Source: a virus. From it: a stretch of 41,525 nt of DNA. Shown piece after piece: positions 1 to 41,525 of this stretch (the first letter of the stretch is position 1; every line of letters begins with the position of its first letter). The position numbers and the translations under genes were made by a program. The stretch lies in the IMG/VR virus record IMGVR_UViG_3300035199_000310, positions 1 to 41,525 of that record; one strand, given 5' to 3'. The notes beneath the pieces were generated by a model. That model made no database searches. It saw only the letters and a list, made by a program, of their open reading frames with translations, and was not told the DNA's origin.

Positions 1-38
1 GGGAGGTGCCGGGGCCTAGCACCGGCTCGCGTCCGGAA

Positions 39-73
39 ATCGGGGGGCGCACAAAATGCGAACGCCCCCCGAT
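39..73. repeat. Perfect 11-bp inverted repeat
   Basis: ATCGGGGGGCG at 39-49 faces CGCCCCCCGAT at 63-73 across a 13-bp loop. The right arm is also part of the first 34-bp tandem repeat, and the same arm sequence returns at 97-107, so the left arm could pair with either copy. It lies at the very left end of the window, upstream of the terminase gene if the molecule is circular. Function is not shown by the sequence. Confidence 0.8.
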
Positions 74-123
74 CGGGGAACCGACCGGAACGCGAACGCC
101 CCCCGATCGGGGAACCGACCGGA
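58..123. repeat. Two tandem copies of a 34-bp direct repeat
   Basis: A 32-bp block beginning GCGAACGCCCCCCGATCGGG and ending AACCGACCGGA occurs at 58-89 and again, identically, at 92-123, giving a 34-bp period. It contains the self-complementary core CCCCGATCGGGG. The repeat lies between the 3' end of the leftward gene at 161-988 and the window end. If the genome is circular or permuted, that is just upstream of the terminase large subunit gene, a common place for packaging or terminus sites. That role is inference only. Confidence 0.85.
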
Positions 124-155
124 GGGCGGACGCGCGCTTAGCGCACTGTAGTGTT

Positions 156-186
156 CAAGTCTACAAAGCGGAGGATTGTAGACTTG
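156..186. repeat. Perfect 11-bp hairpin over a gene end
   Basis: CAAGTCTACAA at 156-166 is the exact reverse complement of TTGTAGACTTG at 176-186, with a 9-nt loop. The stop codon of the leftward gene 161-988 lies inside the left arm. There is no clear T-run on the leftward side, so it is not a classic intrinsic terminator. It could slow or end leftward transcription or protect the mRNA 3' end. Confidence 0.6.
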
Positions 187-988
187 GCAACGCCGAGCGC
201 GCAGTCCCGAGTCGCTCGGCTTCGGCGAGTGCGAGCCGATGTCGAGCGAGGACCGCAGTGCGGAGAACCGGGCCGATCCGATCCTCGACCTTCGACCCGC
301 GCCGGTTGGTCAACGGGTTGAGCGTACCGCACTCCGCGCAACGTCTGGCGTGACGACGGGTTGGACCGCACTGGGTGGCTTCGACTTCGTCGGGATCGAT
401 CGTTCGACCGATCGCGTCGTCATCATCGCCGAACGACACGACGAAGTCATGCCGACCTTCGACCCAGGCGAGCGTTGATTCCAGCGCCAGACGATCGGAA
501 TCAGTCATCTTCCCGAGCGCCTGGACGAGCGTCTCACTCGCTTCCAAGCGCTCCGTCAGGTTCGGCGGGGCGCTCGGGATGTCGATGTCGTCGAGCGGGA
601 TGACTCGGTTGTGCCCCGCGCTGGATCGAATCCAAGCGCCTGGGCCGTGTTCCAGAATGGAGCGCAACCGAGCGACGGCGTACGCCGTAGCGCGCTGTGC
701 GAATTCGAGGGGAGTGTGACGGCGTGACGAGTCGTCGCCTCGCCACTCGCTCGGCTCCGCTGAATCCCACTCGGCGACAAGCGCCATGATGTCCTGGGTA
801 ATGTCCTCCAAGGGATCGCCCAGAATCCAGGGGTCGACGGGAGCGCTGTAGCTCACACTCCCGTCAGCGTGTCGTTGACGCCCGTGAGCAACGGCTCCCA
901 GAACCCCAACGACCCGTGCTCGGATCGCCGCCCAGATGACGTGGGCGTCCGCGTTCCAAGCGAGGTCAGGCAGATTGGCAGTTTTCAT
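161..988 (-). CDS. Hypothetical protein, possibly sigma-factor-like
   Basis: This 275-aa product is preceded by a GGAG site 8 nt before the ATG, and its GC-rich third positions fit a real gene. I do not recognise it with certainty. Residues about 58-75 (DPLEDITQDIMALVAEWD) and 94-109 (LEFAQRATAYAVARLR) are laid out like region 2 of ECF-type sigma factors (an acidic DAEDLxQD-like helix, then a xxARNxxxDxLR-like helix). Residues about 144-180 (TERLEASETLVQALGKMTDSDR onward) resemble the start of region 4, but a clear helix-turn-helix is hard to see. A CxxC pair sits near residue 217. It is the only leftward gene at the left end and is divergent from the early arm. A regulatory role or a small terminase subunit are both possible. 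Confidence 0.6.
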   Translation of the reverse strand: MKTANLPDLAWNADAHVIWAAIRARVVGVLGAVAHGRQRHADGSVSYSAPVDPWILGDPLEDITQDIMALVAEWDSAEPSEWRGDDSSRRHTPLEFAQRATAYAVARLRSILEHGPGAWIRSSAGHNRVIPLDDIDIPSAPPNLTERLEASETLVQALGKMTDSDRLALESTLAWVEGRHDFVVSFGDDDDAIGRTIDPDEVEATQCGPTRRHARRCAECGTLNPLTNRRGSKVEDRIGPVLRTAVLARHRLALAEAERLGTARSALPSLQSSAL

Positions 989-1088
989 CGTGTTCTCCGA
1001 AGAATGGCCCCCCCGTGTGGGGGGCGGAATGGAAATTGGCGGAGAACGGAAACTAACAACTTCCGCCCCCTAAGCGCCGCCCGAACCG

Positions 1089-1225
1089 ATCCGGGGGAAC
1101 CTTTTTGGATAAATTCGTAAATTGTTGCTAGCAAAAGACTTACGTGAAAGGGCGTTTTCGGCGCACGCCGTAAGTAGTTGGTATTAAAAGACTTAAAAAT
1201 TAATTGAAAAAAGGTTCCCCCGGAT
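1089..1225. repeat. Inverted-repeat element 1 (137 bp)
   Basis: ATCCGGGGGAACCTTTTT at 1089-1106 is matched exactly by its reverse complement within 1208-1225. About 49-50 bp inside each outer end is an ACTTAC box, at 1138-1143 on the plus strand and at 1170-1175 as GTAAGT, so the inner boxes also face each other. The interior is AT-rich compared with the flanks and holds no convincing gene. It lies between the leftward gene at 161-988 and the rightward early arm. A second element with the same layout is at 7256-7463. Origin, operator and mobile-element end are all possible. Confidence 0.8.
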
Positions 1226-1481
1226 GGCGGTGGGCACCGCTTAGAGGGCGAACATCGAACGCCCCACACGCTACATCGGGACAACAAGGGCGGGCGGTGT
1301 TCATTCCTTGAACCGGGGGAGGACTCCGACTGCGGTCGGGACGTTCTCCCCCGCCACCCACAACAAACCTCCCAGGGTGGCGTGAAGATTCAGTATCGAA
1401 GGACGGCCACCCTGGGAGCCACCCACACCTAGTGCGCAACCCCTCGTGGGGTTTTTGGAACCGTGAAACCGGAGAAAAATT
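1226..1481. promoter_or_regulatory. Gene-free leader with three successive hairpins
   Basis: No convincing gene is present. Three hairpins follow each other: GGGGGAG 1315-1321 with CTCCCCC 1346-1352 (and an inner CCGAC/GTCGG stem), CTCCCAGGGTGGC 1369-1381 with its perfect 13-bp complement at 1406-1418, and AACCCC-TCGT-GGGGTT at 1438-1453 followed by more T. They sit just before the first rightward gene, so they could be attenuators or structured leader RNA. No promoter could be assigned confidently. Confidence 0.6.
1438..1456 (+). terminator. Short intrinsic-terminator-like hairpin
   Basis: A 6-bp stem AACCCC/GGGGTT with a TCGT tetraloop runs straight into TTT. It is short but GC-rich and has the classic stem-then-T layout. 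It lies only about 25 bp upstream of the GTG start of the next gene. It would therefore end transcription entering from the left, or act as an attenuator for that gene. Confidence 0.5.
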
Positions 1482-1895
1482 GTGAACGGTATTCAAAGCT
1501 CCAAGCTGGACCCAAAGGCGCGCACTCTCACTGTGGTCTTCGACCTGGGAAGCGCTCAGACGAGTTCCACCGGGAAGACGACCATGCTGGCAAGCACGGG
1601 CGGATTCCAGATCGCCGACACGACGGCCAAACTGCCCCTGCATCGTGTTCTCTTCGAGGACGGCTCCGCAGTCGGAGCCGAGGGCAAGGAAGAGCTGGTC
1701 ATGCTCTCCGCGTCCGTGTCTGTCCCCATCGAGAACAAGGCGCGAAAGCGCCAGCTCAAGGAAGAGGCGATGCAGGACAAGGCGGACAAGGCCGAAGAGG
1801 AGGCGATGGTCGAAGCCGCCAAGGCACGAGGACGGGCCAAGGCCGAGCGAGAGTTCGCCGCCGTCCACAGCCTGGGAACCCTTCCCACGGCGTGA
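1482..1895 (+). CDS. Hypothetical protein with charged C-terminal helix
   Basis: This 137-aa protein starts with GTG, with GGAG about 7 nt upstream. I do not recognise the family. Residues about 1-85 look beta-rich and soluble (LTVVFDLGS..., ELVMLSASVSVPI). From about residue 87 on it is a long, Lys/Glu/Ala-rich helix (ENKARKRQLKEEAMQDKADK and onward) likely to form a coiled coil. It has no signal peptide or membrane segment. It is the first gene of the rightward arm, is preceded by structured leader RNA and is closed by a strong terminator. It therefore appears to be its own transcription unit, perhaps expressed early or at high level. Function is unknown. Confidence 0.75.
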   Translation: MNGIQSSKLDPKARTLTVVFDLGSAQTSSTGKTTMLASTGGFQIADTTAKLPLHRVLFEDGSAVGAEGKEELVMLSASVSVPIENKARKRQLKEEAMQDKADKAEEEAMVEAAKARGRAKAEREFAAVHSLGTLPTA

Positions 1896-1906
1896 GAGTG
1901 TAGTCG

Positions 1907-1955
1907 GAAGAATCCCCGCCCAGGGAGTAGTCTGGGCGGGGAATTCTTCTTTTTT
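1907..1955 (+). terminator. Strong Rho-independent terminator
   Basis: GAAGAATCCCCGCCCAG (1907-1923) pairs with CTGGGCGGGGAATTCTTC (1932-1949) with a single bulged base and an 8-nt loop, then runs into six T. This is the strongest intrinsic terminator in the window. It separates the first rightward gene from the rest of the early arm, which implies a further promoter between about 1956 and 2017. Confidence 0.92.
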
Positions 1956-2017
1956 CGTACCCTGCGCTTGTAGGCGAAAGGCGTGAAACCTGTACGGAGA
2001 ACACAAGGAGAGCCACG

Positions 2018-2284
2018 ATGACGAAGCACAAGACACCGATTCCGCGCTTAGTTATGGAAGTGCGGGAACAGATCCAAGAGGATCTTTTGTGTTACCTCGA
2101 CGGACGGTGCGGCGGGTATGGGGCTTCCGCTCGTAAGCGGGACAAGCGCATGAAAGATCGTGTGTGCGAGATCGTGGTGGAGAATTTTAAGAAGCTTTTA
2201 CCCCCCAAGGACCCTGGCACCAACGCCGACTGTGGCGCTCACAATCCCGAGCAAGGAGAGCACGATGAATTCAACCCGCATTGA
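2018..2284 (+). CDS. Small hypothetical protein
   Basis: The 88-aa product follows a good AAGGAG site. No family was recognised. It is basic and probably helical in the middle (ASARKRDKRMKDRVCEIVVE), and the last 20 or so residues (after LLPPKDPG) look unstructured. Its 3' end overlaps the start of the sliding-clamp-like gene by 20 bp in another frame, so the two are probably translated together. It is the first gene after the 1907-1955 terminator. Confidence 0.7.
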   Translation: MTKHKTPIPRLVMEVREQIQEDLLCYLDGRCGGYGASARKRDKRMKDRVCEIVVENFKKLLPPKDPGTNADCGAHNPEQGEHDEFNPH

Positions 2285-2837
2285 CGCCAACAAGGCCCGC
2301 GCTCTCCTGCACTTCGCTTCCAAGGAGCTTGGACGCTACGCAATCAATGGCGTGCATTTACGGCCAACGGAGGACGGCGGGACCATTCTGGAAGCAACCG
2401 ATGGGAAGAAGCTGATCCGAATTCCAGGGCGCCCTTGGGCTACCGATCGCGGTTCTCTCACCATCGAGAGCAAAGCTCTCGCTCTCGTGGCGAAGAAGAA
2501 GGCCGGTGAGAGGGAGCTGGAAGTTCGGCTCAACGGAGATGACGGTCTGTCTCTTGTCCGTGATGGGATGGAGGTTTCTGCCCCGACAGTTGAGATGGAC
2601 TTCCCGGATACGAATTCCGTGATGGAGGATCAGCCACGGCACAAGCCGGTTCGCATGGATGCTCGGCTCTTGCTGGAGTTGTGCAAGGGCTTCATCGAGC
2701 TGCACTCATCGACGCCCAAGGGAGACCCGATTCCCATCGAGTTCTCGGTCCCGGAGGAAGAGGGGCGCTCCGTTCTAATCCGGTCGGAGTTGGGAGACGA
2801 GCCCATCGAAGCCGTCATCATGCCAATGATGCGGTGA
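2265..2837 (+). CDS. Sliding-clamp-like (DnaN-like) protein, short form
   Basis: The 190-aa product begins at ATG 2265 behind AAGGAG; the open frame runs further upstream, but with no ribosome site. Residues about 20-50 (YAINGVHLRPTEDGGTILEATDGKKLIRI) have the clamp-subunit pattern ending in ATDGxxL. The protein ends IEAVIMPMMR, close to the VVMPMRL tail of bacterial beta clamps. It is about half the length of a three-domain DnaN (about 370 aa) and somewhat shorter than two-domain PCNA/gp45 clamps (about 230-260 aa). It would act as a processivity factor for the family A polymerase encoded downstream. The fold is inferred from motifs only. Confidence 0.6.
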   Translation: MNSTRIDANKARALLHFASKELGRYAINGVHLRPTEDGGTILEATDGKKLIRIPGRPWATDRGSLTIESKALALVAKKKAGERELEVRLNGDDGLSLVRDGMEVSAPTVEMDFPDTNSVMEDQPRHKPVRMDARLLLELCKGFIELHSSTPKGDPIPIEFSVPEEEGRSVLIRSELGDEPIEAVIMPMMR

Positions 2838-2920
2838 GCCCTTAGGCCCGTAGTCAGGGGGCCGAAACCCTGACGCCAACGGCCATGAGCCGACCACGAA
2901 CCCCGAGCAAGGGAGGCACG

Positions 2921-3016
2921 ATGATGGGAGACGCCGAAGACGTAGGGCGCTGCATTGCAGTCGTCCTGATGGCCGCTGCATTCTTCATTCTCTTCTTCCT
3001 CTTCACTGGAGTGTGA
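2921..3016 (+). CDS. 31-aa single-span membrane protein
   Basis: The start ATG at 2921 is preceded by GGGAGG at ideal spacing, and the stop is one base before the next ATG. A short polar N-terminus (MMGDAEDVGRC) is followed by a hydrophobic span of about 19 residues rich in Phe and Leu, so it should be a one-pass inner-membrane peptide. Function is unknown. Small early membrane peptides in phages are often host-takeover or superinfection factors, but nothing here proves that. Confidence 0.6.
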   Translation: MMGDAEDVGRCIAVVLMAAAFFILFFLFTGV

Positions 3017-3017
3017 G

Positions 3018-3413
3018 ATGCAGACGAACAAGGACATCTGCCCCAAGCATGGGTGCTACGAACCTTGCGACGACTGCAAGGTCGATGAGGAGAACCGCAT
3101 CGACGAAATGTCACGGCGAGACCCGGAGGATTGGGAGGAGGTAGCGCCGTGCAGGACAGCACACTACAACGAGCTACTTGCTCAGGGTGGTATTACTGGA
3201 ATCTTTACGGAAGCCCTGCACCTTATGTGGGAGGTGGGCGGCATCGCTGCGACTCTGCGCTCCGCTGAACTACTCCATGAAACCGCCACCAAGATGACTG
3301 CAACCATCCGTGAAACCGGGTCATCCCTGAAATCCCACCCAGACCTGCACGAAGCCTTTAGCACTGTTATTAACCTTGCGCCGACTAAGTGGCGTAGTGA
3401 AAGAAAGGGGTAG
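3018..3413 (+). CDS. Hypothetical protein with N-terminal Cys cluster
   Basis: The 131-aa product starts one base after the preceding stop. Residues 8-20 hold CPKHGCYEPCDDC, a compact metal-binding-like cluster of four Cys and one His. The rest looks helical with an acidic stretch, and has a moderately hydrophobic part (GGIAATLRSAELL) that is not a clear membrane span. No family was recognised. Confidence 0.65.
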   Translation: MQTNKDICPKHGCYEPCDDCKVDEENRIDEMSRRDPEDWEEVAPCRTAHYNELLAQGGITGIFTEALHLMWEVGGIAATLRSAELLHETATKMTATIRETGSSLKSHPDLHEAFSTVINLAPTKWRSERKG

Positions 3414-3416
3414 AGT

Positions 3417-3665
3417 ATGTTTATACGCTGCCCCGAGTGTGACTACCGTGTTCCCGAGTTCGACTCTCGGGATGGGCTCTGCCTCCGTCATTGGGAGCAG
3501 AGGCGACAAGAAGAGAGCGAGCACTTCGATGACAGCACTGAAGAGGAGACCTGCAATGACACGGAAGAACGGCAAAGCCCTAGAGAGCGAAGTGCGGGAG
3601 ATCAAGGCATCCGATCTGGCCAAGTGCCCCTTCATCATCTTCGTTGCGGAACACTACAACGCTGA
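3417..3665 (+). CDS. Small zinc-ribbon-like hypothetical protein
   Basis: The ATG at 3417 opens an 82-aa frame whose first 25 residues (MFIRCPECDYRVPEFDSRDG then LCLRH) hold a CxxC and a further Cys/His, as in a short zinc ribbon. The last third is overlapped out of frame by the next gene (3556-3765) for 110 bp and looks like non-selected sequence. The ancestral end may therefore be earlier, or a frameshift may have occurred. The N-terminal half is the reliable part. Confidence 0.5.
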   Translation: MFIRCPECDYRVPEFDSRDGLCLRHWEQRRQEESEHFDDSTEEETCNDTEERQSPRERSAGDQGIRSGQVPLHHLRCGTLQR

Positions 3666-3765
3666 TGGCTCATGCAAGTGCCACGATGCAGAGCACCGCG
3701 AGATGATGAAGCGCGAATGGGAGTACACCGACGAAGACTTCCGTGAGCAAGGGTTGATTCCGTGA
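3556..3765 (+). CDS. Small hypothetical protein
   Basis: The 69-aa product starts at ATG 3556 with GAGGAG upstream. It carries CKCHDAEH (about residues 40-47), a possible metal site, and an acidic C-terminus (EWEYTDEDFREQG). Longer in-frame starts upstream lack a ribosome site and would run inside the preceding gene. No family was recognised. Confidence 0.6.
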   Translation: MTRKNGKALESEVREIKASDLAKCPFIIFVAEHYNADGSCKCHDAEHREMMKREWEYTDEDFREQGLIP

Positions 3766-3788
3766 TGGAAACTGACGGAGGGTTGCCA

Positions 3789-4064
3789 ATGTATATCAAT
3801 CAGTATCATGTTTCCCAGCGCTACGGCGGGCCAGAAGAGGGCGGCTGGTGGTACTCTGCCGGGGAGTGTCTCCAGTCCATCAATGTAACTGACTGGCCCC
3901 AAAAGCTCATCGACAGCGTCCTTGAACAATTCCGGGTAGATGACAAGGCAATGAATGCTAATTTGCCCCCCTTCCACAGCGTGAACAGCGAGGGCAACTA
4001 CCGATCAGAGATCGAGGAGGAGCCGGGAGTGTCCTTCCCTGAGCAAAGGCCCCACTACGAGTAA
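3789..4064 (+). CDS. Conserved phage hypothetical protein
   Basis: The best start is ATG 3789 (MYINQYHVSQRYGGPEEGGW), with GGAGGG about 7 nt upstream. An in-frame GTG at 3762 overlaps the previous stop and would add nine residues. The YGGPEEGGWWY stretch looks like a conserved phage protein type of unknown function that I have seen as a hypothetical protein, but I cannot name a domain. The C-terminal third is acidic and probably disordered. The product is 91 aa from this start and soluble. Confidence 0.7.
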   Translation: MYINQYHVSQRYGGPEEGGWWYSAGECLQSINVTDWPQKLIDSVLEQFRVDDKAMNANLPPFHSVNSEGNYRSEIEEEPGVSFPEQRPHYE

Positions 4065-4417
4065 CTCGTCTGGGCGAGTCTAAACCGCTTTAAGCCCAGA
4101 GCGTCCCCGTCACAGTGTCGGGGGGTATGCAGCATTCTCTAAGGGAGTGATTGGTCTCGTTCCTGGCAGTAGCTACAACTCGATAGGTCCCTGGCATAGG
4201 TAAAGTTTTCTAGAGACTTCCCTCTATGTGTATTACCTCACTCAGTTCCGCTAGCTGCTGCGTTTAGACGAATGAAGTGGGGCAGCCTGTTCCTTTAACC
4301 GAGGGGCGGGCTGCCCTGCGCGTCTTTTCCCTCAACAGCTTGGATGAACCATGTGTCTAGCTATCCCAGGGACAAGCGTTATACGCCGTGGCATATGCTC
4401 GATAGCGAGGAAGACTG
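4065..4417. other. 353-bp gene-free stretch
   Basis: No open frame with a ribosome site was found, and no tRNA T-arm signature. It contains a hairpin (4280-4316) with the motif GTTCCTTTAACCGAG in its loop, a motif nearly repeated at 14224-14237. It separates the first small-gene cluster from the next, so a promoter or small RNA is possible. No consensus promoter could be assigned. Confidence 0.6.
4280..4316. terminator. Hairpin, possible weak terminator
   Basis: GGGCAGCC at 4280-4287 pairs exactly with GGCTGCCC at 4309-4316 across a 21-nt loop. A T-rich run (CTTTTCC) follows about 8 nt later, which is too far for a typical intrinsic terminator. The loop carries GTTCCTTTAACCGAG. Confidence 0.4.
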
Positions 4418-4534
4418 ATGGAAAAATGCCCTAGCTGTTCCAGCACGAACACCAAAATACTGAAAGCAGGATATAACACCGTATTATTCTGCAAAGACTG
4501 CAAGCACGAAGCTCACAAGCCGTGGAAAGGGTAG
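4418..4534 (+). CDS. 38-aa zinc-ribbon peptide
   Basis: The start ATG at 4418 lies behind GAGGAAG, and the stop is three bases before the next gene's ATG. The peptide has CPSC near residues 4-7 and CKDC near 29-32, with the usual 20-odd residues between them, which is a complete four-Cys zinc ribbon. It also has basic residues at the end (KHEAHKPWKG). Such mini-ribbons bind nucleic acid or proteins. The exact role is unknown. Confidence 0.7.
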   Translation: MEKCPSCSSTNTKILKAGYNTVLFCKDCKHEAHKPWKG

Positions 4535-4536
4535 AG

Positions 4537-4767
4537 ATGAAAACCCAGCACTTCGAACCGGTCCTCAATGCAATCCTCGCTGCGGACAATCCCCACCTGA
4601 CCGCTCTGCACACGGTGCAAGCTGCTGTAGACTATGCCACTAAAAATAGTGGCCTACCTAAAGGTTACTTGGACCAAATGCAGGACGCTGTAGACTATCT
4701 CACCGCTTCTTGGGTGGCGGATCGTGCAATGGAAATGGCCAGGGCAGAGGAAACTAATAATGACTGA
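4537..4767 (+). CDS. Small helical hypothetical protein
   Basis: The 76-aa product starts at ATG 4537, two bases after the previous stop, with GGGTAGAG upstream; an in-frame GTG at 4522 is less likely. The sequence looks all-helical, with a repeated feel (VQAAVDYATKN and MQDAVDYLTAS). No motif or family was recognised. It overlaps the SprT-like gene by 8 bp. Confidence 0.65.
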   Translation: MKTQHFEPVLNAILAADNPHLTALHTVQAAVDYATKNSGLPKGYLDQMQDAVDYLTASWVADRAMEMARAEETNND

Positions 4768-5335
4768 GATAAATAGGGAGGCGTGGCTAAACGAGGCGTG
4801 TAAACGCATGAAGCCCTTGGTCGATGGGTGCGCCGACTCCGGGGAGTTCGAGTTGCCCCTGATCTCGGTCGGCTGGCCAAGGGGTAGCCGGGGAGGGAAG
4901 GGACACATCATCGGGCAGTGCTGGGACAAGAAGGCCAGCGGCGACAAGACCAGGGCGCATATCTTCATCGCGCCTGACCAGACCGATGCGGTGTCGGTGC
5001 TCTCTACGCTACTGCATGAGATTGTCCATGCCAGCGTCGGCACCGCCTGCGGACACCGCAAAGAGTTCCGCAAGGTCGCACTGGAGCTGGGCTTCGCTCC
5101 GCCCATGACCAGCACCCCTATGGGTGAGGAACTGAAGAAAACGCTCACGCAATTGGCTGACGTTATGGAGGAGTACCCCCACCCTGGGCTGCTGCGACAG
5201 AAGAAGAAGGTGGGGTCAAGGCTGCTCAAGGTGCAGTGCCCTCGCTGCGAGTGCATTGTCCGAATGACTAGGACTTGGCTAGCTTCGGTGGGTCCGCCTA
5301 CCTGCGGCTGCGGAGTCCAGATGAAGGAGGCATGA
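4760..5335 (+). CDS. SprT-like zinc metallopeptidase
   Basis: This 191-aa protein has the active-site helix HEIVH at residues 86-90, with the third zinc ligand likely H99 in GHRKEF. That is the SprT/WLM arrangement. The C-terminus carries a zinc ribbon (CPRC at 160-163 and CGC at 182-184), also typical of SprT proteins. The family cleaves proteins, including DNA-protein crosslinks in eukaryotic SPRTN; the phage role is not established. The start overlaps the preceding gene by 8 bp. A second, smaller HExxH protein is encoded at 7638-8015. Confidence 0.88.
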   Translation: MTEINREAWLNEACKRMKPLVDGCADSGEFELPLISVGWPRGSRGGKGHIIGQCWDKKASGDKTRAHIFIAPDQTDAVSVLSTLLHEIVHASVGTACGHRKEFRKVALELGFAPPMTSTPMGEELKKTLTQLADVMEEYPHPGLLRQKKKVGSRLLKVQCPRCECIVRMTRTWLASVGPPTCGCGVQMKEA

Positions 5336-5649
5336 AAGCGGTGAACATTCATACGTCAAATGTCATCATCACCCCTGAAGGGCGGGTGGGGCCGGTGCCC
5401 GATCCTGCGGATGGGGAGAAGCACTCACTGGAGGAGCTTCAGGCTATGGTGGGTGGCCCAATCGAGATCATCAATTGCCCGCTGCGACCGCCTGCCACTA
5501 GGCACCGCATCATGGTCGTCCATGAGGAGGGGAAGCGCAAGGAGCTGCCGCCGAATGGGCTGGCAACTTACTTGGCTGGCCCATACATTTTCAGGGATGA
5601 CCACATCGTAGGTACCGTGGTCTACTGCGACTCGGACCTGGCCAAGTGA
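5332..5649 (+). CDS. DUF3846-like hypothetical protein
   Basis: The 105-aa product follows an ideal AAGGAGG, and its ATG overlaps the SprT-like stop. The order LEELQAMVGGPIEIINC, then IMVVHEEGKRKELPPNGLAT, then IVGTVVYCD matches my memory of DUF3846, a phage and plasmid family of unknown function. No catalytic motif is seen. Confidence 0.65.
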   Translation: MKAVNIHTSNVIITPEGRVGPVPDPADGEKHSLEELQAMVGGPIEIINCPLRPPATRHRIMVVHEEGKRKELPPNGLATYLAGPYIFRDDHIVGTVVYCDSDLAK

Positions 5650-5852
5650 GTCGCTGCGAAGACTACCCCTGCTGCGGGCACGGCCCGCCTCCTATGGGTG
5701 ATGGCGGCGGCTGCCCAACGGTGCTTGAGGACGGGACAACCATTTGGCCCTGCGCCCGATGCGGCGCGCCGCTGCCCCAGAACAGCCCGTCAGCGGTTTG
5801 CAAGGGTTGCCATAGAGATTGGCGGCGAATAGACTATGAGGAGCGGCACTGA
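5646..5852 (+). CDS. Small Cys-rich conserved phage protein
   Basis: The start is GTG at 5646 in a GTGA overlap with the previous stop. The 68-aa product opens MSRCEDYPCCGHGPPPMGDG, a phrase I associate with conserved phage hypothetical proteins, and has further cysteines in CARCG and CKGC pairs. It is probably a small zinc-binding protein. Role is unknown. Confidence 0.75.
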   Translation: MSRCEDYPCCGHGPPPMGDGGGCPTVLEDGTTIWPCARCGAPLPQNSPSAVCKGCHRDWRRIDYEERH

Positions 5853-6229
5853 TGGGACAATACTTCATCGCGGTCAACGAGGACAAGCAGGAGTGGATCC
5901 ATCCGCACCGCTTCGGCGATGGGATGAAGTTCCTGGAGCTGGCGCTCTCGGGCGGCGGGTTCCTGGCGGGCCTGGCGGTGCTGCTCCGAAAGAGTACGGT
6001 GCATGGGCTCGGCGACCTGAAATGTAGGGACAAGGTGGTGGGCTCGTGGGCTGGCGATCGGGTCAGCATCGTTGGGGACTATGACAAAGACAAGGGCATT
6101 CTATACTTCAATGTAATGGATGGGGAGGAGAGCTGGACTGACGTTAGTGCAGAGGTAATTCGCGCTCTCAAGGAGAGTGCATTGATCCGAGAATACTTTG
6201 ATTCAAAGGAGGGCTACCCACATGATTAG
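5852..6229 (+). CDS. Conserved phage hypothetical protein
   Basis: The 125-aa protein starts in a TGATG overlap, with GAGGAG upstream. It opens MGQYFIAVNEDKQEWIHPHR, a phrase seen in a conserved phage family with no assigned function. A glycine-rich hydrophobic segment (about 33-44, SGGGFLAGLAVLL) is short and probably buried rather than membrane-spanning. The second half alternates like beta strands (WAGDRVSIVGDYDKDKG). Confidence 0.75.
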   Translation: MGQYFIAVNEDKQEWIHPHRFGDGMKFLELALSGGGFLAGLAVLLRKSTVHGLGDLKCRDKVVGSWAGDRVSIVGDYDKDKGILYFNVMDGEESWTDVSAEVIRALKESALIREYFDSKEGYPHD

Positions 6230-6506
6230 CACGCACGGCTTGATCAAGGACAACACGAATGACAAGTCTATCTGCCAGACGGTTACCATGCTCAATCAGT
6301 ATGGGGGCGGTACGGTCGAGATGGTCTTCGAGCAGAGTTCTTGGTCGGATGGGGCGGTGAGCATCACCATGAAGAGCGATGGGCTGAAGGCGTCGGTGTC
6401 GGTGCATGATGTGGCGATCACGGCGCTGATCAATGCGCTCTGCCGGGTCAGGGAGTGGGCGCCGAAGCCTGAGGAGAAGAAGGAGGAGGAGAATGCTGAC
6501 GCTTGA
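6222..6506 (+). CDS. Hypothetical protein
   Basis: The 94-aa product starts at ATG 6222 with AAAGGAGGGC upstream and overlaps the previous gene by 8 bp. It is mixed alpha/beta with an acidic and lysine-rich tail (PKPEEKKEEENADA). No family was recognised. Its end overlaps the first gene of the duplicated pair by 14 bp. Confidence 0.7.
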   Translation: MISTHGLIKDNTNDKSICQTVTMLNQYGGGTVEMVFEQSSWSDGAVSITMKSDGLKASVSVHDVAITALINALCRVREWAPKPEEKKEEENADA

Positions 6507-6612
6507 AGAGCGGGATGAGCTGGTCAAGGCGCTGAAGAATGGGGAGACATTCGTTTCTGATAGCGCGTACTGGAAGGGGTGCGACTACGGGCCGGCGGCG
6601 GCGATCCCCTGA
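6493..6612 (+). CDS. 39-aa protein, copy 1 of duplicated small gene A
   Basis: The ATG at 6493 has AGGAGGAGG just upstream, inside the previous gene. The core NGETFVSDSAYW (about residues 16-27) matches NGETFVSSSAFW in the protein at 6830-6982, and both end in AIP. The stop abuts the GTG of gene B in both copies. Family and function are unknown. Confidence 0.6.
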   Translation: MLTLEERDELVKALKNGETFVSDSAYWKGCDYGPAAAIP

Positions 6613-6840
6613 GTGACACTCAAGCTCTGCGAGTTGCGCGGAGATACGCTGACGCCCTGGGACGATCGCGCCGATTCTGTGTCCAATTGGAGGCCATCGT
6701 TGAGGGCGCTGGGTGCTTCTCTCGATGGCTGGCGCGGAAGGCCAGGCCGTAGCGCCCTTGAGCCGTACAGCTACCTCGATTGGTCTGATGAGACACTCAT
6801 CGAATGCCTTGGAGAAATGGAGGCCCCCGATGCCGAGTAG
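6613..6840 (+). CDS. 75-aa protein, copy 1 of duplicated small gene B
   Basis: The gene starts with GTG immediately after the stop of gene A (TGA then GTG). It opens MTLKLCELRGDTLTPWD; the second copy at 6983 opens MTLRLCELRGAKLIKWS. The first 40 nt are nearly identical between copies, while the rest has diverged. Small, soluble, no known domain. Confidence 0.6.
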   Translation: MTLKLCELRGDTLTPWDDRADSVSNWRPSLRALGASLDGWRGRPGRSALEPYSYLDWSDETLIECLGEMEAPDAE

Positions 6841-6982
6841 ATTGACGGAGGTGGAGGCAAATGCCCTCGCCCAAATGCTTGAGAACGGCGAGACGTTTGT
6901 CTCTTCCTCAGCCTTCTGGCTGAGCAAGGAAAGTAGGGAGCGCTATAGCGACTCCATTGAAAACGAGGAGGCAATCCCATGA
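6830..6982 (+). CDS. 50-aa protein, copy 2 of duplicated small gene A
   Basis: The ATG at 6830 overlaps the end of gene B copy 1 and is preceded by ATGGAGG. The product opens MPSRLTEVEANALAQMLENG and then carries the shared NGETFVSSSAFW. It is about ten residues longer than copy 1 between the shared core and the AIP end. Confidence 0.6.
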   Translation: MPSRLTEVEANALAQMLENGETFVSSSAFWLSKESRERYSDSIENEEAIP

Positions 6983-7258
6983 GTGACGCTGCGGCTCTGC
7001 GAGTTGCGTGGGGCGAAGCTGATCAAGTGGAGTGGGCAGATGACGCACCAGGATGGGTTTGAGACCGTGAGCCGGAGCTTTGACTTCGACTCCAGCTCCA
7101 ACGAGCTGTGGTTGAATGTGGTAAGGGCGCTGCGAGATGCGGCGGGAATCGTCTACGATGATTACGACACAGTTAAACGCGAGGTGACGGATTACTTCGC
7201 TATGGAGGAGACGGATTTGGCAGGCGTCCTTCGGAATCCCCATCCTCGCCACCTATAG
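6983..7258 (+). CDS. 91-aa protein, copy 2 of duplicated small gene B
   Basis: The GTG start directly follows the stop of gene A copy 2, the same junction as in copy 1. It opens MTLRLCELRGAKLIKW and then diverges into an acidic, helical C-terminal part. The stop codon TAG is the first part of the outer arm of inverted-repeat element 2. Function is unknown. Confidence 0.65.
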   Translation: MTLRLCELRGAKLIKWSGQMTHQDGFETVSRSFDFDSSSNELWLNVVRALRDAAGIVYDDYDTVKREVTDYFAMEETDLAGVLRNPHPRHL

Positions 7259-7463
7259 GCACCTTTCGACCTATTGGAATTGACGCAAAACGGGGCGGCG
7301 ACTGGACTTACGGCGGTTTCTGGCCGAAACGTGATTCTGGTCGTCGCCCCGATCGTCGGGGGGTGCTCTCTGGTCGGCTGGAAAAACACGGAAAGCGGCG
7401 AAATCGCGGTAAGTCGTTTGTTGACGGACGATTGCGGCGATTGAATAGGTCGAAAGGTTCCTA
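7256..7463. repeat. Inverted-repeat element 2 (208 bp)
   Basis: TAGGCACCTTTCGACCTATT at 7256-7275 is matched, with one mismatch, by the reverse complement of 7444-7463. As in element 1 (1089-1225), an ACTTAC box lies 50 bp inside the left end (7306-7311) and its complement GTAAGT 49 bp inside the right end (7409-7414). The ACTTAC flanks also match imperfectly (ACTTACGGCGGTTTC against ACTTACCGCGATTTC). Between the boxes is a nested hairpin region (GTTTC-TGGCC-GAAAC, and GGGGCGGCGAC against GTCGTCGCCCC). No gene is present. It immediately precedes the replication block. Confidence 0.8.
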
Positions 7464-7477
7464 ATAGGAGCACGGCG

Positions 7478-7690
7478 ATGGTTTCAAACTTACGGGGGAG
7501 GGAACCCCGGAGTCGGCGGGTAGAGTTTCTGTTGAATCGCTCTGAGCTGGAGTCGGTTGAGCTGGCCGCCTCTGAGCAGGATTGTCCAGTTGCTCATGTC
7601 ATCAGGGCCGCTTTGCGCGCATACCTACCAGAGAGAGATGGCCGTGGGGCATACCGGAGAAAAAGCAAAGCGAAGAAGAAAACTTCTTAA
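7478..7690 (+). CDS. Ribbon-helix-helix-like small protein
   Basis: The 70-aa product follows AATAGGAG. Residues about 14-50 (RVEFLLNRSELESVELAASE... VAHVIRAALRAYL) have the strand-helix-helix pattern of Arc/CopG-type DNA-binding proteins. The C-terminus is very basic (YRRKSKAKKKTS). It begins 15 bp after the end of inverted-repeat element 2, so it may bind there and regulate its own operon. That link is inference. It overlaps the next gene by 53 bp. Confidence 0.6.
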   Translation: MVSNLRGREPRSRRVEFLLNRSELESVELAASEQDCPVAHVIRAALRAYLPERDGRGAYRRKSKAKKKTS

Positions 7691-8015
7691 GACTGTGCGC
7701 CTACTTAGGGTCTTCGTATCCCCTAAAGATGGGCGCTCAGTCCATGTGCGGATTACGGACGATGTCCCCAATGATCGGCTCGGCGACTGCACGCAGCGCA
7801 AAGACTACTACCTGATTCGTTTAAACAAGTCCGTTATCGAGAACTCACCCGATGCCGTTTACCTAGTGCTTGCCCACGAGTGGGCGCATGTAATCGCCTG
7901 GGAATCTGGCAGCTACGATCATGGCGACAGTTGGGGTCTTGCCATTGCTCGGTGCTGGCGGGTAATAGCAGGAGAAATCAACGCGGGGGATTTACACAAT
8001 GTTGCAGTGGATTAG
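7638..8015 (+). CDS. Small HExxH metallopeptidase-like protein
   Basis: The best start is ATG 7638 (125 aa) behind GAGAGAG; the frame is open further upstream but would overlap the preceding gene heavily. The motif HEWAH at residues 80-84 and a third histidine at 96 (DHGDSWG) give the HExxH...HxxxW layout of gluzincin/SprT-like mini-peptidases. The N-terminus is basic (KAKRRRKLLK). It is the second zinc peptidase of the window, sits directly before PrimPol and overlaps it by 17 bp. Substrate is unknown. Confidence 0.75.
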   Translation: MAVGHTGEKAKRRRKLLKTVRLLRVFVSPKDGRSVHVRITDDVPNDRLGDCTQRKDYYLIRLNKSVIENSPDAVYLVLAHEWAHVIAWESGSYDHGDSWGLAIARCWRVIAGEINAGDLHNVAVD

Positions 8016-9564
8016 TCTAAGTGAGATGGGCTATTGGGTTTTCCCTACCCGAAACCGGCAGAAGTACCCCACTACACTTAACAATAAAAAGTGGGACGCA
8101 TTCATTGAGGACAATGACCAAGAGCTGCTCCATGCCCACCTTCTCCATGAGACTGGCACCGGAGCGGCCCTCTGCCCCCAACCGGCGGACAAGGTCGGAC
8201 TACTCATACTCGATCTGGATACATACGGTATGGCCTTCGATGATCTGTGGCCCCATGTATGTCCAGGCGAGAAACCCGAGAAGTCTCTGCTGGTGATAGG
8301 CTCACCTAGCGGCGGCTACCATCTCTGGTTTAAACTCCCCGAAGGCGTGAACGCTGATCGTTTGCCTGCCACGTTTGATTTCGGGGAGGGGGTGACTGGG
8401 GAGGTCAGGGCATCGTCAAAAGCGCGCCGCCTCATCATGCTCCCTGGTTCTCTAGTCGTGAATAAGAATGGAAAGCCTGCCAAGTATCGTATCTTGCAGG
8501 GCGAGCTAGATCCCGCTACTCTTTCACTGCCGCCTACCTCGCTGATGACCCGGCTCATTGCTCGGAAAGATCAAGGTAAGGCAAGCGAAGGGAATCAGCC
8601 CACCGAGGTGCTGCACTTCATTGAGATGTTAGAGCACTTGGAAGGCGTAAAACCAGGGGATCGAAACAACTTCATCGCTCGGGTGGGGCAGATCATGGGG
8701 CGTTTACACCCCGGAAAGAGCCTAGTCCCAGAGCTAGTGAACGCTGTTTGGAAACAACTCCACCCAAAACTAGGCCCTGACTTTGAAGAAAAGGAGTTCC
8801 GTATCGCGGTGAACTCTGGCTGGTCAACCGGGAGCAAGAACGCCGAGAAGTACCAGGCCAAAGAGAAGCACCCCAGCGTTTCGGATGTCAGAGCAGAGTG
8901 TGAGGGGATTTTTTCCGGTGTGCCCTGGCTGGTAGAGGTCCGGGACAGCACCGGAAAGACTAAAGAGTGGATGGTTGGGTTCGGCGGGTCAGCCAAGCGG
9001 CGTCACGAAGCTCGGCGGGTCACCCATCTGGGTAATTTAAACGACATCCTTCCTACGCTTACCCGATTATCCAGCGCTAGTCTTGATACCGTGGCACGAT
9101 CTCCGTTATTTATCCAACCAGGTTGGGCTAAAGTATTGGAGTATATGCTCAGTACCGAGAAGGCTGTGGATCAACTAGGTATCCCACCGGAAGAGCGGTT
9201 CTGGGAATTGCTTGAGGAGTGGTCTAGAATTTCTGCGGGAGATTTGCTATTTATTGAGGCTTGGACAGAGCGGAGGCCGCTAGGAGCATCGACCGCCTTC
9301 GTTGTCTGGCCGCTCACAGAAGAACAGCCACCTTCACTGGTCATCCCTCCGCTGCTTCAGGAAACAATGCTGACCCAGCTAGGTGATATACCCAAAGCAA
9401 AGCGCTTGGTATCGAAACACTTGTTACAGAAAACTCTAGTGGGCATGCGATCAGGCCAAAAGGTTTGGGTGTGCCCTTTGTCTCAACTGCAACCGGAAAC
9501 GCAAGAATACATCGGCGCGCAGTATGAGCATTTTGTTACCCGCAAGGATTCTGAGGAGAAGTAA
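7999..9564 (+). CDS. PrimPol-type primase-polymerase
   Basis: This 521-aa protein has an N-terminal bifunctional primase/polymerase domain (about residues 1-190): LLILDLDTYG with the catalytic D72xD74, SPSGGYHLWF with H108, then GEVRASSKARRLIMLPGS and NGKPAKYRI, in the family order. The third acidic position looks like E135. The C-terminal 330 residues have no Walker A motif, so this is not a primase-helicase fusion of the usual kind. It should make primers, and perhaps extend them, for the polymerase encoded downstream. GGGGA precedes the ATG. Confidence 0.88.
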   Translation: MLQWISLSEMGYWVFPTRNRQKYPTTLNNKKWDAFIEDNDQELLHAHLLHETGTGAALCPQPADKVGLLILDLDTYGMAFDDLWPHVCPGEKPEKSLLVIGSPSGGYHLWFKLPEGVNADRLPATFDFGEGVTGEVRASSKARRLIMLPGSLVVNKNGKPAKYRILQGELDPATLSLPPTSLMTRLIARKDQGKASEGNQPTEVLHFIEMLEHLEGVKPGDRNNFIARVGQIMGRLHPGKSLVPELVNAVWKQLHPKLGPDFEEKEFRIAVNSGWSTGSKNAEKYQAKEKHPSVSDVRAECEGIFSGVPWLVEVRDSTGKTKEWMVGFGGSAKRRHEARRVTHLGNLNDILPTLTRLSSASLDTVARSPLFIQPGWAKVLEYMLSTEKAVDQLGIPPEERFWELLEEWSRISAGDLLFIEAWTERRPLGASTAFVVWPLTEEQPPSLVIPPLLQETMLTQLGDIPKAKRLVSKHLLQKTLVGMRSGQKVWVCPLSQLQPETQEYIGAQYEHFVTRKDSEEK

Positions 9565-9785
9565 TGGCTGCAAGGAAAAAGAAGACCGCCAACAAGAAGA
9601 AGGCGATTAAGTCTAATGATGATGAACCCTCAAGCCATGCGTTGATGGCACCCGTCCCCGATGCCCTTTGGGAAGACTTCGCCGTTTTCCGTAAGCAGCG
9701 GAAGGAGAACCGCGCGTTCCCCTGGACTGTTCGGGACTGCGTGGAGATCATGCTGACTGATTACCTGGAAAAGTACGGGGAGTAA
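9564..9785 (+). CDS. Small basic protein, possibly RHH-like
   Basis: The 73-aa product starts in a TAATG overlap with the PrimPol stop and has GAGGAG upstream. The N-terminus is a Lys/Ala tail (AARKKKTANKKKAIKS). Residues about 30-72 (VPDALWEDFAVFRKQRKENR... VRDCVEIMLTDYLEKYG) could form a ribbon-helix-helix-type fold. It may bind nucleic acid. No family was recognised firmly. Confidence 0.6.
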   Translation: MAARKKKTANKKKAIKSNDDEPSSHALMAPVPDALWEDFAVFRKQRKENRAFPWTVRDCVEIMLTDYLEKYGE

Positions 9786-9787
9786 TC

Positions 9788-10072
9788 ATGCCTGATTTCC
9801 ATATCAATATGCCTATACAGGTAACGCTTGATGTGGAAGTTGATGCTGAAATGTTCCGACAGCGAGCCGCCCGTCTACTGAGCCACCATTGGCAAAGTGA
9901 GAGCGGCTCGCTGCATCCAGCAGCAGAAAACTTCCTGGTTGCAACCAAGCGGTTCGCCCGAGAGGCGGCTGCTTGGATCCTGGCATCAAACAAAGATAAC
10001 GTGGATTACAGCAGCGCCCGCGATGCGATTCCTGAAGAAACAATCAGGATCAGCATCAATGAAAAACACTAG
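9788..10072 (+). CDS. Hypothetical protein
   Basis: The 94-aa product has GGGGAG upstream and begins two bases after the previous stop. The start looks beta (FHINMPIQVTLDVEVDAE), followed by a helical middle (AAENFLVATKRFAREAAAW). No motif was recognised. The end overlaps the start of the small membrane protein by 14 bp. Confidence 0.6.
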   Translation: MPDFHINMPIQVTLDVEVDAEMFRQRAARLLSHHWQSESGSLHPAAENFLVATKRFAREAAAWILASNKDNVDYSSARDAIPEETIRISINEKH

Positions 10073-10187
10073 TCAACTACCCAATCCATACATAAATGGA
10101 CCAGCCCGCCTCGGTTGCAGTGTCGCACTCCTTGCTTTCGTCTTGGGCTGGTTCCTGATTGGGCTTATTTGGATTCTGTTTACATGA
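10059..10187 (+). CDS. 42-aa membrane peptide
   Basis: The ATG at 10059 overlaps the previous gene. A polar N-terminus (MKNTSQLPNPYINGPARLG) is followed by a strong hydrophobic span of about 21 residues to the C-terminus (VALLAFVLGWFLIGLIWILF). This is a clear one-pass membrane peptide. The upstream ribosome site is weak (ATCAGGATCAGC). Role is unknown. Confidence 0.55.
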   Translation: MKNTSQLPNPYINGPARLGCSVALLAFVLGWFLIGLIWILFT

Positions 10188-10196
10188 AAGGAACCA

Positions 10197-11324
10197 ATGG
10201 GGCGCAAATTACCCAAAATCATTGCGGTAGACGGCCCTCCGGGTACAGGTAAGACCAGAACAATCATCGAAAAGGCGGCCAAGTGGGGCCACAAGTCTGC
10301 CGTTGTCACCTACACAAACGATGCTGCCGGGGTGCTCCATACACGAGCCCCCAATCTTCTGGCGGGGACCGTCTACTCCCTGACCTGGCCCTATGTAAAA
10401 CCATTCGTCCAAGGTAGCCAGATACGAACCGCTACCGGGAACCAGGCGTACAGCACCCGACGAATTCACCACCTATTCGACCCGGCGCTTGTTCAATACA
10501 CCAACGACGCTCCCAGCAACAAGCCACCCACCAGACAGGATGACCTGGCGAAGCAACTGCACGCATGGTCGGGGGGCGTGCCTCCGTTTAAACTAGAGCA
10601 TGAGCACCCTAAGGGTTCGCTTAAGTACGTCCTACCGCTCGCCCGATGGGTCGAAGCCGGTACGCCAATCCCTGAGACGGAGCAGCTAGACCAGATCGCT
10701 ATTGATGAAGCTCAAGATATGTCTTGGGTAGAGCTTCGGGCGGCGGTTGCCTTGGTAAAGGCTAGTGGGTCTGTTGTTGCTTACGGCGACCCAGGACAAT
10801 CCATCTTCGGAACCGCGAAGGGCATTCTCGGTGGGGCGCTGCCGCCGCTCTGGACACTGGCAGACGAGAAGCTAATCATGGAGACCGGCTACCGGGTAGG
10901 CGACCCAACTGCTACGGTCGCTGCCCGTGTACTGCATAGCTACTACGATCGCCCTGCCAAAACTTTCAGGGCATCCCATAAAACTGAAATCTTAGCTTGG
11001 GACAATCGAATTAGGCCACTCCGGGGGCTGGTGCTTGGCTACTCAAGGCGGGCCGTGGCCAAGGCTTTCCGCAACTGGGGCCTAACACGCACCGGGATTG
11101 TTCCTAACGTAGCGGCGGCGAACAAGGAACTGGTCCTCTCGACTGGGCACGCTGCCAAGGGCGCCGAGGCAGATGACGTTTACATTCTCCCCTGGTCTAG
11201 AATAGCGCTCGCCCGATTTGAGCGCCGTGACCCTGAGACGATTCGCCTATTCTATGTAATGCTCACTAGGGCAAGGCGGCGCGTATTCCTGCCCAGGACA
11301 ATAAAAGCTAGGCTTCCGCTGTGA
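10197..11324 (+). CDS. Compact superfamily 1 (UvrD/Rep-like) helicase
   Basis: The 375-aa protein starts behind AAAGGA. It has Walker A GPPGTGKT (13-20), motif II DEAQD (170-174), motif III-like GDPGQSIF (197-204), GYR (about 231) and motif VI-like FYVMLTRARRRVFL near the C-terminus, so a full SF1A motor. It is about half the length of UvrD/Rep (about 670-720 aa), having lost most of the 1B/2B inserts. It lies between PrimPol and the polymerase. No DnaB-type replicative helicase was seen, so it may be the main fork helicase or a recombination helicase. Confidence 0.88.
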   Translation: MGRKLPKIIAVDGPPGTGKTRTIIEKAAKWGHKSAVVTYTNDAAGVLHTRAPNLLAGTVYSLTWPYVKPFVQGSQIRTATGNQAYSTRRIHHLFDPALVQYTNDAPSNKPPTRQDDLAKQLHAWSGGVPPFKLEHEHPKGSLKYVLPLARWVEAGTPIPETEQLDQIAIDEAQDMSWVELRAAVALVKASGSVVAYGDPGQSIFGTAKGILGGALPPLWTLADEKLIMETGYRVGDPTATVAARVLHSYYDRPAKTFRASHKTEILAWDNRIRPLRGLVLGYSRRAVAKAFRNWGLTRTGIVPNVAAANKELVLSTGHAAKGAEADDVYILPWSRIALARFERRDPETIRLFYVMLTRARRRVFLPRTIKARLPL

Positions 11325-11854
11325 TTAACTACTACCAAACGCTCCTAGCAGAGCAGTTAAAGACCCAGTGGCGCCGCGTTTACACACGACCACTGAAGAC
11401 GGATAGCCATTGGGACAAATTGCCCCAAGCAGTGAAACCAGTGCGCCCTAGTATGGAGCGAGCAGTCTTCGCTTCCTGCAAGTGGCGACGAAGGGGCTAT
11501 CTAATCACACTGACTCCAAGAGATTTTCTAACTCTTGCTGGCGGGTACGCCCTAACTAAAGCAACCAGAACGCTGCTCAAGGAGAGATTAGAGCGCGGCC
11601 TAGCCTGGGCACCGCTCGTGCTATCACTGCGCAGCACCGAGGCGCCAGCACAGGTTAGCGCACCGGCTAGGTCTGAATTAGAGATTGCTTCCTTTCTACT
11701 AGAGCGCGGCCAAGAAAATATCCGAGTACAGGTACTCCACACTGACAACGAGCCAGCCAACCGAGTGTGTTTAAACTACATGAGGGAGCACGGGCTGGTG
11801 CCGCTCTCCGGTAGTGGGATCGTCACTCTGGAAAAAGTGGAGGTCACGCTATGA
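11321..11854 (+). CDS. Hypothetical protein of the replication block
   Basis: This 177-aa protein starts with GTG in an overlap with the helicase stop (GTGA) and overlaps the polymerase start by 4 bp. It is basic and probably alpha/beta. The middle (YLITLTPRDFLTLAGGYALTKATRTLLKE) and the C-terminal half have no motif I recognise. Its position between helicase and polymerase, with translational coupling on both sides, suggests a replication accessory role (inference). Confidence 0.65.
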   Translation: MINYYQTLLAEQLKTQWRRVYTRPLKTDSHWDKLPQAVKPVRPSMERAVFASCKWRRRGYLITLTPRDFLTLAGGYALTKATRTLLKERLERGLAWAPLVLSLRSTEAPAQVSAPARSELEIASFLLERGQENIRVQVLHTDNEPANRVCLNYMREHGLVPLSGSGIVTLEKVEVTL

Positions 11855-13527
11855 ATTGTTTAGAGGTTCATGCTCACCGCCCTACCGAACGAGGGTTTAA
11901 AGACCTTCTGTCGAAAGACTTGGAGCGGGCGTGGGTGCTGGACACTGAGACCAACGGTCTAGATGTCGTAGGGCACGAAGCGCCGCATAAGGCTTTTTGG
12001 ATTGGCCTCATGCCGATGGGTAGCCCGCATGTCTTCATCTTGACTAGAGAAGAATTCGATGATTGGGGTATCAAAGAACTACTCGAACATCGAAGACTTA
12101 TAGGGCACAACCTACGCTTCGACCTCCATGCACTCGGGCTGAATCCGAAACGAGCCTGGGTAGATACGATGCTGGCATCCTACTACCGGCATACTACAGG
12201 GCGTCACAGCATGGATCATATCGCGTCGGTGAAGGGCTGGCACAAGATCGCAACCCCTGATCTACTCAAGCGAGGGCTCATTCACGATATCCCAGATCAA
12301 GAGCTGATCAGGTACTTGGCGGACGACTGCCTCATCACCGCACGAATGGCCAAGACTCTTCAAGTAGAGCGGGCTGTCGAGGACTACGAAACCGAGCGGG
12401 CTGTTTACCAGATGGAGCGCCGAGGGATGCGGCTGCTTCCTGAGAAGATGCGCATAGTTAGTGTAAAGCTGGACAAGTTAATTGTAGCTGGAGAGAAGCC
12501 TCTCCGTGAGGCAGGGATGGCCGGTAATCTGAATTCAGCTACCCAAGTGGGTGAGTGGCTGATCGCCAATGGCAGGCGGCTCCCTTACACCACTGGTGGG
12601 AGGCCAAGCACGACCAAAATTGTCCTACAAAAGCTGGCTGACGAAGGCGATCCACTGGCGCAGATACTCATTGACTGGCGAAAGCTGATCAAGCTCCGCA
12701 CCAGCTTCATCGGGCCACTACCGAAACTCGCCCAGGGAGATATCTTATACCCGCGAACCAGCACCACCCGGACTGCGACAGGGCGCTTTGCGTGCAATTC
12801 ACCTAACCTACAGCAGATCCCCAAGCGTGGGCCGCTGGGCAAGGACATCCGTAGCTGCCTAACCTCGAAGGACCGCACGGGAGTTACTGCTTGTGACTTT
12901 TCGCAAGTAGAGCTTCGCGTAGCGGCCTCTTTTGCGGAGGAGCCAGTTCTCTTAGAGGCATTCGCCACTAATAGATGCCCTCACACTGAGGTAGCAGCCA
13001 AGATGCTTGGCAAGCTGCCCGAAGCGATCACGCCTGATGAGAGGTTCAGAGCAAAAGCGGTTAACTTCGGTATCTTGAATGGTATGGGAGCGAAGCGGCT
13101 GGCGCTGGAATTGAAATCAGACAAGACGGTAGCTAAGCGCTTCTTATCGGAGTACAAGCGAAACCTTCCCGCCCTCCATACTTGGATGGAGAAGGTTTGG
13201 CAGGAAGCGGATACTTACCGAATCGCCCGCACTGTATCGGGAAGGACTCGGATCTTCAGTAGTTTTGAAAAGACCAGGCCAGCGATTAGCGTGATGGTCC
13301 AAGGCTCCGCTGCGGAACTCATGCGACATGCTCTGGTCGCCGTAGAGAACGCCGGTTTAAACCCAATCCTCTCTGTCCATGACGAGATTCTAATTGGGGG
13401 AACGGGCCGAGGCGAAGAATTACGGGAAATCATGGTTGATGCAGCGAATGGCGCCTATAGTGATACTTTCAACAACGTCCAATTCCCAGCTTCCGCCCAG
13501 AGCGGAGAGACTTGGGGCGATGTCTAA
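11851..13527 (+). CDS. Family A DNA polymerase with 3'-5' exonuclease domain
   Basis: The 558-aa protein has exonuclease motifs D31xE33 (VLDTETNGLD), N87...D91 (GHNLRFDLHAL) and Y155xxxD159. The polymerase half has the TxTGRxxxxxPNLQQIP strip, motif A D349 in CDFSQVELR, motif B R398...K402...F406 and motif C HDE (D511, E512). It is compact and lacks the 5'-3' nuclease domain. In the O-helix NFGILNGMG, Asn410 stands where E. coli Pol I has Tyr766. It is presumably the replicase. The start is coupled to the upstream gene (ATGA). Confidence 0.95.
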   Translation: MNCLEVHAHRPTERGFKDLLSKDLERAWVLDTETNGLDVVGHEAPHKAFWIGLMPMGSPHVFILTREEFDDWGIKELLEHRRLIGHNLRFDLHALGLNPKRAWVDTMLASYYRHTTGRHSMDHIASVKGWHKIATPDLLKRGLIHDIPDQELIRYLADDCLITARMAKTLQVERAVEDYETERAVYQMERRGMRLLPEKMRIVSVKLDKLIVAGEKPLREAGMAGNLNSATQVGEWLIANGRRLPYTTGGRPSTTKIVLQKLADEGDPLAQILIDWRKLIKLRTSFIGPLPKLAQGDILYPRTSTTRTATGRFACNSPNLQQIPKRGPLGKDIRSCLTSKDRTGVTACDFSQVELRVAASFAEEPVLLEAFATNRCPHTEVAAKMLGKLPEAITPDERFRAKAVNFGILNGMGAKRLALELKSDKTVAKRFLSEYKRNLPALHTWMEKVWQEADTYRIARTVSGRTRIFSSFEKTRPAISVMVQGSAAELMRHALVAVENAGLNPILSVHDEILIGGTGRGEELREIMVDAANGAYSDTFNNVQFPASAQSGETWGDV

Positions 13528-13744
13528 CGAGCACGAAGAATCTATCGCCAATCTAATCGACCGGCGCGTTAGGGATGCGCTGGCGGAGATGGGCGACCGC
13601 CCACCCAGGGACAAGGAGGCCCTGGCTGGCACCGTAGAAAAGCTACTGCGGGCGAAGCCTATGGCAGCCGATCACGGTCTAGACCTCCTATCCATGCTCA
13701 AAAGTCTTGACCGAGGCCCTAAGCCTCTAGAGGAGAATGAATGA
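13520..13744 (+). CDS. Small hypothetical protein
   Basis: The 74-aa product starts at ATG 13520, overlapping the polymerase end by 8 bp, with GGAGAG upstream; the frame is open further back inside the polymerase gene, which is not used. It is helical and charged (HEESIANLIDRRVRDALAEM), with a possible second helix (ADHGLDLLSMLKSL). No family was recognised. Confidence 0.6.
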   Translation: MSNEHEESIANLIDRRVRDALAEMGDRPPRDKEALAGTVEKLLRAKPMAADHGLDLLSMLKSLDRGPKPLEENE

Positions 13745-14154
13745 GCGACGAGTTCGATCCTGACGCAATCCTTAACGACTCTATCACCACTGAAGAGTAT
13801 GAGGGCAAGCGTCCCATGACCCCGGAGGGGGCCTACCCCGACAGCACCATCACGGATGTTCGTGCGTTTGAACCGCATGAGAAGTCCAAGGAGAAGGGTG
13901 TCGAGGCCAGAATTCTGGTTTCGTTTGAGAGTTCTAGTAGCGATGTGGAACTCTCTACCTGGGTTAACTACAAGCGACCGCTGAACGCTCGGTCAACCTA
14001 CGCCAAGTTGATCAAGGCTGTGTGGTCCGATGCCGATACTGCCAAGGGCAAGACGCCCAGGGATCTGATCGGCGAGACGGTCAACATCAATGTTTTCCAT
14101 GAGGATGGCGACTTCGGGGAGTGGGCTGAGTTCCGCTTCACTCCCGCTAACTAA
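13741..14154 (+). CDS. Possible ssDNA-binding-like (OB-fold/DUF669-like) protein
   Basis: The 137-aa acidic protein has a disordered start (MSDEFDPDAILNDSITTEEY) and then a beta-rich body ending in EFRFTPAN. The order (G.Y...I.DV..., ...VEARILVSFE..., ...NINVFHEDG) and its place after the polymerase resemble phage ssDNA-binding or DUF669 proteins, but no decisive motif is visible. The start is coupled to the previous gene. Confidence 0.6.
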   Translation: MSDEFDPDAILNDSITTEEYEGKRPMTPEGAYPDSTITDVRAFEPHEKSKEKGVEARILVSFESSSSDVELSTWVNYKRPLNARSTYAKLIKAVWSDADTAKGKTPRDLIGETVNINVFHEDGDFGEWAEFRFTPAN

Positions 14155-14169
14155 GTTTTCTATGTGAAT

Positions 14170-14223
14170 CTGGGTAAGGGGGTCTAAGGCACCTGGCGGC
14201 GCACTGGCTCCCCCTTATCCCAG
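14170..14223 (+). terminator. Intergenic hairpin
   Basis: CTGGGTAAGGGGG (14170-14182) pairs with CCCCCTTATCCCAG (14210-14223) with one bulge across a 27-nt loop. There is no T-run, so it is not a strong intrinsic terminator. It is followed by GTTCCTTTACCGAG, a near-copy of the motif in the loop of the 4280-4316 hairpin, and then by the next gene's start. Confidence 0.5.
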
Positions 14224-14244
14224 GTTCCTTTACCGAGAAATTAG

Positions 14245-14475
14245 ATGGAGCAAAGTCTAATTTATGACCCAGAGATCGTAAAGGCAGGGGGCTGTAGCTT
14301 TCTGTACCTACGAGATAGCAGCGGGGCGCGGTTCATCCGCGTGGACAACATTCTGTCCATCGTCCCCAACTTCCGTCTAGGCGGTTCCATGATCTTTATC
14401 GGGAACGCCGATAAAGCAATCACCGTGGAGCATGAGCCCCACGAAATCAAAGAATCCCTACCAAACGAGAATTAA
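14245..14475 (+). CDS. Small hypothetical protein
   Basis: The 76-aa product starts with ATG 14245, and its stop directly precedes the next ATG. It looks like a small beta protein (SFLYLRDSSGARFIRVDNIL, then SMIFIGNADKAITVEHEP). The ribosome site is weak (CCGAGAAA). No family was recognised. Confidence 0.6.
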   Translation: MEQSLIYDPEIVKAGGCSFLYLRDSSGARFIRVDNILSIVPNFRLGGSMIFIGNADKAITVEHEPHEIKESLPNEN

Positions 14476-15363
14476 ATGTCTGATGCCTTTTTACCGAAAC
14501 CAGACAAGCCTTACCCAGACTGGTCTAGGTTTCTCAAAGATGTTTGGATGCACGGCATGTCCGTTTCCAACATCAACCAGGACATTGCCAAGACTCACGT
14601 TAAGAGGGCGGCGCAGTCTATCGCTGAGGTGTTTACACGCCGAAACGAGGCCAGCAAAGTTCGCCCCTCTGCCTTCCTAGCTTGTGCTAGGCAAACCTAT
14701 TACAGCGTACAGGGGGAAGACTCGGGCAAGATGCCCGATAACATCGGCTCCACCTTCGCTGTGGGTCACCTACTGCATGAGCTGTCCTACGCCGCCGTTC
14801 AGTCGGCGCTGCCCCCAGGGTTCAAGGCCAGCACCGAGGTCAGGGTGTCGCTCCCTGAGTGGTGGCCAGAGGACGTAACTCGGTTTAATCAGGGCGGGCA
14901 TGTGGACATGACGATCAAGGCGGAGTCCTTCGGTGGCTACCTCGCCGAAGGTCAGCCCGCCGAGATGCTCATTGACTTTAAGACAATGGGCAGTTTTTCT
15001 TACAGGAAGCATGGCAAGACTGTTTGGGGTGAAGACCCCGACGCCTTCGGCTACCTTGCCCAGCTCGCTGTTTATGCCGATTCCTTGGGGATGCTTGAGA
15101 CCGGCGCGATCATCGCTGGGATCAACCGCGACTCGCTGACCAAGCCGTTGGCGCCCCGCTTCATCACCCCCGATGCTCTGAGGGCAGAGCTAGACCGGGT
15201 AAAGATTGCTGTCGATATGGCCGTAGAAGGCTGCGACCCAGGAGAGGAGTTTCTAGTTCGACATGGAAAAGATGCCTACTTCCAGTGCGGTAGAGGGGGA
15301 CGGCCAGGATACTGCGCCTTCCGAAAAGTCTGTGGAGACAACCCCACCAGAGAAGGAGACTGA
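14476..15363 (+). CDS. Cas4/RecB-like PD-(D/E)XK nuclease with Fe-S Cys set
   Basis: This 295-aa protein has the RecB-nuclease order: GHLLHE (97-102), D144 in GHVDM, D167-F-K169 in LIDFKTMG and Q196 in YLAQLAVYA. Cysteines at 70, 271, 280 and 286 are placed like the four Fe-S ligands of Cas4/AddB nucleases (one before the core, three after). It should be an exonuclease acting on single-stranded or flapped DNA ends in phage recombination or replication. It lies in the replication block; no Cas genes or CRISPR are present. Confidence 0.85.
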   Translation: MSDAFLPKPDKPYPDWSRFLKDVWMHGMSVSNINQDIAKTHVKRAAQSIAEVFTRRNEASKVRPSAFLACARQTYYSVQGEDSGKMPDNIGSTFAVGHLLHELSYAAVQSALPPGFKASTEVRVSLPEWWPEDVTRFNQGGHVDMTIKAESFGGYLAEGQPAEMLIDFKTMGSFSYRKHGKTVWGEDPDAFGYLAQLAVYADSLGMLETGAIIAGINRDSLTKPLAPRFITPDALRAELDRVKIAVDMAVEGCDPGEEFLVRHGKDAYFQCGRGGRPGYCAFRKVCGDNPTREGD

Positions 15364-15487
15364 GGGGGAGCAGCTCTTTTTGATTGATGAAATGGAAAAG
15401 CTACCCGACCTCGATCTTGTTAAAATCGGGCTGGCATCTATGGTTATCCTGCATCAGAGGGCAACCGATCCAGGGCAGTCTGAGTAA
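15263..15487 (+). CDS. Small acidic hypothetical protein (start uncertain)
   Basis: The frame encodes 74 aa from ATG 15263, which overlaps the nuclease gene by 101 bp. The N-terminal 38 residues are low-complexity (Ser/Thr/Glu/Pro). A better ribosome site, GAGGGGGAG at 15362-15370, lies before in-frame TTG 15380 (LIDEMEKLPDLDLVKIG...). The true gene may be a short 35-residue helix-forming protein. It ends before a terminator. Confidence 0.45.
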   Translation: MEKMPTSSAVEGDGQDTAPSEKSVETTPPEKETEGEQLFLIDEMEKLPDLDLVKIGLASMVILHQRATDPGQSE

Positions 15488-15520
15488 TACGGCCTCCAAT
15501 TACTCAAGCTAGTAAGCCGA

Positions 15521-15556
15521 TGCCGGGAGCGGCGCCCAACTCCCGGCACTTTTATT
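15521..15556 (+). terminator. Rho-independent terminator
   Basis: TGCCGGGAG (15521-15529) pairs perfectly with CTCCCGGCA (15540-15548) across a 10-nt loop, then CTTTTATT. This is a good intrinsic terminator between the replication block and the last rightward gene. Confidence 0.85.
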
Positions 15557-15565
15557 GGGGAGACA

Positions 15566-15856
15566 ATGGACTCAGTACAGCAGCTAGTCGCTGAGCGGGG
15601 CGCCGCCTATGGCCCGCCTGCGGAGAACCACACACGCACCGCGTACCTTTGGTCCGCGTACCTGCGCTCACGCTACAGCGAGACCAGGCCGGTTACTCCT
15701 GATGATGTATGCTTCATGAACATCCTACAGAAAGTTGCGCGCTGCATGAGCCAGGCGGGTCCAGGGCAAGACTCCCTAGAGGACATCAAGGGTTTCGCCG
15801 AGAATATTCTAATCATGCACGGCTACTCGAAGCCTTCGTCAGAGAAGTGCGGGTAG
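15566..15856 (+). CDS. DUF6378-like phage protein
   Basis: The 96-aa product follows GGGGAGAC. The pattern RGAAYGPPAENHTRTAYLWS, then VTPDDVCFMNILQKVARC and DSLEDIKGFAENIL matches my memory of DUF6378, a phage protein of unknown role. It is the last gene of the rightward arm. Its 3' end overlaps the convergent leftward gene at 15823 by 34 bp. Confidence 0.7.
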   Translation: MDSVQQLVAERGAAYGPPAENHTRTAYLWSAYLRSRYSETRPVTPDDVCFMNILQKVARCMSQAGPGQDSLEDIKGFAENILIMHGYSKPSSEKCG

Positions 15857-16017
15857 CGGCAGTTTAAACAAGGTAGGATAACCCCATCAGAGTTTCTATT
15901 TAATTGTGTCCCGCAGAAGAGGCAGCTCAATTCTTTTTCCGGCTCAATAAAAGAAGGCGTGAAACCTGTGGCTGTCTTTGTCAGGTCTTCTTTGTCCTTC
16001 TCAACTTTCTTGTTCAC
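15823..16017 (-). CDS. Small zinc-ribbon protein
   Basis: The 64-aa product is read leftward, with GGGAG before its ATG at 16017. Two CxxC pairs (CLFCG and CLNC) 17 residues apart form a zinc ribbon; the N-terminus is lysine-rich. It overlaps the previous leftward gene by 17 bp and converges on the DUF6378-like gene with a 34-bp overlap of 3' ends. It is the last gene of the long leftward run. Function is unknown. Confidence 0.7.
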   Translation of the reverse strand: MNKKVEKDKEDLTKTATGFTPSFIEPEKELSCLFCGTQLNRNSDGVILPCLNCRYPHFSDEGFE

Positions 16018-16423
16018 CGGAAAGCTCCCTCAACTCATTTAGATATTTACTCGCCCTGGTATGTAGGCGGTCTAGCTCGCGGTGAATCTCTTTATATGCG
16101 CCCGTCCGGGTAACATTGAATAGGGTTTCGCCGTAGCTCGCCCCCTCTGGGGAGGTGGCAACCCGAGAGAACAGGTCCCGCTCCAGCTCCACAAGCAGGG
16201 TGAACTCCTTGTGTCGAGCAAAGGCCAGGGCAGAAGTGATCAGCGTTACTTCAGGGTCAGCGGAGTCCAGGCCGAAGCGCCGAGCGTAATGCTTCGATAG
16301 GTCCAAGGTGGTTTTCTGGACGATGGCCAGCCCATCAATATCACCAAAGCGATCCCGCGCCATTTCCTCAACCGTAGGGAGGCGGCTCAATTCGTTAGCC
16401 GTTTTCTTAGCTGATAGCGTCAT
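16001..16423 (-). CDS. Helical hypothetical protein
   Basis: The best start is ATG 16423 (140 aa, MTLSAKKTANELSRLPTVEE), overlapping the ParB-like gene by 17 bp; the frame is open to 16501. It is predicted almost all-helical with a charged C-terminal helix (IHRELDRLHTRASKYLNELR). Its place after ParB-like and RuvC-like genes and its helicity allow a small terminase subunit, but no motif supports that firmly. Confidence 0.65.
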   Translation of the reverse strand: MTLSAKKTANELSRLPTVEEMARDRFGDIDGLAIVQKTTLDLSKHYARRFGLDSADPEVTLITSALAFARHKEFTLLVELERDLFSRVATSPEGASYGETLFNVTRTGAYKEIHRELDRLHTRASKYLNELRELSGEQES

Positions 16424-16859
16424 CGGATTCCCCGCTGGCGTAAGTAGCACGTTGACAAACTTGGACCTGCATGGCTGTTTGGAAATCAGGTATGAGTACA
16501 CAATCTACATGAGTATAACCTAATTGCTTTACGGCACTCAGGCGATTACTCCCACCCCAGATTGCATTCACTACGGGGCTATCGGGAATATTAGCGTTTC
16601 TATTTTTACCTGTTACTTGTACCTTCTTCACCGCTTCAAAGTAAGAAAGTATATCTTCTCTAGGTAGCCTAACCACGATAAGCGGGTTGAGCAGGCCGTG
16701 AGCCTCGATGGAGTCCTTTACCTCCTCCATGAAGATCGGCACGGTACTGACCGGAGCCCAGAGCGAGGCTACCGGCATCGAGCGTACCTCAAACGAGGTA
16801 ATCACCACATCAGAGTAGGAGAGGCGACTCGCCTTGGATTCTATCCTAAGTGGACTCAT
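16407..16859 (-). CDS. ParB-like domain protein
   Basis: The 150-aa protein has ParB N-terminal motifs: VKDSIEAHGLLNPLIVV (about 47-63) and GGSNRLSAVKQLGYTHVDCV (about 102-121), which form the nucleotide-binding ParB/Srx fold (the arginine in the GGxxRLxA box is present). There is no DNA-binding helix-turn-helix domain, so it is not a full partition ParB. Phage stand-alone ParB-like proteins occur near terminase and nuclease genes. It overlaps the RuvC-like gene by 14 bp. Confidence 0.75.
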   Translation of the reverse strand: MSPLRIESKASRLSYSDVVITSFEVRSMPVASLWAPVSTVPIFMEEVKDSIEAHGLLNPLIVVRLPREDILSYFEAVKKVQVTGKNRNANIPDSPVVNAIWGGSNRLSAVKQLGYTHVDCVLIPDFQTAMQVQVCQRATYASGESDDAIS

Positions 16860-17376
16860 TTAATTTCTCGGGATAAGTTAGCTCACTGAACATCAGGGCC
16901 GCAGCAAGCGTGGCATCATTCTCGTGTGAGGTACTACAGCTCTCACCACCCTTGGTCAGCCGCTTCACCGCAGCCTTTACGTCGGACTTCTTTGGAATAT
17001 ACTTCCGCGACCAAGGGATTTGAAGGATACGGGATACCCCACGCTTGAGTGAGATGGGGGAAGCGTGTTTAAATGGGATCTTATGCGCGTATGCCCAAGA
17101 AACAATGATCGACGATACCGCCCAGAGGAACGCAGTCGTCTTGATCTGCCCCATGATAAAGGGCGGCGTCTCGCTAGCGATTGCCTCGAATTTGTACTTG
17201 GCATGTAGGTGTATCAGCTCAGGCCATAGGAATTTTGTGAACATGAGGGGCGCGGTGGCCTTGCCTACGGACATGTTCTTGGAGAACAAGATTTCAAGGT
17301 GGGTGCCGTGCTCGGAGATATCTACGATGCTCAGCCCTAGATTACGGTAGCCGGGATCAACGCCAAGAATAATCAT
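16846..17376 (-). CDS. RuvC-like Holliday junction resolvase
   Basis: The 176-aa protein opens IILGVDPGYRNLG, giving the catalytic D7. E69 lies in ASETPP, and HENDA gives H151 and D154, so all four acidic/His positions of the RuvC family are present. Length fits the family (about 170). It would cut branched DNA, so it resolves recombination intermediates or trims branches before packaging. It is coupled to the LAGLIDADG gene by an ATGA overlap. Confidence 0.9.
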   Translation of the reverse strand: MIILGVDPGYRNLGLSIVDISEHGTHLEILFSKNMSVGKATAPLMFTKFLWPELIHLHAKYKFEAIASETPPFIMGQIKTTAFLWAVSSIIVSWAYAHKIPFKHASPISLKRGVSRILQIPWSRKYIPKKSDVKAAVKRLTKGGESCSTSHENDATLAAALMFSELTYPEKLNEST

Positions 17377-17807
17377 CTGATGCGCCCTCGCCGGTTCATG
17401 CGTGTAACGTGTTTAAAGATACGCTCGCGCTCTAGTATTACGTCGGGCGTTAGCCTCACCCGACCGCTTTTAGACATCGTCGAGATAAATTGGAGTGCCA
17501 GCTCTCCGCGCTTTTGTTTTAAACGAAGGTGAGGCAAGATACGAGTAAGAACTGGTTTCGCCTTAATCCCACTCAAGACCCAGCGCCAGAGTGTTCGATG
17601 TTGCTTGGGCGCGTTTCGGTTCGATAAAGAAACGCAGCCATAGAATTTGGAGACCAGCCAGTTCATAATATACTTATCGCAATTTGAAATACTTAGTCGA
17701 ACTATATAACGAGTAGCTTGATTGCGCGAATCACGCCAGCGGCTGACCGCGATGGAGCCATCAGCATCAACGAAGCCAGCGAGATAAGCCCAATCATTTT
17801 CAGTCAC
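17373..17807 (-). CDS. LAGLIDADG-type homing endonuclease
   Basis: The 144-aa product starts with GTG in a GTGA overlap. YLAGFVDADGSI at about residues 8-19 is the LAGLIDADG helix plus the catalytic acid. One copy suggests it works as a homodimer. The rest (WLVSKFYGCVS, WRWVLSGIKAKPVLTRILPH) fits the single-domain family. It has 4-bp overlaps with the genes on both sides. No intron or intein boundary was found, so it looks free-standing. Confidence 0.88.
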   Translation of the reverse strand: MTENDWAYLAGFVDADGSIAVSRWRDSRNQATRYIVRLSISNCDKYIMNWLVSKFYGCVSLSNRNAPKQHRTLWRWVLSGIKAKPVLTRILPHLRLKQKRGELALQFISTMSKSGRVRLTPDVILERERIFKHVTRMNRRGRIR

Positions 17808-18163
17808 TTAGTTCCTTGCCAACGGCTTTTTATACGTTTAAACAACTCCTTGGGGGAGGGCGCGATCCAGGTCAAGAGCCAGAGTAGGCCCGCAACGAAG
17901 GCGAGCCAAGCCGCCTGATCGACTAGCTGTCCGATCAATCCCCATACAGTTTGGGGCCGTTCGTCGGCGCTAGCTTTCGGCGGGTCAGGCACAACCGTCT
18001 CGGCAAGGAGATAGCCGCCTGCCGCGCCCGCCGCCGCGCCTCCGACGCCGCCAATTACCGCGCCGCTTACCGCGCCGCCTACCGCGCCGCCCAGGCGAGT
18101 CAGCGTCGAGCATCCCGTTAGAAGTATCAGTGCTAGTGCAGTACAAAGAGTTGTCGGCCTCAT
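17804..18163 (-). CDS. Glycine-zipper lipoprotein with C-terminal membrane span
   Basis: The 119-aa product has a signal peptide ending in the lipobox LTGC (C18). A glycine-zipper region follows (about 24-50, repeated GGAVGG/GAVIGG), then a hydrophobic span at about 84-102 (AWLAFVAGLLWLLTWIA). A lipoprotein gene next to a membrane coiled-coil gene resembles Rz/Rz1 spanin pairs, but the glycine zipper and second span are unlike short Rz1 lipoproteins. It may be part of the lysis cassette or an envelope-modifying protein. Confidence 0.75.
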   Translation of the reverse strand: MRPTTLCTALALILLTGCSTLTRLGGAVGGAVSGAVIGGVGGAAAGAAGGYLLAETVVPDPPKASADERPQTVWGLIGQLVDQAAWLAFVAGLLWLLTWIAPSPKELFKRIKSRWQGTK

Positions 18164-18393
18164 TTGTTCCCAGGCTCCTCAACTTTGGTTTCTATAACAG
18201 TCATGCGATGCTCGATCTCTAGCATGAAGGCAGCTAGATCACGGTCGCGGGCCTTGTTCTCCTCGTCGATCTGATCGACCTTCGACCAGAGCGTAGTCAG
18301 TAGAAACATCGTCACTGCCAGAAGGGCTCGGCTGATAATGGTGAACAGCCGTTCTTCCAGTGAGGGACGGGTGGGTTTAGTAGTCGTAGCCAT
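18160..18393 (-). CDS. Membrane coiled-coil protein, possible i-spanin or holin
   Basis: The 77-aa product has one membrane span (about 18-38, ending FLLTTLW) and then a charged coiled coil (VDQIDEENKARDRDLAAF... ). The cytosol-side start is basic. The layout fits an inner-membrane spanin of minimal size. Its 3' end overlaps the lipoprotein gene by 4 bp and its start overlaps the 1946-aa gene stop by one base. Confidence 0.6.
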   Translation of the reverse strand: MATTTKPTRPSLEERLFTIISRALLAVTMFLLTTLWSKVDQIDEENKARDRDLAAFMLEIEHRMTVIETKVEEPGNK

Positions 18394-21300
18394 TATTCAA
18401 GCGCCTGCTCCTGATGGTTCGCGACCATGCCTCGTAGCGTCGTAGCCAGCATTTGGACGTTTTGCATATACTTCTGCTTTATGACCGGATCGTCTGTTGC
18501 AGCAGCTTTAAGCTCCAACTTGCGCACCAAAGACTTGTAATTATGGTAGGCGTGGATGACCTCCGCCTTATGGCGAACCTTCCGAACACCCAATCCAAAG
18601 TCCGTGTCGGCCATTCGTTTCTCCATCGGAGTGTAGTCTACATAGGGAGACTGCTCCTCCTTTGAAGGTAGCCCGAAGTCAGCGCCTGCACTTTTGGCAG
18701 CTATGAGAGCCAGTTTAATTGGCCAGATAGCAGTGCGTGCGTCGTTCCAAGTATCAGGCTTCGCCATTCCGGTGCGGCCTCCCTGCGGAATGAAGCGAAC
18801 CCCGCCGCCCAGAATGGAGGCCAACCCGCCGAAGGACGTAAGCCCCGCATCTGTAATTTGATTCGTCATTACATTGGGATCGTAAGGGTGCATGTGGCTA
18901 TCGCCCATGCCCACACCACGCCCGATTGGAAGCGCGAGGTTATCGGCGAAGGCACCAATCATCATGGTAGCTTCCATATTGGCGTTTAGACGGCCAACAT
19001 CGAGGCGATAGTCGCCGAGCTTGAGGTGCGCGCGACCCTCATCTGTCGAGATGAGCTTCTTCTGTTTGATCGTATTAGCCAGCACGGATAGTTTGGAAGG
19101 GTCTTCCATAAACTTTGACCAGGCCCACGGCATGTAGTGCCGGGGGAAGGAATAGTAAAGGAAAACCCTTTTCAAGACGTTCCGCTCCGTGGGCGTCAGG
19201 CGCTCATACGGAACGTGGGCATTCTTTGTAATTTCAATGGCGCGCCCTAGTGAGTGACCTTCACGCACCAGGCCAAGGGCCGTCGAGGTACGGTTGATCG
19301 CCTCTGAAACTTCTCGTAGCTCTCCGGGCTCGCCGCCAAATGTACGGATGAGCTTGGCCAACCCCCGATGCCCCGCCCTATGCACTTCTTTATCGTCCAA
19401 CGCCTCCATTTTAAGCTTAACTAGGATATCAGGAACAGTGCGCGAGCCTCTACTCAGCGAAGAAGCAAAGGTGCCGTAGAGGCCCCTGTCTGCGGCTTCG
19501 CGTAGGAAGTCCGACATGGCCAGCTCGCCGCCATCAGGTAGGGGGAGGAACATATCGGGGACGCGGTCAATACCATACGCTTGAAATTCTTTTGCAGTTG
19601 CTTGATCCATGACGGCGCCGCCACGTTTAACGGCGTTCATCGCCGTAAGGCGGGCCATTCGGATGCCTCCCCTAAATTCGGAGGCTGGGATACCCATTAG
19701 ATCAGGCATGATATCAGCATGTCTGATGAAATTAGTATCGCCCCAAAGCAATTTAAAGGTATCAATGTAACTAACAATCAGATTCTTAGGTGAGACACCC
19801 GCCATGCTTGCTTGGAAGACGCCGGACGCCAGGTTAGCAACGTGGAAAGGTACCCGAAAAACAGTCTGGAAAGACTTAATCATATAGTTAATACTATCGA
19901 AGTTACGCCAGGCGGCAGGTGTAACCTGAATCGTCTGGGCCGCAGTCTTCGTTGCTCCTAGAATGATATTTTTGGCGCCGTAGACAACGTGCTGCCCCAC
20001 AAGGTCATAGATATTTCCAGAAGTGCCGTAGGGCACCTGCATCATGTCGGATGCTTTGGAGAATTTCCTATCCAGGTCAGAACGAACTGATGCGCGCACG
20101 AATGATTGGGCAGCGGTAGGCAGTACGTCTCCGAGATTCGTGCTCGGCTTCCCTAGTTGCAAGAAACCGAAGCCCGTTTCCATGTCCATAGCGGCAGGGA
20201 TCTTGAGCTGCCTACCATCAGAAGCCTCTACAAGAACATAGGCAGGTTTCCCAGCCTTCAGGAACTTAGCTTGACGAGTAACCGTAGCCTGTCGGCGGCC
20301 TTCAGGTAAGTCTTTGTATACGACCTCATCACTCATGTAAGCGGGCTTAATCGGATTTCCCGCATCATCCAAGACCGCGACTACCTTGCCCCCGAAGGCC
20401 AGGATGTCGCCGTCCGCAGTTGTGCCTGCCTTCAAGAAAGCCTCAAAATACTTCTCAAGGGAATCGTTGTTATTCGCGTTGGCAAGCCTTGTCAATGTAT
20501 TAAGGATCGGGTCTTCGACGAGGCGCTTGCCCGTCCATTTAAGCTTTTTTCTTACGCCCTTAACCACCAGACCTTCCTTCTGCATGATCTCATCGAGATC
20601 GTTAAACCACTGGCGCATCGGCGTTCCGGCGCCGCCTCCCTGCAAGACCTCCTCAGGAAGATCGGCCAGGTGCTTAGGCTGCTGGCCCGCGATGATCTGG
20701 CGCAGGGATTCGTGAACATCGTTAAGTGTCTCAATCGACATCGAGTCGTGGTGTCGAGCAAAGTGCGACGAGCTTTTATCGGTAAGACGCATTAGAATTT
20801 GATTACCCAGCTCGTCATGATCCATGCTACCGAGAACACGGGCGACGACTTGGCTAGACGCAGTGTTGAAGTAGCGCCCCACATACCCAATTGGGGAGCC
20901 GGGAACATACTGACCAGAACGCCGGGCGGCGACAAAGATATTCTTGCTGACATGGCGCATACCTTGGAGCATTTTTGTAAGTGGCTCAGGCATATTGGCC
21001 AAGACCATCTTGTTGATCTCGCCGCCCATCATGGTTAGTGATTCGGAAATACTTTCCAAAATCTCTGGAGGTATATCCGGCACCACATCTTTATGCTTGT
21101 GCATATTAAGCCACTTGACCATCTCCTTGAGATTTATGCTGGCAGAGCCATACGCCTGTGCCCAATCTGAGAGTTGCTTTCGCACGAGAGGTGACTGAAC
21201 AAGCCCGGCAGTTTCCGTGAGGTCGTCCAAGAAGAGATTTTCGGCGCGTTGGAATTCTACTGGACTGGGCTTCTGCGGCTCCAGTCTCGGTACATTGGCG

Positions 21301-24233
21301 GCCTCAAAACGCATATCCAGCTCCTTACCTGGACGGGTTTCGCCGAGTATATTGGGCTCTTTAAGTCTATTCTCCGCCGTAAATAGGCGCTGTTTATGGG
21401 CCTGATTAAGATAGCGATAGTCAATCGCGTTACCTATTTTAGCTAGCTCTTCGTAAGCGGGCATGATCGCGGCAGGCTTAACGCCTGACCACGCAGCCAG
21501 TTCTCTTTCGTCAAAGAGAGTTCCGCTACCTCTGAGGATCTTACGCGCCTCGGGGCTAAGCTCTTTCCTGAGAGCCGCTAATTTACCTACTGGTATATCT
21601 TGGTGTGTTAGAGTTGTAATCTTCTTCAACTGCTCCGGGGTCATGGCCGCGACATCGGTACCAAAAGATGCGCGCCATTTCGAGCTAACGTCAGAGTCCA
21701 ACCACTGCCTAGACTTTTGCATAGCCTCCGAGATAGTTTTGAAAGACCACCCCGCCCGCTCAAAGTCCGTCAGCTCTAGGACAGAGGCTTCAAGTCGGGC
21801 ACCTTGGCTGGGTACAACTCGATAGCCACCTTCGATTGCTTCAATTTCCAAGCCAAAATGAGTTAGCGCGTTAGACGCCTGCGGTTGTGTCCACTTTTTT
21901 CGGGAAGCCGCCCACACAGGATAGCGCGTGGGTGAAGAGCTACGGGTGATGCGGCGAGCCTGACCTCGTCCGGTACGGTTAAACGCCTCCAAAGCTTCTT
22001 CCATAGTTAAATTATTGTTTTTACGAAAGGTGCGTAGATCCGACGCCGCGTCTGAATTATTGGCATAATCAAGAATTTCTTGTGGGGTATACTTACGTCT
22101 ATTTCTACTATTGTTTCGGATATCGTCTAGCGACTGGAGCAACTGGTCGTCGGTAAGCTCGCCGACCGGCGTATCCTGAAAGCGCCCGCCTTGTAGGGAA
22201 TGCTTGTTGTAGCGGCGGCGCATCCGAAATTTTTGCTGGGGCGTAAATACCTTAATAGCAGCGTTCTTACCCAACTCCAACATACGATCAAAGGTAGCTG
22301 AGATACCTTGCTCTTCAAGCCTAGGAAGAAACTCAAATACGTTTCGATTTAGAACATCGGTCAAGCGCTGTGTCGTCTCGTCTTTGACATCCTTAGAGGT
22401 CAAAAGCCGCTTCATTGTGGACATAATCTGTGAGTGGCGCTCGGTGTAGTCTTGCCAGCCCTGTGCCACCTGTAGTGCATTAGTAGAATTTACACGGCTA
22501 AGTTTAAGTGATTCTACCAACTCAACGTGATGAGTAGTAAGCTCCGCCATATAGCCCATGACGGTCTCGACATCGTCCGAACTCCAAGTTTTCATTGCAG
22601 GGTCTTTTAATATCTGTTTCTGTACTTGATAAAACATTTTTGCAAATTGAGTTACTTGTTCGGCGCCCTGCGATGTATTTACAAGAAACTTCTGCATCGC
22701 CTCCTGTGCGTGCCGCGTCTCTTGTCCTGTATGGAAAATGTTATTGACCAGCTTACGGGCCGAGACACCAGCGTTAAACGTAGCTTCAGCGAGTGGCTCG
22801 GTGAGACTAGACAGCTCCCCTCGTTGGTCTAGCAGCTTTGCCGCCTTGGCATCGACATCCAGGAAGGACAAGGTCGCGTCGTACTGCCCACTACGAATCA
22901 ACTCACGCGCCTGCTCACCCTGCGCGGCTGCGTTATTCAACTTCTTCCTTAATTGGTTTCTGAAGCCTTCGGGAGTAGTTGGAATCTTGACGCCTGCGGC
23001 GTTTGCTGTATCTACACCACTAAGACGCGCCCAAATCTGCTCCATAGTATCGTCTGAATTACTGATGCCCCGCATTGTTTTCATAAAGGCGGTCTCAATA
23101 GGCTCGCCCGGCTTTAGCGCCCGCAACCGCTCCTCAAACGTATCCATGATTTTATCGGGAGTGCGTAGAGCAATTTGGTGGGAGATGTCACCGCCCCCCG
23201 TATCCGCGTTTGCCCAGTGGCGGATCGTATTGAAATCCTTTTCAGTGTAAGCCTTTCGCGCCTCTCGAATAGCCGTCCTGGCTTCGGCGCCAACCGCCCA
23301 GCCGCCCGCGAACTGGCGCAGCGGAGCGCTTGCCTCCTTCAAGAAGCGCCCCACAACAGGGATGCCCGCGACAGTACGGGTCAGATAGCTGGAAACAGCG
23401 CTATCACCGGCTCGTTGCTTACCCGCCTTTAAAAGCTGCCACCAACTCTGGTGCTCGCCGGGGATATGGATACGAGCGCCTAGTGTGGCTAGACCTGGGA
23501 GGCCAAGAGCGAGCTTGCGATGGCCCTCACTCTTCAGCAGCTCGCGGACAGGGCGACTCATCTGCTCAGCGCTGAGATTGCCAATTAGTTTTTCTGCCTT
23601 ATTGAGACCGCGTAGCTGCGAACCAGCATTCTTATACTTATGTGGGCTGCCTCTAACATTTCGCCTGGCGTGCTCGATAACACCGAGCATGTCTTGACCC
23701 GTTAAGGTTGATACGAAATCTTCCGTACTACTAAAGGTTCTAGGCTTTTGGGAGGGCTTTGCGCCCTGGTATTGTTTCAGATTTCGGCGCGCCACATCAC
23801 CGATAGCAGGTGTCGGAATCGGCAGGTCAAAGCGGCCCTCTGCCTTTGAAGCGGCCTTGACTATCCGCGTAATCGACGACATCTTGGCAGCCTGATTGAT
23901 TCCTTTGACGCCCTTGCCCAAGGTGCTCAGGCCACCCGTTAGGTAGGTGAGCGGATCGGACAAGACGGCAGCGCCGATCTCACTCTTCCAGCCGGTGTCT
24001 CCTGGCTTAATGCCGAACATAGTTTCGGCCATATAGTCCGGCATCACATCTTCTTTGTGATCGTCGAACCAGCCCAGCAAAGGTACGTTGGCGAAATCTA
24101 GCAGACCCTTCTCACTGAAGAGGTCAACGTCATCCTCTTTCAGCGCCCGGAGAATACGCCAAAGAACCTGCTGCGGCAGGCCAATAGAGGAGTTGAAGAT
24201 GCGGTCAATAAGCCCCGCTTGCTGGGAAGCCAT
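18393..24233 (-). CDS. Giant internal virion (ejection) protein, 1946 aa
   Basis: At about 5.8 kb this is the largest gene. AGGGG precedes the ATG. It is rich in helical, charged segments throughout, with hydrophobic stretches near the N-terminus (about 85-125) and in the last 600 residues. A conserved-looking block at about 1690-1705 (LYYSFPRHYMPWAWSKF), after NVLKRVF, resembles a C-terminal motif seen in large podoviral ejection proteins. By position (last virion gene, after two other internal proteins) it corresponds to T7 gp16-like proteins, but no transglycosylase active site was recognised. Confidence 0.75.
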   Translation of the reverse strand: MASQQAGLIDRIFNSSIGLPQQVLWRILRALKEDDVDLFSEKGLLDFANVPLLGWFDDHKEDVMPDYMAETMFGIKPGDTGWKSEIGAAVLSDPLTYLTGGLSTLGKGVKGINQAAKMSSITRIVKAASKAEGRFDLPIPTPAIGDVARRNLKQYQGAKPSQKPRTFSSTEDFVSTLTGQDMLGVIEHARRNVRGSPHKYKNAGSQLRGLNKAEKLIGNLSAEQMSRPVRELLKSEGHRKLALGLPGLATLGARIHIPGEHQSWWQLLKAGKQRAGDSAVSSYLTRTVAGIPVVGRFLKEASAPLRQFAGGWAVGAEARTAIREARKAYTEKDFNTIRHWANADTGGGDISHQIALRTPDKIMDTFEERLRALKPGEPIETAFMKTMRGISNSDDTMEQIWARLSGVDTANAAGVKIPTTPEGFRNQLRKKLNNAAAQGEQARELIRSGQYDATLSFLDVDAKAAKLLDQRGELSSLTEPLAEATFNAGVSARKLVNNIFHTGQETRHAQEAMQKFLVNTSQGAEQVTQFAKMFYQVQKQILKDPAMKTWSSDDVETVMGYMAELTTHHVELVESLKLSRVNSTNALQVAQGWQDYTERHSQIMSTMKRLLTSKDVKDETTQRLTDVLNRNVFEFLPRLEEQGISATFDRMLELGKNAAIKVFTPQQKFRMRRRYNKHSLQGGRFQDTPVGELTDDQLLQSLDDIRNNSRNRRKYTPQEILDYANNSDAASDLRTFRKNNNLTMEEALEAFNRTGRGQARRITRSSSPTRYPVWAASRKKWTQPQASNALTHFGLEIEAIEGGYRVVPSQGARLEASVLELTDFERAGWSFKTISEAMQKSRQWLDSDVSSKWRASFGTDVAAMTPEQLKKITTLTHQDIPVGKLAALRKELSPEARKILRGSGTLFDERELAAWSGVKPAAIMPAYEELAKIGNAIDYRYLNQAHKQRLFTAENRLKEPNILGETRPGKELDMRFEAANVPRLEPQKPSPVEFQRAENLFLDDLTETAGLVQSPLVRKQLSDWAQAYGSASINLKEMVKWLNMHKHKDVVPDIPPEILESISESLTMMGGEINKMVLANMPEPLTKMLQGMRHVSKNIFVAARRSGQYVPGSPIGYVGRYFNTASSQVVARVLGSMDHDELGNQILMRLTDKSSSHFARHHDSMSIETLNDVHESLRQIIAGQQPKHLADLPEEVLQGGGAGTPMRQWFNDLDEIMQKEGLVVKGVRKKLKWTGKRLVEDPILNTLTRLANANNNDSLEKYFEAFLKAGTTADGDILAFGGKVVAVLDDAGNPIKPAYMSDEVVYKDLPEGRRQATVTRQAKFLKAGKPAYVLVEASDGRQLKIPAAMDMETGFGFLQLGKPSTNLGDVLPTAAQSFVRASVRSDLDRKFSKASDMMQVPYGTSGNIYDLVGQHVVYGAKNIILGATKTAAQTIQVTPAAWRNFDSINYMIKSFQTVFRVPFHVANLASGVFQASMAGVSPKNLIVSYIDTFKLLWGDTNFIRHADIMPDLMGIPASEFRGGIRMARLTAMNAVKRGGAVMDQATAKEFQAYGIDRVPDMFLPLPDGGELAMSDFLREAADRGLYGTFASSLSRGSRTVPDILVKLKMEALDDKEVHRAGHRGLAKLIRTFGGEPGELREVSEAINRTSTALGLVREGHSLGRAIEITKNAHVPYERLTPTERNVLKRVFLYYSFPRHYMPWAWSKFMEDPSKLSVLANTIKQKKLISTDEGRAHLKLGDYRLDVGRLNANMEATMMIGAFADNLALPIGRGVGMGDSHMHPYDPNVMTNQITDAGLTSFGGLASILGGGVRFIPQGGRTGMAKPDTWNDARTAIWPIKLALIAAKSAGADFGLPSKEEQSPYVDYTPMEKRMADTDFGLGVRKVRHKAEVIHAYHNYKSLVRKLELKAAATDDPVIKQKYMQNVQMLATTLRGMVANHQEQALE

Positions 24234-24236
24234 GTA

Positions 24237-27200
24237 CTATCCCCTATTATCCAGCTCGGCCAGGAGCTTAGCTATATTGTATACTACAGAGCTAGTAGAA
24301 GCGTCTAACGAAGCATACTCATCGGCTGGAATTTTAAGCACTTCGAGTAGCTTAGGGTCGGCGCCCTCCAGGTTGTGGTGCGGCCAACGCCGCGACGTAG
24401 ACAAAAGGCCCACATCCTCCTGCCACCTATCTAGCGTTTTGCCGAAGCGGCGATTAAAGGCGAGGGCGTTAGAACTCATACCAATAATTTCTTTAGTAGT
24501 TCCGATACCTCTCATCCAGTCAAGCAATATGTCTGTAGCGCCCGACACAGTGTCTGCGTTCTCCATCGCTTTGGCTACCGACTGAATAGCCGATTGCTGT
24601 TCTATACCTGTAACCATTGCTAGTGTTTGCCCTAGCTCCGCAGCCTTACCAATTAAGTTAGCTGCCATTATTTCTGGTGTCGGTGTAGTTCTATGATTTC
24701 GCCCCAAAATAACGTGGCCTATATGTCTAAACATCCCCTCAATGAAAGGGCCTGCTTCACGAGCAGCAGTCGCATCCGCTGTCAAGGTACCGAGCGCATC
24801 TTCCCACTGATCGTTCATGTCTGATATCATTGAATCAGAAACAGTAATCTCCGGGGTGTTGGGCCTAAGATCGTGATCAACAGGCTTTCCGCGCATATCC
24901 TGCGTGACGCTTGACCAACTGCGATACTTACTCTTTAAAGCTCTTAGCCTAGCATCTAGTGTGTCTGCACTAGCTAGAGGAGAATCGGCCCGAGTAGTAT
25001 CAAATACCTCCGGGCCAGTCGTACTCACAGATGGAACTTGAGGGATCACATCTCCTGTAAGCCTCTCCATAGGAATCCCTGTACCTGTAATTTGATGTAT
25101 CTCTCCCGGAATAGGCACTCCTCCAATAAACGTATCCTGTAATTCTTCCTCAGTCATACCTCGAACAAGGTCTTGAATTCGATTCAATGCCGCTCGATCA
25201 CCGGGGTCTTCCTCAGTAGATACATCGAAGTTCGATATAAGGTGAAAACCAATGCGCAATGCGCGGCTTTTTAGGTGCGCGTTAATCTGTTCCTGTGTTG
25301 CGCCTCTTCGCGCGCCAAATACCTTTCCCTTGCCAACCGCCTTCTCCTGGAAGGGCCTTAGTAGGTCTAAGCCTGTTCTCTCGGGGTAGGTCAAATCTTC
25401 TCTGGTTAATTCGCTCCCCTGTATTTGCCCGAAATTACGAATAAGCTGCTGCCAGGGTTGTGTATATTCAGTGCCTGTAGTACCTGTTTCTCCGAGTAGC
25501 CTCTCTATTCTAGAGAGGGCATCGCCCAAAGTTACCGAATCCAAACCAAATATCGCACGATTTCTCCAGGGAGAGCTGGAATGAAACTGGGACCAAAGCT
25601 CGATTAGCTCCTCACCACTAATATTTCCCTTGGTGGTGGCAGGAAAGCGGTCCCCCTCTCCAACTCCCCAATCCTCTCTAGGCGTATCGGCTATAAAAAG
25701 GGATAGGGGGTCAGTGGATGCGGTAGATTCTATGATGGGATTTATTCCAGCGCCACGCTCCAACGCTCTTGTACGCGCATCTGGGTCAAGGGAGGAACTC
25801 CGCTCATCTACACGAGTGAACTCATGCAATCCCTTGAGCCCACCTTCAAACACTGTGCGCCCAGGATCAGCGGTTGGCGTACCATAAATTTTATTTATTG
25901 CGGCATCTTTTAACTCCTTTTGGAAGGTTTCCAACGCGCCCGCTTGTCCCGCAGTATAGGTAGACCCTCCAGGGCCGGGCTTGTACAACTGGTCGATGCG
26001 TGTTCGCGCCATAGACCAGAGATCATCAGGCTCCGTTGACACCAAAGAAGAACCTGGATTAGTAGCAAGATTCACAAAGAAGTCTTGGATGCTCTGATCG
26101 CCCAAGAGTTTCTCGTAGTCCACGATATATTGAGGTGTCCTAAGTTTGGCTTGATCAAAGCCTTGATACGATTTGAGTACGGAGTTGATGCCCGAAGCGG
26201 GGAGGGCTTGGCCGTCTATAGTCGTCGCGAACCTTCCCCACTTATCTTGGCTCTTACTAATACTTTCAAATAGACCCTTCATCTGTCCGGGGGTCGCATG
26301 CGTAGAGAGTGAGGTAAGAAAACGCTGGACATCATTTACATACTTTTTTTTCTGTTGCCCGGCAGCGTAGCTCTGAACTAATTGGGTTGTATCGACATTA
26401 CTGAGCGCCTTCAGGTGCCTTTGAATCTCATCATGTTTCCCCGCCGTCGCTGTGTTTACCCCGCCTTGTAGCGCGTAAATCATATCTACGGTGTCAAAAT
26501 CTATGCCCCCACCCTTCGCCTCTGGAAGTTCGCGTTGAGCCTGAATGAATTTGACCGCTTCAAGTACGGGGGCGAAGTCTTCACCTTGTGATTCAATAAA
26601 TTCCGTAAACTCGCCGAGGGGTAATTTTTCTTTGATGAAATTTACTGCATTAAAAGTATTATCCGAACGATTAACAGCAATCTGACCGCCTTCTGAGCGT
26701 ATAATGGCGTCAATTTCCTGTCGAGTACGGTCAGAATCTACTATTTCATTAAAGGGCAGGTTCCCTTCCTGTATATCCGTCGGCAGATCGGCCCCCGCGA
26801 CTATGGTCAACCAAGTTCCCTCATCCCTAAATGCGACATTACCGAGACGCTCAAGATTGCCTCGAATTACCTCCACTTTACCCTGAACTATCGGAGATTT
26901 GCTAAATAGATCGGGATACTGTTCCTCTAATTTACCTAGCTCTACGCGCATTTGTTGTACCTCATCCATCGTAACTTTTGCTTGGTTATGGCGATCACCG
27001 GGCAGATATTGACTTTTTTCTGGGTTCATATATTCTTCGTGCTGCTTTTCAATCAATTCCACCTGGCCTTCAATCCTATCTGAATGGACTCCAAAGCTCT
27101 CGAACCTCTCTCCAAGGTCGATCGTAAAATCTAGTCTCCGCTGGCCAACTGGCAACGCACGGTATTGTGCACCAACACCATGACTTTCTGCAAAATTAGA

Positions 27201-27665
27201 TTGGAGAGTACCTGCTTCAACCTGCTGCATAAACATACTTGGTTTCAAATCATTTTTAGCAGCCATCCAACCTAAGGCTTCATTAGGTGTCTCAGGGTCG
27301 GCACCGAGGCCAGCGATATATGTCATGCGAAGTGGCGTACCGCCCATATTAAGCGCCGCCATGTGATTCGCTTCACTCGCGCGCCTAGTTCTACCTATGG
27401 TTGCATCTAGCTCGCGCTGGTGCATGTCCCGCTCATGCTCGCGCTGCGACTCATCCCGCTCTAGCTGGCGGGAATGCGCGTCTCGCTTCTCGCGCGATTC
27501 CCATTCTTGGGACATGGCGAGATTCTGCTTATCCGCAATCTTATTGACAAAATTAGTCATAGCCTGAGGGCCGCCCGCGCCCAAAGCGCCAGCGATGCCG
27601 CCGGTATAACTCATTGCCTTTATCACAGGCGCCCAGTCAAAACCACCTTCAGTTTTAGCGGCCAT
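24237..27665 (-). CDS. Large internal virion protein, 1142 aa
   Basis: The start is probably ATG 27665 (MAAKTEGGFDW); frames upstream, including ATG 27683, lack a clear ribosome site, and the longest frame overlaps the preceding gene. It has a short hydrophobic segment near residues 14-30, then a long charged coiled coil (REKRDAHSRQLERDESQ... ). The rest is mostly helical and polar. Its neighbours are the 261-aa and 1946-aa internal proteins, giving a 14-15-16-like trio of a podovirus core. No enzyme motif was found. Confidence 0.75.
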   Translation of the reverse strand: MAAKTEGGFDWAPVIKAMSYTGGIAGALGAGGPQAMTNFVNKIADKQNLAMSQEWESREKRDAHSRQLERDESQREHERDMHQRELDATIGRTRRASEANHMAALNMGGTPLRMTYIAGLGADPETPNEALGWMAAKNDLKPSMFMQQVEAGTLQSNFAESHGVGAQYRALPVGQRRLDFTIDLGERFESFGVHSDRIEGQVELIEKQHEEYMNPEKSQYLPGDRHNQAKVTMDEVQQMRVELGKLEEQYPDLFSKSPIVQGKVEVIRGNLERLGNVAFRDEGTWLTIVAGADLPTDIQEGNLPFNEIVDSDRTRQEIDAIIRSEGGQIAVNRSDNTFNAVNFIKEKLPLGEFTEFIESQGEDFAPVLEAVKFIQAQRELPEAKGGGIDFDTVDMIYALQGGVNTATAGKHDEIQRHLKALSNVDTTQLVQSYAAGQQKKKYVNDVQRFLTSLSTHATPGQMKGLFESISKSQDKWGRFATTIDGQALPASGINSVLKSYQGFDQAKLRTPQYIVDYEKLLGDQSIQDFFVNLATNPGSSLVSTEPDDLWSMARTRIDQLYKPGPGGSTYTAGQAGALETFQKELKDAAINKIYGTPTADPGRTVFEGGLKGLHEFTRVDERSSSLDPDARTRALERGAGINPIIESTASTDPLSLFIADTPREDWGVGEGDRFPATTKGNISGEELIELWSQFHSSSPWRNRAIFGLDSVTLGDALSRIERLLGETGTTGTEYTQPWQQLIRNFGQIQGSELTREDLTYPERTGLDLLRPFQEKAVGKGKVFGARRGATQEQINAHLKSRALRIGFHLISNFDVSTEEDPGDRAALNRIQDLVRGMTEEELQDTFIGGVPIPGEIHQITGTGIPMERLTGDVIPQVPSVSTTGPEVFDTTRADSPLASADTLDARLRALKSKYRSWSSVTQDMRGKPVDHDLRPNTPEITVSDSMISDMNDQWEDALGTLTADATAAREAGPFIEGMFRHIGHVILGRNHRTTPTPEIMAANLIGKAAELGQTLAMVTGIEQQSAIQSVAKAMENADTVSGATDILLDWMRGIGTTKEIIGMSSNALAFNRRFGKTLDRWQEDVGLLSTSRRWPHHNLEGADPKLLEVLKIPADEYASLDASTSSVVYNIAKLLAELDNRG

Positions 27666-27676
27666 AGTTAGCTCAT

Positions 27677-28462
27677 CTACCATCCATGAACAGGAGACGG
27701 ATTCTGTTGATTCATCCAACCAGGTCGATTCCACTGCGGTATACCGAATGGATCCGGATCCCATCCAACCTGACTAGCCGTCATCGGGCCAGTCGAAGTT
27801 GTGGGCGCAGCTCCAGATGGAGGTTTATACGTTGCAGGCATAACACCCGGATCAGGATCCGGCGTACCGCTCTTCGCAGCCTCACTAGCGGCCAGCGACA
27901 TACCTTGAGCAGCGGCACCGAGCATCTGCGCGCCTGAGTCACCCGCCTCGAAGTCCATCTTCTGTGCGGTGGTCATCATCCGACCGTACTCCATGCCGCC
28001 CGCCTTCAGTATGTCATTCACTTGTGCCTGTGTACGCTCCGCACCTTGAAAGATCATCTGTGACATTTTGCCATAATGTTCCATACGCATTGATTCACGG
28101 CCAAGATACTGCTGGAGGCTGCCGCCAAAGACTGCATTGCGGTAGTCTTCCGGCAATCTACCCAACTGACGGCGCCGCTGGGCCAGTTCAAAGCCCTTGC
28201 GCTGCTGTAGCTGAGCGACCTTAGCGGCTTGGTGAAATGCTGGGAGGTCCAGGTCGCGCAATGTACGCATCGTGTCGATTTCACGGTTAAGTGTTCGTTG
28301 CGTATGCTTAGCAATCTTAATAAAATATTCGCGCTGTTCTCGGGCAGCCCTACGAGCCTTTCTAGCCTGCCTCTTCTTGCTCCGCGAACTCAGGTAAGCG
28401 CTGGCCATGCCAGCCGCCATCGAACCTCCTGATAGTAGTGCTCCCGCTAGCTGCGCTGACAT
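27677..28462 (-). CDS. Small internal virion protein (gp14-like)
   Basis: The 261-aa product opens with a Gly/Ala-rich hydrophobic helix (about 3-25, LAGALLSGGSMAAGMASAY). A very basic segment follows (KKRQARKARRAAREQREY), then long helices and a Pro-rich C-terminus. This matches the layout of podoviral core proteins of the gp14 type that enter the membrane at infection. It precedes the two larger internal proteins in transcription order. Confidence 0.7.
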   Translation of the reverse strand: MSAQLAGALLSGGSMAAGMASAYLSSRSKKRQARKARRAAREQREYFIKIAKHTQRTLNREIDTMRTLRDLDLPAFHQAAKVAQLQQRKGFELAQRRRQLGRLPEDYRNAVFGGSLQQYLGRESMRMEHYGKMSQMIFQGAERTQAQVNDILKAGGMEYGRMMTTAQKMDFEAGDSGAQMLGAAAQGMSLAASEAAKSGTPDPDPGVMPATYKPPSGAAPTTSTGPMTASQVGWDPDPFGIPQWNRPGWMNQQNPSPVHGW

Positions 28463-28463
28463 A

Positions 28464-31400
28464 CTAAGTCTCCCCCGGATCAGAGGTATAGTTTAGTTCT
28501 AGTTCAGTGAGTCCCACTGCTCCCCCAGATCCGTCAGTCGGTTTTGTAGAATAAACGAGGATTCGTTCGAGTCGCTGTCGGTTGGCAAGTCCCCATCGAG
28601 CTGAGCCTGCTCCACCAGAAGCATTGACAATATTAGTCGGTTTAGACTCAGCACTAGCGAAGCCAGTTCGATCAGCGGGGTCTTTGGCGAAATCTGAAGT
28701 ATCAAACGCTGCCCACCATCCAGACCCTCGCTCAACTCCAACGTCCACATAGTTCAAGTCTCCGCTAAGGTTAAACTGTCCAGTGTCAATCATGGTACCC
28801 CAATAGCCAACACCGGGATAGAAAGAATATTCCAGGGTATGTGTAGTACCCCCCAAATCTGTAAAAGTCTCGGTGAGGCTAAGGTCTTCCTCGACCTCAA
28901 TTTTCATCCCGGCACTCGACCCAATAACAGTCGCACCCTTAATTGTTACCGTTTGTTTGTAGTGCGGATTATTCGCTGCCGCAGTGGAGTGAGAATCCGC
29001 CACCAAGGTACCGCGCTGCCCAACCTTAAGTCCCGTGATATCGCCGAATGCAATATTAAATGTGTTATCACCATTATGGTAATAACCACTACCTACGGTA
29101 ATGAGTGCAAGGGGACCTTGGGGCGTATCAGATTCTACGTCGTCTTGGAAAACTGTAGAAAGACCAGCAGAAGGATAACCAGAGATGTGAACCCAGGTGT
29201 CTACTCCGTCGATGTCTGTGACCGAGAGTGCGCTGCGATCCTCCACAAACCACTGCTGCCGCGTCAAGTGGTAGCGCAGCGCCAGCCCGGTGCTCTCGTC
29301 GATCACAAAGAGTGAGTTGAGTGCCGACGAGATTGAGAGCCGCGCCGAATCAGGATCAGGGAGCAGATCCAGCACGGGTAGGCCAAGGTCCGCGATCTGG
29401 CCATCGCCCGAGATTCCCCAAAGTGTGCCGTTGTAGGCGTAAGCGATACCCTTCTCGACGACCAGGCAGCGCGGCGAAGCGGCGCCAACGCCGCCCCCAA
29501 GTGTATTCGCCTGCGGCGCGGTTGGGCTACCGTCGATGAAGACGCCCCATGACTTCCCGAGGCAGAGCACGCGCGAATGCCGTGCATCCCGCGAGGCCAG
29601 TTCAACCGCCGCCTCGATCGGGCCGTACTCTCGAACCGGAACATCGTAGGCCATGTGTAGCGGAAAACTCTCCCAGGAGGAGGGCGACTCTGCGAAGAAG
29701 ATGCGCGGCTTATCCTGAACGTAAACGCCCAAGTAGCCGCCCCACTCAAAGACACCTCGGGGATTACTAGGCAGCAAACCTGTCTGGGCATCTAGCTTAC
29801 CGCCGAGCGTCTCGTCCCCAGCGGTGTCGATATAAGAAGTAGTGCCACGAGGAATTTCGGTCAACCAGTAAAGCGGGGCGCTTCGGCAGGCTCGCCAAGC
29901 GTCAGGGACTCCGTTAGGATTGGAGTTTCCATTCGGGAACTCTTCTACAACAGGCACAACCTGTGAGCGGAAAATCTGGATACCGCGAATCGACGACATA
30001 GGTGGTGTCGGGAACGGGATGAAGAAGGCCGTACCAGGATCGTCGAAGTCATCCTTAACTACGGCCCCCTGGTAGATAGAAACCGCATCCGTTCTTTGTT
30101 GCTTATCCCCTGTACCATCTCCATCAGAGTCCATCACGCCCAACTGATCCATTGTCGTTTGATTATCAGGATCGTCCACATCTAATTTCATAAAGCGTAG
30201 GTAATACCAGAGCTTATCCCAAAGGTTTGGTGGGATTCTACTAGAGAGGTAGGGGCCGAAAGCGTTTGCGCCGCCACCACCTCCCGCTGCGGTGTAATAC
30301 TCGCCATCCCAAAGACGCGCCTCTGCAATCTCTACTTCGTACTTCTGGTCCAGACCAGGGAGTCCGCCAAGCGTAAATAGCCCCCGAGTAAAGACTGATA
30401 TACCAGGAGTGGCATTCGCTGCAATACCAGAGAGAGAAGTATCAGCGTCAAAAAGGCTGCCCCAATCGCCTGTATTCCCATCCAAGAATATACGCTCAAG
30501 CCATACGTCAAAATTCGCTGCCGTGCCTGGATTGGGTATATGATGATAATATAGTGTAATCCAAGTCCATTGCTTTAGGTCAATCACATTTGCGAATTCA
30601 TCGAAAGTTAATACACCAGAGCCGTCGTACCACCTCTTCTCGGCGATCTCGACTTTAGGCTTTTTACCTACCCCAATACTAAGAGAGCCCTCATTTCGAG
30701 AAGACCAGTTGATCCACAACGGAACTTTTCTTAGATCGGTAACCGTCCAAGTGTCGGGGTCAGTACCAGCATTAGCGGTCATATTCCAGCCATAGGCCAA
30801 GATCGGTGAATTATCGAGACCCACGTTCAGAACAACCGGCGCCTCAAATTTGCCAGCATAATTATAGTACACTGCCCGCAGATTTTGGGGGTAGTCCCAG
30901 CCGCCGGTAACTTTTTCCAAACTTGAGTCAGGGCAGAAAGCCGTATCTACCTCTAACCTATCTTTAAGGCCCCCATGCTCACGCGCAGCCATGCGCTCCA
31001 AGCCGCGTGTAGCCATGAGCGGTAGGATGACATCCTTTCGCCACATGCGTCCGTGGTACATAACCCCGCCGGGTACAACAACTCCATTGGACAAAGTAGA
31101 GTCGCCGCAGAAAGCCCTTACCGCCCCAAATGCAAAGGTATCTCCACCAGGACCATCAGTTCTCTTACTAGTAAGAGTATCAAGCACTACTCCCTCATGC
31201 CGACACCCACCCCATACAACATGGTCTCGGGCGCCCGCTGAAGGATAATCAGTCCAGAAGCGAGGTTTAATTATTTCAACATCAGTAGTACCCGGCCATC
31301 GTGCCCAACCATCGTTATTAGTAACATGCCGGTTCCTATCAAAAATACTAATTATAAGATCCTCGCCCTGTGGGTCGGCATGATTACTACCGCCACGACG

Positions 31401-33905
31401 CACAACTACACAATAATCATTACCATCTACAAATGTATAGTCTTTTGCAAAGTGGATAAGGGCTTCATTTTCGTCGAGAGTAGGGTGATCGGAATCATCG
31501 CGAGTAACAACAATACTCGTAAGATTATCTACAGTTGAAGAAGGTTGGATCGAAACGAAAAGATGATTTAGGCGGTACTGCGCCCCCTCACGATGTTGAT
31601 CGCGAGCACCGATGCCAAAGAGTGCCTGATAGTTCCGAGCCCCCTCCTGAGGCGCGGTTGTTGGCACCTTATACCTAAAGGCAAACTGAAAAGTACACTC
31701 TTCGCCCTTACCGCCAATCCAAGGAAATTCATAGGGAGTCTCATCACATATCCACCGATCAATACCGGGAACGCAACAAACTCCTTGGCCGAAGATGCTT
31801 TCCTTTGTTTTATCTAGCCTCGGAATTCTGACCGCAACCTCCAACGTGAGGCCAGGGAAAGACATATCTTTACGCAATAGGTTGTGTTCATTATTCCCGT
31901 CTGTATCGTGGGCAATGAAAGTTTCAACTGTATCGCTACTAGTATCTCCACGGCTCTCCTGCGTCCCCGAGGACTCGCCGTAGGAAACGCCAAAGGGTGT
32001 CTCGCCAGACATCCCGAAGCCGTCTGCGCCGAGGAATACGTTTACACCGCCCCTGGCATCGACAGGGTCAAGGTGAAACGCGGGTCCGACCGTGCCGTCC
32101 CGAGTCACCCAGCGATAGGCGTAGCGGACAAAGCCGTCGAGGACACCGACGCCCTGCGGCGTACAGGAGACTTTCGTTGCCGGGCGCGGGACGCCCAAGG
32201 GGCGGAAAGTCTTTGAGAAGTCATCGAGCATATAGTTGACGTTATTGGACGTAAGAAATGCCCTATTGCCCCGACGCTGAATGACCGCATCCTTTGTGAG
32301 CGCCTTCTTGAGTTCGCCTACATAATCTACATCAGGCGTACTATTCGCCAAGATATAGCCGCCCGTCGCGGCGATGTACGAACCGCCTGCAAAACCACCC
32401 TGTGCGTAGTAAGGAGGGGCCGAGGCTACGCGCGTTCCGGTATAGGCGTTTAGGGCGCGATTGCCCCGATCAAGGATCTCATCGCCTAGGAGTGAATCAA
32501 TGTCATAGTAAAAAACAGCTTCGTTTAGACTATGCCACTTCTTTGTAGTTTCATTGTGAAGCGCGAACCGGCGAATCTTTCCACCAAAGGGCGCACTGTT
32601 CTCCTGATCGACCTTATCGCCGATGATGAAGCCGAGCGTCTTGTCGTAGTTGAAGATCGCGGGGTTGTCGAGCGTAGCGGTATCGGTCGTATCTGTTGTA
32701 CCAGGGGTTCCAGTTACTTCGGTAACACGAATGTCGTAACTGTCTGCATCGCGGCCTATGAAGACCTCGTAGCGCACCCCTGCCGTAAGCGCTCTTGCTG
32801 ATTGAACGATGCCTGTGCCCGCAAAGGTACCCTTGAAGTAATACTCAGAATCAGTATGTAGAAAAACATCTAGCCGCAGAATATCTTGGTAGTCAAAGAT
32901 GGTTGAGGCGGCGAGGATATTCGGGAGCGTAACCTCGATCTGGAAGACCCACTCCACTCGCGCTGACGTTGTAACCGGAGTCCAATAATACTCATCGAAG
33001 TCGAGATAGAACGGAATCTCGATGACCCCCAGGCCGCCGAAGTGCAGCCACTCGGTATCCGAATCTATGGTCGTGGGCGGCGTCGGGACAAGGTAGCTGT
33101 TGATGTCCGTGGCGGCGTCGAAGAGTAGCGCGTCCCCGCCCTCCGAAAACTTCTCGTGATAGATCAGGTCGGTCGTTGTGGGGGTGAGGTCGGCGGCGTA
33201 AGGTTCATAGTTCGCTGTGCTAATATTGGATACCTGATACAACATGAAATTTGTTAGGACAACTTTGTCATATACGGGTGTTAGTCCGGTCAACGGCGCG
33301 CCAATGAATTTGAGTATATTTCCCGTAAGCGTATTACCTGCATCACTTGTCTCGGTGATGCCGTCTGTATCTGCGCCAGCAAGCCAAGAAGCAACATAAA
33401 AAGTGCCGCTGCCTGCGGTGGCAAAACGTACAGAAAATCTGTGGTCCGTTCCTGAATCAATATCCGCGACGTTATGCGAAAGAATAGCCGTACTAGGATC
33501 TGCAAGCCTATAGATTTTTAAATCTACGGTATTATCGGATGCTGTATAAACGATATAGGCGGCAAAGCCCCGGAACTTGAAGATCGGGAAGAAGGAGTCT
33601 TCGGTATTCAGCGGCATTCGCAGGGTGCCGAACGCGGTCCAGGCAGCGGTCGAGAAGCTGGCGTCAACCGCAACCGCGCCCTTGGCGACATTGGCGGTCA
33701 CACCCAGGAGGTTCGGCGCGGTGTTCGTCGTGCGGCGCGAGCCGTAGCGGCGTTTAAAGAACCTCGACTCAGGGTCAACGTCGCGCTTCTCGAATACCGC
33801 AGTTAACGCGCTTGTACCTTGAATCGAACGCACGCCGGGCTCTGAGCGAGCATAACCCGCCGCTTGGCGATCCATAGGTAAGTTGTCGATACGGAAGCTA
33901 GTCAT
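28464..33905 (-). CDS. Huge tail protein with lectin-like repeats, 1813 aa
   Basis: This protein is beta-rich throughout. At least two stretches look like LamG/concanavalin-type domains: about 290-480, ending LNEAVFYYDIDSLLGDEI, and about 1050-1220, with WTWITLYYHHIPNP and EIAEARLWDG. The last third (PPMSSIRGIQIFRSQ, RIFFAESPSSWESFPLHMAY, SWGVFIDGSPTAP) looks like the beta-propeller body of tail nozzle proteins. It may therefore join a tail-tube nozzle with host-binding lectin domains. It is probably a main receptor-binding or tail component. Domain limits are rough. Confidence 0.7.
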   Translation of the reverse strand: MTSFRIDNLPMDRQAAGYARSEPGVRSIQGTSALTAVFEKRDVDPESRFFKRRYGSRRTTNTAPNLLGVTANVAKGAVAVDASFSTAAWTAFGTLRMPLNTEDSFFPIFKFRGFAAYIVYTASDNTVDLKIYRLADPSTAILSHNVADIDSGTDHRFSVRFATAGSGTFYVASWLAGADTDGITETSDAGNTLTGNILKFIGAPLTGLTPVYDKVVLTNFMLYQVSNISTANYEPYAADLTPTTTDLIYHEKFSEGGDALLFDAATDINSYLVPTPPTTIDSDTEWLHFGGLGVIEIPFYLDFDEYYWTPVTTSARVEWVFQIEVTLPNILAASTIFDYQDILRLDVFLHTDSEYYFKGTFAGTGIVQSARALTAGVRYEVFIGRDADSYDIRVTEVTGTPGTTDTTDTATLDNPAIFNYDKTLGFIIGDKVDQENSAPFGGKIRRFALHNETTKKWHSLNEAVFYYDIDSLLGDEILDRGNRALNAYTGTRVASAPPYYAQGGFAGGSYIAATGGYILANSTPDVDYVGELKKALTKDAVIQRRGNRAFLTSNNVNYMLDDFSKTFRPLGVPRPATKVSCTPQGVGVLDGFVRYAYRWVTRDGTVGPAFHLDPVDARGGVNVFLGADGFGMSGETPFGVSYGESSGTQESRGDTSSDTVETFIAHDTDGNNEHNLLRKDMSFPGLTLEVAVRIPRLDKTKESIFGQGVCCVPGIDRWICDETPYEFPWIGGKGEECTFQFAFRYKVPTTAPQEGARNYQALFGIGARDQHREGAQYRLNHLFVSIQPSSTVDNLTSIVVTRDDSDHPTLDENEALIHFAKDYTFVDGNDYCVVVRRGGSNHADPQGEDLIISIFDRNRHVTNNDGWARWPGTTDVEIIKPRFWTDYPSAGARDHVVWGGCRHEGVVLDTLTSKRTDGPGGDTFAFGAVRAFCGDSTLSNGVVVPGGVMYHGRMWRKDVILPLMATRGLERMAAREHGGLKDRLEVDTAFCPDSSLEKVTGGWDYPQNLRAVYYNYAGKFEAPVVLNVGLDNSPILAYGWNMTANAGTDPDTWTVTDLRKVPLWINWSSRNEGSLSIGVGKKPKVEIAEKRWYDGSGVLTFDEFANVIDLKQWTWITLYYHHIPNPGTAANFDVWLERIFLDGNTGDWGSLFDADTSLSGIAANATPGISVFTRGLFTLGGLPGLDQKYEVEIAEARLWDGEYYTAAGGGGGANAFGPYLSSRIPPNLWDKLWYYLRFMKLDVDDPDNQTTMDQLGVMDSDGDGTGDKQQRTDAVSIYQGAVVKDDFDDPGTAFFIPFPTPPMSSIRGIQIFRSQVVPVVEEFPNGNSNPNGVPDAWRACRSAPLYWLTEIPRGTTSYIDTAGDETLGGKLDAQTGLLPSNPRGVFEWGGYLGVYVQDKPRIFFAESPSSWESFPLHMAYDVPVREYGPIEAAVELASRDARHSRVLCLGKSWGVFIDGSPTAPQANTLGGGVGAASPRCLVVEKGIAYAYNGTLWGISGDGQIADLGLPVLDLLPDPDSARLSISSALNSLFVIDESTGLALRYHLTRQQWFVEDRSALSVTDIDGVDTWVHISGYPSAGLSTVFQDDVESDTPQGPLALITVGSGYYHNGDNTFNIAFGDITGLKVGQRGTLVADSHSTAAANNPHYKQTVTIKGATVIGSSAGMKIEVEEDLSLTETFTDLGGTTHTLEYSFYPGVGYWGTMIDTGQFNLSGDLNYVDVGVERGSGWWAAFDTSDFAKDPADRTGFASAESKPTNIVNASGGAGSARWGLANRQRLERILVYSTKPTDGSGGAVGLTELELNYTSDPGET

Positions 33906-33925
33906 AGTAAGAGCAGATCATCCAA

Positions 33926-34681
33926 CTACTCGTGGAAGCCGGTGCCAGTAGTATCCTCAGTATCGGTGGTGTACGTCTCAAGCTCAGAGCCACCAACAAA
34001 GAAACTAGTTCCCCCGTAGTAACCTTCGAGGAATTCATGGTCCCCGTGAGCGCAGGACCAATAGTGCTGGAGAACCGCCACAGGATCGCCGTAAGCCGGG
34101 GAGAACGCAGCTCGGTCGATATAGTTAATTACAATACGAATACCCTGCTCTTCAGAGGGGCTGTTCAGCTCAAGGTAAACGCCGCCGTCACAGAAATAAC
34201 CGAAGAGATCATCGGGACTTTGCCAAGACGGGTTGTACCCATTTAGAGATCCCGTGCAGATGTAGCTGCGCGCATCCCCTGTATCTACATGCGGGTTCCA
34301 GCCGCCCCTACCAAGGTGCTCATCGCCCGACCAGACAGGCACCGTGAACAACGAGAACATCACGGGCGTGATTCCTTGGTAGCGGAATTGGGCTACCGTG
34401 CTGACTTCTTCTAGTTGCTTTTTCATATGCGCTTCGGTAGAGGCGCTTTGATTGCGTTTAATGCAGGCCAACGAAGCCGTTACGGAAACAATGTGAAGCG
34501 GAATACCGATGATTGGCTTGGTCTCGAAGGTCTTTGTAGTGAGTTCGCTATCAAGGCCAAGGTCTAGAGAGGTGGACTTAATGTAATCCGGGTGAATCCC
34601 GGCACGGAGGCCGGTCACCGACGCGCAGCAACAGGAGCAGTTGTAGTTCCCACCGGGACATTCGCAGTTGCAGTCACCCAT
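33926..34681 (-). CDS. Virion-region protein with Cys-rich N-terminus
   Basis: The 251-aa product starts MGDCNCECPGGNYNCSCCCA: seven cysteines in the first 19 residues (4, 6, 8, 15, 17, 18, 19), suggesting a metal cluster or dense disulfides. The rest is beta-rich with GIRIVINYIDRAAFSP and a short acidic tail, and ends in GFHE. It lies between the head-tail adaptor and the tail protein, so it is likely a tail or connector part. No family was recognised. Confidence 0.65.
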   Translation of the reverse strand: MGDCNCECPGGNYNCSCCCASVTGLRAGIHPDYIKSTSLDLGLDSELTTKTFETKPIIGIPLHIVSVTASLACIKRNQSASTEAHMKKQLEEVSTVAQFRYQGITPVMFSLFTVPVWSGDEHLGRGGWNPHVDTGDARSYICTGSLNGYNPSWQSPDDLFGYFCDGGVYLELNSPSEEQGIRIVINYIDRAAFSPAYGDPVAVLQHYWSCAHGDHEFLEGYYGGTSFFVGGSELETYTTDTEDTTGTGFHE

Positions 34682-34682
34682 A

Positions 34683-35537
34683 TTATTGTTTCACCATCAC
34701 TTGATTCGAGTTCGCGGTGTTCTTGAGCGAATCTGCGCTATCTCTCACCGCCTCAGAGGCCAGCGCAACCTTCGTCGATGCGTGAGTACCAACCCAGGTA
34801 ATATACGCCATTCGGGCGCGCTCCAAAACTGCATCAAGAGCTTCCTCGGGGAAAATTAGTGTGTCCGAGTCACTGTCAAGGCGAGCAATGAAGCGCGTCT
34901 GAACGATGGTGAATTGGTCGGTGTTGCTTGTCGGGGCGGGCCAGAGCGAGATGAAGCTCGCGCCCTGGTTCTCGGAGAAGCGCTGCTCGTAGAAGCGTGG
35001 CGTCCCCGTCTTGTACGGGTCCGCGTGCGCGAACAGCGGCTCCTGGGCAAGACGTACCGCCCTGGGGGTGTCCGATCCGCTATGGCGCCAAACGCCAACG
35101 ACCTGACCAGTAGAGGGCAGCTCGATAGCGCGGCGTGTGATGGTGGAGTTAGTGTCGCCGTTGTATGCTTTTGGTACTGGGGAACCAACATCAACTTCAT
35201 CGGCGTCTTTTACATCTCGAATAAGGAACTTAGTAGTGGTTCCGCTTTCAACAACATTCAAGATGTCATGCGGGAAGACTTTTCCCGTAAGCGGATTGAC
35301 GCCCAACGTGAACGTCGTACCGCCCGCAGAAACGTCCGCGCCGGTACCCGATGTTGCGAGGGCGCCGTAAACGGAACCGACGAAGAGGTCATGGGAGAGG
35401 CCCGGAACGCCGTCAGAGAGGGCGCGTGCGATGCCGGAGTTCAGAGCCTCCCCCAAACGCTCAGACTCGACCGAAGAAACTACTCCTAGTCCAAGCCTTC
35501 TTTGCAAACGAGTTCGCAATTCAGCCTTAGTCGCCAC
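34683..35537 (-). CDS. Head-tail adaptor-like protein
   Basis: The 284-aa product has helical ends and a beta middle. The N-terminus (AELRTRLQRRLG) and C-terminus (ALDAVLERARMAYITWVG) resemble adaptor proteins that dock below the portal. It sits right after the capsid gene, as in podoviruses with a gatekeeper/adaptor. No catalytic motif was seen. The family is inferred from place and layout. Confidence 0.55.
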   Translation of the reverse strand: MATKAELRTRLQRRLGLGVVSSVESERLGEALNSGIARALSDGVPGLSHDLFVGSVYGALATSGTGADVSAGGTTFTLGVNPLTGKVFPHDILNVVESGTTTKFLIRDVKDADEVDVGSPVPKAYNGDTNSTITRRAIELPSTGQVVGVWRHSGSDTPRAVRLAQEPLFAHADPYKTGTPRFYEQRFSENQGASFISLWPAPTSNTDQFTIVQTRFIARLDSDSDTLIFPEEALDAVLERARMAYITWVGTHASTKVALASEAVRDSADSLKNTANSNQVMVKQ

Positions 35538-35552
35538 GGTCGAATCCTTTAC

Positions 35553-36731
35553 TTAAGCAATGCTAGTGTAACCACTCACACTCGCGTCACCGAGGTGGAA
35601 GAACGAGCGGCGACCGTTATCGACCGACCACTGGCGCTTCCACTCGATCCGCTTGAAGAGGTTAGTCTTCAGTGGGTGAGCCTGCATGTCGCCAAGCTGG
35701 CGGATGAAGCCGATGTTGTCGCTACCGGGGCTACCCGCACGAACGGTGTTCAGGCGGAGAGAGTTCCAGTTGACACCGAGAACCGGGTAGGTTGCCGTAG
35801 TAGCTTCGTGGGTAGTTGTCTCATCGACATCCCATTGGGTAGAAATACCGAGGTAACGTGACCAGTCACAGGTGACGCCGCCGAAGGGAACCGTCCCTTC
35901 CTTACCCATGTCAACGCGAACCGGGTCGGGGAGCGCAGCCTTATCGCGCATCAGATCCAGCAGCTTCTCGAAAGAGCCCAACGCCATGTAAACATGGGTA
36001 GGACGCTCAACCTCAGAATAAGAGGCGCCGAGAATCGCAGACTGAAGGTCAGCGAAGAAAGAGCCGTGGTCCTGGCTAGTCACAGCCTGGTAATGAGGCT
36101 GCCACTTCGCAATATCGTCCGTCTTCACGTTAGCAAACGTGAGGGTGGTTGTATCGCCAGCAGCGTTATTAGACGGGTTCGAGCTGCTGTAGTAAATTGA
36201 CTGGAGCGACATCGGGTAACCAGCCGAATAGCCGCTATCGGTGGTCATCGGGGGTTTTGAGGTCGGCGCGGAAGGGTCAGATGCCCCTCCAGCGATGCCC
36301 TGCGTGAAGAGGATCTCCTCTTCGTTAAAGATCTTCATCATGTTGGCCTTCACGACCGTCGAGACGTAGTCGATCAGGTTGCCAGGAGGCTGCGACTGCG
36401 GGAAGTTGATGTTCCGCGTACCGGCCTGCATGAAGAAGAGCGCCTGAGTGAGAACCTCAGAAGCGGCGCTGCCGAGGTTGTTCACCGCAGCCGTCCCCGA
36501 CACCGTGTCAGGCACATACAGCGAAGAGTCCTCGCCGTGCCCGTAGAGAATCGGGTGGCGCACGGTCTCGGCGTCGTTCACCACGAAGACACGGCCATTC
36601 GATGCCGCCGCCTTCAGGAACTTTTCACCGGAGTCGGTAAGAGCGTTGATGGGATCGCGGCTGTACGTCTCAAGCGCCGTCGAGACCATCGTGTCAAGAG
36701 ACTGATCGTAGTTAGGAATGGCCATTGCCAT
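35553..36731 (-). CDS. Major capsid protein
   Basis: The product is 392 aa from ATG 36731; a second in-frame ATG at 36725 lies 9 nt from GGAG and may be the real start (MAIPNYDQSLD). It follows a scaffold-like gene and lies in the head region. The sequence has the mix of beta and helix expected for an HK97-type capsid, but I cannot pick a subfamily. Codon choice is regular, as in highly expressed genes. Confidence 0.8.
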   Translation of the reverse strand: MAMAIPNYDQSLDTMVSTALETYSRDPINALTDSGEKFLKAAASNGRVFVVNDAETVRHPILYGHGEDSSLYVPDTVSGTAAVNNLGSAASEVLTQALFFMQAGTRNINFPQSQPPGNLIDYVSTVVKANMMKIFNEEEILFTQGIAGGASDPSAPTSKPPMTTDSGYSAGYPMSLQSIYYSSSNPSNNAAGDTTTLTFANVKTDDIAKWQPHYQAVTSQDHGSFFADLQSAILGASYSEVERPTHVYMALGSFEKLLDLMRDKAALPDPVRVDMGKEGTVPFGGVTCDWSRYLGISTQWDVDETTTHEATTATYPVLGVNWNSLRLNTVRAGSPGSDNIGFIRQLGDMQAHPLKTNLFKRIEWKRQWSVDNGRRSFFHLGDASVSGYTSIA

Positions 36732-36748
36732 TTACTCCGAGAAGATAG

Positions 36749-37423
36749 TTAAGTTTTAGGGCGCAATGACTCGGCCATAGCATTGCGTACCCGCTGATCC
36801 ATCGACTCAGCATCACTACCCGGAACATTCAGTTGCGTTGTGCCATCAGCCCAAACGACTGAACCGTCAGGAGCAGGGGCGGACTTCTCCAACCCGCTCT
36901 GCGGCCCCATCGGCGTTGTTTCTACAACACCTGACATGGCGACCAAGGTTTTGATACCTGCTTCCGAAAGCAAAATATGCGGAGTTAGGCGACCGTCATC
37001 GACCGCAGTGCGATAGAAGCTCTGGACAGTCCTGTACTCCTCGGAGCCGGGGGTGATCCCCTCACCTCCCAGGATGGACAAGAAGTTGTCCTTCGCGTTT
37101 TCGCGGCGACCGTATTCGGCATCCTTCTCCGTAAGAAGTTCCTCAACCTGGGCTCTGTTCATGTAGCCCTCGTTGTCAAACTTCTGCTGCTGACGCGCAT
37201 CATGCTTACCGATGGCGTCGTTTACAGATTTGCTAACGTAAGACTCGATCTGAGCGCGTACTGCACCGTCTACGTCGAGTTCATCCAGGGAACGAATCCG
37301 TCCCTCGGTTGGCTGCTGGGTTGCAGCCGCTTGACTGGCTTCCGCAACGAGGTCTACCGGCGGTGGGGCCGACTCCTCGGTGGGGGTGGCGTCGTCAGAT
37401 ACTTCGGGAACAGGGTCAGACAT
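36749..37423 (-). CDS. Scaffold protein
   Basis: The 224-aa acidic product has a Pro/Thr/Glu-rich start, a central helical coiled-coil section (VRAQIESYVSKSVNDAIGKH, NRAQVEELLTEKDAEYGRRE) and a disordered tail. This is the usual build of capsid scaffolding proteins, and it lies directly before the capsid gene. GGAG precedes its ATG. Confidence 0.75.
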   Translation of the reverse strand: MSDPVPEVSDDATPTEESAPPPVDLVAEASQAAATQQPTEGRIRSLDELDVDGAVRAQIESYVSKSVNDAIGKHDARQQQKFDNEGYMNRAQVEELLTEKDAEYGRRENAKDNFLSILGGEGITPGSEEYRTVQSFYRTAVDDGRLTPHILLSEAGIKTLVAMSGVVETTPMGPQSGLEKSAPAPDGSVVWADGTTQLNVPGSDAESMDQRVRNAMAESLRPKT

Positions 37424-37519
37424 ATCGGCTTCTCCGTAGGTTTACCTTAAAAGGTTCCTGGCAGAAGTTCCCGATGATGGCCATCGTAGGGCCAACCCGT
37501 TTAAACCGCAACCCTTTCT
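37424..37519. promoter_or_regulatory. Intergenic gap with palindromes
   Basis: This 96-bp gap is one of few in the late run. On the leftward strand it contains GGAACCTTTTAAGGT just before the scaffold ribosome site, the perfect palindrome GATGGCCATC, and one copy of GTTTAAAC (37499-37506). A promoter or processing site for scaffold/capsid is possible, but no standard promoter was recognised. Confidence 0.35.
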
Positions 37520-37915
37520 TCACTTTTCTTCGATAATGCCGCCATAAGTAGCATTTTTAGTAGTAGAAGAGTGTAGGCGCTGTTTAAGTGGCACGGTCGC
37601 CTGGAGCTGAGCCTCTTTAGAAACAAAGTGGCCCGTTTCCATGCTGATACCGTTTTTTCGGTAAACTTTTTCCATTTGCTTCTTAGATGTAACCATCTTA
37701 TCGGGATGGTTGGGATGTAGTTGAACAACCGTCTTGCCGCCCGACCAGTTGCCCTCAGAGCTAACGTGTCCGCGCACCATCTTTCGCGTGTAGTCCTGCT
37801 CGGACTCCTTCCGCCCGCACTTAGGACAATGCGAGGGATCGAAGGCGGCGGTGATCGAGCGGCTTTCGTCCCAATGGTTATCGCAGGCAGCGCAGCGGTA
37901 GGGATACTCAGGCAT
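37520..37915 (-). CDS. FmdB-like zinc-ribbon protein
   Basis: The 131-aa product opens MPEYPYRCAACDNHWDE and continues to CPKCG: the FmdB-type ribbon (YxYRCxxC...CPxCG). The rest is basic and polar. It lies between portal and scaffold and its start overlaps the portal stop by one base. It could be an assembly accessory or regulator. Its role in phage is unknown. Confidence 0.7.
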   Translation of the reverse strand: MPEYPYRCAACDNHWDESRSITAAFDPSHCPKCGRKESEQDYTRKMVRGHVSSEGNWSGGKTVVQLHPNHPDKMVTSKKQMEKVYRKNGISMETGHFVSKEAQLQATVPLKQRLHSSTTKNATYGGIIEEK

Positions 37916-39891
37916 TAGTAACCTCCTTGGGGCGTCGGGCTAGGGACTCCACCCGTAGCGAGCGCGGCCTGTAGATTATTATCGACCTCTCCGGGGCCAG
38001 CACCGACGCCTGGGACTACGTCGCCCATCTTGGCGGGGTTGATTACGTCCTGGCGGCGCGCGGCGTACATGCGGTGCATATCAACCGCAGAGCGGAGTTC
38101 CATCAGCGCCATCTCGTTATCGCCGCGAGAGAGTGCGGCCTCCTGCATCTTACTGTAGTAAGCGATATACATATCGTGCTGGTCATCTTCGTAGACCGGA
38201 ATCGGCTGCTGCGTCTGGAGGTGGCGAATGTAGCGCTCCTCGGGGCCGAGTTCGAGGATCGGCGCATCGAGGAAGAGGTCGGCGTCCTCGATACCCATCG
38301 CGTTGCCGAGGCGGCGCAGCGCCTCCCGAGTCATGCGCGGAACTCCGGTCTGGAAGGCTTGCTGCGTGTTCGTGGTCACGGTGAGCCACTGCATCAGGGC
38401 TTGAATGTCGCCCTGGTTGCTGAGGTGGCCAAGCTCCACCGGGTCGATGTCGAATGAGAAGCAGGCCGTCATAGGATCGGGAACGTGCAGCGTTCGGATG
38501 ACACCATTGGCCAAGGGTACGTCTACCGTGTCGCCGAAGATTTCGCGCTGATACTTGAAGCCCGCTTGAGCCAGGCGCGTCCACATCATCGCCATGATTT
38601 CGAGGCGGTCCTGATTGCGGCGGCTGGAGGCGTCGGTGATCGCGGCGGCTTCGGTGGCGGACTTTCGGGGATTCGTCGAGATGCCACGATCCGATGGGTG
38701 AACGCCGGTTACGTCATCGAAAAGCTGCATGTAAGTATTTAGGGCAGCTAGGTATTCATTCAAGACCGCGCTCTGCTCAACCGGGCGCATGGTGGCATTG
38801 ACGCCGCGTACAGTGTCGTCGGGATCGACGCCCACGAAGACCGTCCCGCCGGGTGCAACATGCTTCACCACTTGGAGTGCGTCCTCGTCGATGGCATTTT
38901 TATCGTAAAGGACAGTCTTATTGAGGGTGCGAATCTCGCGGTCGATCTGGACCAAGGTTTGAACAATCATCCGCATAAGCGGAATCCAAGACAAAACCTC
39001 GGCTGCGGGTACGTCCTCGCCGGGGGCCGCATCCAAGAAATTCCCGATGATGATCGGGCAGGCGGCGATTGATTCGGTGATTTGGTATTCGCCTAGAGAA
39101 TTCTGCATTTCGTGCTGCGGCTGGAGCGGCATATTTTCATTCTTTTCGGCGCCAATCTTGACGAAGATCGACATGGGGCAGGCGCCGAAGGATTTGGTGG
39201 GGGCGCCGTGCCGGAAGCCGTCGTGGTAGACCTCGGTGACGCGAACGATCGCCCAGGACTTCGGCGCCTCCTGGCCCGCGTGGTCGGGCTTCCAGGTGTC
39301 GGGGAGGTCGCCGTACTGGAGATCGTAGGCATGCCAGTAGAAGCGGCGGTGAAAGGGCTCGTAGCCGCAGTCGCCGGGCTCAACCGCCGAATACTTGATT
39401 CGGAGATAAGGAATCTTCTCTTTTTTATCGAAGGAAACTTTAACGCCGAAGTAGGGCGATAGCATTCCGAGGAAGGCGGCGCGGCGCATGGCTTCGCGGA
39501 GATGGCCGTGGTCAGTCATAATCCGCGTGAGCTGGTTCTGCTTATCGGCCAAGTGCGCCGAACCGGGGACGCGGGCCTTGACGCGGAAGGTAGGAACTCC
39601 CGGCGTGAGGTTGGTCACGATCTGGCGGAGCCGCGAGAGGAAGAGGTTGGCGGTAGTCTCGGGCGGGCGCCAGGAGCCGACTTCGAGGGGCTCGTTGAGG
39701 CGATGGGCAGGGATACCCTGCTCCCCGATCAAAGCGCCGCCTTGAGAGCCGACCGGGTCGCGGCCCGTGTAGATGTCGGCGATCAGGCGCTCATTGCCCT
39801 TGAGCGGCTCTTGGATCAGAGTCATCGCTCCGGTGACCAGCGCGGCAAGCTGGATGGAGGCGTCTTCTTCTAGCTTGAACGACTTAGGCAT
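37915..39891 (-). CDS. Portal protein
   Basis: This 658-aa protein follows the terminase gene with an 8-bp overlap. Late in the sequence the segment DDVTGVHPSDRGISTNPRKS, then ATEAAAITDASSRRNQDRLE and WTRLAQAGFKYQREIF, is typical of the portal stem/crown region of large podoviral portals. The dodecameric ring would hold the packaging motor and later the tail. A disordered Gly/Pro tail (PGVGAGPGEV...) ends it. Confidence 0.85.
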   Translation of the reverse strand: MPKSFKLEEDASIQLAALVTGAMTLIQEPLKGNERLIADIYTGRDPVGSQGGALIGEQGIPAHRLNEPLEVGSWRPPETTANLFLSRLRQIVTNLTPGVPTFRVKARVPGSAHLADKQNQLTRIMTDHGHLREAMRRAAFLGMLSPYFGVKVSFDKKEKIPYLRIKYSAVEPGDCGYEPFHRRFYWHAYDLQYGDLPDTWKPDHAGQEAPKSWAIVRVTEVYHDGFRHGAPTKSFGACPMSIFVKIGAEKNENMPLQPQHEMQNSLGEYQITESIAACPIIIGNFLDAAPGEDVPAAEVLSWIPLMRMIVQTLVQIDREIRTLNKTVLYDKNAIDEDALQVVKHVAPGGTVFVGVDPDDTVRGVNATMRPVEQSAVLNEYLAALNTYMQLFDDVTGVHPSDRGISTNPRKSATEAAAITDASSRRNQDRLEIMAMMWTRLAQAGFKYQREIFGDTVDVPLANGVIRTLHVPDPMTACFSFDIDPVELGHLSNQGDIQALMQWLTVTTNTQQAFQTGVPRMTREALRRLGNAMGIEDADLFLDAPILELGPEERYIRHLQTQQPIPVYEDDQHDMYIAYYSKMQEAALSRGDNEMALMELRSAVDMHRMYAARRQDVINPAKMGDVVPGVGAGPGEVDNNLQAALATGGVPSPTPQGGY

Positions 39892-41503
39892 TCGGCCAAT
39901 AACCTTGATCCCGAGAAGTATTCCATACAGCTATATTGTACGGAATTTTCTCCACTGCTGGAAGACCTGGGAGCTGGCCTCTCCGCTCTACCATTGTACT
40001 TAGTAGCGCCAGCGCAGATACAAGATCATCGGAATTGCTCAGCGGGTACTCAAGGAGCCGTTGGTACAGCAATTCGCGGCCAGGGAATGCCTTGGGCAAG
40101 ACCAAGTAGCCCTTGCGCATGGCCGTCTGGAGGCTCATGAGGCGATAGGGCAAGGAGGCGTTTCCAATCTTTTGGCCTCGGATCTTGATGCCCTTGATCC
40201 TGCCGCGCTCCTCTAGCCAGGGCGCGAAGAGCGACTGCGCGGCGACCTGCTCGATCCAGATGCTTTTGAGTTGCGGATGTGCGGGAACCGCCACCTCCTC
40301 GATCCAGCAGGCTGCGGAGTCGGCGCCGCCTGCCAGCTCCTTCGCTTTGATTGGGATGAAGATATTGCGGTCAGGCGCGAAGCCCTTGAGGTTCAGCTTG
40401 TGGGCGGGAATCACGCGGACAATCACAACTCCGTTTAAATCACCGCGTGTGCCATCGACGCGGGCGACCGGGTCGTAGAGCAGGATCTCGTGGCCATCGG
40501 GGAGATCGTCGATGGACAGGTCGTTGTCGGTGGCGGCGGTGACCAGGTCAACGTCGAAGATCGCCTCCTCGGAGGGGACCGGCTCGCAGAGGTACTGCGC
40601 CGAGAAGAAGGTGCGGCTCAGGGCCGCTTCCTTCTCGCGGATCTCCTGGGCGGTCAGGAAGGAGGGGCAGAGCGCAAACGGCCCCTCGTCGTCGGCGGCG
40701 TCATCGGGGCGGGGGCCGTCCCAGACGCCGAAGCGAAACTGCTTCCAATCCGAGCGGCGCTTGAGGTAGGCGGTTACGTCCTCGAAGGCCCAAGGGGTGC
40801 CGATGTGGTTGACGGGCGAGTCGGGCGAGTACATCAGCGGTTCGAGCGTCTCGATGAAGTCGATGACCTTCTGGCGGCGGGAGTAGGTTCGGCTGTTCTG
40901 CTCGTTGGCGGGGTCGTCGATGATGGCGCGGGTGGGGTGGTTTCCGGCCAGGTTCGACTCGACCGAGGAGGCGAAGACCGAGGGCTCCCGGCCCTTCCCG
41001 GCGCGGCCAACGATGTTGAAGCGGTCGCAGGGGCCAGCCTTGCGGGCATCGCCCTGAACCGAGATCCAGGGGAAGACCTGGGCGATTGGAAAGAAGAGGC
41101 CAGGCAGGAGTTCGAGTTCGCCGTTGAGGCGGTCGCGGATTTCGCCCACCAGCTTCTTGGCGAGGTCAAGGGTGGCGCAGGCAATCAGGCTGCGGGACTC
41201 GGGGTGGTGGAGGAGGTGGTGGCAGGTATCGACCACCGTGATCAGCGTGGACTTGGCGTGGCCTCGCGGGACGATGGTGCTGGTCTTCGGCTGGCTGTGA
41301 ACGTGGTTCAGCATGGCCACATGGAAGTCGCCGAACTGCTTGCGGCCCGTGACCGGCTCGCCTCTGTAGCCCAGCGCGATTCCAAATGCGATCGGGTCCG
41401 TCCAAATATGGAGGATGGCGTCGCGGATTTCTTCGGGGCGGTAATCCATGTGAATAGTATAGGTCAAAAAATTTTTGGGCGAATGTTCTTTCTTGGGTCC
41501 CAT
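39884..41503 (-). CDS. Terminase large subunit
   Basis: The 539-aa packaging motor has Walker A-like PRGHAKST (79-86), Walker B AIIDD (193-197) and coupling motif GTPW (about 235-238) in VNHIGTPWAFEDV. A C-terminal nuclease domain (LLYDPVARVDGTRGDLNGVV, likely metal-binding Asp) follows. ATG 41503 has no good ribosome site. The next ATG (41449, MDYRPEEIRDAI) has TATACT six bases upstream, so a leaderless or shorter start is possible. It is the first gene of the late leftward run and near the right end of the window. Confidence 0.93.
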   Translation of the reverse strand: MGPKKEHSPKNFLTYTIHMDYRPEEIRDAILHIWTDPIAFGIALGYRGEPVTGRKQFGDFHVAMLNHVHSQPKTSTIVPRGHAKSTLITVVDTCHHLLHHPESRSLIACATLDLAKKLVGEIRDRLNGELELLPGLFFPIAQVFPWISVQGDARKAGPCDRFNIVGRAGKGREPSVFASSVESNLAGNHPTRAIIDDPANEQNSRTYSRRQKVIDFIETLEPLMYSPDSPVNHIGTPWAFEDVTAYLKRRSDWKQFRFGVWDGPRPDDAADDEGPFALCPSFLTAQEIREKEAALSRTFFSAQYLCEPVPSEEAIFDVDLVTAATDNDLSIDDLPDGHEILLYDPVARVDGTRGDLNGVVIVRVIPAHKLNLKGFAPDRNIFIPIKAKELAGGADSAACWIEEVAVPAHPQLKSIWIEQVAAQSLFAPWLEERGRIKGIKIRGQKIGNASLPYRLMSLQTAMRKGYLVLPKAFPGRELLYQRLLEYPLSNSDDLVSALALLSTMVERRGQLPGLPAVEKIPYNIAVWNTSRDQGYWPNA

Positions 41504-41525
41504 CCAGGCGCGGTGGGCTAGGGGG

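Follow-up and report, generated by a model that had tools for sequence, protein, structure and literature searches.

A conserved two-fold symmetric element ahead of a CopG-like gene and a primase-polymerase gene as a candidate operator in an uncultivated phage lineage

Introduction

In the Sulfolobus plasmid pRN1, a small gene for a CopG-type ribbon-helix-helix (RHH) repressor (orf56) is followed by the gene for a primase/polymerase (Prim-Pol, orf904), and the repressor binds its own promoter (PMC3869888, PMC4234260). The pRN-type origin is a stem-loop structure of about 100 nt with poorly conserved sequence, located 3′ of the Prim-Pol gene. In the copG/repB system of pMV158/pLS1, CopG is an RHH repressor that is co-transcribed with a replication gene and represses it (PMC5717011). 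The RHH regulator NikR reads the operator GTATGA-N16-TCATAC, a 28-bp split palindrome (PMC7055735).

Here we describe a 41,525-nt stretch of an uncultivated phage (IMG/VR record IMGVR_UViG_3300035199_000310, positions 1-41,525; hereafter the window), which carries two long inverted-repeat elements, E1 and E2. To our knowledge, little has been established about where phages with archaeo-eukaryotic primases have their origins and switch sites. E2 is fixed in place before a repressor-like gene and a primase gene, and it is therefore probably a control switch for the replication genes. Because E2 is precisely delimited and alignable and has a candidate binding protein encoded next to it, this proposal is directly testable.

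A two-fold symmetric element of fixed place and dimensions

Scanning the entire window for ungapped dyads returned only three with scores of at least 13, of which the top two were E1 (19) and E2 (17). The two inverted-repeat elements of the original prediction are thus the strongest dyads in the window and E2 is kept in relatives; this conservation is the main ground on which chance is excluded. E2 (7256-7463) is a 208-bp element with two-fold symmetry, found in 14 distinct copies and lying directly 5′ of the RHH gene. Its left arm (TAGGCACCTTTCGACCTATT, 7256-7275, plus strand) overlaps the stop codon of the ORF at 6983-7258, and its right arm (7444-7463, minus strand) has the reverse complement TAGGAACCTTTCGACCTATT. 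The arms are conserved among the copies as CTATTAGgNACCTTTCGACNTATTC, while the inner sequence is variable.

E2 is conserved in no fewer than 14 different contigs of related phages, and the first seven copies of E2 were reached via the polymerase and primase genes rather than via E2 itself. There is one E2 per genome, at the same location in those of the 14 contigs that include the flanking genes. The distance between the arm cores is constant (187-190 bp in the 14 copies), the two internal palindromes described below (P2 and P3) are 124 bp apart in the window and 122-124 bp apart in all relatives, and the distance from P3 to the right edge of E2 is identical in 14/14. A variant relative has a span of 200 and a more distant one a dyad that is 22 bp longer, which correspond roughly to one and two additional helical turns. 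In the most distant relative (L076), a dyad is present at the place of E2, and no RHH gene was found beside it. The two halves of E2 also have in common, as far as about 60 bp inward of the arm, the boxes CGYAA, CTTRCG-NCGAAT, AAA and GTTTC, whose information content is well above the null (0.26 bits at the 99th percentile). Paired protein-binding sites serving as an operator or origin had been proposed for these elements; the preserved place and dimensions of E2, the boxes in both halves and the adjacent gene for a DNA-binding protein agree with this proposal.

The element heads an RHH and Prim-Pol gene block

The genes past E2 encode, in order, an RHH protein, a SprT-like protein, Prim-Pol, a helicase and DNA polymerase A. 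The first (7478-7690, plus strand) begins 14 bp past E2 and encodes a 70-aa CopG-like DNA-binding protein, the proposed autoregulator; in 14/14 contigs its start codon lies 13-40 nt past the arm core. The proposed second and third genes of the operon are the SprT-like ORF (7557-8015, plus strand; PF10263, E 4.9e-9), whose true start is probably downstream of the annotated TTG, and the Prim-Pol gene (7999-9564, plus strand; PF09250, E 1.1e-6). The window Prim-Pol matches the N-terminal domain only, and a family search of this protein found no SF3 helicase domain.

Membership of the first gene in the RHH family is supported via its relatives and profile. Pfam RHH_1 scored above the gathering score in three relatives; the window copy alone fell below threshold (13.9 bits to CopG_antitoxin), and it aligns throughout with the relatives. 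The best PDB matches of the RHH profile were ORF56 of pRN1 (2k9i, E 1.6e-4) and CopG, and CopG was also the top match, with weak E-values, in a fold search. As in pRN1 and pMV158, the RHH gene is placed just upstream of a replication gene, in the same orientation (14/14), and the dyad ahead of it, E2, is a candidate repressor site. Adjacency of the RHH gene is not independent evidence, since the whole block is syntenic. A natural variant comes from one relative (L072), in which the arm core is altered symmetrically (TTCGAC to TTCGAG) and the recognition strand of the RHH protein is also changed (HRLEIRL to HRMQVNV); this coupled change, a single case, offers a built-in specificity-swap experiment.

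The locus departs from pRN1 in several respects: the genome is phage-like, helicase and DNA polymerase A are encoded separately, a SprT-like gene is inserted, and the two-fold element of 208 bp takes the place of the operator. RHH operators are typically much smaller than such a multi-box element, which counts against the operator reading. In the case of CopG, the co-crystal DNA is only 22 bp (1ea4), and the pMV158/pLS1 system has no known second, long-hairpin site.

A 29-bp palindrome common to both elements

E1 and E2 have in common a 29-bp palindrome, CGYAA-N19-TTRCG (R29), which recurs at both places in relatives. E2 contains two copies, P2 (CGCAAAACGGGGCGGCGACTGGACTTACG, 7284-7312) and P3 (GGTAAGTCGTTTGTTGACGGACGATTGCG, 7408-7436). 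In E1, the left copy (CGTAAATTGTTGCTAGCAAAAGACTTACG, 1116-1144) matches the pattern exactly and has counterparts at the corresponding place in relatives, while the right one (CGTAAGTAGTTGGTATTAAAAGACTTAAA, 1169-1197) is a weaker, R29-like copy that is a direct repeat of 1116-1142 (27 nt, 81% identical). R29 is comparable in size to the 28-bp split palindrome of NikR and is itself a hypothetical RHH site; it differs from the NikR operator in sequence and spacing, and no metal-binding domain was seen in the 70-aa phage protein. Another match to R29, in a relative (G003:18247), lies inside an ORF without a hairpin and probably arose by chance.

The hexamer ACTTAC lies inside the right half of R29, and its boxes are at 1138, 1170 (minus strand), 7306 and 7409 (minus strand). 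Over the window as a whole the hexamer shows no enrichment (14 observed versus 11.2 ± 3.5 expected). The original prediction had placed an ACTTAC box 49-50 bp inside every outer end; measured from the GGNACC core, the distances are 42/43 bp in E1 and 48/47 bp in E2, so that the apparent equality resulted from where the arm ends were drawn. The outer arms of both elements contain the core GGNACC, and in the window E1 and E2 share part of the arm. The proposal of four copies of one 55-bp half-site was not supported either: when the four are placed in the predicted register, complete identity is confined to ACTTAC and to an AA located 18-19 bp ahead of that box, which are the two halves of R29. 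When the arms were aligned with the outer repeats excluded, the two halves of E2 aligned better than shuffled sequence (p 0.001), the right half of E2 aligned weakly better with each half of E1 (p 0.01-0.02), the two halves of E1 were marginal (p 0.049), and the left half of E2 aligned with neither half of E1 better than shuffled sequence. Given such unequal pairs, the half-sites are not simply copies of one unit.

The hairpin between the early and late genes

E1 is a long imperfect dyad (1064-1250) with 43-nt arms at 1064-1106 and 1208-1250 that are 81% complementary; a dyad had been correctly placed here, but the predicted limits (1089-1225) were too short. It scored 19 versus at most 10 in 60 dinucleotide shuffles of the region. 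E1 lies in the gap separating a leftward late block (terminase), whose ORF at 161-988 (minus strand, 275 aa) starts facing E1, from the rightward early genes, the first of which is the ORF at 1482-1895 (plus strand, 137 aa); neither ORF has a family match. A strong hairpin was found at this position in 9 of the 11 genomes tested, the window included, with dyad scores of 16-32 versus shuffle maxima of 9-14 and folding z-scores of -4 to -16; it was missing in the relatives G003 and G007. Thus, of the alternative that relatives have only random sequence at these places, nothing applies to E2, whereas at E1 the hairpin is kept in most genomes but its arms are unrelated in sequence.

Taking E1 and E2 together, we consider it about an even call that E2 serves an autoregulated RHH-PrimPol operon as operator or nucleoprotein site, and that E1, in the divergent early/late gap and with R29 in common, is a second regulatory site. 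E2 would then be a double-stranded-DNA control site heading the replication operon. The most likely binder of E2 is the RHH protein, with the conserved arms as its probable target and R29 as a possible one; the protein may bridge both halves and thereby repress its own operon, as ORF56 and CopG limit the synthesis of replication proteins. Since E1 and E2 have R29 and, in the window, part of the arm in common, one factor could serve both; if they do answer to the same factor, it could coordinate the two places. A search of the window's E1 and E2 and their surroundings revealed no sigma-70 promoter, so the proposed operator is one without a visible promoter. A promoter inside E2 was considered from the -10-like TATACT/TACAAT near the centre in some relatives and rejected, the pooled -10 profile being no higher than the largest shuffle value.

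A plain operator, however, would not need the self-complementary, non-conserved arms of E1. Two other accounts address these arms. One is that the E1 hairpin (perhaps also E2) is the start site for Prim-Pol and helicase, and that the RHH protein acts in copy control. The hairpins are very strong although their arms are unrelated among relatives, like the pRN1 stem-loop of low sequence conservation; R29 is centred in those of five relatives, and the Prim-Pol, helicase and polymerase genes come after E2. On the other hand, the hairpin is absent from two genomes, AT-richness of E1 is seen in some genomes only, and GC skew, a check proposed for an origin, shows no switch at E1 or E2 and has its minimum near 31-33 kb. 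In addition, pRN1 has its stem-loop 3′ of the primase gene, whereas E1 lies in the early/late gap about 7 kb upstream of Prim-Pol (1064-1250 versus 7999), and the window Prim-Pol lacks a detectable SF3 helicase domain. We therefore regard an origin at E1 as a minority possibility worth keeping in view; if true, it would bring a phage lineage under the stem-loop model of pRN1.

The other account takes the palindromy of E1 as a by-product of identical divergent promoter-leader units or of arms homogenised by template switching, with selection acting only on R29 and a few bases. Template switching can homogenise inverted-repeat arms (PMC8604942); the arms are unrelated between relatives, and two genomes (G008 and G010) have a further inverted pair located where each of the two divergent genes has its ribosome-binding region. 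But R29 is repeatedly at the dyad centre, long hairpins occur in 9/11 genomes, and generic drift could keep arms of 40-60 nt in every lineage only if the process were frequent. This account is unlikely in our judgement. Rather unlikely, too, is a replication-control module that combines a helically phased, RHH-assembled 208-bp E2 with a fast-evolving E1 stem-loop origin through their common R29, which if true would represent an undescribed pRN1-like replication system inside an uncultivated podovirus-like phage lineage.

Duplex DNA, structured RNA or a mobile element

E2 might instead be a structured RNA, either a free-standing small RNA or a leader carried by the RHH-PrimPol mRNA, with an outer stem (P1) and the hairpins P2 and P3. 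Its coding strand folds better than the other strand in 14/14 copies, in five copies only 0-1 of 25 flanking windows matched this strand difference, and the consensus fold consists of the outer arms, P2 and P3. However, G/T-rich composition explains most of the coding-strand advantage in the seven copies found first, alignment fold z-scores were alike on both strands, interior fold lines vary between relatives, loops of constant length with variable sequence would be unusual for RNA, and neither E1 nor E2 matched an Rfam family, whether in the window or in eight relatives. Variable stem positions lack covariation, and recognition of double-stranded DNA therefore fits better. At positions 3/27 of R29, the combinations C-G (7), T-A (14), C-A (7) and T-G (6) are independent (Fisher p 0.30), and the N position of the E2 arm is freely mismatched, its pairing being no better than random; each half thus looks read as duplex. 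Shuffles that control for composition, comparison with flanking sequence, alignment folding of each strand and tests of pair independence took away most of the apparent case for the RNA reading, which we judge improbable, although the folding excess of the coding strand is only incompletely explained away.

N15-type telomere sites, integron attC sites and other hairpin recombination sites are likewise built of nested inverted repeats, with boxes that are conserved and a centre that varies, and transposon ends and resolution sites, with inverted arms and an internal box, look similar. The original prediction had raised the ends of a tiny element or a recombinase site, and such minimal transposon ends or resolution sites have very little probability here. 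Position and span are fixed in all relatives, unlike mobile inverted-repeat elements with copies at varied places; the interiors differ, no copies were detected elsewhere in the genomes, no recombinase gene was identified in the neighbourhood, nor was a protelomerase or integrase gene identified, and the site is unrearranged in all contigs. Matches to the E2 pattern in prokaryotic genomes were scattered in span and without homologous genes, and were therefore attributed to chance.

In a search for cultured relatives among 50,697 phage records, none matched the Prim-Pol or the exonuclease, and terminase and polymerase matches were all below 30% identity. Proteins of 1813 and 1946 aa, considered with an N4-like virion RNA polymerase and hairpin promoters in mind, gave zero PDB matches. 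The TTCGAC arm pattern retrieved 21 matches, 20 of them true (L047 was rejected), and one of the 14 matches to a degenerate-arm control pattern was a true relative.

Two inverted repeats share a 29-bp palindrome

The 41,525-bp window, an IMG/VR virus record, carries its early and replication genes rightward at 1.5-16 kb and its late genes leftward at 16-41.5 kb. It encodes an SU10-like portal and a terminase, together with a Prim-Pol (PF09250), a SprT-like protein, a UvrD-like helicase and a DNA polymerase A. No cultured close relative of this phage was found; its terminase and polymerase matched phage records only at below 30% identity, and its Prim-Pol and exonuclease gave zero matches among 50,697 phage records.

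The two inverted repeats of the original prediction are real. Scanned for ungapped dyads, the entire window yielded only three that scored at least 13, and these two ranked first and second. Element 1 (E1) is present where it had been placed (1089-1225), but its true extent is larger, reaching 1064-1250; element 2 (E2) occupies 7256-7463. The third strongest dyad, a perfect 13-bp hairpin (CTCCCAGGGTGGC), lies past E1 at 1369-1418, ahead of the first early ORF. The equal spacing of 49-50 bp between ACTTAC boxes and outer ends, on which the proposal of four equivalent half-sites had been built, turned out to be an artefact of the choice of arm ends: counted from the GGNACC core that both elements share, the box lies 42/43 bp inward in E1 versus 48/47 bp in E2. 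When the four half-sites are aligned in the originally proposed register, ACTTAC and an upstream AA alone are invariant, and these two form the halves of one 29-bp palindrome, CGYAA-N19-TTRCG (R29), whose split form resembles the NikR site (PMC7055735) in appearance only. No promoter was recognised at E1 or E2 of the window, and neither element matches an Rfam family.

E2 has fixed dimensions in related phages

E2 keeps its place in relatives that were identified by their polymerase or primase genes. When 2.9 million viral contigs were scanned for the two arm cores, with the distance between them allowed to vary, 21 stretches matched; 20 of these are relatives and, counted with the window, they amount to 14 distinct E2 copies. 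In these 14 copies the arm cores lie 187-190 bp apart, and the distance from the right-hand R29 copy to the right edge is the same in all; the two R29 copies are spaced by 122-124 bp. The inner sequence varies despite these constant dimensions, and the boxes common to the left and right half-sites are CTATTAGgNACCTTTCGACNTATTC, CGYAA, CTTRCG-NCGAAT, AAA and GTTTC. Among two more distant relatives found through primase alone, one (L072/L073) has arm cores TTCGAGCTAT on both sides with a span of 200, and the dyad of the other (L076) is 22 bp longer with different arm sequence; these increments are near one and two helical turns, which is suggestive but seen in only two cases.

In every copy, E2 has a better fold on its coding strand than on the other, and for several copies this advantage is larger than in flanking DNA. 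Most of the strand difference is accounted for by G/T-rich composition, and alignment-based folding was about equally significant on both strands. No covariation was found at variable stem positions: all four combinations occur at R29 positions 3/27 (Fisher p 0.30), and the N of the arm is freely mismatched. Because of this composition, both-strand folding and lack of covariation, as well as the fixed span, recognition of E2 as double-stranded DNA is favoured.

A ribbon-helix-helix protein is the candidate E2 ligand

Directly after E2, all 14 copies and L072 carry a gene for a 55-82-aa ribbon-helix-helix (RHH) protein. Pfam RHH_1 scored above threshold for three relatives, and in the predicted fold two helices, arranged as in RHH proteins, come after a poorly defined start; CopG is the top fold match, at weak E-values. 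The best solved relative of the profile is ORF56 of plasmid pRN1, a proposed binder of its own promoter, whose gene forms one operon with the Prim-Pol gene orf904 (PMC3869888). The phage block has the same gene order but differs by an inserted SprT-like gene.

The link of this protein to E2 is suggested by position and by one coupled change. In L072 the arm core is altered on both sides from TTCGAC to TTCGAG, and the conserved R-x-E-x-R of the RHH recognition strand becomes R-x-Q-x-N, a single but pointed coincidence. In the window's own RHH protein this strand reads R-x-E-x-L, which leaves the Glu as the only residue that tracks the arm. At the E2 place of the most distant relative (L076:8389-8630), the arms of the dyad are entirely different (GGTTCTGCCATTT), and behind it no RHH gene was found; the regulator may have been replaced there.

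With the place, span and boxes of E2, the R29 common to both elements and the RHH gene established, we propose that RHH dimers bind the E2 arms, and perhaps R29 too, and that the two halves would be bridged at a fixed helical phase. Such a complex could hold down the RHH-SprT-PrimPol operon until replication proteins are needed.

A hairpin recurs at the early/late divide

At the E1 position, the gap between the terminase and early genes, a hairpin far above shuffled sequences is present in 9 of the 11 genomes examined (the window, G001, G002, G004, G008, G010, G013, L045 and L072) and absent from G003 and G007. Its arms are unrelated in sequence from genome to genome. R29 lies within 1 bp of the dyad centre in G001, G002, G010, G013 and L045 and about 5 bp off it in G008 and L072; the window has two copies placed about the centre, and the G004 hairpin has none. 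In G008 and G010 a further inverted pair coincides with the ribosome-binding regions of the two divergent genes.

The main rival explanation is that this hairpin would be a replication origin, by analogy with pRN1, whose replication requires a 100-nt stem-loop that is poorly conserved in sequence (PMC4234260); GC skew lends this no support, and the two relatives without the hairpin count against it. Under the regulatory reading, E1, which carries R29 as well, would tie the early/late divide to the factor acting at E2. The contigs of two relatives start at the hairpin or no more than 40 bp from it (G005, L015:2-30; G001, reversed, 1-177), as though this were a breakpoint of the assemblies or of the DNA.

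Other features of the lineage

Two giant late proteins of 1946 and 1813 aa (18393-24233 and 28464-33905, minus strand) had no Pfam or PDB sequence match, and relatives share 38-63% identity with the latter. A 203-aa early protein of unknown function (4724-5335; phrog_6361), kept in relatives at 49-67% identity, has an HEIVH motif and is separate from the SprT-like ORF adjoining E2. The early region also contains a Pistol self-cleaving ribozyme (RF02679, 55 bits) at 4064-4130 on the plus strand, which occurs in three related stretches as well (L014:3347-3418, L015:1747-1811 and L036:5586-5669) and is thus conserved in part of the lineage.
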